A stretch of DNA of 64,000 nucleotides from Paramacrobiotus metropolitanus. Taxonomy: Eukaryota; Tardigrada; Eutardigrada; Parachela; Macrobiotidae. Location of the stretch: assembly GCF_019649055.1 (NCBI RefSeq), contig NW_026570242.1, forward strand, positions 496,001 through 560,000, in the 5' to 3' direction. Position 1 is the first letter of the stretch. Each line of letters begins with the position of its first letter. Positions 1 through 64,000 of this stretch are shown here, piece by piece. The position numbers and the translations under genes were made by a program. Under the pieces are notes generated by a model. The model ran no database searches. It was not told the origin of the DNA and saw nothing but the letters and a program-made list of their open reading frames with translations.

Positions 1-152
1 CAAACCTTTCGTTTCACACAGTTTCGTTAACGCACACGAGCGCATGCTGAGCGGCTTTCCAGAAGTTGCTGGCTGTAAATCACAAAAGAGTCACAAGAAG
101 GCTGTAGCGATGGGAGTTTCAAGTCCTACGTAGAATATCATTTACTTACGAA

Positions 153-1282
153 TTAATTGCTTCCTATCGAATTTCTATCACCCGGTCTATGCTTTAAACC
201 GTCCTTCGGGTGATTAGGCGATTTCATTCCACAAGCCTCCACCAGCTCTATTTGCTCACTCGGGAAGCATGTGTAATGGCACTTTCCGTAAAACCGTAGC
301 GAAAATCGGCAGACTCCACAGGAACGGTTGGCGTTGTATTGCGTGGCCCCATGGCTTCGTGCACCAACCGTCCCAGACGCCGTAAACGTTTCCACCCAGC
401 ATGGCGTATACCTCTCGATCTGTGATGATGCTCTCCGGTATCGACTGTGGGTTCCTGCACGATGGATGTACCTGACATAACGGGGTGCAACGAATGCTGT
501 GCATCGCGACCGTTGGCTAATCCGTTCAGTGTAAACTGCACTTCAATAACATTCTCTTCCATTGGATGCCGCAGTAAATAGGATTGAATCTTTAACGTCT
601 CTTGACTCTGCGGCATCAAGGTTGATTGATACTGCGCAGATTGTATGGGCAGCTGAAGATGCGATGGTTGCACAACGTTTTCAGTTGTATTTGTCGTTTT
701 TGCTTCGGTAGTGGAAGGCTGGTTTTCCAGATCCATCGTCATGATGCTGGGATGCGAAATGGTGTCCCTCGGCGTGTGATGTTTACTCCAGTAACCAGTC
801 AATAAATTGCTCATGCTTTGTAGAACTATTTCGTCAGGAATCTGCTTTAATGTTTCGTAGAAATTCCGATAAATGGTGGTCATGATTTCGCCTAACAAAA
901 CAGCAAATTCCCTTTGCGATCCACTAGCCGACTTGCGTCGCATGATTTCCAATTTGCGCAGTATATCCAGACTAAGCAATTCATGAAAAGCGCTGCAATC
1001 GGCTTTGTTGGAGGCCATTTGATGATGAAACCTAAGCAGCTCCACCACGAAGGCTGGAACTTTTACCCCAGCCATGACCAACAGTAAAGATGCGATTTTT
1101 TCATAGACATTTGGATCAGACGGTGACAGGTCTTGCCCATGATGTGCTACACACCACCACACATAGTTCGCGTTAGCACTCTGCAAGGGGTCACCGGTTT
1201 TGTGATGGTGTTTTTCCTTTTCATGCGACGTATGACCTTCCGGAGAGACAGGAGCGCATAAACCGCTCTGAGGATCCATCAC
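153..1282 (-). CDS. Unrecognised protein, minus strand, last ~250 bases ambiguous
   Basis: I do not recognise this gene. One frame is open for 344 codons from 1282 down to 248, starting Met-Met-Asp-Pro. The first half looks like folded protein, with His-rich residues near 25-30 and then hydrophobic helical stretches around residues 60-160. The second half is polar and Gln/Thr/Ser-rich. Below about position 400 all three minus frames are open. The frame ending at 153 is Cys-rich (CxxC followed by more Cys near its end) and looks more protein-like than the frame ending at 248. The gene may therefore switch frame through an intron or a sequencing error, with its true C-terminus at 153. No neighbour hints at its job. 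The existence of a gene is fairly likely, and its 3' structure is uncertain. Confidence 0.45.
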
Positions 1283-2032
1283 TTAGATGAGTTTATTGAA
1301 CTGGACTGCCAATCAATTTCCAGTTCGTCCAGTAGAGCGGAAGCCCAAACGTCCACCACCACTGCAACGAATAACGCGATGGTATTGCATTAAGCAGAAA
1401 TTACCGTGACTTAGCAAGCGTTTTATGGTTTCACTGGTTGCAGTAGAGATTGTACTGTAGTCTTAACTTTTAATCATGTATGCCTGCTAGTAGGCACAAT
1501 ACAGTAGGAACACTTGATTATTATATTTTTATTTTTGCTTTGTTTGCAGTTTAATAGGAAGTACTTAAGTTTTGCTATTTTTCTGAAACTTATTGCTTGG
1601 CAACTAGCGATGTTACCTATTCCTTTCCTTCTTTCAGTGTGGTTCAGTTGTATGGGTGATCGTATTCATCTGATCGTCGTCTGGGTAAGCACACGAAAGG
1701 ACTCTCAAGTTTACATGATGTTCTTGTACAAGACTTAGTACAGTAAGCACTCAAATCCATATTGTGCAAGCAAGGCACCACAAATATGAACATTAGTGAT
1801 TAGTGCCTAATTATCGTACAGTGAGTGCGTTAATATTTATTTACAGAAATGAGTAATAGTATGTTTACCGTGGACCTGCAGCTGCAGTGCGTTACTGTAA
1901 GGAATAAATACCAGATTCCTGACTACCCTGATTTTATTGCGTTGACCGTATAGTAAAGGTTACGGTGATCAGCGGCTAGCTGATACAATTGGCAAAGGTT
2001 ACCGCTGAGCGGAGATAATCGGTTAAACCGCA
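1283..2032. other. Intergenic, no feature recognised
   Basis: This AT-rich stretch lies between the divergent genes at 153-1282 (minus) and 2033-4342 (plus). Short open frames exist, but none looks like protein. I see no repeat or RNA gene. Confidence 0.5.
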
Positions 2033-4342
2033 ATGTCGTCTCTTAATATTGCCGCTACCAGCCAAGAATTTAAGCCGAAAGTGGAAACGCGAAACGAACG
2101 TGAAATTCTGCACGGTGCTGCGCAGTTAAGGTCTGGCTGCAGTTACAACCAAAGTTTCGTGTTCCTGAAACTATACCAAAAAAGTAGTTTGGTAGTTCAA
2201 GTGCTCGAGGGTATGTGTTATATGCGTTCTGCTAAATTGATGTTACAGCAGCTGACTCCTAATGCCGACAGTCTTGTGGAATTTACGTGGAATTAACTTT
2301 AACTGTCCTTTATAATCGATCAGATAGCAAATATTCTTTGTTATGCACTTACACTTGCTCATAGCTTAAAATGTTTGAGTTATTCACGAGTTAGAAAATA
2401 CATGCAATGTTTCTCCCGGTAACTCTTTAACGAAACCGATTGCTTTTCAGAGCGCGCTCGCATATGCTAAAAGAGGAAATAATGCTGCTCAGCACGTATC
2501 TGCTTCGCATGTTTAGCCAAAAGAATTCCCTTTTAAAGAAAGTTGAATCTGGCAGAATTGTTGGGGGAGTTGAAGCAGTTAGCAAGTTAGCCAGCGATAT
2601 TACCAAACGCCACTTGAAACTGAACGAAGATCGTTTACAGAAGTTTGATGTAACTAGTTCAAAGTGAGTATCGAATATCGATGTAGTTTCATATCAGACT
2701 GTTCATGGTTTTGGTACAACGCTGAATAGTATCAAGTGTGCAGATTAAGCCACCGTTATCAGAAACCCAGAAGTTATTGATCTTGGAACAAGAGCTGCGA
2801 CACTGCCAGAAGCATGTTAAAAAGGTCGAACTGGAGATGCTGAATTTGCAAGACAGATCACAGGTGCAATAGACACACTGTTGTAGCATCGTACCCCGTC
2901 AACTCGTTAAAGGGGTGACGAAAGGTCGAGTCTTAGCTCTTGCTAGTAGTCGCTGCTAAAGACCAAAGGGTGAGATAGCGAAGAGAAATCGGCTGTTAAC
3001 GTCCCCGAATGTTTTTGATAGGGAAAGACGGAAGAAGTACAAGAATTCCTGGAATTCATTACTGAACAAGACTCTGATTTCCGTCGAAAGTTGTTGGATA
3101 CATCTGGATCCGTTAGCAAAGAAAGTCTTATGCTCTGGATGCGCGTAAGTTTATGGATTACGGTCTAAAATTCCCACGGAGCAAGCCAGTCGCACTTTTT
3201 AACGCCATATTGTAGAACATTGTCACCAAGCTGGACAATAAAATCCAAGCTGCCAAAATGGCAAGAAAAAAAGAAACTGATCAGTCGACGGAAACTGAAA
3301 TCAAACTGAAAAATCCCATTGAAAATATGACTATGGTACGCCCTGAATAAAAAAATAAATTAATTTCTGATGCGAAATGACCCAACGCGTTCAATCAGCT
3401 TTTTAACAGTGTGTGTGTGTGTGTGCACGTGATGTCATATAGTTGGTTTAGTTTTAGACGGTTGCAGGTAGATTTTTTGGCTTTGGAAGTTCAGTGCAAG
3501 CAAGCTGCCGATGGCATAATCGATGCGACAGACCATTTAAAAAATATGGAACGCACCTGGAGCAAAATATCTAGACAACGAACACTGTTGCAGGCAAGTT
3601 AGTTCGAAGCTGCAGTGGAAAGGTCAGATTGCCACAAGCAACATGATGAAATAAACGGGTTGTGATTTTCGGTTTCCATGAATAAACTGAACAGCATTGG
3701 GTTACTAGCGCCATCTTTAATAGGCAGACCTGACGAAAATTCAGAAAGGCCTTCTCTCTATGGAAAATAAAATCCAACAAAGTGATGTTGACTGTGACGA
3801 GATGAAAGAGCAGCGCATCGTCTTTGACCAAGAAAGCCGGCACCTGGCACAGCAGAATTCAGATTTACTAACCGGAATGACTAAAATGATTTACCCCTCC
3901 GAACAAAGCTACATGATTATTGAACAAGAAACACTGGCACTTCAAAATGAACTCAAATTCTGGAAAGCAAAAGTGAAGATACTTAAGGTATTTCCCATAG
4001 TAACAGTTTCGTAATCTTGTCCGAAATCGACATGAATGATATTCATGGTATATCTGACGACCATCGCGCCATATGCATTGTGTACCTATTGTAAGTTTGT
4101 TTTCAAAGATTTGCTTTTTTCACAACTTAACTTGCTTTTGTGGACAGAATCTGGAACGTACCCGTCCGTCCAGCATTCAACTGCCTAGTTCACTCATAAA
4201 CCCGAGCCTAAAGAAGCGCAGTGCCAAGGAGCGTACGTTGGGATTTATGCCAGTGCACCACAGATCAGCATCGATATTTGCTAAGGACCGCAAATCGCTA
4301 TTAATACAGGAGCAGTTCGAGCAACAATTAGAACTGCTTTAG
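2033..4342 (+). CDS. Multi-exon coiled-coil protein, CCDC113/CCDC96-like (ciliary) candidate
   Basis: At least seven in-frame coding blocks with splice sites can be followed: about 2451-2660, 2763-2863, 3029-3145, 3215-3334, 3467-3595, 3730-3987 and 4148-4342 (stop TAA/TAG-type at 4340-4342). A possible first exon starts at ATG 2033, but its junction to the next block does not fit a simple donor. The product is almost entirely charged coiled coil. The order of blocks resembles the ciliary axoneme protein CCDC113 (CFAP263) or CCDC96: a helical block near QKLLILEQELR, a block beginning VDFLALE, then a late block whose FWKAKVKIL recalls the family's MWERKVEIA near the C-terminus. Most introns fall in phase 0. 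The donor after 3595 appears to be GC (CAG|GCAAGT), a known minor class. The family call is by architecture only. Confidence 0.5.
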
Positions 4343-5068
4343 ACAATTTTGAGCTTCTTATCTTAGGTTAGCTTCATGAGATCAATAAAGATCAGTAGTA
4401 ACAAGCAGAGTACATTAAAATTAAATAGGAAACTGTCACGGATGATGGAACGCTGTTTGATAAAGCAGAATTGTTTAACTTAGGTGTGAGCCTGTGAATC
4501 CCTTGCGTTTTAAAAACTGCTGAAGAAGTCGTCAGTGATAATTCTTCCTGTTAACTTCCTTAAGACAAAAACGATGCCCGTGAAGTATTAAATATCGTAA
4601 CACAAATGTCCAAAAGTGTAATATCGTAATAGATTATATTGAATGCAGACGTTCCGGATTCGGACGGTGATTACATACCAGTATCCGTAAGTTCTCGCTT
4701 TGCGCGCGCAGTCACCCATTTTTAAGCTTGAAGAAAGCTACTAATAGCGCTGTAGCGGTGAATGCTAGTAGATATATTTCACTAGATGTTCTTCACTTGC
4801 ATATTCACTAGATGTTCTTCACTCATAATGGAATAAATCTATCACACTCATGGAGGAATAGAGTATTTGAACTTAAAGGCAGATGTTAACATACTGTGAG
4901 GAAAATCACATCAAGAAATAGATTATCTTGACCCAACAACCAACGACCTTGGATCTCTCACATAAAAACCCCTTCCAGTGTTTTCCAATATAGCGGACAC
5001 GTTCATGGTCTCTACTTAGCTTGCAAAGGTCATCCAGCAATTGCTGTGATACTATGAATTCAAAAATC
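4343..5068. other. Intergenic with a small tandem duplication
   Basis: No gene seen. A 20-bp sequence, TTCACTAGATGTTCTTCACT, occurs at 4778-4797 and again at 4804-4823 (26-bp period). The rest is unremarkable AT-rich DNA between the convergent ends of the coiled-coil gene and the RING gene. Confidence 0.5.
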
Positions 5069-7045
5069 TTAAGTCTCCAAAACTGATTCATCGTTTTCAA
5101 TGCCAAAAACCGGCTGAACCTCAGCTCGCCGGAAAACCATTCTACAAACTGGACACCGACTGCCACAGTTCCTCCATGTATCAAAGCATTCCTTATGGTA
5201 CAAGTGCCCACACTGCAGTTCCCAGTAATCTCCCTTGCTGCGACTATCATAACACAACCCGCACGAAGAATAATCTGTCCCCATTCCTTCCGATCCCCAT
5301 GACTGTTGTATAACAACGGAATCCGTATTGCATTCTCCCAGCGTAGAACCACAGTCTCTCCTATGCGTCACCGTCACATAGAAAAAAATCAGCCGGGCGA
5401 TTATCTGCATTATATTATGCACTACAATCCGGTATCCACATGGAGCATAGCTTCCCACGGACATATGCGCTTCGGCCAACGATACAATATTGATGCCACT
5501 AAGGATGACGACCATTAAACCAGCCATGCAGTTGCGGAAGATCTTCACTCCGACACTGAGATTATCCTTCGACACCTCGTCCGCCAAGCCCTGGTAAACG
5601 ACAATTGTCACCAGCTCAACGAACGCCATAAATCCGTTATATCCAATCCACACCGCAGTGGTGCTTTCCAAGAGATACGCATAGCAGTTGGCCACATGCG
5701 GAGGAAACAGAGTGATAAGAAGGTAGACAGCAACGGAGAACAGTACGTAGATGCTACTAGCTATGATCCCCCCACAAGCGCTCAACCAGGACTGCGATCG
5801 GCAACAACAACGTTGTCGTACGGCTTCACCGATGTTCTGGATCATGTGGCCGCACAACGGTAAAAAGGCATACAGAATGTAATACATGATATTGTGGCGA
5901 CTGTGTGGGCATAACAACGTCGTGAAGGAGATCCAGCGAATGTGTTGTACAGTGTCGTAGCTGCTGAGACATACGGAACTGCAAGCCATCACATCGGCCG
6001 TTAGCGTGAAAACAGCGGCAACCGACGCTAATATAAATCCAACGGCGATGCATAAGAGGTATATCGTCGCTGTCGCTGAAACGAAATTGCCCAAAAGCTC
6101 CTTGAACAGAAAATGAAAATAATACTGCGCGGGCGTCTCCGTCCACAGGAAGCTGATGATTAAGACTTTAAAAACCCAATATAAAATCCACGCCAGCTGC
6201 ATCTGGTCGCCAGGAACGGCCATCCAGCCGATATCACGGATCTGGATGTGGTAGGAGCCGGTTATGTTGAACCGGCAAAAATAGCCCAGATTTCTCCAGG
6301 AGTAATGGTTTCGCAGGTGGCGCAAGGTTCCCATGACGCGTGTTAGGAAAGCCAGCCCAAAATCCAAATTAATCCCCACAAATACCAATGCGTCAGCCAT
6401 TCCCAGTGAGTATTTCACGCGGAAGTACGTCGCGTCGTCAAACTGGTCCCTGGTAAAATGGAGAATACTGTACAAAAGCGGGGTCACTTGGATCAACTGA
6501 AGCGCGCGTCGAGGAACAAACGGTTTGCGTAGTTGTGAGAGCCGATAAAGTGTCTGCTCGGGATCCTGCAGACGGAGTTGTGCGATGTAGTGACGGTAAC
6601 AGCCAACAAGAAGATAGATGATAAGCGCCGTAAGAATGGGATAAACCTGATTGCTGGTTGTAAAGGCAAAATTACTCAACTGTCCCAGCAACTGAATCAA
6701 GAAGAAGAGTTCAATAAGAACACCATTATACCACATCTGTTTCGAACAAAGATAATGGGCCATCCACCAACAGAAACAGAAACCTACCAAAACACAAGCA
6801 ACACCTGGGATGCAATTAGATTCAGAGAAATGGTACGATTTCTTACCAAGGGCCGCAGCAAAAGTTTTCGGATCGGCGAAATTGTAAAGACTGTAATCAT
6901 GGTTGGAAGCAAAAATGCAATCAACGATAGCAGTGAAAAAATTAATGAAAAACCACCGCGGACCAGCTAAAAAATCAGCAATCAATAAGAAGAAGGCTCG
7001 GTGAAATAATGTTGCTGTTATACGGCAGACACGAAAAGCAAGCAT
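5069..7045 (-). CDS. Multi-pass membrane protein with C-terminal RING-H2 finger (putative E3 ubiquitin ligase)
   Basis: This is a single open exon of 658 codons starting at ATG 7045. The first ~570 residues contain many hydrophobic segments, about ten or more predicted transmembrane helices, separated by short loops. Residues ~595-634 form a RING-H2 finger with order C-x2-C ... C-G-H-x2-H-x2-C ... C-P-V-C, so all eight zinc ligands are present. Proteins with this plan (for example the TRC8/RNF139 group) are ER or Golgi membrane E3 ligases that pass ubiquitin from an E2 to membrane clients. I cannot place it in one named family. It is intronless, unlike most neighbours. It is head-to-head with the gene at 7403, with 357 bases between the two starts, so a shared promoter is plausible. 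Confidence 0.8.
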   Translation of the reverse strand: MLAFRVCRITATLFHRAFFLLIADFLAGPRWFFINFFTAIVDCIFASNHDYSLYNFADPKTFAAALGKKSYHFSESNCIPGVACVLVGFCFCWWMAHYLCSKQMWYNGVLIELFFLIQLLGQLSNFAFTTSNQVYPILTALIIYLLVGCYRHYIAQLRLQDPEQTLYRLSQLRKPFVPRRALQLIQVTPLLYSILHFTRDQFDDATYFRVKYSLGMADALVFVGINLDFGLAFLTRVMGTLRHLRNHYSWRNLGYFCRFNITGSYHIQIRDIGWMAVPGDQMQLAWILYWVFKVLIISFLWTETPAQYYFHFLFKELLGNFVSATATIYLLCIAVGFILASVAAVFTLTADVMACSSVCLSSYDTVQHIRWISFTTLLCPHSRHNIMYYILYAFLPLCGHMIQNIGEAVRQRCCCRSQSWLSACGGIIASSIYVLFSVAVYLLITLFPPHVANCYAYLLESTTAVWIGYNGFMAFVELVTIVVYQGLADEVSKDNLSVGVKIFRNCMAGLMVVILSGINIVSLAEAHMSVGSYAPCGYRIVVHNIMQIIARLIFFYVTVTHRRDCGSTLGECNTDSVVIQQSWGSEGMGTDYSSCGLCYDSRSKGDYWELQCGHLYHKECFDTWRNCGSRCPVCRMVFRRAEVQPVFGIENDESVLET

Positions 7046-7402
7046 CTCTTCGATGCAACATCAAGAAATCTTCTTGAGTGGTCATCTTAGTTCTTGCAAA
7101 TGTCCATACAACTTTTAGGGGTCCAGCTTGTTTTTTTCACAGTTCTACCTGGGACGACACTCTCGGAGCCTTTCTACTATAACCTTGCTCAAGGTCACCA
7201 TAGGAACAGTGCATTTAGTGAATGTAAGACACTACAGAAGGCAAGGTTTCCAATGGAGCGCTGATAAAAATTGTTATCGATGTGTCTGTTGAACCTTCCC
7301 GTAATTATATGAACAAATGAATAATCACGTTTTTCGAAGTTTTTTTACAATTCTGATACAGGATACATTTCGGAACATCCTTCGCTGCGCTCCACACTCG
7401 TA
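7046..7402. promoter_or_regulatory. Short divergent intergenic region, probable shared promoter
   Basis: The region separates the starts of two divergent genes (RING protein on minus, helical protein on plus). I see no clear TATA box at a convincing distance. The promoter call is inferred from layout only. Confidence 0.3.
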
Positions 7403-8086
7403 ATGGGACAGTTACAGAGCAAAGACGAAAAAACCGTCGCCGATAACGCTGGCGAAGTGGAAATGACTGATTTAGAAAAGCAGTGGATGGATCCTCATAA
7501 GCGAAAAATTCTGGAAGCGATAAACGATGTCAATTCAAAGTTCCACGAAAGGTCACTGTTTGACGTCTCCACTCAGATCAGCGCCCTTCGACGGCTGTGT
7601 TTTGTTACATATTACGCGAATGATTTTGAATTAATTCAGAAATGCCAGGAAACATTTCCGAGTTTGATTCGCTACCTGACCGATTCCAAAACAACGTTTC
7701 AATTGCGGCTGGAACTTATCTCCGCTGTGTCCATACTGTGCCACGGAAACCAGGTTAATTGTCGGGTCTGGGCTGCGGAGGGAGGCATGAAGGTACTCAT
7801 AGGTCAACTGCGCCAAATCCCGCGTGGACTCCTTACTGATGCGATGCACCGGCAAACGCTGCAGCTGAACGTCTGGATTGTGTACACTTTTCGCACTGTG
7901 CTGTGTGGTAGCGCCGAAGCGATTAAATGCATCATTGGATGTGCTGACTTCCCGCAGTTTGCGGATATGCTGATAGAAATGTGCAGCATGGCAGATGTGT
8001 GGAGTAAAACCACAGAGCGTCAGAATTATGCTCTTGATTGCTGTGTACTGCTTGGGATAGGTGGAAAGAAAAGGGAAGTAGTTTAA
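7403..8086 (+). CDS. Predicted N-myristoylated, all-helical (armadillo-like) protein
   Basis: ORF of 227 codons starting MGQLQSKDE. Gly2 with Ser6 fits the N-myristoylation consensus (MGxxxS/T), which suggests attachment to the cytoplasmic face of membranes. The rest is predicted helical, with repeated hydrophobic helices such as LISAVSILCHG and IVYTFRTVLCG that recall armadillo/HEAT-type repeats. The sequence may continue in another exon, because GTGG near 8061 could serve as a splice donor and the final residues (GGKKREVV) look like intron read-through. Protein family not recognised. Confidence 0.6.
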   Translation: MGQLQSKDEKTVADNAGEVEMTDLEKQWMDPHKRKILEAINDVNSKFHERSLFDVSTQISALRRLCFVTYYANDFELIQKCQETFPSLIRYLTDSKTTFQLRLELISAVSILCHGNQVNCRVWAAEGGMKVLIGQLRQIPRGLLTDAMHRQTLQLNVWIVYTFRTVLCGSAEAIKCIIGCADFPQFADMLIEMCSMADVWSKTTERQNYALDCCVLLGIGGKKREVV

Positions 8087-9837
8087 CCCGTTGACGGGCA
8101 TTGGCGTCAGGACGCAACATGGTCTTCTGAATTTTTTTCCCAATGATTGGGAACAGTTAATGAATATCAATTAGCATAATTAGCAATAAGAGACTTTAAA
8201 GCAGCAGTAAAAACATAATTCAAACTTATATCTCAAGTTATTTACAAATGACCGTTGCCCGAAAATGGATAATTTCGGACTTTTAGCTCTCGTAGATCTT
8301 GCTAATTAACTAATTAGTGGATGAATAATTAAACCAGAGATAAATCAACAAAGTACAACTAACAACGTTCTATTCAAAATCAATTAACACGGGTCTCGTA
8401 AGTTGAACCGTAGAAGACCACAGTCCGTCGAAAATTTGTGTTGCGTGCCAACACCATTGCCCATGAAGGGTCTCGAATACACGGGCGGGTGCAATTTCGA
8501 CTATTTCTCTTTATCACATAATCAGATCAAGTTACTGTCAGTTCGTACGCAAAACATGCGCCACGCGGTTCTGTTGGTCGGAAACTGGCAAAAAACGCTT
8601 TTGCGTATCAACACCCCGGGCGGTCGGCAAAAAGACAACATCGTCTCTAAATTTTCGGCTTCCGGAAAACGGAACGCTTAGAGGAACCGAATATGATAGT
8701 CCTAATTGTAATTCTATACCGTCGTTGCAGTAACACTGTGAATGGCGGCACAACACCACGGCGGCCCGTTTCTACATATTAATGCATTGCTTGGGCAAGC
8801 TAGGCGAGAGCTGCATAGCTTTTCAGAAACATGAATTTTGTTCCATCAGTCTCGGGCGGTTAAAAACTACAGTAACTGCTAGTGCTCACTGTACGCGTGC
8901 ACATTGGGGATCTTGACCTTTGCGGCAGCCTAACTAGTTTCTTCCGGTCGCTAACGCGTTCCAGAAGGTGCTAGTGACCGGTGTCTAATATCTCATTTTG
9001 CGCTAATAACCACTGCAGCTGGACTATCCGCGCCGCCTTTTTGGACAGTGGCACTTGCGGCCATACCAAGGAAAAATGCAAACGCGCACAGTGCGGGCAG
9101 TATAAAGGCGGCTAGGCGTGCCAGACATTCAAGAAATGCAATGTTAAACTTCAAAAATTATGCTTCGTGCAGTCTCGTATGAGAGTATAATGAAAGTTAT
9201 AGGAGAGAAATATCGTTAGCATCGTTTATTTTCTGTATTCCATCTGTAAATAGTGGTCAAAATACATGGCAACGGGATATGGTAGTTTTTAATTTTTGCT
9301 GACCAGTGGTCAACTTGTTGACCACTGCTATGCTCTTGTTTGGAAGTCCTTTTTTTGTACTATTTAATGGAATTATTACTTTTATTTAATTTCCGTTCGT
9401 CTAATTATCACAAAATTAAACGTTTTTATGCTGTAAACCGTCCATGGGCATTGGCGTTGGCAAACACCCTAGTCATCACGGCTGACCTATGGTCAGCACA
9501 AGCTTACAAAAAATTCCCATTCTTAATTGATTTTTTTCATCGGGAAATCCCAATTTTCAAAAGGAAACTCGCATTCCTTCGGGTAGCGCCCGCTGGAGGG
9601 TTAAGTAAAAAAAAGCGACAAATAAAAATATAGTTTTACTGTGATCAATTTTGCTTGCCCTGGTTGCTATTTGTTGTTACTTGTGCTATGCGTCTAAAAA
9701 TGCGATCCTTGAAACTTCAAACAGTGCCTGTTTTTTCGTGCTAGCTATTTTATTGTAATAAATTAATAATATTATGTGTTGGGAAAATTTGTCTGGCTTC
9801 CTGTTCAAATTCAAAGCCACCAAGACGTTAGATAATA
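8087..9837. other. Intergenic, no supported gene
   Basis: Open frames at 8403-8681 and 9340-9633 have no recognisable domain and appear to be chance. A TATA-like GTATAAAGG lies near 9099, with no convincing gene downstream. The right edge is the TA target site of the element at 9838. Confidence 0.4.
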
Positions 9838-12822
9838 CAGCCCTGCCGGGCCAAGTTGGGGCAGTTGTACAAAATAAATTCTAAAATACTTGTATTAATC
9901 GTATTGCTTTTATCTTTTAACATAATTAGTTCAACTTTTTATTGCGAATCCAGCACTGTTAAAATCGGTACTTACGGATATGCCTGTAGCGAGCCGATCC
10001 GTGATTTAGGGGGTGGGGTGGTGGTCTGTTTTAGAACGCTTATAATTGCGCTTCTAAAAAAGTCAGCTGGAGATATTTTTTAGTGAAAGTTTTTATAAAC
10101 TATTGAGAGACCCAAAAGGTGTCCATTATAAGTTGGGAGAAGAATCTTGCTCAAAGCGTGCTCGCTGACCGCACAAAATAAGGTGTCGTTCCCATAGACT
10201 CGTATGTTATAACGCACCTTGGCGAGGAGAGGGTTGCCTAGCGCCCCTGGTGTGCTAATCTCGAACGGCTACGTGACAAGTCGTCGCGAGACAGTTCGTC
10301 GCGGGACATTTCGTCGGCGACAGTTCGTTTAAAGGACTTCTGCTCGTGAGACAACTCGTATTTGGACGTTCCGTTTTACGGACATTTCGTTTTCGGATGT
10401 TCGGTTAACGCGACAATTGGTAGCAAACTCCTCGTTGCCAGGCTAGGACATTTCGGCGCACGGACTTTTCGTTGGATGGACTTTTCGTTGTGTGAAATTT
10501 TTTATATTCAAGCCGAATTTAATGACAAATCAGAGTCGCCAAGAAGAAAGTATTAATAAAATATAAAAATAATAAAACCGAAGAGGAAACAGTTAGTAAA
10601 AAATCGTGAAATGAGTTTAACCAACCGCGATCGTTATTGCTCAAAATTACAAAGACTGAGGCATGCAAAAGTTTAATTAACCACACCATAGTTCGACACA
10701 TTAAAGGATTAGCAAACAAAAACATCTTGCTTATGCTAATGAAAACATGCGTAACTGACCGCTCACACAATCAATTCCAGGTTTGCCGCAATGTTTCGCA
10801 AGAATCCGACCTTGTCATGGTTGTTATAGTCCCTGACGATGTTGGCAAAGCGGTCAAACTGGAATTGTGACCTCAAGCTGAAAAGTTGAGGAAATATTTG
10901 TTTACGAGCGACTGTTTCTGAAACTTTGGTTTTGCCACTGAAAAATAGATTTTTGGAATAGATCAGCACTTCTCTGGCATTACAACCAGAAGGCAGAAGG
11001 GAAAGGTATTGTCATCCTTCAAACACGGAGATAATTGAATATCACTGACACTTAAGTGCGATCTGTGTCAGTTGTAACGGCGGGACGCTCCGCCTTCCTG
11101 AGTAGCTGATTCGCTGTTTCTGGGGATTTCCACCCCATTCACTTTCCTGCTGTTTAGACGGATCTGCAGTACAGTTGCACTGACTGCAGATTCCGATTTC
11201 ACCAGTTGGTGGTTTGGTGGTGTGGCGGCAACATCGCCGATAAAGTCGATGTTTCCGGGTCGTCTGTCGAGGATACGCGTGGCGCCCATACGGCCCCGCG
11301 TTATACAGTGTAGCCCAGAAACTATTTTATTTATAAAGTTTCTGTAGTGGTCAAAATGGACTGCGTGACGGAAACTGGGACACCTTTTATCGCTGTCTTG
11401 CAATGAGAAAGTGATTCTGCATTACGATGTCTGCTGTGCACACGTATGATTAATTGATAGACTGTACAGTGTGCGCAGAGAAGCCTGTTCCTTGCTAAAA
11501 TTTCAACCTAAATTAATAATGGCAATCAAGGCTCTCTTGCCTTTCACTCTGTTAATCGTACATAAACTTCAAATACAGACAATTATTATAATATAATTAG
11601 TCACTCAAGTTGCCGGTTAGCCATAATGCACAATTTTCTAATATTTTAACTGCAGAAACCACATAAATATTGAATATTAATATACAGTATTCGTAATAGT
11701 GTTTCTGCAAAACACAGAGCAGTTTTTAGATTTTCCTGCATGTACTTGTTACATGCAAGTACCTAATTGAATAACTGGGTAAGTCTGTTTAATATCTATT
11801 AATAATCGAAATATAACGTTTTCGAAATTTTTAAATATAAGGAATTATTCCATATGTTGGGCTTGTCTAAATGAGAAAAATTTTGAGTGAAACGGCGGCA
11901 TATTCAAGCTAAAATTAAACATTTTCAATTAAAAAACTTGCGAATCCAATTGTCCTCACGACGAAATGTCTGAACTCGAGTTGTCCGTGTGCCCAAATGT
12001 CTGATTACCAGATATCTCGAGACGAAAAGTCTAGCGACGATAAGTCGTTAAACGAACTGTCCCGCGACGAAAAATGGCCGACCAAGTGTCCCGCGACGAG
12101 ATTTTATGCGACGAGTTGGTCGGTCACGTCTCGAACTGCTATTTTCTATGGAAGACACATGGATAACACCAAACAAATTTGATGGTTGGATTGACATCTG
12201 CTGCACAGACAGGGATATGGCTGCGCCGAATAAGTAGAATAAAAAGCCGAGAAAGCTATGGATAAAAAAAGATGCAGTCGCTGTTTGAACACTCTTGAAC
12301 GGAATACCCCGTGCCTATCGTGAGGATAGAGAGACTTATACTAACCCCCAGAACTTCCTGAACAAGATTGTACTAAAAACATTTGCGTCCGGCACCCTGC
12401 GACTATACGGCGAGCATACAGAGGAGGCCATCTTCCAGTTCTCTGGGCCAACATTCGGACTGCAAAGGTCACGCACGCCTGGTTGAAATGGGCTGGTATA
12501 TAGAATAATTCGCAAGAGCACTAAATGGGAAATAGTTTAAAGTTACAGATTTCAGACTGTAACATATACTGAATTTTTAAATGAATTTTAAATAGGACGG
12601 TGCCTAACAAGTATGATGGGTCAAACCACTTTTTCCAGCTAGTCTGCTCTAATTTTTATCCCGCTGTAATTCTAAAACAAGCTTTGAGCATGGAAACCTT
12701 ATATGCAAAAGATGCAGGACATACACAGGTATCATGAAAAGATTTGATAAGTTTTTATTTGGTGACGGATAACTCACGGGAATTTTTAAAAAAAACTGCC
12801 CCAACTTGGCCCGGCAGGGCTG
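9838..12822. mobile_element. TA-flanked inverted-repeat DNA element (Tc1/mariner-type ends), non-autonomous, carrying a nested insertion
   Basis: The two ends are ~30-bp near-perfect terminal inverted repeats beginning CAGCCCTGCCGGGCCAAGTT. Each is bordered by TA (9836-9837 and 12823-12824), as expected of Tc1/mariner-superfamily target duplication. No transposase frame is visible. Of its 2,985 bp, 1,862 bp are a second element (10267-12128) with its own target duplication, so the original element was about 1.1 kb. The ends are directly readable. The superfamily rests on the TA and CAG ends only. Confidence 0.75.
10267..12128. mobile_element. Foldback element with degenerate tandem-repeat inverted ends, nested in the 9838 element
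   Basis: It is flanked by a perfect 8-bp direct repeat TCTCGAAC (10259-10266 and 12129-12136). The left arm (10267-~10500) is a run of degenerate ~12-bp repeats close to GGACATTTCGTCG / GACAGTTCGTCG. The right arm (~11950-12128) carries the same motifs in reverse orientation (CGACGAAAAGTC-like). The outermost bases on both sides read ACGTGAC inward. The interior is AT-rich and has no recognisable transposase. The 8-bp duplication and tandem-repeat arms fit a MULE-like or foldback element. This is a non-autonomous copy. Confidence 0.7.
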
Positions 12823-12824
12823 TA

Positions 12825-15175
12825 TGAATACAATCTTGCAGGCTCTTCTGTTAAACAGAATTCTGACCTCAAGCAGCCGGCTTTACGGATAACATGGGTC
12901 ACTAATAATTTATATTGATGGGATGCACTGTGTACTATGATGTTTGTTATCTGTGTATTTCTGCATGTATTTACTGGACATACTTATAATTACATACTCG
13001 TGCAGATACGCACATGCATGCGCAGAACTCCAGGAATATTATGTGTCGGCCATATATGTGCACCGCACGCACAACCCGAATAAGAATTCCCGTGCAGAAT
13101 ATGGTTGAGTAAACGTACAATTATAAAATACACGAACGAAGAGTTCATCCTTATCGATTTCCGCTGTTGCATTCCGCCTTGCAACGCTAAAATCGCCGCT
13201 GTACTCACTCGGCACTGTGCTTTTGCGTTGGCCAAATGCAGCGCGATGTTTTACACGCTTCATTTGATCCACTTTGTCCTATTTAGTGGGCTACATCATA
13301 ATCCAAAAATCAGCGATCCGCACATATCTGTGAGATGTCCTCCTTAATCAGGATGAGTGTTAAATAAGTAGCGCCCAGTGTATACATGTATTGACGTATG
13401 GGAGTAGGATCATACGCCGGATGTACATACTGGATGCTGACTGTCCGCCTTCCACCTGCAACATAACGGATAATCTAGTCAATCTCTTCTGTGATTTGCT
13501 GTTCTCTTTTACTAGCGATGTAAATGATGTCATAACGCGAAGTCTATATAAGTTCTTGTGATGCCTAATATCGGAATCAGTAGTCTGAGATTTACTTCTG
13601 AGACTGCTTCTAATTACGATTTCCTAGCGTTGTGAACTGTGATGTGAATTGGATAAAGAGACAGCAATACTTGTTCCTTCTGATGTACATGATCGATCCC
13701 GGATTATTGCATAGAATACAGGTTTGCTCGTGACACAATCGTCCTAGCTCTTGCCGATCCTCACAGGACTTACGACCGGAAGTTGTGGTTAGTGTGTTCC
13801 TGAGGGATTCCTGACTTGTGTTCCTGAATCGTTCGTCTTATTTCCACCATAGTTCTTCTGTTACAGTTTGAGAGTACGAGTGCCTACCGATTGAGCATTA
13901 CAGGCGTGGAAGAGTAAAGATTGTTCATGGAGCCTTAAACGGCGTGAACGCTTATACACGACAGTATTGTGCGGGCGTATTAATTTTAAGAGAACTGCAC
14001 AAACTTTGCCGCTTACTTTACAAGTTAGTCTCAGTTGCAGCAATGTAACAGAGTTCTGTCGTGCTGTTGCGAGTTTGATTTAACTTATCAGCTTTTTAAC
14101 TACAACTGTGATTAAATCAACCCGGTTTATCGCAATCTCCAGTGATATATTATGAGACTCGCATGAAGGTACGGGTTTTCGTTAAATGTAAGTACGAGTA
14201 CAATAGGAAAAGTATGCATAATAATTACGGTATTCGTTCTATCATTTCCTCCGGACTTTGTATTCTAGATTTTAAGCTTAGGAAAAACATCGAGTCTATT
14301 TATTTAAATACAGTATCAGTTTTTATTGCCCATAGAACTTTTAGTACAGGCCATGCAGCAAGCCTTCAATGCAAATTATTAATTTTGCACAAGTCTCTTA
14401 CCGGCAACCTCTCTTTATGTGCGTACCAGGTACATGTTAACACTGTGGAATGGAATGTTAACAATAAACTCTGTACCAAAATTTTAATAAACTACAACAG
14501 TTTAATGGAGGACTATTCGCAACGGACAACATAGCAATTTATAACGTGATTCATTTAATTAAACTTATTAAAACTGTCCACATACGTACGGCAGTACGCT
14601 GCGCACGTCTGGTCAAACTGTGACTGTCTAGCACAAAAAAAACTTAATTACGAATATATATAGATAAAACTATATATTTTCAGTAGAAAATGTTTTAGGT
14701 TTCAGTGAGATGGATGCATTTAAGTTCAGTTAAGTACGAGTACAATACAGTAACGTTATCTTGTAAATACCGGCTACTGTTTTATGGTTAATTATGAACT
14801 TATGATTGTATGCTACAGTATGCGCCCCCTTATCGGTCGAAGGTTCCCTGTACTCTTATAATGCGGTTATACGAGTATTTATCGTTAATAATTATGTAAA
14901 CTGCAACTCGTATTCATTAAATTTTGTGTTGGATTGAGTTTGAGTTGTTACGATAAACTTAACATTATGAGATCAACATCCCATTAATTTTATATCAGTC
15001 GGCAGTCGTACCGTAGCTCCAGTTTTATTGTTGATTTATGAAAAGGCATTCCAATAAGAATAGGGTGTTAATTGTTTATCTTAGCGCAGTGAGCTATATT
15101 TTACAGGATTCCATCATCTCGCACGAGCATTTCGATGCCGACCGTCCGTGCGTTTTCGTCTGAGGCTGTGACAGC
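12825..15175. other. Long intergenic region, no supported gene
   Basis: Contains only short frames without domains. Several CGTACTCG/TACAGTA-type motifs recur, but they are scattered across the whole window. I could not define a promoter for RXYLT1 here. Confidence 0.4.
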
Positions 15176-18100
15176 ATGAGACCCCCTTCGAAATGGGGGC
15201 GCCGTAGCAAACGCTGCTTAACACTCTTCTGTCTGGGTTTCGCTATCATCCTGGTCATCGTCCTCATCGGCGTATTCCCCATCGGATGGATCCTCTTCCC
15301 ACCCCGACTCCCTTCCCCCCACCCAGTAGAACCGTCTCCGATGCGGCCGCCATTCCGCCCCCCTTCATCCTCCCCGCCCCGGAGATCGCCCACGACCACG
15401 ACGACCCGGAGCCCTATCCCCACCAGGAACCGGCCGTCCCCGCCGACCCCCATCCCGATTTCACCGTGGACATCTATTCGGACGCGGCCATCGGGATCTA
15501 TCTGTGGCAGCACATCTTCAAAGCCAGCACCACCAGTAAACTGGGGGGCAGCCTGTTGTACGGCTTCCACAAGGTGGACGGGCTGAGTTTTCGCTTCCGC
15601 ACCGGCCCGGCGCTGGCCGCCACCGAGACCATCACCGAGCCGCACGTGGTGCTGGTGGTGAACGGGCGGACGGAGGGGAAAGTGCTGCGGGCGCGGCAGT
15701 GGCTGGAAGTGACGGCGCGCTCGCCCCTGGTGGAGAATGTGGGGCTGGTGCTGCTGGGCAACGAGCAGTGCAATAATGAATGGCTGCTGTGGTATCTGGA
15801 GAGCTCCAAGTATAAGATCCGCGTGGTGTTCATCGTCTACGACAGTACGCTGGTGGATGGGAAGAGAGTCTTTCAGTGGCCGCTCGGTGTGGCCACGTAC
15901 AGGTATGGACTGTGGAGACATGTTTTTGACTGCGTGCTTTTCAGTTTTCATTTTGCACTGCGAATTGTTTTTACAATAAACTTTTATTTATTTCAGCATT
16001 ACGGTTCCAAATTGTAGCATTGCAGTGCTGTTAATTCTTACAGCTATTAATCAGGCATTGGAAACCCATTAATAATTTTTGTTCGGTTTGCGCTCATCGA
16101 CAGCCTTTGGTATTTCGTAATATTTTATTGCAGTTTGTCGACTGTGGTTACCTTTATGAATTTTCTGTTTGTATTTGACGACATTGTGCCGCACGTATTA
16201 TGGTTAAAACGCAATTTTTTAACGTTCAGTTTTTTAAATTTTGATTTATCTGCGAGTACAGTAATTACAAGAAGCGTGAACGTGATTTGATTTTATATCA
16301 GTAATCTTTTGTTTTACAGAAGTATTGCAAATACCTCTTGCTTTGACAAGCAAATCGCATAAAATTTGCTGATCACCTGTTTTTTTCATTAGCAGAAATT
16401 TTTGTTACAAATTCTGATTGAATGCTTTTGAATGTCGGTACCAGTTGAGATTCTCGTATCTTTTCTTTTGCAAATTTGTAATGTATTTCCGTTGTGCATA
16501 AACGGAACATGTGAAATAGTATCCTGATAATTTTAGAGGATTTCCGCTGCTGGAACTGCAGACGGGGGATATTGTCGGGCAGCGGCGCTATTTGTGCCAT
16601 TTCATGGGGACAGTGTACAGGAATAATTCCAGGATGCAGCTGGTGAAGGCCCTGGAAGGCTCAAAGTTTACAGAGAAATGTTATATTAAGGTGAGTTGGT
16701 AAACAGTGGCCGTGTTTAAATATAGATTACGCTGTCAACCGAATGTGCCGGAACGGCAAACATAATATTACGTCTATATTGGTACAGTACTCGTATAATG
16801 GCATTGATACGGCATCTGGGAAAACTGTTCGTCAAAGAATTGAATCCGAAATGATTTTTCGGTAACTATCTGGATTCTGAAAAATTCTACAGTCATGCTT
16901 TTGCTGATAATTTGAACTTTTTAAACTGATGTTGTAGTTTTAAAGCCAAAACAAAAATTTATCGAATTCTGAACAATAACTGCCAGAACACCAGAATTAA
17001 AAAATTGATTCTAATAAAAGGTACTTAATCTGCTTGAGAAATTATGATAATCTATGTGGATTATGAATATTATTAGCTTAGACAATCACTTTAATTTTGC
17101 AGTTATTCCGAAATTGTTCATGTTTTTTGTAATTGCAGATTTTTTAGAGTGCTAGAAAATAGTATAACAATTGGTCCAATAATGCTTTGAAAAAGGTTGT
17201 TTGAACACTTGCAGAACAAAATTAAAAATTTATTTTAGTGTGCCATGTTGAGAATTGTTTCTTATTCTATTTTGCTCTTCGTCTGCACTGTAATGACGCT
17301 GCTCATACCGCTCCAATTGATCCATCTAACTTTTAATTTTCGCCGACCGCCTAATGTCCATTTATATTCGGCGCCAGTGTCTTTTAATAGGCAACTGTAA
17401 ATTTAATGTCTTTTAAAGTTCAATTGCCAAATTTTCCCCGTCCAACGCATCCAGTGTTCGATAAGAGCGGTGTTCGTCGGCTGGGGATTGATTTGTCCAT
17501 TCACAGCTATCGTTGCCGTTCATCTCACCCCATTGACCCATAACGACTCACTGCACAACTATCCCATTCCAGGCCTCTTTACAGAAAAAGCATTCCCTGA
17601 AAACTGAAAACGGCCACAGCCGATCGATTAAGTTATACCGGGATGATTGATTTCAGTCCTCACGGGCAGCGTTGTTACACTTTCGAGTCGGATTATCTAG
17701 GCAAGATTTGTAGTCTTAGCGCAGACAATTTCGGGATGCGTTTCTTGCTTTAGGTGATATTTTCATTGAACGATCGTTTGAAGAAAATTATACGTGGTAT
17801 GCAAGAAAATGGTGGTTTGGTTACAGATACCCAAAATGAATTTTTTATTGGGAACCCATGAGTTCTTTATTAGGGTTAATTCTTTTCGTTAGCGCTTCAT
17901 TTTGATTAAAAAATTCCTGAGCCAAACCAGGGAAAACCTATGCTTTACTATACAAATGTTTGTACATAAGGATCGGAAGTACAGTAATAGAGCATGCATT
18001 TATGTGGTATCATCTGGTATTACGATGGAATTGCACTAAAGCATGAAGTACTACGTACTAACGATAAGTTTAGGAGTATAGATATAGATATGTAATACTG

Positions 18101-19079
18101 TTTCATGAATCATGCTAATACGAGTACAAAGGTATTAACAACATTATTTAAAATTGTACTCTTTGGCCTTTGCCATTAGTTTTAAAACTGAGGGTAAATC
18201 TGAATCTGATTATAGTTTGTTTTGGTTAAGTGGAAAATGAAAGAACCGCTTTCATTAATTATAATTATCGATCATATACATGAAATTTTCATGTTTTTGT
18301 CCAGATCGTATAGTAGTCGGATTTTTCTTTGGTTTCTCTGCACATACTGCTGTATATTTTCATCGTGCAGTTAGTCAGTCAGTCATTAAAATGTGTGTCA
18401 GCTGAATTCCCTACCTGCCGTACCTTTAGACTGCATGCTCGAGTTAGTAAGTAATCGGCTTGATTGCCTACAGGCTGCATGCAAAATCCTGAACGTTTGG
18501 CGATTAAATTAGAGCTAAATTGGTGGCAAAAAGCGAGAAGGGATGAAAAATATGCGTGGTGCGTTCCTGTGTGATCTCTAATGAATTGGGCACAGCGCAC
18601 TGCGTGCTGGAGCGGAAAATACGGCTAACACGCACCGTAAATGTAATTTGCGTAACACCACGGTTTCTGATTACCAGACGCGCTACGAGTGGCCGGAAAG
18701 TGAAACAGAGGACAGCGCATCGGATTACCTGAAAACCCTGGAGACATCGGAGTCGGTGCTGTCACCCCTGGGGATGAACGCGGAATGCTACCGCATCTAC
18801 GAAGCCCTGTCGGTGGGGGCGCTGCCGATCGTTGAGGACCAAAAATCTCCGGGTATGTGTGATTCTCCCTATCGCCTTCTCAAGGAGTTCAATGTGCCTG
18901 CCTATTTTGTGGCCGACTGGGATGAGCTGGAGACCACGCTGGAGTATCTGGCGTCCTTGTCCGAGGAAGAACTGCTGCATCAGCGGCATAAAATCATCAG
19001 ATGGTATGCCAAGTTTCTCCAGCAGATGCGCGACAGATTTGTTAATGTTATTAAACAGACTTTTATAATTCAAAAATGA
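15176..19079 (+). CDS. RXYLT1: Ribitol-5-phosphate xylosyltransferase 1 (RXYLT1/TMEM5), apparent frameshift in exon 1
   Basis: Three exons: 15176-15902, 16537-16690 and 18678-19079, all with GT-AG borders and matching phases. The product is a type II Golgi glycosyltransferase that adds xylose to ribitol phosphate on alpha-dystroglycan. The N-terminus (residues ~15-42) is a signal-anchor helix. The luminal part carries family hallmarks: EQCNNEWLL, VFIVYDS, FQWPLGVATYR at the end of exon 1, YLCHFMGTVY in exon 2, and ECYRIYEAL...PIVED in exon 3. Expected length is ~430 residues, close to the human 443. Oddity: the signal anchor is in one frame from ATG 15176, while everything from about 15300 onward is in another. 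The switch lies in Pro/C-rich DNA with C homopolymers. It is either a one-base sequencing error or a real lesion. Intron 2 (16691-18677) holds nothing I recognise. Confidence 0.88.
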
Positions 19080-19427
19080 ATCTGGGAAGCCGGTGGCTTT
19101 GCTTTTATTGTTTTAATTTGTACATATGGAGGAGGTTGTTTTAGATTTTATTTCGTCATGCATTTCATGTTGTTTGAGTTTAGGCGTGGTATTTAATTTA
19201 TGGGTCACTTTGAATTCAGCAGTGCGGAAAATCGGAAATAATTAAAACCGCAGTTAAATTCGGTCTTTACCATTGCGAACTTGTCTGATACTGTAAAACA
19301 ACTGTAAGGTACAGTATTTCATTAACACTTATGTAAAAATATTTATTCCTAAGTTCAACCATTTCTGCATTTATCAAAATTTAGAAAACGTAATAGCCTA
19401 ATAAAGCCTTCAAAATTTAGTACTGTA

Positions 19428-20363
19428 CAGAGGGTGAGCCACCCACATTGGCACACTGCACAAACTGATTTTTTAAAACTTCCTTTCGTCTACAACAACT
19501 TTTTCAAAAACATTACCCGATAGCCTGAGGTATTTTGTACTTGATAAATTAATCTGAGCTTAGTAAAGGATGCCTTTCAAAATCCAGGAAGAAAAACCTG
19601 GAGCGAGGTAGTAAAACAGTGCGTTTCAAAACTAGAATGCCTTTCGCAAAACAAATTCCTAAAAATCCCCCTTTACCGATCAGTACATACGAAATGCATT
19701 AAAGTGTTAAAGAATCAATGCTCTTCAAGACAAGTGTAATTCGGTTTTGATCAAAGCCATGTTTGAGTTTTTCTGGACGTCGGCTCCCAAAACTGACCGG
19801 AAGTCCAGAAAACATCTGCCATTCTCTAACAAATTGTCCATTCGTCCTGAATTTCATAGAATATCTTCTACAAGCCTGTCTAAATAAATATTTGTTTATA
19901 TCAAAGCGAAATCGGCATCGGCGGTTTTTTTGTCACGAGTTTCCCACTGCAAAGGCCAGCCGCTTCATTGAAAGTGTAAATCCCCAATTTTTTAATACTT
20001 TTGTTTTTTTCCCTCGGGATCCTGAAAAAGGTTTTCACACAACATTATACTTTTTCATATAGCCCTTAAAATCTTCTAAAATTAGGAACTGAATGTGACC
20101 AAAAAAATGCTTGCTTCATTTAATAATCATTTAAAAACAAAAATACAAAGTGAAACGTTTTGTCTGCGTTTTTTTCGCCGGTCGCGGACACTTGTGGTCA
20201 CTTTATGGCACGTGTGCGCAAAATCTTCATGGAAAATTAGTTTTTTTCCGTTCACAGAGAGCTAAGGGAAAAAACTGCATCAGCGGATTTAGCAGGACTT
20301 GAGTCCAAAAGTCACAAATAATTTCCTACCAAAAGTGTGCCAATGTGGGTGGCTCACCCTCTG
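19428..20363. mobile_element. Non-autonomous mariner-like element, 936 bp
   Basis: Terminal inverted repeats of ~28 bp beginning CAGAGGGTGAGCCACCCACA are bordered by TA on both sides (19426-19427 and 20364-20365). This is typical of Tc1/mariner-type insertion. The interior frame at 19763-20062 has no DDE transposase motif that I can see. It sits between RXYLT1 and the CFAP119-like gene. Confidence 0.75.
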
Positions 20364-20722
20364 TAATGCGATTTATGGACGTCGTTTATATTGGGTTTCT
20401 GCTCAAAATACATCACTGTCTTGGAAGCCAACAATCGAAGTGAAGAATTAATCGTCGGAAAAATGCCCAGCAAGGCCATCAACGTTCAAAAATCAAAGCG
20501 CATTAAATCAAAGTACTGTACAGTGTACATACATATTATACAAATGTAGTACAGTATTTTGTATTAGATTTACTGATGTATGACCTTTTATTTAATTCAA
20601 AGCTTATGTGCACGTGGTTCTAAAGCCGATGATGATACTGGTGTTAATATTTAACTCGCTTCATAAACTTCTTCCGGTGACTACAAATTAGTGAACAAAA
20701 AACAATCGGTCGGGCCTATAAA

Positions 20723-23127
20723 ATGCCACCGCAGTCCAAAACGTCCCCGGTTTCGAACGGAGGCAAAGTGTCCGAGCAAGGGAAAAGCAAACCTGGATCC
20801 TCGCAATCTGTAACTCCGCCTCCATCCGGGAAGTTCCCGCGTACAAAGCCAACCACGGACAAACAACGAATCGAAGATGACAGTGTCGCAAAGGTCTGGC
20901 CGAGACTGCATCTGTTCTGTGGGTGTGGTTCTGCAGCATGACCTTTGTGTGTTCGGTTGCAGGAGCGGTTGAGAGTCTTGCGTACTACCCCAAATGAATT
21001 CGGTCTGACATTTGATGACTACAGTGAACTGCTAGGGTGTCCATTACCAGAGCTGTCGAAGTAAGCCTCCACAGTGTAAGTAAACGAAAGGCTTTCGTAG
21101 AAGTATTTACGCTAGAATGATAATGCATTTGTTGTAAGCCATACGTTTTTATAGCGTATGTGCAAAGATCTTCCAGTACCAAAATACCGGAAACAATTAC
21201 AAAAACGTGATGCTGGATCACTTGCATGTTCGTGCAGTTTATGAGCTGCGCGAAATTGTTCAGGATGAGGACACCATGCAGATACTCGTCAATTTATTGC
21301 TGTCACTTTTGGAAAAGCTCAAAGGTATTCTATCTGGTGAAGTATTGTATGTATCAAACCTTTGTATGGCAGTATGCGGGTAGAAAAATTTACTTTTTTG
21401 TGCATGCAGTGGTTATGGAATCAGCATGATTTGGTACTTACAGAAACAGTTTACAATGAATAATTAACAGAAAAGTATTTGACAGAAAAAAATTCGAAGA
21501 ACAGAATTGGTTGTGTTGGTTTTACGATTTAACGCTTAATGTGAAGGAAGTATTCTTCTGCGTATAATTTTGATAAAAATCGATTTAATCTGCGCCAAAA
21601 AAGTTTTCTTTTGACTTTTTTCTGTGGATTGAAAAGTGTTTTGTGATATTTTGGATTTATCCCGCTTATGCGTTGTCCTTGCTGCCTTTTAGAGCCGGAA
21701 CTGGGACACGGTATCGTTGTTCTGATGGGGGAATTTTTCCATGCGTTATTGCACCCTAAGCAGGTTCTGACAATTCAACAGATTATGCAAGTGATGGACA
21801 ATTTTAAAGAGACGTAGGTTCGTCATATTTTGTGATGATCGTCATATTTTATTATTTGTTCGCTTCCAGGTTTTCAGTAATATGCGGATTTTTCGATTAA
21901 TTTCTAGGTTTGTTTATCAGCACCGTCTCATTCGGCACGCACTCACCTTTGAAAGCCAGCCTTTTTTCATCACTGCTCAGGTACATCCAGTGTATGATTA
22001 ATCTGCCCAATAGCATTAGGCGGCATCCATAAATTACGTAACGCAAAAATTCGACATTTTGATACCCCCCTCCCCCTATGTCACCCGTGCTAACAAACTC
22101 AGATCCCCTCCCCTGAGCGCTACGTAACAAATTAAGAACCCCTCCATAGATATAGCACGATGACGTCAGAATCGTAACAAAATTTTGAATACCCCCCTCC
22201 CCCTTTGTAACAACAGTAACGCTTTCAGGACCTCCCCCCTCCCCCAACTTGCGTGACGTAATTTATGGATGCCGCCTTAGCCTTTTGTTATTGCAGTACG
22301 CTTAATGTGTGAACGAACTTCCGGCGATAGCACTGTTTGGTTTTGGAAAAAATTCGCCTAATAAGAGGCAAACCGCTTTCTACAAATCTGAAGTGAATAT
22401 TTTGGTGATTATTGCTTACCTTCCAAAAATATGATTTTCTTAGAGTGATTGACCTTCTACAACTAGTTTACCGTCTGCTATTATGTACGTGCTGTTAATG
22501 TTTGCTTCTTTTTTATCAATTTTTCTGTTGATTTTTCTGTTGGCCGGGTTTTTTAAGCCATTCATCGCACTGCATGTCCCGCCGCAACTTCATACTCCAA
22601 GCCGAAGCGGGATGTTGGCAAGAATTATTTGACTAGGCCGTTGAAAGACCCTTTATGATGCGCTCGTATAAGCATACTTTTACTGGAACTACAGTAAGAA
22701 GTGTGTCTATACTTAACTCCTTTGTTCTTCACAGCTTACAGTGGACTTGCCAAGCGAGCAACTGTCGTCAAAGACTACTCCATTACCATTGGCTGAAGCC
22801 ATCCCAAAGAAAATGAAAAGAGCAGCGACTGTCGAAACCTCCGTTGGTCATGGATTACCGGCTTCCGCGGGAGATGTACCGCCCGTGGAACAGGAGACAG
22901 CGCACACATCTGCCAAAGATAGCGAGCCACAACAAGAGCTACCTAGCAACAAACTACCCGAGTTGCATGCGACCGACGTCGTAATGGAAGAGGAAGTCAT
23001 GCTGGCTGTGCAGAAAGTTGTTGCTTCCAAGTTCAATGCATTTAAGATGGAGGTGGAAAATGCTGTTAAAACTAGAGAGCGACTGTTCAGTGACAAAACC
23101 AATAATATATACGCCAGTAAGATGTGA
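20723..23127 (+). CDS. Six-exon helical protein, CFAP119 (CCDC189)-like candidate
   Basis: Exons 20723-20893, 20963-21060, 21155-21324, 21693-21813, 21908-21980 and 22735-23127 join with consistent phases to exactly 342 codons (341 residues plus stop), so the model is internally sound. The N-terminus is low-complexity Ser/Pro/Lys. Residues ~60-210 are helical and include a block ending VYQHRLIRHALTFE...TVDLP. This resembles the conserved FRHFKLYKYVFTPQVRLDL block of the ciliary protein CFAP119. The C-terminus is acidic with a final predicted helix. The CFAP119 relationship is by pattern only and is tentative; the gene model is strong. Intron 5 holds the MITE at 22019. Confidence 0.7.
22019..22276. 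mobile_element. 258-bp MITE with TTA target duplication
   Basis: Ends are ~22-bp inverted repeats, GGCGGCATCCATAAATTACG inward, flanked by TTA at 22016-22018 and 22277-22279. A 3-bp TTA/TAA duplication is typical of PIF/Harbinger-type elements, so this is tentatively a Harbinger-like MITE. The interior is C-rich short direct repeats (ccccctcccc). It lies in the last intron of the CFAP119-like gene and should be spliced out. Confidence 0.7.
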
Positions 23128-23361
23128 TGTTACTTATTATTTTATTCCACTCTAACGTATTGTAACACCACGGTGCCCGTTTTTTATTGAGATACACAAA
23201 GCGCGATAAAGAACGTTAAAAAAGAATGTTAAAGAACGATATTCGCGGTTAAAAAAATAAAACCAGGCTGCAGACTTGCGATTACAGTTGAAATAGGTCT
23301 CTCGTGTAAATGGAAACAGTCGCATTAAAATTAAAATCTTGTAAAAATAGAACTACCAGTG

Positions 23362-26300
23362 TTAAACATTGGCGAAAGGGTCAACGGTTATTACGGGGGC
23401 TTGAGAGTTGGCTTCCGACAGGGCGTCGATTTCTTCGGATTCCGAATGACTGACCACCTTAAACCCGTTCAACCAGTACGTCTCCGCGGCACCTTTAAAT
23501 CCCGGCGCAATAGAAATCTTCCTGTCACGTCGCATCTCCACATCAAACATCTTAAACCTGTCCAGGGCGCTTTTGGTTGTACTAGCAATATGTATACGGT
23601 TTGGTGCTGATAGCGCCTGCATTTTGGCTGAACTGTTAATCGTCTCTCCAAAGATGCAGAATTTGGGAAGGGCCAGGTTGATCAGGCCACTGGAGACCGG
23701 GCCTGAGCTGATACCGATTCGAAATTTGAGCTCCTCGTTAACGGGCAGGTTGGTCAGTGTAGTTGCCTTCGCTATAAGGTTCAGACTAAACGTCGCCATA
23801 TCTACTGCATGCCGTTCCGGATTCGGGTCCGGCAGACCGGAGGCTGCGATCCCTGTTAAGACCGGCTTTAATAATCATCTCGGCTGACGGTTCACGTATG
23901 CATATTACAGTGTGCTTACGAGTATCTCCAATCGATTCAATGTTAGTAATACCGACTTCCTTTATGCATCCATCGAAAAGCGTATATACCTCATTGAGGA
24001 ACGACACGACCTTTATGAGAAAAACAGTGCCACGGATGTATTCAGATTTTCAGTTTAACTGAATAGCTTACCTCTTCGGGTTTGTACTTTATCACAATGT
24101 TCGGGAAATCCACCACACTCGACATAAGAACAGAGGCGTCAGGATAAATTTGTGCTTGAAACGATCCCCCGGCTTTGATTTTCGTAGCGATAGAAGGCGG
24201 TAGAACATGGAAGAGCATTTCGTCTGCCTTGTCTTTCTCACGGTAGTAACCGTGTGTTCGCTCATTCACCAGCCGCTCTAGCTGATCGGAATAATTGCGT
24301 AACCGTAAAGCCACATCTTCCGATGCCATTACACTGGATTGTTTCCTGCACGCAATTATAATATAAATTCATCGGCAATCAATTACAGTACAAGCAACCC
24401 GTACGGGGATCTTACTTTAACACAGCCAAATTTTGCAGCAAGGCCGATGATTTCGGTCTTTGCCGGGGTTCATCGCTCCAGCATTCCTGCATGGCTTTGA
24501 CTAAGCCCTGATCGACATTATCGAAAGCTTGGTCGATTTCAGGCCGAGAAACTGCTGTTCCGGTTTCCAGAGCAGTTATCAGACCTGTTGATGAAAGGCA
24601 TATACATTCAACATTCCCAGAGAAACGGCACAACGGCAATTCCTTGCTTACTCAGAATGTCACTTGTGGTCCCAGTGTACGGAAGTTTTCGGGCTAGTAT
24701 GTGATAGATCACCATTCCTAGACTGTACATATCGCCCTCCTGGGTTTTTGCTTGGTTGGTCTTCTGACGTAACACTTCCGGTGCGATCCACAGATATCCT
24801 ACCGAAACAGATAAAATTAGACGAGCCTGGTTTTACTGTAAAACACATACGTATTGGGGTGACGTCGGGACTGACGAGGGGATCATCCATACGGTGGAAC
24901 GAATGCAGGCCATAATCAGTTAGACGAACCCGTAGAAATTCATCGATAAAACAAGTGTGTGTGGAGAGACACCCATGGACGCGAACTTTTGAGTCATGGA
25001 GATATACCAAGCCCTGTGGCGATCAGTTAGCAATACATACGATTAGGTTTCGAAAGTTACTACCTAAAGGCTAAAAGCAACCTACACTTAAAACGTCTTG
25101 GATGAAACAGTACTTCAACGGAAGGTCAAGTCGTAGCCTGAAAAGATGTCAATACCACATGTTAAGTCACTGCCGAGTGCAGTGCCAGTGATACAGTTCT
25201 GCGATCATTGGCTACAATGCGGTTCGACTCTGTTAGGCTGAAATTACATTCCAAAATGGATCCACATTTGAGCTTTTAAGTACAGCGCTTACGACATATT
25301 TTGGAGCAATCCGTATAGCGTCCCACGAACTGGGCACTCATACACCAAAGCAGCCATTGATTCATCAAAAGCCAGTCCAAAAAATTGTGCAACATTTGCA
25401 TGAAATAGTCCGGCTGTCTACAACAACGTCAAAATATTATATAGTGTAGTAGTACTATGAGCACAGATGGTTAGACTTAAATTTGGTTTACCAGGAGTAT
25501 TTCCAACCGTTCACTATCATCCAGTTCCGGGCCATGGTTCTTGACGTAATATAAGCAAACCGGATAATTCTGAAAATGGTGACATTTAAAAGTATGAGAA
25601 ACTATCATGAAAATCATTGAAATGTCAGTGATTACTTTGTAAACCCCCAGTCGCGCTTGTTCTCCAAAATTGTAGTTGGTTGTTGAAAGACGTTGCATAC
25701 TGGCGGCTGACCTTTTCGGATCTTTACCCATTACAGCAGTCTATAGCAAATACCCGTTGCAGGTTTGCTAAACAATGTTAAATTATACACGAATCGCTGA
25801 TCACACACCCTACTAGTTTTCTCGTAAAGGTCACCCCAATGCCCCACTGATCGCCGGTGCAAATCGGGCTGTAAAGTAATCTGGTCCCACCGTAGAAGCC
25901 GGCTCTAAGGAAACGAAAAGTAGTTGGCTCAACACATTTTCCAGCTGGTCGTTTGCCCATTGCCCAGACACTCACGTCATTATCATCCAGTTTCCGGTTT
26001 GGACCCACAAGCGTATTGTCTGCGCTGTGATGCGTCGGTCCGTGGGTTCCGCCAATATGAAAGCGATGGGTCGATGAGCCGTCTTGGTGCGGTTTATGAA
26101 TAAACTTTTCGAAGAAGAAATGATGATGGGAGGGAGCCGGCGAATCGGCGGCCACGTGGACTTTACTGACATGGTGTCGCCGGTAAACATAGATTTTGTA
26201 CAACAGGAACAGGATCAAAAGTGCCAACAGTGGGAAAATTATGGCAAGAGCAATAGTCCGAGCTGTAATTCCAATCAGCTATTTTTGGAGGAAAAGAATA

Positions 26301-28424
26301 AAAACAATCCTTTCTGTTATGTAACTTACAGCATTTTGGGTCAAAGAAACCACATGGTGGCGTGTCGCTGGGTGCCGAGCCTCCAATCCACTCAAATGCG
26401 TGAACGTCGGAAAACTGTCCAGAGTTGCCATCGTACGCCGTAACAACAAGCAGTTCCAAATCGCTGTCTGCATGCTCGGGCGGTTTAATGTGCATTATAG
26501 CGCCGTCCGGAACTTTGTTGCCGGCATCGTCTAAAGTTAGTTTTCCAGCGGCTTTTGTATTGACTGTAGCGCTTTTTCTGGAATAAGCACGTCACTTAAA
26601 GTATATTACTCGTATTATGGTCCACTAACGCCCTATATCATACAGCTTATTTAGGTCGGGAGGTGACGCCGTTGCCTGGACCAGCAGATCGACCGCTTGG
26701 GAATACGCCAAGACTAAAACGTTGTTCTGTAAGCAGTACGCCGGTTAGCAAAATGCCTCGTTTCATAACTGAAATCTGAAAGCCAACCTGGAGTTCCTCT
26801 AAAGTGTCCCCATATTTATCCACGCTTAAGGCTGTCGCTTTGTTGTAGATACTGCTGGCAAGATTGCGCCAGACATCACTTTGTAGTTCGGGATAAAGTG
26901 TGAAAAATGCCACATTTTGCAGAATTCTTGCAGCATCCATGCGAGATTCAAACGCTGCAAGATAATATTGTCAATTAATTCACCGACAACGACATTTTAT
27001 GAGTAGCGTTGGAGCTAACCGTTCGCTGCCATGTTTGTCAGCGTATCAGGCATTGAAAACCGATGCCCATCGAAATGCATAAAGGCATAGCGGCTATTGA
27101 TGAAGCCATTATCGTCAGCCAGTTTCCTGTCATAGACAAATTGTAACCGTTGTTCAATGAATGGTGAAATTTGTCGAGTATATTAATTTTGTTGAAGAGC
27201 TACGATACTATAAGACAGGAGGGAAGGAACTTACATAAAGGTCAGGAACAGGGGCATATCGGCAATAATTATCATCGCTGAAAATGCGACATAAAACACC
27301 ATTAATAACTGTATGTGCATTGATTGCGATTTTATCGTCTAGAATTGTTTACTTCTGCATCTGTACGGCAATAACAAAATAATTCTGTTGATATCGCTTG
27401 GGTAATCTTTCGTGCTATCAAAGGAAAATTCTTCTGCTGAGTCAAAGTTTGCCGCATCCTCCCGAATTTTCGTAGTGAAAAGACTGGATAACTTCCGAAA
27501 GCCACGGTCACCATTATCCGCTATGACACAAAGTGTTCGCCACTTTTGTGCCTGAAAATCGAAATTGACTGACCTAAGAAACTGCCAATTTCGTTTCTGC
27601 AAGTTCGTCAGTCTCATACTTGCGTGAAGTGCACAAAAATGGGCCAAATTCTTTCTGGTTTTGGCTGCAGACTGCGCCAAATGGTTGAGCCATTTTGAGT
27701 GAGAAATCCAGCAGCCGGCGCGATTATGGGGGGAGCACTGCCATACGATTTGGCTGCCTGCGCAATGACCTCCATCTCTTCGCTAGAACAGTTGTATCAG
27801 CAGTGTTACTTTCAGAAGTGCTTTTGTAATCGTTTAGCTATCTTTAAAATTCACTGCTCCATGAAATTCGCCGTCATTAATTTTAAATAACTTACAAACA
27901 TGATGGCCCCACAACTGCGTCCACATTTTGGTTTGCCAAATTACCTGTAGTACAACTTCTGTTTGGCAATCTGCTAATTAGCGTGAATAACAGCATAAAC
28001 AGTACTAACTGAACGCCTTTAGTGCTCCGCTTGGATTGCACACTGAATTCGATTCTGAATTATTCCGCTGAAGGATGTCGGCGACAGTAATACTGATGTT
28101 TACTTTCCCTTCGCTCCGCTTCAGATCAGCAGTCAATGCAACTAAAACCAAATAATGTTGTTGCAGACGTCAAAAATAAAGATTATTGAACAGGCGAATT
28201 GGTGTACAATAGGCGAATTGGCGAATTGGTGTACGGTCTGTAAACTCACAAGATGAAAATAACGCTCCATCTATGAGGTCTGCGGGCAGAGTGATGTTTG
28301 AAAAGGATAGCGATTTCAGAATTAGTCCAACATTAAGATTGACGGCAGCATTAATTTTGATGATAATCCCAGTTAAGATTAGCGCAAAAACATTTAACAC
28401 CGACTTAGTGGACGCGAAATTCAT
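23362..28424 (-). CDS. Receptor-type guanylyl cyclase with altered catalytic site
   Basis: A many-exon minus-strand gene. Exon 1 (28424-28250) encodes a signal peptide and the start of a ligand-binding domain (AAVNLNVGLILKS), with donor GTGAGT. Further exons (~27.7-26.6 kb) give an ANF-receptor-like ectodomain, including WRTLCVIADNGDRGFRKL. Near 26.2 kb lies a transmembrane helix followed by basic residues. A kinase-homology domain follows (~25.7-24.4 kb, with LWIAPEVL and DMYSLGMVIYHIL), then the dimerisation helix and cyclase domain (24329-23362). Visible cyclase residues are IESIGDT (the second metal Asp and the guanine-selecting Glu are present), SGLPDPNPERHAVDMA, and KFCIFGETIN (Cys present, usual Asp replaced by Glu). 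The usual FSDIVGFT is here MSSVVDFPN, so the first metal-binding Asp is Ser. The enzyme would make cGMP if active. Exact exon borders in the ectodomain were not all resolved. Confidence 0.85.
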
Positions 28425-28604
28425 TTTACGAACGGAACAGTATGACTGGCATAATCTTAAATTTAGCCGAAAATTGATCTGCTGACGTAATTCGTCGCAA
28501 TAATGTCGGCGTGTTACCTTAGAATTGCAGTTTCCTACGTTGTTGCTACGGTAGAACCACAACTACCACAGTCCACAGATACAACCAACGGCTGTCGCTG
28601 GAGA

Positions 28605-29015
28605 TTAAGCGAGGTAACGTCGCTTCCGTACTCGGAACAATGGAGGGAGCGATAGCGTTAAATCAGATTTTGTTACTGTGATTAACTGTTTTTGATCTGT
28701 GTTCAGTGTATCGTATCTGTATTTTATGAAAAAACAGCTACACTCTGTCATACGATAAGTATTCTTTTGATCGCGGCTATGTGGATTATTTGGACCGGAT
28801 GAAAAGTTCATTCTTAACTTCGCCGAAGAAATAGCCGGTGAATGCAGGATTAGGCAACCAAAGTTGACACTTTCTGCCTGTAACATACCGGTACATAGAA
28901 CGGTTTTTGCCCGAAATGCACTATTAACAGCAGAAAAATATGAATTACCACCGTCGAACGTTATTTGCGTACTTGGCATGCAATACCATATACGGCAAAA
29001 TGAAGCAAGTGCCAA
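28605..29015 (-). CDS. Possible small unrecognised ORF
   Basis: A 136-codon open frame lies between the guanylyl cyclase and the SPEF2-like gene. It has a hydrophobic start and a basic C-terminus (RVRKRRYLA). No family is recognised. It may be chance. Confidence 0.2.
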   Translation of the reverse strand: MALASFCRIWYCMPSTQITFDGGNSYFSAVNSAFRAKTVLCTGMLQAESVNFGCLILHSPAISSAKLRMNFSSGPNNPHSRDQKNTYRMTECSCFFIKYRYDTLNTDQKQLITVTKSDLTLSLPPLFRVRKRRYLA

Positions 29016-29055
29016 AATAATTACACAGCAGACTTAAAAAGGAAACCGTTATCCG

Positions 29056-32000
29056 CTATTCACTAGCACACATCAGCCTGGAAACGTCATGCCACTGCAT
29101 TTCCGCACTTTGGATGTTCACTCCATCTGGTACTTTGCTGTGTGTACGACATGCTATCTGGTGTGTGGCAGCCGAATTAAGTTCATCTGAATCAAGAGAG
29201 TTCCACCTTCGACTGACTAGTCCTTTACCATAACTTCGTTCCGCACCGTAAATAAATGCTTTCTGTAAATCTTCGCAAACAAGCTTATCCGATGTATTGC
29301 ATATTTTCAGAAATTCCTCATAAAGCGACATATGGCTATTGGCAGGATTACTGAATAACTCCGGGTCGGATTCCATATGAAAATGTTCGTCCTCAGCTAA
29401 AATAAAATGGTTCTTCTGATAGGCCAGTGCGTGATCAATGGGAAGCTCGTTCTCGATTTGAGCATGAATGAATTCGGCTAGCAGAGCAGCGCTAACAAGT
29501 TCTCGTTTGTACACTTCATCGATTTTTGCCGTTACCCCAGTATCCACTGTTTTGATCATCTTCTTCAATTCGCTGACGGTGCCTACGGCACAGTTTAATA
29601 TGGTCTCCAAACGAGCCAGAAGGAATGCACTTTCGTCCTCGATTGCCTTTTCGTGGGTGGATCTTTGCGGCGGCGCAGCTTCGGCGACCGGACTTGCTGG
29701 CCGACTCTTATCGTGACCTTTAGCATGCAAGCCCGGTGTCTTTCTAGGATCCTCGGGTTTTTGTAGTGCCAAAGTCAGAGCTTTCCTGGTTTCTTGTTCG
29801 GAATCTTCGATTTTTCGCACTGCTTCCTTTACCTTATCAAAAATCTCCCGCAACATAACTTCCTCGACGTTATCTCTTGGTGGCGGAGGCCCCACAACAA
29901 GCGCCTATGGCAGAAAATCAAACATGTGTTAGTTCTATCGACCAAATTAAGCGCAGTGTTGCTCACCTGCGTTTTGCTATGCTTTCTTACGGCATCCGGT
30001 TGCGACTTGCGATCCACTTTGGCGCCTCCCAGTTTTTTGTTCTGTGACGGTGGAGGTTCGGCCGTTGGCAGCTGCATAGAGGGAGGCTCAGGCGCGTTGA
30101 TCTTTCGGGCAATGTAGGTTGGGAGCAGAGGATCTCGATTTAGCGGTCGCAGTAGTGTAGAGTTCATACTGGCGGTCGGTTTCTCCGGCTCCGGTGCCTT
30201 GGGGTCTTTAGGCTTTTTCGAATCGGCAAAGGTTGGAGTTAGCGTGGGTGGCGGGCGTCTTGTATCGACCGAAAGATTGTTTATGTCGATGTAAGGGATG
30301 CTGACTATAATGCCACTCTGTGCTCCCAAGAATTTTGCTTGTGTTGCAAAGATATAATCACGCATGACATTAAGACTGTCAATGTATGTGTCCACCTCTA
30401 ACTGCAAGGCGCAACAAATGTAGAACATACAGGCATAGCAATAGAATGAGTTGCGAACTGGACAGCACTAACCTGAATCAGCGAAATGTAGTTATCAGCC
30501 ATAACGGCCATTCTGTCTTCGACCCATCCATTTTTCATAATTTCTTCTTGAACGAAAATATTCTTCGTCCGGTTTGCACCGATGTCGTCAACTAACGATT
30601 TATGGAAATCAACAACTTGAGAATGCAAGAGTTCCTTAAACTGCGGTCTGCACCGAATTGCTGCATCAAGGGAGCAAAAAGTATTCTGCCAACGGAAAAG
30701 GGTATTTTGAAACTGAAGATCGTGGGATACAGATATGCCCCAGTACAACTGCTTGCATTCAGTGAGTTGCTGAAGAATCGTTCTTTTTATATTGCTGATG
30801 GAATCGAAAATGAGGTTGGCCGTAGTAAAGTGGGTCAGTTCTACAGAACGCCAACATTCCGCCAGAAACTGATATACGAGAAACAAACTGGATTGCTGGA
30901 AGCGACGATTTTTTTGTTGAACCGTTTGCTCTTCCGCAAGCGGAAACGAAAGTAATGATGGGTAGAGATCTTGCGCCCGCTTAGAATCATGGTGAGGAGC
31001 GGCCGTTTTAGAGACATCTATTGAAATATCGTGGAGCAGTTTTGTCGGTTTCTGTACCGAAGGTTTGCTAGGTCCCTGTCCAACTACTGTTCGGTACTCA
31101 CAATCCCTATATTCCAAATCCTTTATGTCCGATGAAAATGCAGGCTTGCTGAAGTCTGTTAGCTTCGAGTTGAGTGAATTCAAAAGACCCGTTTCCATAT
31201 TTTGAAGTGACATTGTTATCAATGCGTTTTGCAAGCGAAGTACCAAGTATCCGTTTGGGTAGATTCCGCCAAGGGTAGTCTAAGCAAAGTGAAACGTTGC
31301 TCTCAAATAAGTGTCCAATTGACTACTGTAATAATCATAGCTTTCCCGTACTGACCTTTAAATAAAGTTGTTCTATACGTTGCTCGAACATATCCCATTG
31401 CATTTTTAGCCTTGTACTGATACTTCGTAGCTGGTTTTTTAGAAGATTTTGGAGCTGGTTCTCCGTCAGTGTTGGAAGTTTAGCCAAAGATTCCTTTTGC
31501 AATGCGGGGCACAAGCTAGAATTTTCGCCCGAGTTCCATTCCGCATCGTCATAGTCACTTAGGTCGTCTTCGCTGGATTGATAAGGCAATTGCGGTATCC
31601 CAAACGTTTTCTTTTCGTCTTTTGCGAACACATGCAAGTAATCTCGAACTTTCGGGTTGCCTAAATCTGATTTGCGTGGGGGCCTCGGTATCTTAAGCCG
31701 GTTAAGCTCGTCGTCATCACTTATTTCTGCTTCTTTAGCTTCTCGTGCTGTACGTTTCTGGGAAGCGCTTGGCTGACCTTTAGTGGACTTCGCGGCGTCC
31801 GCTTTTATCTTGTTCGGATCTTGCTTTTTTCCATCGGCTCCCTTTTTTAAATCTTTTTTGTTCTCTTCGGCTACTTTAGGCGCAAGAAACGCATCCGGAC
31901 CGGAGGAGCCATAAATAAACGTGCGCAGCGCAGAGCGACGAGATTCAGTTTCCGAGTTGTCAAAGTCTCTATTCGGAACGGAATCCGCGTAAGTGTAAAG

Positions 32001-34096
32001 GCCCGAAATAACGTCACTCTCTTCTTTTTTTAGCGAATAGCGCAAATCTTGTTCCAACACTTCGACACACTTTTGGATGCTGTAATGGGTGGCGTCATTC
32101 CCCAAGCTAATATCGATAAAACTGATATCTAATTTTGTCGAAGCAGGCGGAGTTGCGTGGTGGCCGGCACTGGTTACCCCTATGTTCGTTATTAACTCAT
32201 CCGGTGCAGGTCGAAGACCCTTGAGGACATCCACCACCGGATGGGTCACAATACTCTCCAACTTGTTCTCGAGATCCCGGGCTAAACGCTCCTCAATCGT
32301 TTTAACACTTTCAACAAGAGAAAAGCTTTCATCCAGCTGCACGATATGTGAAGCTAACGTTTTCTGACGATCCAGCAGACCAGACTGCATTTCCGACGTG
32401 CTGTAAATGTATAATAGTTATCAGCACATTTGAAAGCAGTTAGTTGAAGGGTTAAACGCAATTACCAAATCGCCCTACAATTGCAAGATTCTCTTTTGCA
32501 CTGCACTGTATTCATCCGGGCTCATAGGAACATCCTCTACACTAGGTATCAACGGCTTTTCTTGCACGCGCTCTACGAAGTAACTTTCTCGTAGTCGACG
32601 AAATGCTGTAGCCGCATCAGTTGTTAATACTGCAATCAGGTTGAATGGATGTTTTGGCTCGTCGGGCGGATTGTGAGGATTAACTTCGCCAGTCAGCAAG
32701 GACTTTTCTTGTTTATGCAGTCCTGACAATTTTTCATAGTCATAACCATTTAATCCGTCACGCAGTGCGCAGATTTGGCGCTGAGTCAACGGAAATTCGT
32801 CAACAACAAAGCCGCGCACATCGTTTTGGTAGAAGAGCATGAAACGCACCAATAACAGATTAGTCAGGGTATCGTCCAAAAAAACATGATCGGTGCTGGC
32901 TTGGTGTATAACGTTTTTATAAGGCAAAAAATCCAGAAAACAGGCGTATCGCGAGACTGCAACGGAATTATTCAGTATTTCGTCCATATAGCGGTACAAA
33001 TAACTTAGGCTAATAAGATGAAGTCCGTACCGTTGGGCCAGAATTCGAGCCAACTGTGTTTTTCCCGCTTTGGGTGTTCCAACGACCGCAATGTTTGTCA
33101 AAATTGGGTTGAGAGCAGGCTGCATTGTGCGCAAACCTGGATTCCATTCCGAAGTATGATTTAGCAATTTGTCCACGATAACCGAAAAAAGAACGGAGCT
33201 TCTGCGATTAATGTGACCAACCGGGCGACATTTTCTCCATTGACCACTCCACTTAAGGTATTTCGTATAATTATCGCCTAAAGCTGAAGCACGCGCGTCG
33301 TCGATTTTCATCACTGCATCTTTCCGAAACAGGTCCTTAAGATCATTTGCGTAATCGGTACTGGCATTTTTGGATATTAATGGAAGAGCTAATTGCTGTT
33401 TAACCATTTGGGCGGAAGCGTTGACAAGGTCGTCAATGGCACGGTTGGTAACGCTATCGTACGAACGATGCACACATAACGCAACTCCTTCTGCCAGTTC
33501 TTGAAAAAATCGGGAATTTTGCTGGAAATGGTGCTCCAGCTTACGGGAAATCACCTCCGCTCTTCGGACAACTGATTCGGCTATTGGGTCGAAAATCGGA
33601 GGCTCTGGTGGTAGTGTCAGATGTGTGAGGAACTGCACAGAATTCTTTCTGACAATATCAAAAAGGTCACTTAAATCGTGACCACTGCCGACAACATTGT
33701 GAATTATCGGACTTTGGAACTCAGAACTCTCGTTTAGTTGGTACTTAAGTTGCACATCCTAAAAATGCATTATCAGTGAATATTATTGTAACTATTAAAA
33801 TAGAATGCGCTTTGAGAGATTTGAAAACGTGGAAGGCGAAATGCGCAAACTCGGCAGCGGGGTTGCTTGTCGCCAATTTGCTTGAATCTACGAAAATATT
33901 CTGCAGGCATGGAAGTTGAGTTGGATCTTCCCGAGCGTTACCGTTGAAATTTTATAATACAAATGTAAAACACTTACATTTCGAAATAAATAATCCCAAA
34001 GGATTCCATGCTGAACCTTGCTGACCAGACAAGGACCAGCTCGCAATAAATTGTCCCAGTTAGTTGCTGCACTTAACATATGCATTTCCAAAGAGG
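29056..34096 (-). CDS. SPEF2-like flagellar protein with adenylate-kinase-like P-loop domain
   Basis: Six exons join in phase: 34096-33978, 33758-32479, 32400-31356, 31279-30473, 30401-29967 and 29904-29056, giving ~1,510 residues. Exon 2 holds a P-loop (GTPKAGKTQLA) and a following FVVDEFPL segment, as in adenylate-kinase folds. A Lys/Asp-rich linker, a block with GWVEDRMAVMADNYISLIQ, and a Pro-rich region follow. This order matches the C-terminal two thirds of SPEF2/CPC1, a central-pair protein needed for sperm flagella; its kinase domain is embedded mid-protein. The N-terminal CH-like domain of SPEF2 was not found: the first visible exon lies just beside a LINE insertion. The N-terminus may be further upstream, lost or too divergent. 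The donor at the end of exon 3 (GTCAGT) is weak. Confidence 0.65.
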
Positions 34097-34214
34097 CTTT
34101 TGAAAAAATTGACTACCGAATCTGTATTATGTTATTATAATTTCACATTTGTTATGTTTCTCAGGTTGTGAAGTCTAACCCTTTTTTTTTTAATAAATGT
34201 TCTCAACATTGTTG

Positions 34215-37200
34215 ATAATTCTAATAGATTGTTGTTGTTGTTGTTGTTGCATAAACATACAGCGTAGTCCTTTCGAGGACCATTGCTCCAACAAATATAA
34301 AATTATCAGAATTGCCAAGGGAACAGAGTAAGCATAGACAGTAAAAACTAGTCGCTTATCATTGGATCACCGAAATCTGTTTGAGAACTCCAAAACTTTA
34401 GAAAGCAGCGGCAACAGCCACTTTATGTTAAGGAAACTCAGTCCTGTAAAGCCAGCATGTTCCAGGAAACTTCGCAAAACAGTAAACGAGGGATGCTTAT
34501 AGATAGAACAATGATAGAAAAAGTGGTATGTTGTTTCCGGTGCAAAACCACAAGAGCACAAAGATGGATTCCCATATATCTGAGAAGGTCGGGACGCGTT
34601 AAGTCTAGAATGGTCCATTCGAAGTTGGGTCAGAAGTCCCTGCATTTTTCGTGTGACCGGTACTGGCTTTCTCCATATCGAGTAAGACACATTCGGTTGG
34701 ACATTGTAGAGAGCTCTCCCTTTTTGAGATGCTGACCAATTTTTCTGCCATTCGGCAGAAATTGTAGTGCTTAATAGTTGTCTAAACGACGCTTTTGACA
34801 ACGGCAGTTGCAAACCTCCGTTTTCCGGTAAATGCGCTCCTTGTTTTGCCGCCAAATCTGCCATTTCATTTCCATAAATACCAATATGAGCTGGGATCCA
34901 CTGAAGGGTTACTTCAACACCGCGCGAAAGCAACCACAGCAGACAGTCCTGTACTTCTTTGATGTCTTTGTTAGGCGAACCATAAATAGTGGCACTGATA
35001 CCATCCAATACAGCTTTCGAGTCAGAATATAGAAAAGCACGACGCACTTCCGACTGCCCCATGTACAGCAAAGCTTGATGGACTGCATACAATTCCGCTT
35101 GCGCAACAGTTGCGTGAGCCGGTAGTCGGTATTCTTTCCGGTACACTGCTTGGCCAGTAAAAACAACAACAGCAGCTCCAACATTATCGCCTTGTTTTGA
35201 TCCATCGGTATAAATTAACATATGTCCTGTAGAGAGGAGACGCTTGGCAGCTATATGGTGATTCACGGCTGATGCTTGCAGTGCTGAAATGATGACCCTG
35301 GAGCGCAAAGACGCGTAGACGTAGGGAAGAACTTGCTGTACACTAAAAACAACATTGGTAGGAAACTTCAACCCCATCGCATCCAGGCGCTGCACAATGT
35401 ACGACGATGGAGATTTGTGCAAGTGTTGTTGTTCAGGGTATTGTACCAAAGCATGTGCTATGTTCATATCTTTCAGTGTTTGTAAGCGATAGAGGGACAT
35501 CGCAGCCACTTCAAGAAGATGTAAGTTCATTGGAGTTAACTGGGCTTCGACGTCTAATGCGACAGTAGGAGATGTGTTTTGGGCTCCGGTAATAAGCACT
35601 GCAGCCAGCCGTTGAACTTTGTTGATTTTGGCAGATAGTGACTTCCCAATTCCACACCAAGCGACTGCAGCATAAGTGAGAACAGGACGGACAGCACCAA
35701 TGTAATACCGGCGCATGATGTGGTAGTTGACACCCCAGTATTTCTTGCAAATGGGTCGAAGTTTACTGAGCCGGCCATACGCGTTCTGGGTTGCGCGAGC
35801 AACCTGATGTGTCCAAGTTAGCTGGGGATCGAACACTATTCCCAGGTATTTCAGCTTATCCACAGGATGAACTGTATGTTGACCGAATAATACAGGAGAC
35901 TGCGTCGGAACATTTCTTTTACATGTAAAGTGCATCAGTTCGGTTTTGTCAAATGCAAACGGCATTTCGGCTTCAATAGACCATTCTGCATTCTCAACAA
36001 GTAGACCATTAATCCGGGAACAATTATCTGTTATAGAGGGCGATCGGACTAGTACCATTAGATCGTCTGCGTATGCTTGTCCCATGAATCCGGTGTATTC
36101 ATTAAACTTCTTTAAAAGGTCATCAATGAAAATAATAAACAGCAGTGGGGAGAGCGGAGAACCTTGAGGAACACTACGGGTTAAATAAAACTGATCTCCT
36201 TGGCCGCTTTGACTAACGGCTTTGATGGTTCTGTGTAGCAGAAAACTTCGCATCCACTTCACGATCCAGAACGGGCACCCGAGAGCTTTTAACCGGTTCA
36301 GCAGTAGAGAATGTGAAACGTTATCGTACGCACCCAGTAAATCCAGCGTCACCATCGATGTTGCTTCTTTTCTTCTGAATCCTTCCTTAATGAAGTCAAC
36401 TGCACTTAACAAAGCATCCGCGGTGCCATGAGCCGGTCTGAAGCCAAACTGCCGTTTGTGTATCCAGCCGTTAGTCAAACCATAGAAGTGTATTCGCGAT
36501 ATCATAAGCTTTTCCAGTTGTTTCCCCAAAACCGAAAGCAGTGTAATTGGTCGTAATGCATTGTGCTTGAATAAGTCGGGCGTCCAGGCTTACGTATAAT
36601 GGAGACATTACCGCATCGCCACGGTTTAGGAAAGTGACCAAGTGTCAAGGAAGCGTTAAATATTCGCAAAAGTAGCGGTAAAAGAATAGGCAGCAGTTTC
36701 TGAATTAATGACATCTGGATTCCATCTGGTCCTGGTGCACGGTGCGATGGAGCCGATGTTATAGACTGTGTAAGTTCAGCTTCTGTAATAAGAACAGTGC
36801 CGTCAGGTAGCGATTGAAAATCGTTTGTCTCTGTAACTTCCGGAATATCCGATGGGAGTGGAGACGCTTTGAGCAGATCCGTAGCGAAGTAGTTTAGTTT
36901 TTCTTTTTCAACGGACAGCGTTGCACCTTTGCCAGTAACAATTTCGTCGATTCCTCCATTTTCCCGAGGGTTGCAATGCCGGTTATAGGCCTGCCATGCT
37001 TGTTCAGGAGACATTTTTCCTAGATTTTCTCGAAAATATCGACGTTTTGCGCTCTTAACTGCATTTTTAAATTCTGCCCGGATACGCTTGTAGTTAATCC
37101 AGTTCTCTAGGGTGTTTCTAAGTCTCCAAATTCTGAAGAACCGGAACATCTTTTGTCGCTTTGTGCTGAGATTAATGCTCCACCATGGCGTTGCTACCTG

Positions 37201-37972
37201 ACGGTTTCTAGAAAGGGGAACGTGTAGCGTGATGCCGTAATTCAATCCATTGTGTAATTGCTCTGTCAATGCATCCAAATCTGACGGCGTTTCACAGTCC
37301 GCTGCCAACAATTCATCAACCATGTCCGAGGTGTACAGTTGAAAGCCTGTCCAATCCGCTCTTCTATAGTTGAGTCTTTTGCGTGAAGAAGTGCCGACAC
37401 CGATGTCGCAAAGTGACAAGAGAACTGGTAAATGGTCGGATCCTGTAAGCCAGTTAGCTTCGGCTTTAACTGCGCAGTCAATTGTTGCTGATAGATCGTT
37501 GTCAGTCCAAACCAAATCGATCACAGAATACCCTCCTACTGCATTTATAAACGTGGACACAAATGGTGGACTGCGCAGCTGCAAATTCCGCTTCAGCATA
37601 GCTTCTACCAAAAGGTCACCATAATTGTCAGCTCTCGTATCCCAAATTGTATGATGTGCATTGAAGTCTCCACAGACCACAGCTTTGAAGCCTTGAGTTT
37701 TGTCATGCAAAGTGTTGAGCAGGGCGGTAAAAGTATTGTAGTTTGTCGAAGGTGGACGATAAACGGAAGCGAAAGCCACACGACCAGCAGTGGTTATGAC
37801 TGAAGCAATACACAAGTTATCTTCATGATGAAGCAGCAAAGGTTGCACGGAAAAACTGAGTTTCGAGAAATAAGTAGCTGCAGAACTGGGTTCATTAGGC
37901 GGAAATCTCCACCACTGGGAAAGGGTGACGGGGTTAGTTACTGCCTTCAAGGTGACCGTGAAAGACTTCTAA
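34215..37972 (-). mobile_element. 5'-truncated non-LTR retrotransposon (endonuclease, reverse transcriptase, RNase H)
   Basis: Reading on the minus strand, 37950-36502 encodes the end of an APE-type endonuclease (VCGDFNAHH, later GSDHLPVLL) and the start of the reverse transcriptase. 36529-34367 encodes the rest: FGFRPAHGTADA, PQGSPLSPLLF, the YADD active site, and an RNase H domain (YTDGS, AELYAV, SDSKAV). A one-base-type frame break near 36510-36590 separates the two parts. The N-terminal endonuclease motifs are missing, so the copy is 5' truncated near 37970. The 3' end carries a (CAA)7 tail. A 10-bp direct repeat AACATTGTTG at 34205-34214 and 37973-37982 may be the target duplication. RNase H places it in the I/R1/Jockey-like assemblage. 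Defective copy. Confidence 0.9.
34229..34249. repeat. (TTG)7 microsatellite, 3' tail of the LINE
   Basis: Seven TTG units on the plus strand are (CAA)n at the 3' end of the minus-strand LINE. Short simple-sequence tails are usual for I-type LINEs. Confidence 0.8.
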
Positions 37973-37982
37973 AACATTGTTG

Positions 37983-39555
37983 CGTGGAGCAATTAATATT
38001 CCAATACAGAGAGAGTAGTGTAGTAAGTAATAAAAACTGAATTTTTTAACAATAGATTTCAGGACTGAAAAGTGCGAATTTCGTGAAGTTGTATCACACC
38101 GGAAGCCTTTGTAAATTAAAGAGATGTCTGCCGGTGACATTCATAGCCGGGGCCGGCTTTAGTGGGCTTACCGCATGGGAACTTTTGCTTTCGCGCGTTC
38201 TTATGCATAATTACATCGCGCGTTCTTATGCATTTCTAAATCGTATGAATTTACAAAGGTATATTGTGAAAGCAAAATAGTGGAAATCGTTCCAATTCGT
38301 TGAAAACGACCGACATTTACGTACTACCTACTACTCATAGTTATACGTTTGCTTGCAAAATTTGGAAAAGATCGATCGGATCGTTTGGATTAGATCTATA
38401 ATGAGACTTTTGTACCCCTCAATTCTTTTTAAGCATTTTAAAATTTTTGGCACATTTTGAAATTTTCGGCACACTTTCGTGCATGAGCAGAAGACGAAAA
38501 CGCAACGTCTGCTCGATGGAAGCGAGTGGAAAACTGCGACTGTCTGATCAAATTACTGTAATCAAAAACTCTCGGTGCATATGGTTAAAATTGCTGACAA
38601 GGGACAAGTGAGTGTATGACCACGAAGCACGACCACCAAAACTACCCCTGGAATGTTTGCCCATTGTGTGTGTGCAGTACGAGACTACTGATCAGGTCAG
38701 CTGAATGAACAGAAATTACGGGAACTGGTGTGAACTGTTCCCAGAAATTAAGACTATGGGAGAACCGAACCGATACCCCTGCTCACCGCTCAGTGCTTGA
38801 GGTGCCAAGTGCACAGAATCACACAAGGGGTCACACTTTCCACTGACCAAACCTACACAAGAAACGGGAAGCATGCAACGTAGACCAGATGAGACCAGAA
38901 CCGTCAACCATCTGTGTCAACGAATTGTGTCAAATGCATTTTCTCGTTTCAGAATGAAATATTTATTCTGAAGCGATCGAAATTCAGAGCTATTCAACCC
39001 GTAGTCCATACCAATGGACGGAAATTACAGGACCTGCTATTGCGTATGAACGGGAGACAGTGCGGCATCGCATAGCGTTCTAGTATTATTATTTTTACTA
39101 TTGTCATCTTCCTGGAGCAGGCAATCCATTCCATGGAATTTCGACAGTGACGTTACAGTTGTTAAAATGACAAAGCTTTGTCTGGTCGAAATTTTGCGGC
39201 CTGTATTTCAGACCTCGAAGTGCAGTAAATCAAAATTAATAATACACGTTCAAATAATATCTGGTACTACTTCATATGTTTGGGGCTGTCCTAGCACGTA
39301 ATGTAATGCCGAAAGCTCTTTCGACGCTACGCAATCTTCGAAAAAGAAACGCACACAAAAACCATGCTGTTAAAAAATGGACGGAAATAAAAGATTCTTT
39401 TAAATTTTTCTTCGCCTCGTTTATATGTTGCGTTCTAAACTTCTAATAAATAAATCTTGGACAATATATTAAACATTACTTTTTATATATTATATGTACA
39501 TCAAATATTCAAACTTCCGATCATACAAAAACTATTTTTTAGGGAATCGACTGTA
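37983..39555. other. Intergenic between LINE and UBE2R, no gene supported
   Basis: Only short frames are present. A 17-bp sequence CGCGCGTTCTTATGCAT is nearly duplicated around 38190-38235. The stretch near 38390-38480 (ATAATGAGACTTTTG, CATTTTAAAATTTT) resembles part of the TTAA palindrome family at 55816, so an eroded copy may be present. Confidence 0.35.
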
Positions 39556-39597
39556 GACCACAAGAGCATCTGAGGCGAAGCCGAAGATGACTCTTGT
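39556..39597. repeat. 42-bp hairpin repeat, left member of a 20.8-kb inverted pair
   Basis: This 42-bp sequence recurs exactly, in inverted orientation, at 60324-60365, and weaker similarity continues for ~15-20 bases on both sides. Each copy is also internally palindromic: ACAAGAG near one end pairs with CTCTTGT at the other, with a loop near GAA. Confidence 0.75.
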
Positions 39598-39959
39598 GTA
39601 TCTATATTACTCGCAGGAATTGCTGTAACTGTAGCATATCCGCGCGAATCGAATTTCGGGCTGAAAGTCAGCGACGGGTTTTTTTCAATAGCATGCCTTA
39701 AAACTCACAGCAAACATCTGTGGAAGACAACGATTTAATGCTGTCCAACGGTTTATCTCAAAATAGAAAGACAGGTAAAATCGACAACCGGCAGACGACT
39801 ACGCAGCTATTCAGGTCAAGATAGCGCAGCTGCAGTACGTAACAACGAAGGACAGTTGGAAATATTCCTAAACCACATTTAAATAGAATTATTATTTTTT
39901 CATTTGAGTTCACAGTCCAATCATTTCAAGTCCTATAAAACAGATGGCATAACTTCTTT

Positions 39960-40898
39960 TTATAAACCAGTTGGCTCCTCATCGTCACTAAAAGTATAAA
40001 TGCTGTTTTCGTCTATATCTCCGAGATCCGAGTAGGAAATTTCACTATCGCCGGCTGACCCTTTGTTGCTGATAGCTTCAGTAATGCTGTCGGACTTCTT
40101 CATGCAATAGTCTTCTATTGTTGTGGGAATTCGAACTCCATCTCTAACTGCTTCGATCCTCGAAGATTCAACATTCTCTTTAACACGGTGCACATATTCT
40201 GGGTCGCCATTTTCTTTCCATCTCCGATACGTAACAGACGCTTCGACATTGGCGGCGCTATTGATATTAGGCTCATTAAGTAACGATATGACTGACATCA
40301 GGACAGAATGAGCGTTTTGGGTTGGGTTCCAGCGTTCACATGGCAGCTCTCCTGAATGCGGATCGTCTGTCGGTGGATGCAGAATGCTGATACACACTGT
40401 TCCATTCTTATATATGTTCGGATGCTGGAAAAAGTAAGCTATTTAGCCACAATAAAGCGTCTGGTTATGCCGCAAATGAGCATTTAATTGATTTAAAGTA
40501 ATTTAAAATGATCGGGACTCTCGGCTAGATTCATTACCGCATACGTATCACTGTCAGTTACACAGAAAAAAAATATAAAACGGCACAACGTAAGCTGACC
40601 ACAGTGATACCCATAAGCAGTTAAAAAACCGAACTGTCGGAGGCTGAAATGGATACTCAGGTGGGAACTTCATCAATGCTCGAAAATAGCCTCCTGCATA
40701 TATCGTATCTGGCGGACCAAAAATCGTGACCTCCCATTCACAAATATTGTCATCTTTTCCCAGCTTGACCTTAAAGCCTTCCATTGGTTCCTTCTGCAAG
40801 TTTTGGTATTCGTTCATTAACACTCGCATTGCATGGTTGCTTATACCGCTGTTAGCCCGATAAGATCTGGAGCTGCCAGGCTGATTCGAGCGCGCCAT
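39960..40898 (-). CDS. UBE2R2: Ubiquitin-conjugating enzyme E2 R (CDC34/UBE2R family)
   Basis: Two exons, 40898-40611 and 40424-39960, join in phase 0 (donor GTATCA, acceptor TTTTTCCAG) to a 250-residue protein. The UBC fold is complete. The catalytic Cys is residue 107 in TVCISIL, followed by the acidic-loop insertion characteristic of CDC34/UBE2R (HPPTDDPHSGELPCERWNPTQN region), then the family's SVISLLNEPN. The C-terminal tail is acidic, as in CDC34, where it docks on cullin-RING ligases. The enzyme builds Lys48 ubiquitin chains with SCF complexes and drives cell-cycle protein turnover. The family is certain; the choice between UBE2R1 and UBE2R2 is not meaningful in invertebrates. Confidence 0.93.
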
Positions 40899-41109
40899 TC
40901 AGATATTATAATATTTTATGTTCAGTTTGGCAGCAGCCAAATGTGAGAATCTGAGAAGTGACGCAGTGCTGGACAATGAAAAAAATCTTGTCAGAGTAAT
41001 TCCTCAAGTGTACCTACTGCAAGCAATAGCCGGTCCCGGGGGTTCCGGTACAGAGAAGCAGCGTGCCGTTTATCATGGAGTGTCCTCTGTGTATCCCTTG
41101 GCAACAGCA

Positions 41110-44097
41110 GTATCCCCCCATTTCGGCCGCCGGACATTTCGGCTGTTTCGGCTGCCTGACATTTGGGCCGCAGGACAGTTCGGCCGCCTGACAATTCGGC
41201 CGCCGGCATTTTATACCGGCCGGCTTCTTGGCTACCGCTTATACTGACTGGTCTCTAACACTTATTATTAATTTGTTATCAATAACTCCGTAGGTACGTA
41301 CGAACATAACGGCGGCTACCTCTTCCGAAATTTAGTACGGATTATCAACATATGCTAGGATGGTTTTACTTAACAGGCAAATGATGAATCTAGATACGAT
41401 TAAATTAATTAACAGCTGAACAGCAATTAACAAAGAAATAAATTAAACGAACTCACAAGCATAAGAAATAACCAAAACAAAAATAAATAAAAATGACCAA
41501 AAATGTTGATGTCAGTTACCAAATTGTTAGTGTTTTAGTATAATAGTAATGAGTACTCATTTACGTATACAGTTCAGTTATTCTGATTTCAACCAGATTT
41601 TACAACAAAATTTCCAAATTAATCGCAACTGATCTGAGGTAACTGATTGCATCCATCTGCCCGTAGCTGGACGCTACTTTCTTGAGCCGTTTGGTGACCT
41701 CCATGTACTTCTTTTTCTGCTTCGGCTCGGCACCAACCATACGTGCAGCGGCTTCCGTTTGCTGGTGGACAATTTCCCGGCACAGCAAATTAAAAAACTG
41801 ATATATGCCGGGGTGGTCCTTATTGACAGCGTCAGCAAATGTGCGATGCCATGCTTCCAACCGATTAGTTGTACGGTGAATGTCGTTCGCAAGTCTGTCC
41901 GAGCAACTCCAAAATTCGACCGGATACAGCGGCTTCATGGCAATGCATCTGTTTCCTGCAAATACGTTTCGGCCAGTATACGTCGTCCATAAGTATTCAA
42001 TGAAAGCGTCATTCTGCTTGAATGGGAAGTCCGGTGAATTTAGAAGTTCGGCAAGCACTCGGTGGACGTCATTTACAGGCACAAATGCGAGAGCGAACAC
42101 CATACGGCATGACATGCTGAACTCGGAATTAGTTGCATACATGGGTCCATGTCCTAAGCTGACAAGCTTCCGGTACAGACTCTGCCCGAAACGAAAATTG
42201 CACCCTGAAAATATTTCCTTATCAAAATTATGATTAACTGTCACGTTCGAAAGTATGAAGAAAACATGAAATGCTGAAAGAAAGTGTACTAATCAATTAT
42301 GCATCAAATTGGACTGGAATAATAAATTGTTTAATTTAATAGCCTATTAAGTAAAATTTATTACTGATGATAATTATTAATGCTAATGAAAATGGAAAGT
42401 ATCATTATTTAATAAATTTAACTTAAGTTATTATTGTTAATATCAGTTATAAATGTTTAATTGTCATTTGATTAACAGTGTTTTTGTTAACAATAATGTT
42501 TTTCATTATAATAATATTTTTTTCAAATATTTCAAAAAATAACAAACAAATAATACGAAATAGCAACAGTTTAAATGGGGACAATTAAATTTTATTTCAT
42601 TAACATTAAGACAAAACATTTTAAAAGTTATTACTTGAAAACTCAAGACTTAATACCAGCTTAATAACAGTATTACAAAATGGATTTCAATGTCACCTCT
42701 CAGTTTTGCCGTGGGAAAAACTTTGCGAAACGCAATAATTGAGGACTGCTCGAAATCCATCACCATGTATTCCGGCCCAACATCCACAGACTGATTTTTT
42801 TGCATCAGTTCATCGCGAATTAATGTAAAAAGGCGGCGGTAGGTGAGCTCAGACTTATTTGGCAACAGTGCGAATATAAGGGGAGCCGTTGCACCACAAA
42901 TGTCGCCATGCACCGTGTACAGCTGAGTAAAAATGGGCGGACTAACGCTGAATGTGCCGTCGCTGAGCCAAACATTTGTTCGCGCAAGGTATTCAAAACA
43001 CTTGGGATCCCCAAAAACAATAATGCGGAACGGATCTTCTGCGCCAGTATCAGCAATCAAGATGGACTCCTTTCGCGCGGTCTCTTTTAAAAAATAGGTT
43101 CCATCAATATCAGCCAGACAGTTTACTTTGGTTGTGGGAACATTTTCAGCCTGTCTTTGGCGCCCAGTGGTTCGGGCAAGGGCGTCGTAAGATGGCATTG
43201 TCACTGCAGCACTGATGGGAATTTCAGCCCGCACTTCGTCAATCACCTGGCGAGGACGTTCCAGTGTTCGCAGCTCGCTCCTTCACCACCGCTCTAGCCG
43301 TATTGGCCGTAACCTTAATGATGTCCGGGGCATGTGAATGTTGGCCACGCTCAACCGCTTTGCCATTACTGTAATGCAGTCGTGCACTGCAGCGGTCCTT
43401 CTCACGACAACGCCAGATCGTACAGTCTTTGGTTTTATCTCCTCCACGGTTCCAGGCTGTGATGTACTCATAACCGTTAAAATTTAACACTGTGCCCTTA
43501 CGATTGGTAGTCGAAAAGGTTACTTGGGCCATAATCTAACGAAGAGTTGGAACAACTCAATAACCAGAACTGGATCAGCAAAAAAATTGAAACAACCAAC
43601 TGCCACGGTTTAGAATGCAAAATGCAATCAAGCAAATGTGCGTTCCATTTGCTTAGGATGCTGCTATTGTATAATCGAATCCATGCACATTAAGCACACA
43701 GATACTGCTATACTACTGTATACTACTCGTAATATCCGCTCATTTTCGAATCTGCTGCGCATCTGTACAGTACGTAATGCATATTTCGAATCTACCGCAC
43801 TGTTTGCACATGTGCTGATCTGCATAATATAAATTTAAGTTCTGTACCATTGTACACGTATTGTAATTAAAATATTAATTGTAATCGTATTGTAATCTTA
43901 ATTAATGTGTTGTGCGGTGAACTTGCTGTATGTAAAGTGCCATATTGATGGCGCAAACATATTAAAATTAATAATCTGTAGTTTGATTTGAGGTTAATTT
44001 TTATCGAAATGTTGCTGACAGTCTCAGATTAGTCAGACTGTCAGGCAGCCGAAAACTCAAGCAGCCGAAGTGTCAGGCAGCCGAAATGGCAGGATAC
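41110..44097. mobile_element. MULE DNA transposon with tandem-repeat terminal inverted repeats
   Basis: The outer ends are inverted (left GTATCCCCCCATTTCGGCC; right, inverted, GTATCCTGCCATTTCGGCT). They continue inward as degenerate ~20-bp tandem repeats of the type GGCCGCCTGACATTTC: ~125 bp on the left (41110-41235) and ~80 bp on the right (44020-44097). The element contains one transposase gene (41600-43532, minus). I could not find a convincing 8-11 bp target duplication at these borders, so the true ends may be slightly different or eroded. Confidence 0.75.
41600..43532 (-). CDS. MULE transposase with N-terminal FLYWCH zinc finger
   Basis: Residues 1-75 (from 43532) form a FLYWCH finger (YEYITAWNR...CTIWRCREKDRCSARLHY...HSH). 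The MULE catalytic domain follows: VWLSDGTFSV supplies the first Asp and YMVMDFEQS the second. After a 492-bp, very AT-rich GT-AG intron (42696-42205, phase 1 on both sides), TTNRLEAWHRTF supplies the Glu. The joined exons read smoothly (KLRG|CNFRFG). A one-base frameshift near 43260 separates the FLYWCH part from the catalytic part: the preferred frame ...ERPRQVIDEVRAEIP is one base off. The copy is therefore probably inactive unless the base is an assembly error. Confidence 0.85.
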
Positions 44098-44689
44098 CTA
44101 AATGTAAATTTGTGCGCAGTATAAGTTGAAGTAAAATAAGTCGAACGAATGGTATAAAAGATCTCGCATGTGTGCAGTTAACACACACCGAGCTGAACCA
44201 ACCGATTCAGTAAATTTATGTGCTAAATCGATTTCTCTGGAAACGCCCTAGAAATCTCACTCTATACTGTGAGGGCCGATTAGACGCCTGTAAGGCTGTA
44301 ACGGGTTATTTACCAACCTAAATGTCCGCACGACCAAAATGTCCGGGGGCAAAAAACGCCGGCCGTAAGTAATTTTGCCCACCCAGTTTCTTGCGTCTAC
44401 GATGCGCCGGCGATAGTGTTCTAAGAATTCTTCCGAGCCAGACGCTTTGGTCGAAGCACGAAATCAGTAGACACTATCGGAAAACGAAATACAGGCGGAA
44501 CATGAAATACAGTCTTTCTGTTTAAAATTTGCTGATACTGCAAATCTTTAGAATACAGTACCACATTTCCCAAAAACTCATGCAGCTAGCAGCTACGCTT
44601 CGTATTGGACCGGAGCGCAGATGGTCTTCTTAGTTCAGCTCCAATGCTTCGCTTCACTTCTGTCCACTGCGGAAGCTCCGGCCAAGGTC
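44098..44689. other. Intergenic with degenerate GTCCGG repeats
   Basis: Around 44320-44365 there are further AAATGTCCG-type motifs similar to the MULE end repeats. They may be a fragment of another such end. No gene seen. Confidence 0.35.
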
Positions 44690-44905
44690 AAAAAGAGGAA
44701 GGAATAAATAAAGGAAGGAATGTTTTTTGGTCAAAAAGAGGAAGGATTAAATAAAGGAAGGAATGTTTTTTGGTCAAAAAGAGGAAGGAATAAATAAAGG
44801 AAGGAAATTTCGTGGTCAAAAAGATGAAGGAATAATTAAAGGAAGGAATGTTTTTTGGTCAAAAAGAGGAAGGAAATTTCGGTGGTCAAAATGAGGAAGG
44901 AAACT
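44690..44905. repeat. Short tandem repeat array (~45-50 bp unit)
   Basis: About five copies of a purine-rich unit, GGTCAAAAAGAGGAAGGAAT followed by AAATAAAGGAAGGAATGTTT, vary in their last third. No ORF is involved. Confidence 0.75.
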
Positions 44906-47900
44906 TTTTATGCGGTGAAAAATCGAAAGTATTTCATACATCGTAGGGAGCAAAATTCGCAGTTATTTGAAAAGCTTCTTCTGGAATAGCAAAAAATACT
45001 ATATGCAGACAGCCGGTTTACTTCTTGTGTAGAAATACTACTGTAAATTGTAAAAACAATTGTTTGAGCGCTTCTTGAAAGTACATATTATGAGTATGTC
45101 AATTTTTGTCAGTATCTGTACAGTATAAGGTCTTAATATATAATATAGTGGTTTTCTCTGCTTTTCATGCTTCCAGCGTTGCGTATCAAGCAGCAAAAAA
45201 TGGTACGGTATAATAGAAATAAGGCGATTACTGAATTATCAGATGTATTGTAGGTTAAGTGCGTACATATGATCAGTTCATTCTTACTTGAGTTATTCTG
45301 CTTCTGATAAAAGCTGAAAACAAAGGTTCTCTATGGCGTACACTTGTTCTCCGGAACTTTTTAGAATTTTCACATCGAAATACCAGTTATTACTTGTCTT
45401 CCTCGATTTACCTGTTATGGTATTCAAGTTTATGCAGCAAAAAGAAATTGTAATACAAGAAAGCCAAAGTAAGTGTACATAGCTAGTTAATATGCGACAA
45501 AGTAGGTTACCAACCCAAAAAGCAAGGAAATCAACTGTGACAAACAACGTACGCGAAAAAGCGGCAACGTAAGTGACCTCACAAGAAACAAGGAAATTAA
45601 TTATGACCACAATGTACGCTGCAAAGCAGTTGAACAAACTAAAGCAACAAAGTTAACTGTTGTCAAATAGCTCTCCGCGAAACTCTACGATAGCTTTCAG
45701 TTCCTCTGGTGTAAAACGCACTGTTTCGTCCAGCTGATTTGCGAATGGCAGGGAAAACTTTGGGTGCCGCTTTTGAATGCAGGAAACTTTCAAACAGTAC
45801 TTCCGACTTTTGGGCTGCTTAATGATAGCTTTGCTGCCACTCCCGCTGACATAGTCCAATTCTTTTCGCATAATTATCAGATTTTGTTTTGGAGGATTGT
45901 CGATAAACTTCTGGCGGCAACCAGGACAAACGGTATTTTCGTGAATGGAGTTATCTCTGGTTATGATGAAAGGCTGGTCACCCATTTGCCATGGCTTCAG
46001 TTTTCTTCCGGTAATAGCAGCGCAACATGGACACGGTCCTACGAGAATGGTAAATTGGTGAAAAAATTAACGGAAAAATGAATAATAACTAATATTCATT
46101 TGAACTTAGCGGTGCGTCCTTAAAATTAAAACGTAGAGTAAAATATAAAGAAACGCTTATAATTTTTCGCATATTTCTGGAGAATAATACCATAGTCGTT
46201 ACTCTGGTTGCGAAAGGCAGGTGCTGAGTAGCTTGAATTAAACAACTATTACTAATAATTAAATAACAGAATTTAGTTTCTTAGCTAATGGTTGATTGAA
46301 CAATTAAACGTGTTGCGAAAAGGCTCACCTGGTGACCTTTCTCTTTTAAGCTTTTGCTCAGCAGCTTCCAGTTCTTGCAGTTGAGGATGCTGCAACATTT
46401 AAATTAAATTACTAGATTTCAAAAGTGAAGCAGTCTGCAAGTTAGTATTTTAGCGCGATTAGTGTACCCCGCCGCTGTATTATTTTTCCTATTTTGGATA
46501 GAAGTATACAATAAAATACCATGCAATTTGTTAGAACAGCTTTGATATTCATTGCATATTACTCGCATGTATACTGGTATTACGGGTTAACCACGCTAGA
46601 ATAAATACGGCACGATAACTGCGCAAATACCATGAAGTAAGTTCGCGCGTCATACTAAGCTTACCGATCCGGAAGTAGCTCGCACACTGGATAGTTTCAC
46701 TCGCTTCGCCTGACCGCTTTCATTGTCCTAATGAGCAAAACAGCAGTATGCGATAAAAAAGAAGCATTTGTAAGAACAACATAATTTTTTTAAAAATACC
46801 AACCGGTTTATCAGCCAACCGTGTATTGAACATTCGCACTTGTCTGTCGTCATCATCAGCATCCACCACAACACTCTGTAAGTAAAAACTTGGTTTGTTA
46901 TTCATATATCAGATATGCCGCCGACATAATTTTCGTACACTTGACGAGCAAGGGTGATCTGGTTTCCGTGGAAGATTCTCGACAGCAACCAGCCCGGACC
47001 GCATTGTTGCTCCTTGAGACAACTTTCTGTCACCTTTACGCTTGTCACCACCTTTTCTACCCTTTCCTTCCAATGTCGGGCCTATAACTTTTGGAAATGC
47101 CGGCAAACTATCTCTTAAATTAGCTAAGAATTCCGGCATTCGCTGTTTCAAATGCGCAACTGACATTATATCCGCGCAAAATTGCTTAGCTTTGAACGTG
47201 GAGCAGCTGCACTCTGCCCGATCATTCTCCATCCACTTAACACGGTGAAACCCGCCGCTTCGGTCTTCAGCCAGGAATATGTTGACTCCCATTTTTGACG
47301 GAGCAGCCTGTACCTTTCCGCCGCTGATTAGCTCGGTAGGTGAGCGCCAGTATTGTTTAAAGTCTACCGACAGATGTGACTCTTCGAAGGACGTTTGCAG
47401 TTTAACAGGTTCAGGTTTTCCATTTCCCAACGCAGTACGACGGTCAAGCAAAGGGTCTGACTTAATGTCCCCACCAAACAATGAACGTAAGACTGTCCGA
47501 TACTTGTGGTCGTCGTATAAGATGTCAAGCGAACACTGACGAAAGGGCGCTGTGTCTGATAAGATCAACTCACCGCTACCTACAAAAAGCATGATTGTAT
47601 GCTCGTTAGGTTGAACTCGTAACTCGCAATTCAGTAGCTAAATGAATAGTCATCATCTTTGCCTGGAAATTCTCCAATCTAATTTTAACTGAATAGCAGT
47701 CAGAATCTTTTAAATGTGGAGGTGGTTACAGCTGGTTGAAATTTTTTGTTGCTGCATTCCAAAGTCTGGTGCTCCTTTAAAAATTTTACCAAGGATGCCG
47801 ATCATAACGTAGACTTTACAATACTCTCCCATAACTTTCATCGAATTAACACCGCAACAAAATTAATACAAATTCACCTGTTACTGCAAAGTTCAAACTC

Positions 47901-49659
47901 CCTTCTCCGGCGCGCCACATCACATTAGTTACGTTCAAGATACATTTCACACGGCTGATGCAACCAAATATCGAGTTAAATGCTGAAGTATCGACATAAA
48001 TTAACACAACTTTTCTCTTTTATGATTTAGCTTGAATTTTGAGAGGACTAAGCACTCGTAACATGGTGCGCTGATGTTAGTCAAGTTTAAAGAAAGACAA
48101 GTTGTCCAAATTTGGTCTACCCGGCACAGTTCTCAGAGGACTGTATTTATCATTGTGGTACAGTACTTATATAAGTAATGACGGCAGTGCAGTGGCAGTC
48201 GGTCAAAGCGAAACTTTCGCGATAAATACGACGTACGTGTTGTCTGTACATTTACAAAAGAAATTGCGGGACAAGCTTGTACCAGACTGGTAAGGTGATT
48301 TTACCTACTGTGTAGTGCGCACTTACAGATACATGACGTGAAGTATAGCATTCCTTGGACTTTACAGGAGGTTAATCATTACTACTACAGTGAGTACGCG
48401 TTAAATTAAACTTAAATCATATCTTCTTTGCTTGTGATGAGGTACTGTAAGAACATAAAATTTTTTAAGTATAAACTTTTTTATCGGTGACCCGATATAT
48501 ATAGCCTCATGCACATACCTATGATTGCTTCCGCAATGTATTTGTCCTGCCGGCTCACTAACGATTTCGCTTGCTGTATAACGTCGATCAAAGACACCTT
48601 TCCGTTAGCAGTTGTCCGGAGTTTGTGCTTAAATTCAAAGTTTGCAGTTTCTGCGACGTTATTTGTGACGTGGTCTTCTCCAAATCCTGCCGCTTGTCGC
48701 ACAGGCAAAATTCCTCTTTTGGCAAATTCATCTCGTTTGTTTTTCAGATAGTATTCCGCAATTCCAGGGTCCAACTCGTTCAGCTTCTCGTTCAGAAAAC
48801 CGAATGTTTCATCAAGCTCTTGCACCGACGCGGAGTCGATTAGTCCTTTGCAATACTCAGCAGAACTGATATCGGCATTCCCGAAAAAAATACTGATGAC
48901 CTTCTTCACAGCGCTCTCGTCAAGCTTTAGAGTGTACTTCATGTGCCTCTTAAAATTATCCTTCATATGCAGAAAGCACGACAACAACTTGGCTTTTGGC
49001 AGCAAAGTGGTAATGGCTTTCCGCTGAGCGGCGTCACAATCCGTAACAATAGTTGGTGTCCATTCGGTAAAATTGGTTTTGCTTTCGTCACACACGTACT
49101 GATAACGTTCGAGGATACTGTATAAGCCCGCTTGAAATTCTGGGGCTGTAAGGCCCGTTAAAACAGCAACACCAATCAAAATGACCGCTCTTCCGGCCGC
49201 TCTCATTTTAGATGTGCGTGAAAGCTGCTTAGTGGCACACATTGTGTCTTTTCTGCGAAGATATGGATGTTGAATGGCAATTGTCATCACGTAGAATTCA
49301 CCAATGTCATGCACGACGTCGATATACATGGGGCTGAACACGGCATTATTTCCTTTGTATCCTAAAAATGAGTCAGTGGTTTTTTTATAAATATCTTTGG
49401 TCGTTAATTAAAACTACTTCCTCTAACATCCGTGAAACTGGTATAAAGTACAATAACTAACTGCATTGTCCACAACACGGCCACTGTGCAGTGCAGATGT
49501 TTCGCAAATCAACTTTCTCTTGCATTGTACACGGTCCTTCAAAGAGGTTTTACGCTTTTATACAACTACAAAACGAGCGGAGCCAGGCACGTCATGTTTT
49601 CAGGCACCCACTTCCGGCTGGTCATCGGGCGTAAATTATAAAAATAAGGGTGACTGCTA

Positions 49660-49999
49660 TGCGCCCCTACAAACCGGACGCATAGGATTTGGCTATGCGC
49701 CCTGATGTCCGGGAGCACAGAATTTGGCTGTGTCCGGGCGTACAGAATTTGGGCACATCTCTACGACACACCCTGATGGCTTTTCTCGGCTGGACACTAC
49801 TCTAGTCAACCAAGTCGTCCAGCTTTGAACTTCCTCCGCTGCGTTAACCGGAATTAGCATTTCTGAATCTACTGAAACAGATAAACATAAAAATGTTGAT
49901 ATTTCTGTGTCAGGATATTCGGGGAGCAGGGCCAAATTCGGTGCGCCGGAACACTCGGGCGCATAACTGAACTCTGTGCGCCCGGTTTGTCGGGGCTCA
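49660..49999. mobile_element. Small foldback element inside a transposase intron
   Basis: Left bases TG-CGCCCCTACAAACCGG and right bases (inverted) TG-AGCCCCGACAAACCGG match. Both sides continue inward as degenerate ~25-bp repeats of CCGGGCGCACAGAATTTGGC type in opposite orientation. It lies wholly in the 50316-49362 intron of the MULE/SWIM gene. No clear target duplication found. Confidence 0.55.
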
Positions 50000-50881
50000 C
50001 AGCCATTTCGAAAATTACATTCTGCCGACCTGTTCTCTCTCAGAAACCGCAACGCCGCAGCTGTTTCCACTTATTCGCACTTGTCCACAAACGAGCAAAG
50101 ATACCGCGGCGAACCGAATTAAACTGGCGTTAAAAAAGAACGGCGAGTATTGATTGTGACTATTAAATGTCCTGGGCCGAAAGTACCACCTTTTTGAAGC
50201 CCACTGTAGTTTGCTCATTTGCTGTGGCTTTGTGAATATGGTCAAATTTGTTTCAAACAAACAGGCGCACTCACTAAAAGGGTATAACGTTATGTGCTTT
50301 AAAATCTTACTCTTACCCGAAAGAGCAAATGTCTTCGCAAGTAGTGCTTGAGACTGTGAATAGACGACTGGAATGAGGTGTTTTCTTCCGTCGTTTCGAT
50401 TCTTGCAACGGATCATAGTGCAATGGAAATACACGTCAGCTTCAAGACACAGCTTTGTCATGATGTCTGCCATCTCCGATTTCTTGCTTGTAATCTTGGC
50501 CCGCTTGACCTGCCGTTTGTCACGCGGTAGTGACAAAGGGTTGCAACTTCCCTGTATGGCAGCTTGTGTTGATACCTCTACGATTTCCTCCACAGCCAAG
50601 CGCTTTTGTCCGGAAACATTTTCTTCGATGATTCTCCGTGACAGCCCTGTTGTGCCGTTGAACGGCAAGTCATTCATGGAGTTGCCGTGGGCAGGAACCA
50701 TGAATGGTTTTGGCTGACAATCTTTATCCCACCGGTAATCCACGACGGCAAGCCGATTTTGCGTATTGATGTAGAGCGTTTTTTTAAACGACTCGCATGT
50801 TTCATTGTAGAAGTACAGTGTTTTGACGCCGTTCACAGGTCCAAATCGACCGTTATATTTCCAAACGCCAGCGCCATCAGG

Positions 50882-50891
50882 TCGCAGTTCG
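50882..50891. repeat. 10-bp target-site duplication, left copy
   Basis: TCGCAGTTCG, identical to 59317-59326 and in the same orientation. It borders the 8.4-kb element. On the minus strand it ends exactly at the codon boundary Glu-Leu-Arg in both exon halves. Confidence 0.85.
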
Positions 50892-50991
50892 CATAGAATG
50901 TCCAAGTTAGGACATTAAGTGGTTCCATAGGAATGAACCCATAGGCTAGGACACTAGTGGTTCACCAGGTTCTGAACCAATGGAATAAGAT

Positions 50992-52600
50992 AAACCTATG
51001 GCACCACATGGAACCACCGTAAAACTACAAGTGAACCAGGTATACTCCTACATGCCGACACGCTGTCACACTACCGCTTTACCCCTTGAACCAGGTGAAC
51101 CTATGGAACCACATGGAACCTCCGTGAAACCAAAAGTGAACCAAGTACACTCTCACTTGCTCACACGCTGTCACACTACCGCTCTGCCCCTTGAACCAGG
51201 TGAACCTATCGAACCACTTGGAACCTCGTGGAACCACAAGTGAACCAAGTACACACTCACTTGCTCACACGCTGTCACACTACCGCTCTGCCCCTTGAAC
51301 CAGGTGAACCTATGGAACCACATGGAACCTCCGTGGAACCACAAGTGAACCAAGTACACTCTCACTTGCTCACACCCTGTCACACTGCCGCTCTGCCCCT
51401 TGAACCAGTTGAACCTATGGAACCACATGGAACCTCCGTGGAACCACAAGTGAACCAAGTACACTCTCACTTGCTCTCACGCTGTCACACTACCGCTCTG
51501 CCCCTTGAACCAGGTGAACCTATGGAACCACATGGAACCTCCGTGGAACCACAAGTGAACCAAGTACACTCTCACTTGCTCACACCCTGTCACACTGCCG
51601 CTCTGCCCCTTGAACCAGTTGAACCTATGGAACCACATGGAACCTCCGTGGAACCACAAGTGAACCAAGTACACTCTCACTTGCTCACACCCTGTCACAC
51701 TGCCGCTCTGCCCCTTGAACCAGTTGAACCTATGGAACCACATGGAACCTCCGTGGAACCACAAGTGAACCAAGTACACACTCACTTGCTCACACGCTGT
51801 CACACTACCGCTCTGCCCCTTGAACCAGGTGAACCTATGGAACCACATGGAACCTCCGTGGAACCACAAGTGAACCAAGTACACTCTCACTTGCTCACAC
51901 CCTGTCACACTGCCGCTCTGCCCCTTGAACCAGTTGAACCTATGGAACCACATGGAACCTCCGTGGAACCACAAGTGAACCAAGTACACTCTCACTTGCT
52001 CTCACGCTGTCACACTACCGCTCTGCCCCTTGAACCAGGTGAACCTATGAAACCACATGGAACCTCCGTGGGACCACAAGTGAACCAAGTACACTCTCAC
52101 TTGCTCACACCCTGTCACACTGCCGCTCTGCCCCTTGAACCAGTTGAACCTATGGAACCACATGGAACCTCCGTGGAACCACAAGTGAACCAAGTACACT
52201 CTCACTTGCTCTCACGCTGTCACACTACCGCTCTGCCCCTTGAACCAGGTGAACCTATGAAACCACATGGAACCTCCGTGGGACCACAAGTGAACCAAGT
52301 ACACTCTCACTTGCTCACACCCTGTCACACTGCCGCTCTGCCCCTTGAACCAGTTGAACCTATGGAACCACATGGAACCTCCGTGGAACCACAAGTGAAC
52401 CAAGTACACTCTCACTTGCTCACACGCTGTCACACTACCGCTCTACCCCTTGAACCAGGTGAACCTATGGAACTACATGGAACCTCCGTGGAACCACAAG
52501 TGAACCAAGTACACGCTCACTTGCTCACACGCTGTCACACTACCGCTCTACTCTTTGAACCAGATGAACCTATAGCAAATGGAACCACCGTGAAACCGCA
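50992..52600. repeat. Left minisatellite arm, ~15 copies of a 105-bp unit
   Basis: The unit (plus strand) contains GAACCTATGGAACCACATGG, AACCTCCGTGGAACCACAAG, AACCAAGTACACTCTCACTT and GCTCACACGCTGTCACACTA. It has an internal GGAACCAC sub-repeat. Two unit types (…CGCTGTCACACTACC… and …CCCTGTCACACTGCC…) alternate. Because 105 is a multiple of three, a 466-codon frame stays open across the array; this is likely a by-product rather than a gene. Confidence 0.95.
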
Positions 52601-54280
52601 TGTTTGCCACGGGCAGCTCACATACTGAAAAGCCATAGAATGTGAGAAGCTGTACAAGACAATCACCGTCTATGATCAGGAAAACTTTCCTAACGTTATT
52701 TTTTTGCAGTATTTAGGTTTTTATCAATGAAATAACAAAGCGATGACATAAAAAGACGAAACAAAGACAAAAGACAAAAAGGCATATAAAGTCATAAGGA
52801 GCATATAAAAAACATTGGAAAATCATAAACAGAAAGTAACGAAAACTAGACCCACAATTGTTGAAGGCCAAACAAGTGGTGGCCGTATTGAGTGCTAGCC
52901 ACAGTGACTATTAAGCGGAATGAACAGCGTCGGTGCTGATCGCATATGATTCAAATTTAACTCGGCCGAAATGATTTTAGCTTTCTTAGGTTTCTTTGGT
53001 TTCTTAGGTTTTCTTAAGTTTTTTAGGTTTTCTTAGGATTCTTAGTTTTTTTAGGGTTTCTTAGGTTTTCTGGTCGTCGCCCTCGTAACGGTCGACGAAG
53101 TGCGGTCGACACTATGTCGATCGACGACTCGACGTAGTGTCAGATCGACGAAATGTCGGTGAGCCATATAGGACACCTACCACATAAATTTGACCGTGTT
53201 GGTCTGCATAAACTACTTTATTACATTAAATAAAATAAATCCTTCAGCTCCTGCTGGGATTTATTACTTAACTACCGTACTGCTTCATTAAAATTTTTTT
53301 CCTCTGAGAAATCATGAAAAATGAGATGAATCTGGAAAAACAAGTACAAACTGGATGTGTCAAATTCGTTTAGGGCGAACTGTCTCTTGTGTTAAAACGT
53401 CGCAAAGGCTTTCTGCCTTTAAGCAAAATGTCCCAAACCGAAGTGCCCTAGCGTCCGATTGTCCCCGCGATATGTTTTCGCGGCGCAAAGAAGGCGTCGA
53501 ATTTAATTGCGTCGAAATATCCGGGTGTTTAAAAATACGTTTCCGTACATAGAAAAAATGAAAAAATTAATGTGAGACATGAAGGAGGAACAAACAGGTA
53601 CTGTTAAAAATGCTGATCGCGCCGTCAAATCTCGGGATTCCAGCCGCAGCCAGTCCGTTTCAGTTGTTCAAGTAGCCGCCCGCTAAAGCGGCGGTTTAAT
53701 CGGCCCTGTATTCTGTATATTGATACACATAGTGCAGCCGTTCCAAATAATGGTTAATTCGAGGTATCGTGTTTGCCGATCATTTTTTGCATCCTGTATA
53801 CCTTACGGGACGATAATGCATCGTCGGTTCTTGTGCACCACAGAAAAAGTGCCGCTAACGCTTATACTTGAACAGACTAAAATTAACGGAAAATTGTAAA
53901 AGTGGCATCAGCTGTTTCCGATTTGTATTGTTTGCACTTGTTTACGTCGCAATAAGCAAAAAATGTTCTGCAGTACAAAAAGGCGAAATGCATCGAGAAT
54001 TGGCGGAACAGCGGGATGCAGCGAGTGGCGACGGAAATGGCTTCAGTGTGTCTAGGTCATCGAGTGGTATGATGTGTTTTGTTTTCGCGTTTCTTTAAGA
54101 CTATCATAGACTTCGGTTACATTAGTGCCTTCGGTGCACTTGATCACACGGTTCCTATTAAGTAAATTTATTGTATTGCTGGGTTATACTCAGTATCGGA
54201 AATTATTTTATTTGCTTTTGACGAATTTTTTGACGAATTGTGCTAACTAAATTTAAGCGTACTGTTTCGGTATTGCAAAT
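52601..54280. other. Centre of the composite element, left part: simple and degenerate repeats
   Basis: 52979-53065 is a degenerate (TTTTCTTAGG)n run. 53080-53160 contains GTCGACGAAGTG/GTCGACACTATGTC-type repeats. 53370-53520 contains diverged GTCGCAAAG/GTCCCGAAGTG-type motifs, reminiscent of the tandem ends of the foldback element at 10267. These could be the remains of another nested foldback element. Confidence 0.45.
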
Positions 54281-54577
54281 GTGGAACGCACCGTCCAAAC
54301 CATGAAGCGTCGCATCGGCGATACCAGGGATAAATTATCGCCTATCGCGGAGCCAAAAGCTCTTCGCTGCGCCGTGGTAACCTGCGATAAGTCATTGGAT
54401 GAAACCCAGCAGAACCAGGCCTGGATTAAATGTACGCGCTGCTTGCACTCCTTCCATCTTCAGTGTGCTAGTGTGTCAACGATCGCTCTTGGAACGCGGC
54501 GAGGGGCTGTCTCTAATACGTGGATGTGCCGATACTGTGCTAAGCAAGCTCGTCCTTCCAAAAAACCACGCAAATAA
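54281..54577 (+). CDS. Small PHD-finger protein inside the composite element
   Basis: 98 codons (ATG 54281). The ligand pattern CAVVTCDKS ... WIKCTRC ... FHLQC ... WMCRYC is a full PHD-type zinc finger (C4-H-C3), followed by a basic tail (RPSKKPRK). PHD fingers bind histone tails in host proteins. They also occur at the N-terminus of ORF1 proteins in some CR1-like LINEs. As the only recognisable protein in the element, it is either cargo, a retrotransposon fragment, or part of a longer spliced gene. An upstream frame at 53868-54098 might be an earlier exon, but I see no proof. Confidence 0.6.
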   Translation: MERTVQTMKRRIGDTRDKLSPIAEPKALRCAVVTCDKSLDETQQNQAWIKCTRCLHSFHLQCASVSTIALGTRRGAVSNTWMCRYCAKQARPSKKPRK

Positions 54578-55815
54578 GCAAACTGCTGAGCGTTGATTGG
54601 TCGCCCATAAAGAAGGAAGCCCAGCTTGTGAATCATTTTTGCTTTTGTTTTCCGCTCTCAAGCACTCTGTGTGTGCCATGTTTTCTTTCGAATTCAGCAT
54701 TTACCTAATCCATGATGCCTGTCGAAGTCCCTTGGTTCCAGAAGAGAATCCGTTTTTTTTTTATTCTTTGAAGCATATTAGCAGCTCTCTCTTAAGTGTT
54801 GCATACATTAGGCTGCTAGCTGTAAACCGCTTACGTTCTTTGAAAAAAAAATTTTTTGTAACGTTTTGTGGTTGCACAAAACTGACGTATTATGGAAGAC
54901 AAACGCTGTCGTCCTGTTTTAGTATACTGGATTATCCCAACATTTTGTGGCGCATGACAAGTTTAGTAACAGCAATAAAACTATTTTCAGCAATTGAGCA
55001 TTCCATTCTATATCAAATGATTCTATGTGGCTCACTTGTAGCCGGCAGAAAGGTGGACTGGCTCACGGCTTTTTGGCAAACCTCTTTGCCGGCAAAGGTT
55101 TGTTAAGTTATTTGGCGGGCAAAATGGATCACATCTATCCGTTAAGTGCTTCGTCAGCGCCAATCGCGGTAAACTTGAGCATTTACAGACTTGCTTTTAA
55201 AATACTGTATGTCCGAGTGTCCGATTCTGAATAATACCATGGTATCGGGGACGGCCACCGCCGGCAACACGCAATGTGTTTAATATCAATAACGGAAATG
55301 CAGTACCACCACGTTGGTACCACTGTGCAATGCCACAAAACTTCTACGATCAGCTGTTGCTCTATAGCTTAGCACTAGCAGCGCCGACCGTTAGACTACC
55401 GCGAGAACGGGTGGCCATTGCGCAACGCTTAAAAAAACTGTTGTGGTGTAATTATTATTTTGGATACGTACAGATATGAACGATTTTTCAGTAAATGGTG
55501 AGTACATTGCGGTAGCGTAACCACCTTTATTTAAACCTAAACTCAAAAACATCTTTCATTTTCACAAGCTGCATTTTGCCTGTTCTATATGAAACACGGG
55601 TTTACGAACGTGCGCCTGGGTGCCAGAAATGTGAGCCCTCCTGTCCGGCACCAAGGTTCACGAACACGTTGCCCATTTTCGCTTAATCAGACAATTTAAA
55701 TAAACTTATTACACACCACGGAATAATTACATGTATGAGCGATTTGAAACGAGATGTTCGTTTCGGATTAATAAGACATTTTACTACTGTACGAGGCAAG
55801 TGTTCCTTAGATTAA

Positions 55816-56487
55816 GGGAAGTGGCCCGGTACATGGTACCAAATTCGTGTACATGCACGGAAACTTTCATTCTCGCGCACTCCCAAACACATTTTTGTTT
55901 CGTTTTATGGCATTCTGTAGCCAGATGATTTGTATACACAGGCCTGAAAACCGTTTGCGCGCGCAACATCAGGTTCGCGAGTTACGGCTGTTAGAAAATT
56001 CCAAAAAGTTTAAATGCATTCAGTTGTACCAAAAGTCTCATTATGGACCGATCTATTTCAGATTTTGCACGTAAATGCACATAACCACGAAGAACGTTTT
56101 TACCCCGATCCACTGTTCTAGCATGTTTTTCAAATTTTAAAATGAATTTCAAAAATTTGAAATTCATTTTAAAATTTGAAAAAAATCGTGGAAGTCTGGA
56201 TCGGTGTAAAAACGATCTTCATGGCCATTTACATGCAAAATTTAAAGGAGATCGGTCCATAATGAGACTTTTGGCACACCTGAAAGCATTTAAACTTTTG
56301 GGAATTTTCTTACAGCCATAACTCCCGAACCGGATGTTGCGCGCACAAACGGTTTTCACACCAGTGTATACAAATCATCTGGCTACAGAATGCCATAAAA
56401 CGAAACAAAAATGTGTTTGGGAGTGCGCGAGAATGAAAGTTTCCGTGCATGTACACGAATTTGGTACCATGTACCGGGCCACTTCCC
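55816..56487. mobile_element. 672-bp palindromic MITE with TTAA target duplication
   Basis: The whole element is one long inverted repeat centred near 56150, where ATTTTAAAATGAATTTC meets its complement. It begins GGGAAGTGGCCCGGTACATG and is flanked by TTAA at 55812-55815 and 56488-56491. TTAA duplication is typical of piggyBac and Kolobok elements. No coding capacity; non-autonomous. A diverged half copy lies near 61560-61910. Confidence 0.8.
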
Positions 56488-56608
56488 TTAATAGACGCTT
56501 TTCTCCTTACCATAGATTGACAATCTAGACCGCATTGTGCGAACCGCATTGTGCGAAGTAACTTCAACCGAACCTCCAAACTATCATTCGAAATGATCGA
56601 ATAAAATC

Positions 56609-56793
56609 TTGGTACCTAGCAATTAAGTTTTCATGGCAAGCAAAGAAAGTTTGAACCTTTGTGGTTCCTCGTAGACATAGCATAAAGCTCGTGCAATAAG
56701 CCGTTGAAGAGGATCCTATGCTATGTCTACGAGAAACCACAAATGTTCAGAACTTTCTGTGTTTGCCATCAAACCTTCTTTGCTAGGTACCAA
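56609..56793. repeat. 185-bp palindrome
   Basis: Ends TTGGTACCTAGCAA and TTGCTAGGTACCAA are exact inverted copies. Inside, CTCGTAGACATAGCATA pairs with TATGCTATGTCTACGAG around a ~30-base loop. Probably a small hairpin MITE within the composite element. Confidence 0.7.
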
Positions 56794-56849
56794 AAAATTC
56801 CCAGGTTTTCTTACAGTATTTGAAATGCTAGTTTGTAGCTGTGATTAAA

Positions 56850-59275
56850 GCAGGTGAAAGTGTACTTGGTTCACTTGTGGTTCCATAGGTTCACCTGGTT
56901 CAAGGGGTAGAGCGGTGAGCAAGTGAGAGTGTACTTGGTTCACTTGTGGTTCCACGGAGGTTCCATGTGGTTCCATAGGTTCACCTGGTTCAAGTGGCAG
57001 AGCGGTAGTGTGACAGCGTGTGAGCAAGTGAGTGTGTACTTGGTTCACTCGTGGTTCCACGGTGGTTCCATGTGGTTCCATAGGTTCACCTGGTTCAAGG
57101 GGTAGAGCGGTAGTGTGACACGTGTGAGCAGGTGAAAGTGTACTTGGTTTACTTGTGGTTCTACGGAGGTTCCATGTGGTTCCATAGGTTCACCTGGTTC
57201 AAGGGGTAGAGCGGTAGTGTGACAGCGTGTGAGCAAGTGAGAGTGTACTTGGTTCACTTGTGGTTCCACGGAGGTTCCATGTGGTTCCATGGGTTCACCT
57301 GGTTCAAGTGGCAGAGCGGTAGTATGACAGCGTGTGAGCAAGTGAGTGTGTACTTGGTTCACTTATGGTTCCATGGTGGTTCCATGTGGTTCCATAGGTT
57401 CACCTGGTTCAAGGGGTAGAGCGGTAGTGTGACACGTGTGAGCAGGTGAAAGTGTACTTGGTTTACTTGTGGTTCTACGGAGGTTCCATGTGGTTCCATA
57501 GGTTCACCTGGTTCAAGGGGTAGAGCGGTAGTGTGACAGCGTGTGAGCAAGTGAGAGTGTACTTGGTTCACTTGTGGTTCCACGGAGGTTCCATGTGGTT
57601 CCATGGGTTCACCTGGTTCAAGTGGCAGAGCGGTAGTATGACAGCGTGTGAGCAAGTGAGAGTGTACTTGGTTCACTTATGGTTCCATGGTGGTTCCATG
57701 TGGTTCCATAGGTTCACCTGGTTCAAGGGGTAGAGCGGTAGTATGACAGCGTGTGAGCAAGTGAGAGTGTACTTGGTTCACCTGTGGTTCCACGGAGGTT
57801 CCATGTGGTTCCATAGGTTCACCTGGTTCAAGTAGCAGAGCGGTAGTGTGACAGCGTGTGAGCAAGTGAGTGTGTACTTCGTTCACTCGTGGTTCCACGG
57901 TGGTTCCATGTGGTTCCATAGGTTCACCTGGTTCAAGGGGTAGAGCGGCAGTGTGACAGCGTGTGAGCAAGTGAAAGTGTACTTGGTTTACTTCTGGTTC
58001 CACGGTGGTTCCATGTGGTTCCATAGGTTCACCTGGTTCAAGGGGTAGAGCGGTAGTGTGACACGTGTGAGCAGGTGAAAGTGTACTTGGTTTACTTGTG
58101 GTTCCACGGAGGTTCCATGTGGTTCCATAGGTTCACCTGGTTCCAGGGGTAGAGCGGTAGTGTGACAGCGTGTGAGCAAGTGAGAGTGTACTTGGTTCAC
58201 TTGTGGTTCCACGGAGGTTCCATGTGGTTCCATAGGTTCACCTGGTTCAAGGGGTAGAGCGGTAGTATGACAGCGTGTGAGCAAGTGAGTGTGTACTTGG
58301 TTCACTTGTGGTTCCACGGAGGTTCCATGTGGTTCCATAGGTTCACCTGGTTCAAGGGGTAGAGCGGTAGTGTGACAGCGTGTGAGCAAGTGAGAGTGTA
58401 CTTGGTTCACTTGTGGTTCCACGGAGGTTCCATGTGGTTCCATGGGTTCACCTGGTTCAAGTGGCAGAGCGGTAGTATGACAGCGTGTGAGCAAGTGAGT
58501 GTGTACTTGGTTCACTTATGGTTCCATGGTGGTTCCATGTGGTTCCATAGGTTCACCTGGTTCAAGGGGTAGAGCGGTAGTGTGACACGTGTGAGCAGGT
58601 GAAAGTGTACTTGGTTTACTTGTGGTTCTACGGAGGTTCCATGTGGTTCCATAGGTTCACCTGGTTCAAGTGGCAGAGCGGTAGTATGACAGCGTGTGAG
58701 CAAGTGAGTGTGTACTTGGTTCACTTGTGGTTCCACGGAGGTTCCATGTGGTTCCATAGGTTCACCTGGTTCAAGGGGCAGAGCGGTAGTGTGACAGCGT
58801 GAGGGCAAGTGAGAGTGTACTTGGTTCACTTGTGGTTCCACGGAGGTTCCATGTGGTTCCATAGGTTCAACTGGTTCAAGGGGCAGAGCGGCAGTGTGAC
58901 AGGGTGTGAGCAAGTGAGAGTGTACTTGGTTCACTTGTGGTTCCACGGAGGTTCCATGTGGTTCCATAGGTTCACCTGGTTCAAGGGGCAGAGCGGTAGT
59001 GTGACAGCGTGTGAGCAAGTGAGTGTGTACTTGGTTCACTTGTGGTTCCACGGAGGTTCCATGTGGTTCCATAGGTTCACCTCGTTCAAGGGGCAGAGCG
59101 GTAGTGTGACAGCGTGTGAGCAAGTGAGTGTGTACTTGGTTCACTTGTGGTTCCACGGAGGTTCCATGTGGTTCCATAGGTTCACCTGGTTCAAGGGGTA
59201 AAGCGGTAGTGTGACAGCGTGTGAGCAAGTGAGTGTGTACTTGGTTCACTTGTGGTTCCACGGTGGTACCATGTG
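56850..59275. repeat. Right minisatellite arm, ~23 copies of the 105-bp unit, inverted
   Basis: Same unit as the left arm on the opposite strand (GGTTCCACGGAGGTTCCATG, TGGTTCCATAGGTTCACCTG on plus). Parts show a higher-order repeat: 57045-57358 and 57359-57672 are near-identical 314-bp trimers, and a further related block lies at ~57988-58515. Occasional one-base losses (GTGACACGTGTG for GTGACAGCGTGTG) break the reading frame, so no continuous protein is conserved. Confidence 0.95.
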
Positions 59276-59316
59276 GTTCTGAACCAATCCACTAATGTCC
59301 TAACTTGGACATTCTC

Positions 59317-59326
59317 TCGCAGTTCG
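59317..59326. repeat. 10-bp target-site duplication, right copy
   Basis: TCGCAGTTCG, matching 50882-50891. It lies immediately outside the right edge of the composite element. Confidence 0.85.
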
Positions 59327-59945
59327 GGGTGGCTATCCATTTCCCCCAATCGGATTAAAAATATCCCATCTCTTGCATGGTTTTGGAATCCAACAGGAGC
59401 GCGTGGTAGTGGTACCACCAAGCTCGTCTCGTCGTAGTCGTTTTGGATGATGTCCATACAGAACGTTCTACGTTGTTTGGATGTAAGAGCCGGTCTTGGT
59501 TTGTAAAACCACAGCGAACCAAAACTGCAATCGATGAAACTGTATACCGTGGTTGCCGTAATTTGCATTATTGATTCAAAAGCTTCATTTTCCAGAATGT
59601 ATAGAAAAATTTAAATGGGAAATGGCACTAGTCTCAGAAACAGACGGCGTTTTGACATTTCTCGAATGAAACGGATTTCACATTCATACAAAAACTGATT
59701 AACTTTTCTTTTCTAAAACCCGAAAAGTTAGCCCTAATTAGTCAATATTTAGTTTGGGGAAAATGTTGCTAGTGATTCGCACCTTGTCTTAACGAAATCC
59801 TCCTCGTCATCAGCAGCGTCGATTTCCATAACCACCTCCACATCACCATCATCGATTTCGATAGCCGCAAACGGTATTGGTTGCTCACTTCCGCAATTCG
59901 ATGCATGGGAAGCCGAACGATGGTAAATTTGATCTTTGCCATTGT
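59317..59945 (-). pseudogene. 5' part of the interrupted MULE/SWIM gene
   Basis: The exon from ~59577 down to 59317 encodes SIMQITATTVYSF... and ends MDSHPELR exactly at the target duplication. On the far side of the insertion the same frame resumes with PDGAGVWKYN at 50881. Upstream, 59945-59783 encodes an acidic stretch (IEIDDGDVEVVMEIDAADD) followed by a GT donor, and is a probable earlier exon. The phases of these two blocks do not match with the most obvious acceptor, so that junction is unresolved. Confidence 0.65.
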
Positions 59946-60323
59946 CGCTCCTAAATTATTGTAATATTAAACAAAAACAACGTATAAGTACATAATACTA
60001 CATACAGCCATAACGCGCCAGGTTTGGGCAATTTTCCTCAAAAATTGCTATAGGTCACCCACCAACAAAGTATGTAATTTTTGTATGAATACCGTATGTG
60101 ATAAGCATTTTGTTCCCAGATTTAAGTTGAAGCTTATCTGCATAAAAATGCGGCTCTGCCCATGAATCGTGGTGACCTCCCTTTTACAATTTGTTCAACA
60201 AATCCGATAATGCTAATGCGTATTATCAAACTGGGAACCTACTGTTCACGCTGTTCACCAACGTTGCCGCTATCAGGTGATGATATTAACAGATATTTCA
60301 TTATACAGTATATTATAGATATT

Positions 60324-60365
60324 ACAAGAGTCATCTTCGGCTTCGCCTCAGATGCTCTTGTGGTC
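60324..60365. repeat. 42-bp hairpin repeat, right member of the inverted pair
   Basis: Exact reverse complement of 39556-39597. See that entry. Confidence 0.75.
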
Positions 60366-61450
60366 TGCATTCAATTCCTTGAAAAATAATCCTTGTTCAT
60401 TTATTTCTGAAGCCTGGTTTGTGTGTATATTTTTACATTTTGTATGATTAGGCGCTGTTCGTAGCTTCAGTTACCTGGCTTTAATCAGGAAACAGCATTA
60501 TATAGCTGAGCGGTTCGTTTTATGTGAAACAAAATAGTTAGATAGCACGACTAATAATCGGAGAGCGGTCAGCGGTGCTAAGTTTCTAATAATTCTGCTT
60601 CGCTACTTTTTAATAACTGGTACGTGGAAACCAATTTTGATCGAGGACAATAATATCCTTTGTTCAGTAATCAGTAGGTTTGGTCGGTAGATACAGTACT
60701 CGTTCTCTAGTAGTGTGATTTTTTGATTTTTTGATAATTTTTTTATTCTTGATTCAGTCGGCAGCAAGAAGTATGTAGTGATAACGAGCAACAGAGATTA
60801 CGTTGTCCTACTCACTGAACATTAGTAACAGCAATAGAGGGTCCTGTAATTTCCGTTTACGCAGCAGCCCTAATTAGTGATACCTAAGCACTGATATATA
60901 TGGCCTTTGGGTTGGCTCTTTCTCAATTTCGATTGTTTCCGGATAACTGTTCCCAAAAAAAATTTTTGACAGAGATTTTAAGCATCTAATGGCGATTGCA
61001 TTTACACGGGATGTCGTTCTACCCGGTACTAGGTAGTTAACATTTTTTGTGTATTGGCAATAGCCACCAACAAAATAAAACCAGCCCTCGCGGTCACACT
61101 GTTTGTGGTAAGGGGAGGTAAGGCCGGTGGTAAATTGAGGATCTCGGACAATGGCGACCGTTCCTTTATTTAGACATGGCAGCTTCTGCACAGTTCTGTC
61201 CGTTTGACAGCTGGTGCATTAGCGTTGTGCTGAACACTGATAACGGTTCTGCTCTTATCTGGTCTACGCCACTAACACTAAGATAATATCCCTTCCCTAA
61301 AACTTTAGCTTCCGTTCACTCTACAGGCCTGATCGACGGTCAGTATATTTCCTTTAACTTAGTAGGTCTGGTTAGTGGATACTGTAACCCTTGTGCGGTT
61401 CTGTTCATTCGAAAGCTGAAGAACTTTGTTCTCATATGCCGGTCCGGTCA
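60366..61450. other. Mostly non-coding; one weak minus-strand ORF (61191-60874)
   Basis: The 105-codon frame at 61191-60874 contains a Cys-rich segment (CDREGWFYFVGGYC) but no recognisable family. It could be a single exon. Nothing else supported. Confidence 0.25.
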
Positions 61451-61523
61451 GTGAGTTTTTCACTGCATAGGAAAACTCACGGTCAGTAAACTTTCGCTTT
61501 CTAAGTTTAGAAAGCGAAAGTTT
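61451..61523. repeat. Two adjacent perfect hairpins
   Basis: 61451-61480: GTGAGTTTT pairs with AAAACTCAC. 61488-61523: AAACTTTCGCTTTCT pairs with AGAAAGCGAAAGTTT around AAGTTT. Short repeats of the same words (TTTCGCAAACTTT) follow to ~61570. Possibly the edge of a diverged palindromic element. Confidence 0.6.
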
Positions 61524-61559
61524 TCGCAAACTTTAGTCTAAAACTTAACTCGCAAATTT

Positions 61560-61910
61560 TAGTTTTCGCAAACTATGGTTAGACATTGCCTGTTTTCTAC
61601 CACCGAGTGGACGAAGTGCGATTTCGCTTTCTATACTTAATATGTAAAGGAACTATGCAGGTAAGTAGCAATACGTTCGCAAACTTTCGCTCTCGCACCC
61701 TCAAACGCTTTTTTAGTTTCATAGCTTTCATAATTTCACCCTCTAGCCAAAGGATTTGTACTTTATATGAAAATTGAATATGATATATAAGGAGAATAAA
61801 ATTTTAAAATGTTTAAAATAAATGCATTCAGGTGGCATTCAAAAGTCTTATTATGATTCGATATCTTATCCCAAATTTGCATGTAGACGCGTGAGCATAC
61901 CGTAATATGA
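61560..61910. mobile_element. Diverged half copy of the TTAA palindrome family
   Basis: The order of words CAAACTTTCGCTCTCGCACC, TTTCATAGCTTTCATAATTT, AGCCAAAGGATTTGTA and AAAAGTCTTATTATGA parallels the left arm of the 55816 palindrome (AACTTTCATTCTCGCGCACT, AGCCAGATGATTTGTA, AAAAGTCTCATTATGGACCG). It is strongly eroded and only one arm is clear. Confidence 0.5.
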
Positions 61911-62699
61911 GTACTAAGATCGTTTTACACCGAACCCGACAACTTCTTTGGTTTTTAAGTTAATTTTTAAGTGTTTTGTAATGCAGACATTGCACAGAGA
62001 ACAATGTATAAGAACACGGAAAAGCTAAACAGTTCCAGTGCAAAAGCGCTTTCCCGTTCGCTTTAGAGCATTTTGTTGAAGCGTGACAAAGCTGAAAAAT
62101 TTTTCGGAGTGTATTCGAAAAAATTACAGTTTTTTTTATTACACTACATGCTCTGCATTTGAATGTTAGCTGCTCCACGCAAGTGTTTTATGTAAAATGT
62201 CTTTCAAGGTCACCTTGAACTGATGCCTGTACCGGTACCGGCATCCGAGCGACGGTCCAGAGCAGATATTTTTGAAAACAAAATGCATGTGGGACCCTTT
62301 TGGGACATGCTGAGTTTAATGGTGAAATCGGTTTTTTAATTTGCTTGGCGGTTTTTTCTAGCCAAGTTCCACGGGGCGGCCGATCAGAATATAGATCTAT
62401 TTCCTTGATATTAGTCACCTTCACAGATCTGGTGAGAGATCTACGTAGAAGAGTACGCACAATAACAGCGATACGACTTCCTGGCTTATGTGCTCGTATT
62501 TTGCAGCAGCTATAAAGTGACTACGACACTGTAGGTGATTAAGTGCACATACTCGTAATTTTTCACATGAAATAACAACCGATTAGATTAATTGCTGCAA
62601 AAATGAATGAATGTATCTGTAAATTAAAGCGATTTCTAAGCACAAAAGTGAAACGGTCTGCTTTTATCTGTAGTACTCACTGCTGAACTTACAGCAGTA

Positions 62700-62842
62700 C
62701 TGTATTTACACAAGTTTAAGAGCCACCAAAATGGCGGAAGCCGTAAACAATAGCGCGCGGCTTCTTTGAAGTTCAAAAAAGCCGTCGGATATTCTGCGCG
62801 CACCCGGACTTTTTTGTGGCTCTTAAACTTGTGTAAATACAG
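62700..62842. mobile_element. 143-bp mariner-type MITE
   Basis: Terminal inverted repeats of ~27 bp, CTGTATTTACACAAGTTTAA inward and continuing to GAGCCAC, are flanked by TA (62698-62699 and 62843-62844). The interior is GC-rich (GCCGT, GCGCGC). A short non-autonomous element. Confidence 0.75.
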
Positions 62843-62844
62843 TA

Positions 62845-64000
62845 TATAAACAACACCGCGGAATTTGCTTTAATTACTTTATCTTTCGAATTTATGTTCA
62901 TTAATCATTTCGATTAATAAACAGAAAACATTAAACGGTTAACAGCTTCATTCTCACAGCAGACGCGCACGGGCGCGCACATAATAATAACACATGACAT
63001 CATTACTAATGTCAAAAAAAGTCTTTTATCAGGATTTCACACGGAGGCGCGTCGCAACGGCTGAACGCGTCATACAGTTCCATTGCGCGCGGCAAAAGTT
63101 GTCAGTAATGCAAAGTCAAAAATTAAAGTGACCATCCACACGCAAACCGGCATGTGTCCGCCAAATGCAGTGAGCAAAAATGTTTTTTGCAGAAAAACCG
63201 AATTAATTAAATGGTTGTTGCCGGTGTCATTTCTACCAGTCGAAAACTATTGCAACATTTATATACAGAATGACAACTCCTGCTTGTTGATTAATAAAGA
63301 AATCGCCTATACAAAATAACCCGCAAAGGTTCGTTGTGGGTGCGTTATCGCTACTGAATGCATAATGATTTCAGCATTTAGAAGACCGCCGCAACGAATT
63401 GTTGAGGGACACAATTTGTACCAACAAATTTATTAAGGGCTCGACAGCATGTGTTTGTATGTATGTTAACGGATAAGTAATTGTTTACTGTCGTAGCGAT
63501 CGGTATTTACAACAGTTTCAGCACGTACCCTTGTGATGGTAATCCTCCGTCGATGTATGTTTTCAGGAACCACGAGGGTAACTCCTGTGGCGGCTCTTGT
63601 TTAATGGCATGGTCCGCTAAAGCCGATGCCGGTGCTGACCTATTAAATTATTCGAGCAACTCATTAAACGACACCACGAAACGATTGTGTTGAGTACAGT
63701 ATAACGGCATTAATAAACCTAGATAATTTTTGTTTGAAATTCCCGGTATCTTAACCTAATTCGTAACCATATTATGGTAAGAAAAGGGAAACAATAAAGC
63801 AATAATTCAGTTTGATAATAAAAACCATATAGTGTAGTAAAAATGAGAAAGTGCATGTGTACATGCCGGAACCATATTATTGGTACTTTGTGGGCATTGT
63901 TGCGGTGCATCACTTACTTGCTAGCTTCGCTCAACTGTGGTGCCGGTGTCCCTTTATTGTAATCACAAGGATACGTTCCTATGTACTCAACGTCATCATC
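62845..64000. other. Window end, no supported gene
   Basis: Short frames at 63083-63319 and 63481-63693 lack recognisable domains. A coding exon cannot be excluded, but nothing supports one. Confidence 0.3.

Follow-up and report, generated by a model that had tools for sequence, protein, structure and literature searches.

The window, that is, the whole stretch of 64,000 nucleotides of Paramacrobiotus metropolitanus DNA that was analysed, contains a block that is flanked by TCGCAGTTCG at 50882-50891 and again at 59317-59326. When its borders are set by the end triplets found throughout the family, CAT at one end and GAG at the other, the element spans 50892-59318 (8,427 bp, CATAG...CTCTC). 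The target-site duplication is 8 bp, GCAGTTCG, with one copy at 50884-50891 and the second at 59319-59326. The original prediction had given a duplication of 10 bp; TCGCAGTTCG does flank the block, but the element end (GA) is by chance identical to the next target bases (GA), and these two bases are not part of the true duplication. At the CAT end a terminal box (50892-50917, plus strand) contains the palindrome AATGTCC-N6-GGACATT at 50897-50916, and the GAG end has a terminal box at 59293-59318 on the minus strand (GAGAGAATGTCC... when read inward).

The predicted minisatellite arms are confirmed as inverted arrays of a 105-bp unit, with 15.1 copies in the left arm (50993-52573, plus strand) and 22.6 in the right (56911-59279, minus strand). 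A short box is repeated along both arms and points almost only one way in each; the left arm has 85 GAACC vs 3 GGTTC (counted in 50892-52600), the right arm 132 GGTTC vs 1 GAACC (56850-59318). Between the arms there is an inner segment at 52620-52975 (plus strand) that is 97% identical to C260:15944-16299, which in the C260 copy sits between the KDZ (Kyakuja-Dileera-Zisupton) transposase exon and the CAT end. It is followed by an open reading frame (ORF) of 91 codons with a PHD finger (54302-54574, plus strand), conserved in L027, and by a 682-bp palindromic repeat (55812-56493; its two arms are about 300 bp long with 91% complementarity). The latter is a small repeat in its own right, nested within the middle part of the element, and similar copies are found in L044.

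The element interrupts a gene on the minus strand. The upstream part of this gene (59319-59568) reads ...MDSHPELR up to 59317 and the downstream part (50018-50883) PDGAG... from 50881, and both exon halves are in a single codon register, so that the host frame is intact across the element, as predicted. At C136:86571-87602 (L044) the exon copy is uninterrupted, 98% identical, and has only one GCAGTTCG, i.e., it represents a related empty site. C136 was also considered as the other haplotype, which would make this site allelic; since the window stretches 32300-33500 and 6200-7400 are present only once, C136 is instead taken to be a dispersed paralog. Further downstream, the host repeat contains a MULE-transposase-like ORF (48481-49341, minus strand), absent from the C136 copy, whose match to PF10551 is weak (E 1.8e-4, under the curated cut-off). 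The insertion had been described as lying in an exon, and an exon is indeed interrupted, but it probably belongs to another transposon, a dispersed MULE-like gene. This makes a nested insertion look more plausible than the disruption of an ordinary gene.

The element is one of dozens sharing these ends in the genome. Searching the 170 Mb with up to three mismatches gave 100 matches (48+52) to the terminal 23-mer, which lies in the CAT-end box, and 2 (1+1) to the reversed control; the absence of any second copy of the ends, which would have spoken against the original prediction, is thus not what was found. The duplication count, which took in fetched termini only, left out C439 (right flank off the contig), L032 and L035-L037 (one end found) and treated L008 as two elements according to our own pairing, comprised 28 complete elements: the 8-bp duplication is exact in 13, matches at 7/8 in one, appears after filler of at most 10 bp per side in six, and is missing in eight. 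Among 756 mismatched flank pairs used as control, none reached 7/8 at the exact position and one had an offset 8-mer. The genome-wide search proposed with the original prediction had assumed duplications of 9-10 bp; the exact ones found are of 8 bp. The CAT/GAG pattern of the ends is broken in three of the 28 (L007, L022, and L008a).

When it comes to the transposase, the element type had been predicted to have none of its own. This applies to the window copy, where no KDZ exon was found in six-frame ORFs using a home-built profile from eight pieces, and which therefore reads as non-autonomous, but not to other copies, which do contain such an exon. The PF18758 cut-off of 26.6 bits is exceeded, if barely, by the sister-family pieces L041 (27.5 bits), L042 (27.6), and L043 (31.2), while a longer L041 ORF falls just under it (26.2 bits). 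The exon of the window family itself (L017, L038, L039, and L040) gave no match to PF18758, and the KDZ assignment thus runs through the sister families, to whose pieces this exon is 58-61% identical. This exon corresponds to the C-terminal part of the domain alone; a complete transposase was not assembled. Each of the five loci whose exon is closest to that of L017 (C43, C7, C57, C260, and C206; 76-100%) contains 105-118-bp arrays, and at four of these loci the fetched stretch includes the 23-bp terminus. Furthermore, 50892-51242 of the window matches the C260 copy at 93% identity, in a part that lies terminal to the KDZ exon there. Among the elements in the set, L017 alone has a KDZ exon as well as both ends and an exact duplication. 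It served as positive control in a scan for CATAG/CACAG...CTCTC ends with an 8-bp duplication, which recovered the C129 element and found nothing in the C57:506 (L048) and C65 (L049) stretches. CATAG...CTCTC ends with exact 8-bp duplications are found in three KDZ families, namely that of the window, that of C130 with C58, and that of C129; all three also have arrays in which the boxes follow one another at about 10 bp.

For the KDZ exons, dN is 0.07-0.10 and dS ranges from 0.6 to saturated (six pairs of four exons). The PHD-finger ORF of the window copy is likewise under purifying selection, with a dN of 0.18 and a dS of 1.4 in one pair (against L027). In one sister family a PHD finger is encoded by a divergent ORF, linked to that of the window at 28-33% identity. 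Pfam returned nothing useful for the other ORFs located between the arms, and no convincing match for those that precede the PHD exon of the C130 element. A Walker-like motif was spotted by eye in the latter.

The two arms of an element evolve in concert. Monomers of the window copy have an identity of 0.930 between left and right, compared with 0.943 and 0.932 within the arms and 0.795 to other elements. Left-right identity exceeded identity to other elements in all five elements with whole monomers, out of 11 tried; the remaining six gave none at the filter used, which is biased toward monomers resembling those of the window. The element middle is found in both orientations relative to the ends. 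Beside KDZ exons of five families the boxes (GAACC/GGAAC, GAAAC, AACAG, TTGG) are spaced 9-11 or 10 bp apart, a description rather than a blind test since they were chosen by eye from the array units.

The block is very probably a non-autonomous foldback-type KDZ transposon, assigned at the level of the superfamily. It has the foldback structure of inverted ends made of variable-number tandem repeats around a variable middle, and it agrees with Zisupton in having terminal inverted repeats and a target-site duplication of 8 bp. A KDZ transposase supplied by another copy would recognise the terminal palindromic box together with the boxes that recur in one orientation about every 10 bp (GAACC here), which would offer it a series of binding sites along the same side of the helix. 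It would then pair the ends (AGAATGTCC), cut the element out, and join it to staggered 8-bp cuts in the target. Unequal exchange may have amplified clusters of boxes into units of 84-118 bp, and pairing of the inverted arms within one element could lead both to arm-to-arm conversion and to a flipped middle. A more tentative proposal, which we would not yet call probable, is that the KDZ transposons here share a two-part code. It would consist of fixed asymmetric ends (CATAG/GAGAG plus a small palindrome) and long rows in which a family-specific box recurs in one direction at roughly one per helical turn, where the box varies (GGAAC, GAAAC, AACAG, TTGG) and the 10-bp pitch is kept.

It is also conceivable, though somewhat improbable, that the arms are passive and have expanded by slippage and unequal exchange without any role in transposition. 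Array length does vary widely, from 2.4 copies in the C260 copy to about 43 in the C24 copy, and no array was detected in the shortest copies, L012 and L031, of which L031 (356 bp) still has an exact duplication. However, passive arms sit poorly with the near-uniform direction of the boxes within each arm of the window copy and with the equal spacing of different boxes, albeit picked by eye, beside the KDZ exons of five families.

The reading as a foldback-type KDZ transposon can be compared with known systems. The element family resembles Zisupton in the KDZ transposase, the terminal inverted repeats, and the 8-bp duplications (PMC12730594), but its inverted ends form minisatellite arms of kilobase length in which a box recurs about every 10 bp; there is also a PHD-finger ORF, and the window copy has no transposase exon. 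Galileo, of the P superfamily in Drosophila, likewise has long inverted ends that contain tandem repeats in variable numbers, proposed as secondary transposase sites, but differs in its P-type transposase and 7-bp duplications, compared with 8 bp here (PMC3573991). Tetris of Drosophila virilis is a foldback element with kilobase arms, tandem repeats of about 220 bp and duplications of 8-10 bp, and is apparently non-autonomous; no transposase has been assigned to it, and it is reported from D. virilis and D. americana (PMC4079207). Tm1, a Mutator/Foldback element of root-knot nematodes, also has short asymmetric motifs at its ends that lie beyond the inverted repeat, arrays of motifs (about 14 bp), and middles of different kinds, but its duplications are mostly of 9 bp and its transposase is Phantom-like, of the MULE type (PMC3169594).

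A Mutator/MULE-type foldback element, moved by a resident MULE transposase, would be a rival reading; the nematode Tm1 has the same outline, asymmetric ends included. Drosophila FB/NOF is a further foldback element of the MULE type. MULE genes are common, with at least 39 PF10551 matches in the genome, one of them in the window, besides the weak one in the host repeat. Nevertheless, a MULE origin is very unlikely and was rejected: none of the 39 matches listed lies between paired ends, KDZ exons are located inside such elements, and each of the 13 exact duplications measures 8 bp, which is inside the range of 8-10 bp given for Tm1 but not its predominant 9 bp. That the block arose by local rearrangement or is an assembly artefact is hardly credible, even if long inverted arrays are difficult to assemble and eight of the 28 copies have no duplication, since 13 exact duplications against none in the 756 control pairs, and the uninterrupted paralogous site on C136, argue for the transposition-type insertion originally proposed.

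Transposases of the P, MULE, and mariner types are already known from elements of foldback build (PMC3169594). The original prediction knew of no named family with exactly this build; none with a KDZ transposase was found described, but Tetris, Galileo, and Tm1 are precedents for the foldback form. The KDZ (Zisupton-type) transposases would thus join the P, MULE, and mariner types as an engine of foldback elements, and the build therefore looks like a convergent solution. Since several KDZ families in one genome have different boxes at equal spacing, the idea that tandem repeats act as repeated transposase sites becomes directly testable. If the two-part code is true, the box and the DNA-binding domain of the transposase would behave as if co-evolving, and conversion between the arms would carry a new box through both ends together. 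The homogenisation of the arms seen within an element is also a way for a transposon to generate and disperse minisatellite DNA.

The window corresponds to C22:496001-560000 in an assembly of 169.8 Mb and 533 contigs. With up to three mismatches allowed, the terminal 23-mer of the element, AGAATGTCCAAGTTAGGACATTA, matches this assembly 48 times in forward and 52 times in reverse orientation, while the reversed 23-mer, which served as control, has one forward and one reverse match at the same limit in the whole genome. This contradicts the possibility that the ends have no second copy. The elements analysed are the head-to-head terminus pairs visible in the list of 23-mer matches. Most of these pairs have arm arrays with periods near 84, 95, 105 or 116-118 bp, and the inverted 105-bp arrays described earlier are present in the window element (50993-52573 and 56911-59279); no arrays were detected in the shortest elements, L012 and L031 (L numbers denote stretches cut from the assembly contigs, which have C numbers). 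Beyond the common 23-mer, 25 of the 28 complete elements have CAT at one end (CAC in two copies) and GAG at the other, the exceptions being L007, L022, and L008a. With these triplets taken as the true ends, an exact duplication, always of 8 bp, is found for 13 of the 28 complete elements, a 7/8 match for one, and an exact 8-mer past filler of up to 10 bases per side for six, while a target duplication is absent in eight. In a control that set each left flank against right flanks from different elements, 0 of 756 combinations reached 7 or 8 matches and one gave an offset 8-mer. The filler between duplication and element end is often CT-rich, for instance CTCTCTCTCG (flanks of L010, L012, L027, L030, and L008), a pattern that copying or slippage of the CTCTC end during insertion might produce.

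Given the CAT and GAG triplets as true ends, the window element spans 50892-59318 (8,427 bp) and is flanked on both sides by GCAGTTCG. The original prediction of a transposition-type insertion is correct, and the ten-base repeat that it described as the duplication exists, but judged by the family's end triplets the true duplication is the 8-bp GCAGTTCG; the surplus TC appears because the GA end of the element meets GA in the target.

The host reading frame is kept across the element, as had been claimed. The upstream and downstream exon halves are 98 and 96% identical at the protein level to C136:86571-86822 and C136:86823-87602, where they are contiguous in one 381-codon frame, and the C136 DNA at the join reads CCCCGAACTGCGACCTG, with a single copy of the 8-mer. 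The DNA flanking the join is 97.8 and 98.5% identical between the window and C136. The similarity is piecewise and covers window positions 63320 down to 44729; apart from the element, four differences interrupt it, among them window 47924-50111, which lacks a counterpart in C136. No second copy of two other window stretches was found in the genome, and C136 is therefore read as a dispersed paralog of a repeat; that it could be an allele of the window site was set aside on the same ground. A downstream ORF of the host repeat (48481-49341) weakly resembles a Mutator-like (MULE) transposase (22.3 bits against a cut-off of 27.6, E 1.8e-4), so the insertion probably hit another transposon. The ORF after it (46909-47592) is SWIM-like by eye alone and has no Pfam match. 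A 682-bp palindromic repeat is nested in the element at 55812-56493, and similar copies are found near the empty site in C136 (L044:1667-2352).

In L030 (C206) and L017 (C43), the space between the arms holds ORFs resembling the transposase of the Kyakuja-Dileera-Zisupton (KDZ) superfamily (PF18758). One L030 ORF matches PF18758 weakly (E 0.0016, 18.6 bits), the L017 ORF does not match it, and no direct Pfam match was obtained for the L017-type KDZ exons. Sister pieces in L041, L042, and L043, which share 58-61% identity with the L017 exon, exceed the PF18758 cut-off of 26.6 bits (27.5, 27.6, and 31.2 bits), while a longer L041 ORF falls under it (26.2 bits). The genome contains three matches with PF18758, 52 with an L030 ORF, and 65 with the L017 ORF. 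All of the top five loci by similarity to the L017 exon (76-100%; C43, C7:798424, C57:312514, C260:15302, and C206) have 105-118-bp arrays, and four of these stretches have the 23-bp terminus, which is missing from the C57 stretch. The C260 copy resembles the window element in two places: its terminal part matches window 50892-51242 at 93% identity, and C260:15944-16299, located between its KDZ exon (15302-15778) and its CAT end near 16660, matches window 52620-52975 at 97%. No KDZ exon was found in the window with a KDZ profile built in this analysis. The element was predicted to have no transposase of its own; by this profile that is true of the copy in the window, but relatives with KDZ exons exist. 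The similarity to C260 on the terminal side of the KDZ exon, together with the KDZ exons of the relatives, points to a derived KDZ transposon, and on these sequence comparisons the most plausible reading of the window element is a derivative whose arrays expanded and whose transposase exon was lost.

Two complete elements of a sister family, C130:24259-34224 (9,966 bp, duplication CGCCAAGT) and C58:864493-874122 (9,630 bp, duplication CATGTTGT), are 96% identical across 8.4 kb and have an 84-bp unit in inverted arrays at both ends. Scanning for such ends paired with a matching 8-mer located a third-family element of 3,993 bp in C129 (L043), with the duplication TCTTTACC and the ends CATAGTATCGCC...GGCGATACTCTC. 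All three families share a CATAG end and an opposite end that reads GAGAG inward.

An array lies within about 0.9 kb of the 3' side of the exon in all 11 fetched KDZ exons (ten loci); these exons are a non-random choice, made by similarity, among the 52 and 65 matches. For comparison, the remaining 55.6 kb of the window contain a single array scoring 300 or more in TRF. Short boxes were chosen visually, not blind, among the array units. The left arm of the window element has 85 GAACC vs. 3 GGTTC, and the right arm is mirrored (132 to 1). Most neighbouring boxes are spaced by 9, 10 or 11 bp, and the clusters that they form are about 55 bp apart. The C130 array has GGAAC with mostly 9-11 bp spacing, and the C129 array GAAAC at 10 bp in 29 of 36 gaps. 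AACAG at the C57:506 locus (L048) and TTGG at the C65 locus (L049) are also spaced by 10 bp (40/54 and 43/46); no element ends were found at these two loci, where the arrays are adjacent and not established arms.

In the five elements that yielded whole monomers, left-right monomer identity within an element is 0.91-0.95, compared to 0.88-0.97 within an arm and 0.80-0.84 to other elements, and some left and right monomers of the window element are identical. In L017, L038, and C130 the KDZ exon points to the CAT end; in L039, the L030 remnant (1418-1843), and C129 it points to the GAG end. With ends matched, L032 has its middle in the opposite orientation to that of L021 and L024, while the orientation is uniform within the groups L005/L010/C24, L006/L019/L025, L023/L028/L029, and L015/L026. 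We infer that the inverted arms of one element exchange with each other, because this would fit both the arm identities and the two orientations of the middle. The element at C24:369003-380456 (L013 and L014, 11.2 kb) has a right array of about 43 copies of 118 bp, and its middle is broken by about 3.4 kb with long ORFs; by eye this insert looks like a non-LTR retrotransposon, and one ORF searched against Pfam gave no match.

The ORF at 54302-54574 in the window element is recognised by PHD finger models (with PF00628, 24.4 bits against a cut-off of 24), and a full relative in L027, which has no stops, is 70% identical to it. The dN of 0.18 and dS of 1.4 between the two point to purifying selection. 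Three of the 11 PHD matches in the genome are in elements of the window family (window, L027, and C7:452750), and the C7 copy, interrupted by stops, is 1.5 kb inward of a terminus (L047). Five matches (C103, C130, C137, C138, and C58) have a KDZ exon in divergent orientation at a distance of about 6.5-8 kb. These KDZ exons are all 59-60% identical to that of L017, and the five pairings are not independent, since the loci may be copies of one sister family. No KDZ-exon neighbour was found among the KDZ matches listed for the PHD matches in C32, C55, and C185. The PHD exon is directed toward the GAG end in C130 and the window, and oppositely in L027. Ahead of it in the C130 element is a run of same-strand ORFs (L041:8076-9001 and L045:1-3023) with no convincing Pfam match; together these ORFs may form a single second gene of the KDZ transposon with several exons.

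The window contains several other repeats. In a MULE-like element at 41121-44093, an ORF (42650-43246) matches PF10551 (E 2e-7) and is flanked by the 16-bp arrays TTCGGCCGCCTGACAA and TGTCAGGCAGCCGAAA in inverted arrangement; this element may also have short repeat arms. The TTAGGTTTC-type array at 52977-53071 resembles dozens of stretches dispersed through the genome, and two long minus-strand ORFs at 34367-37950 are non-LTR retrotransposon-like by eye.

Zisupton is described with 8-bp duplications and two Kyakuja families with 7 bp (PMC12730594). For Zisupton in Pristionchus, inverted repeats are described but no duplication was found (PMC9297572). A tardigrade repeat survey lists Zisupton (PMC11071193). 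Foldback-type elements, which have long inverted ends of tandem repeats around a variable middle, include Tetris (PMC4079207) and Galileo (PMC3573991), and the Tm1 paper states that the transposases differ among such elements (PMC3169594). In the open-access literature searched, minisatellite arms were not found on any KDZ element. The element in the window is a foldback-type, non-autonomous KDZ transposon.
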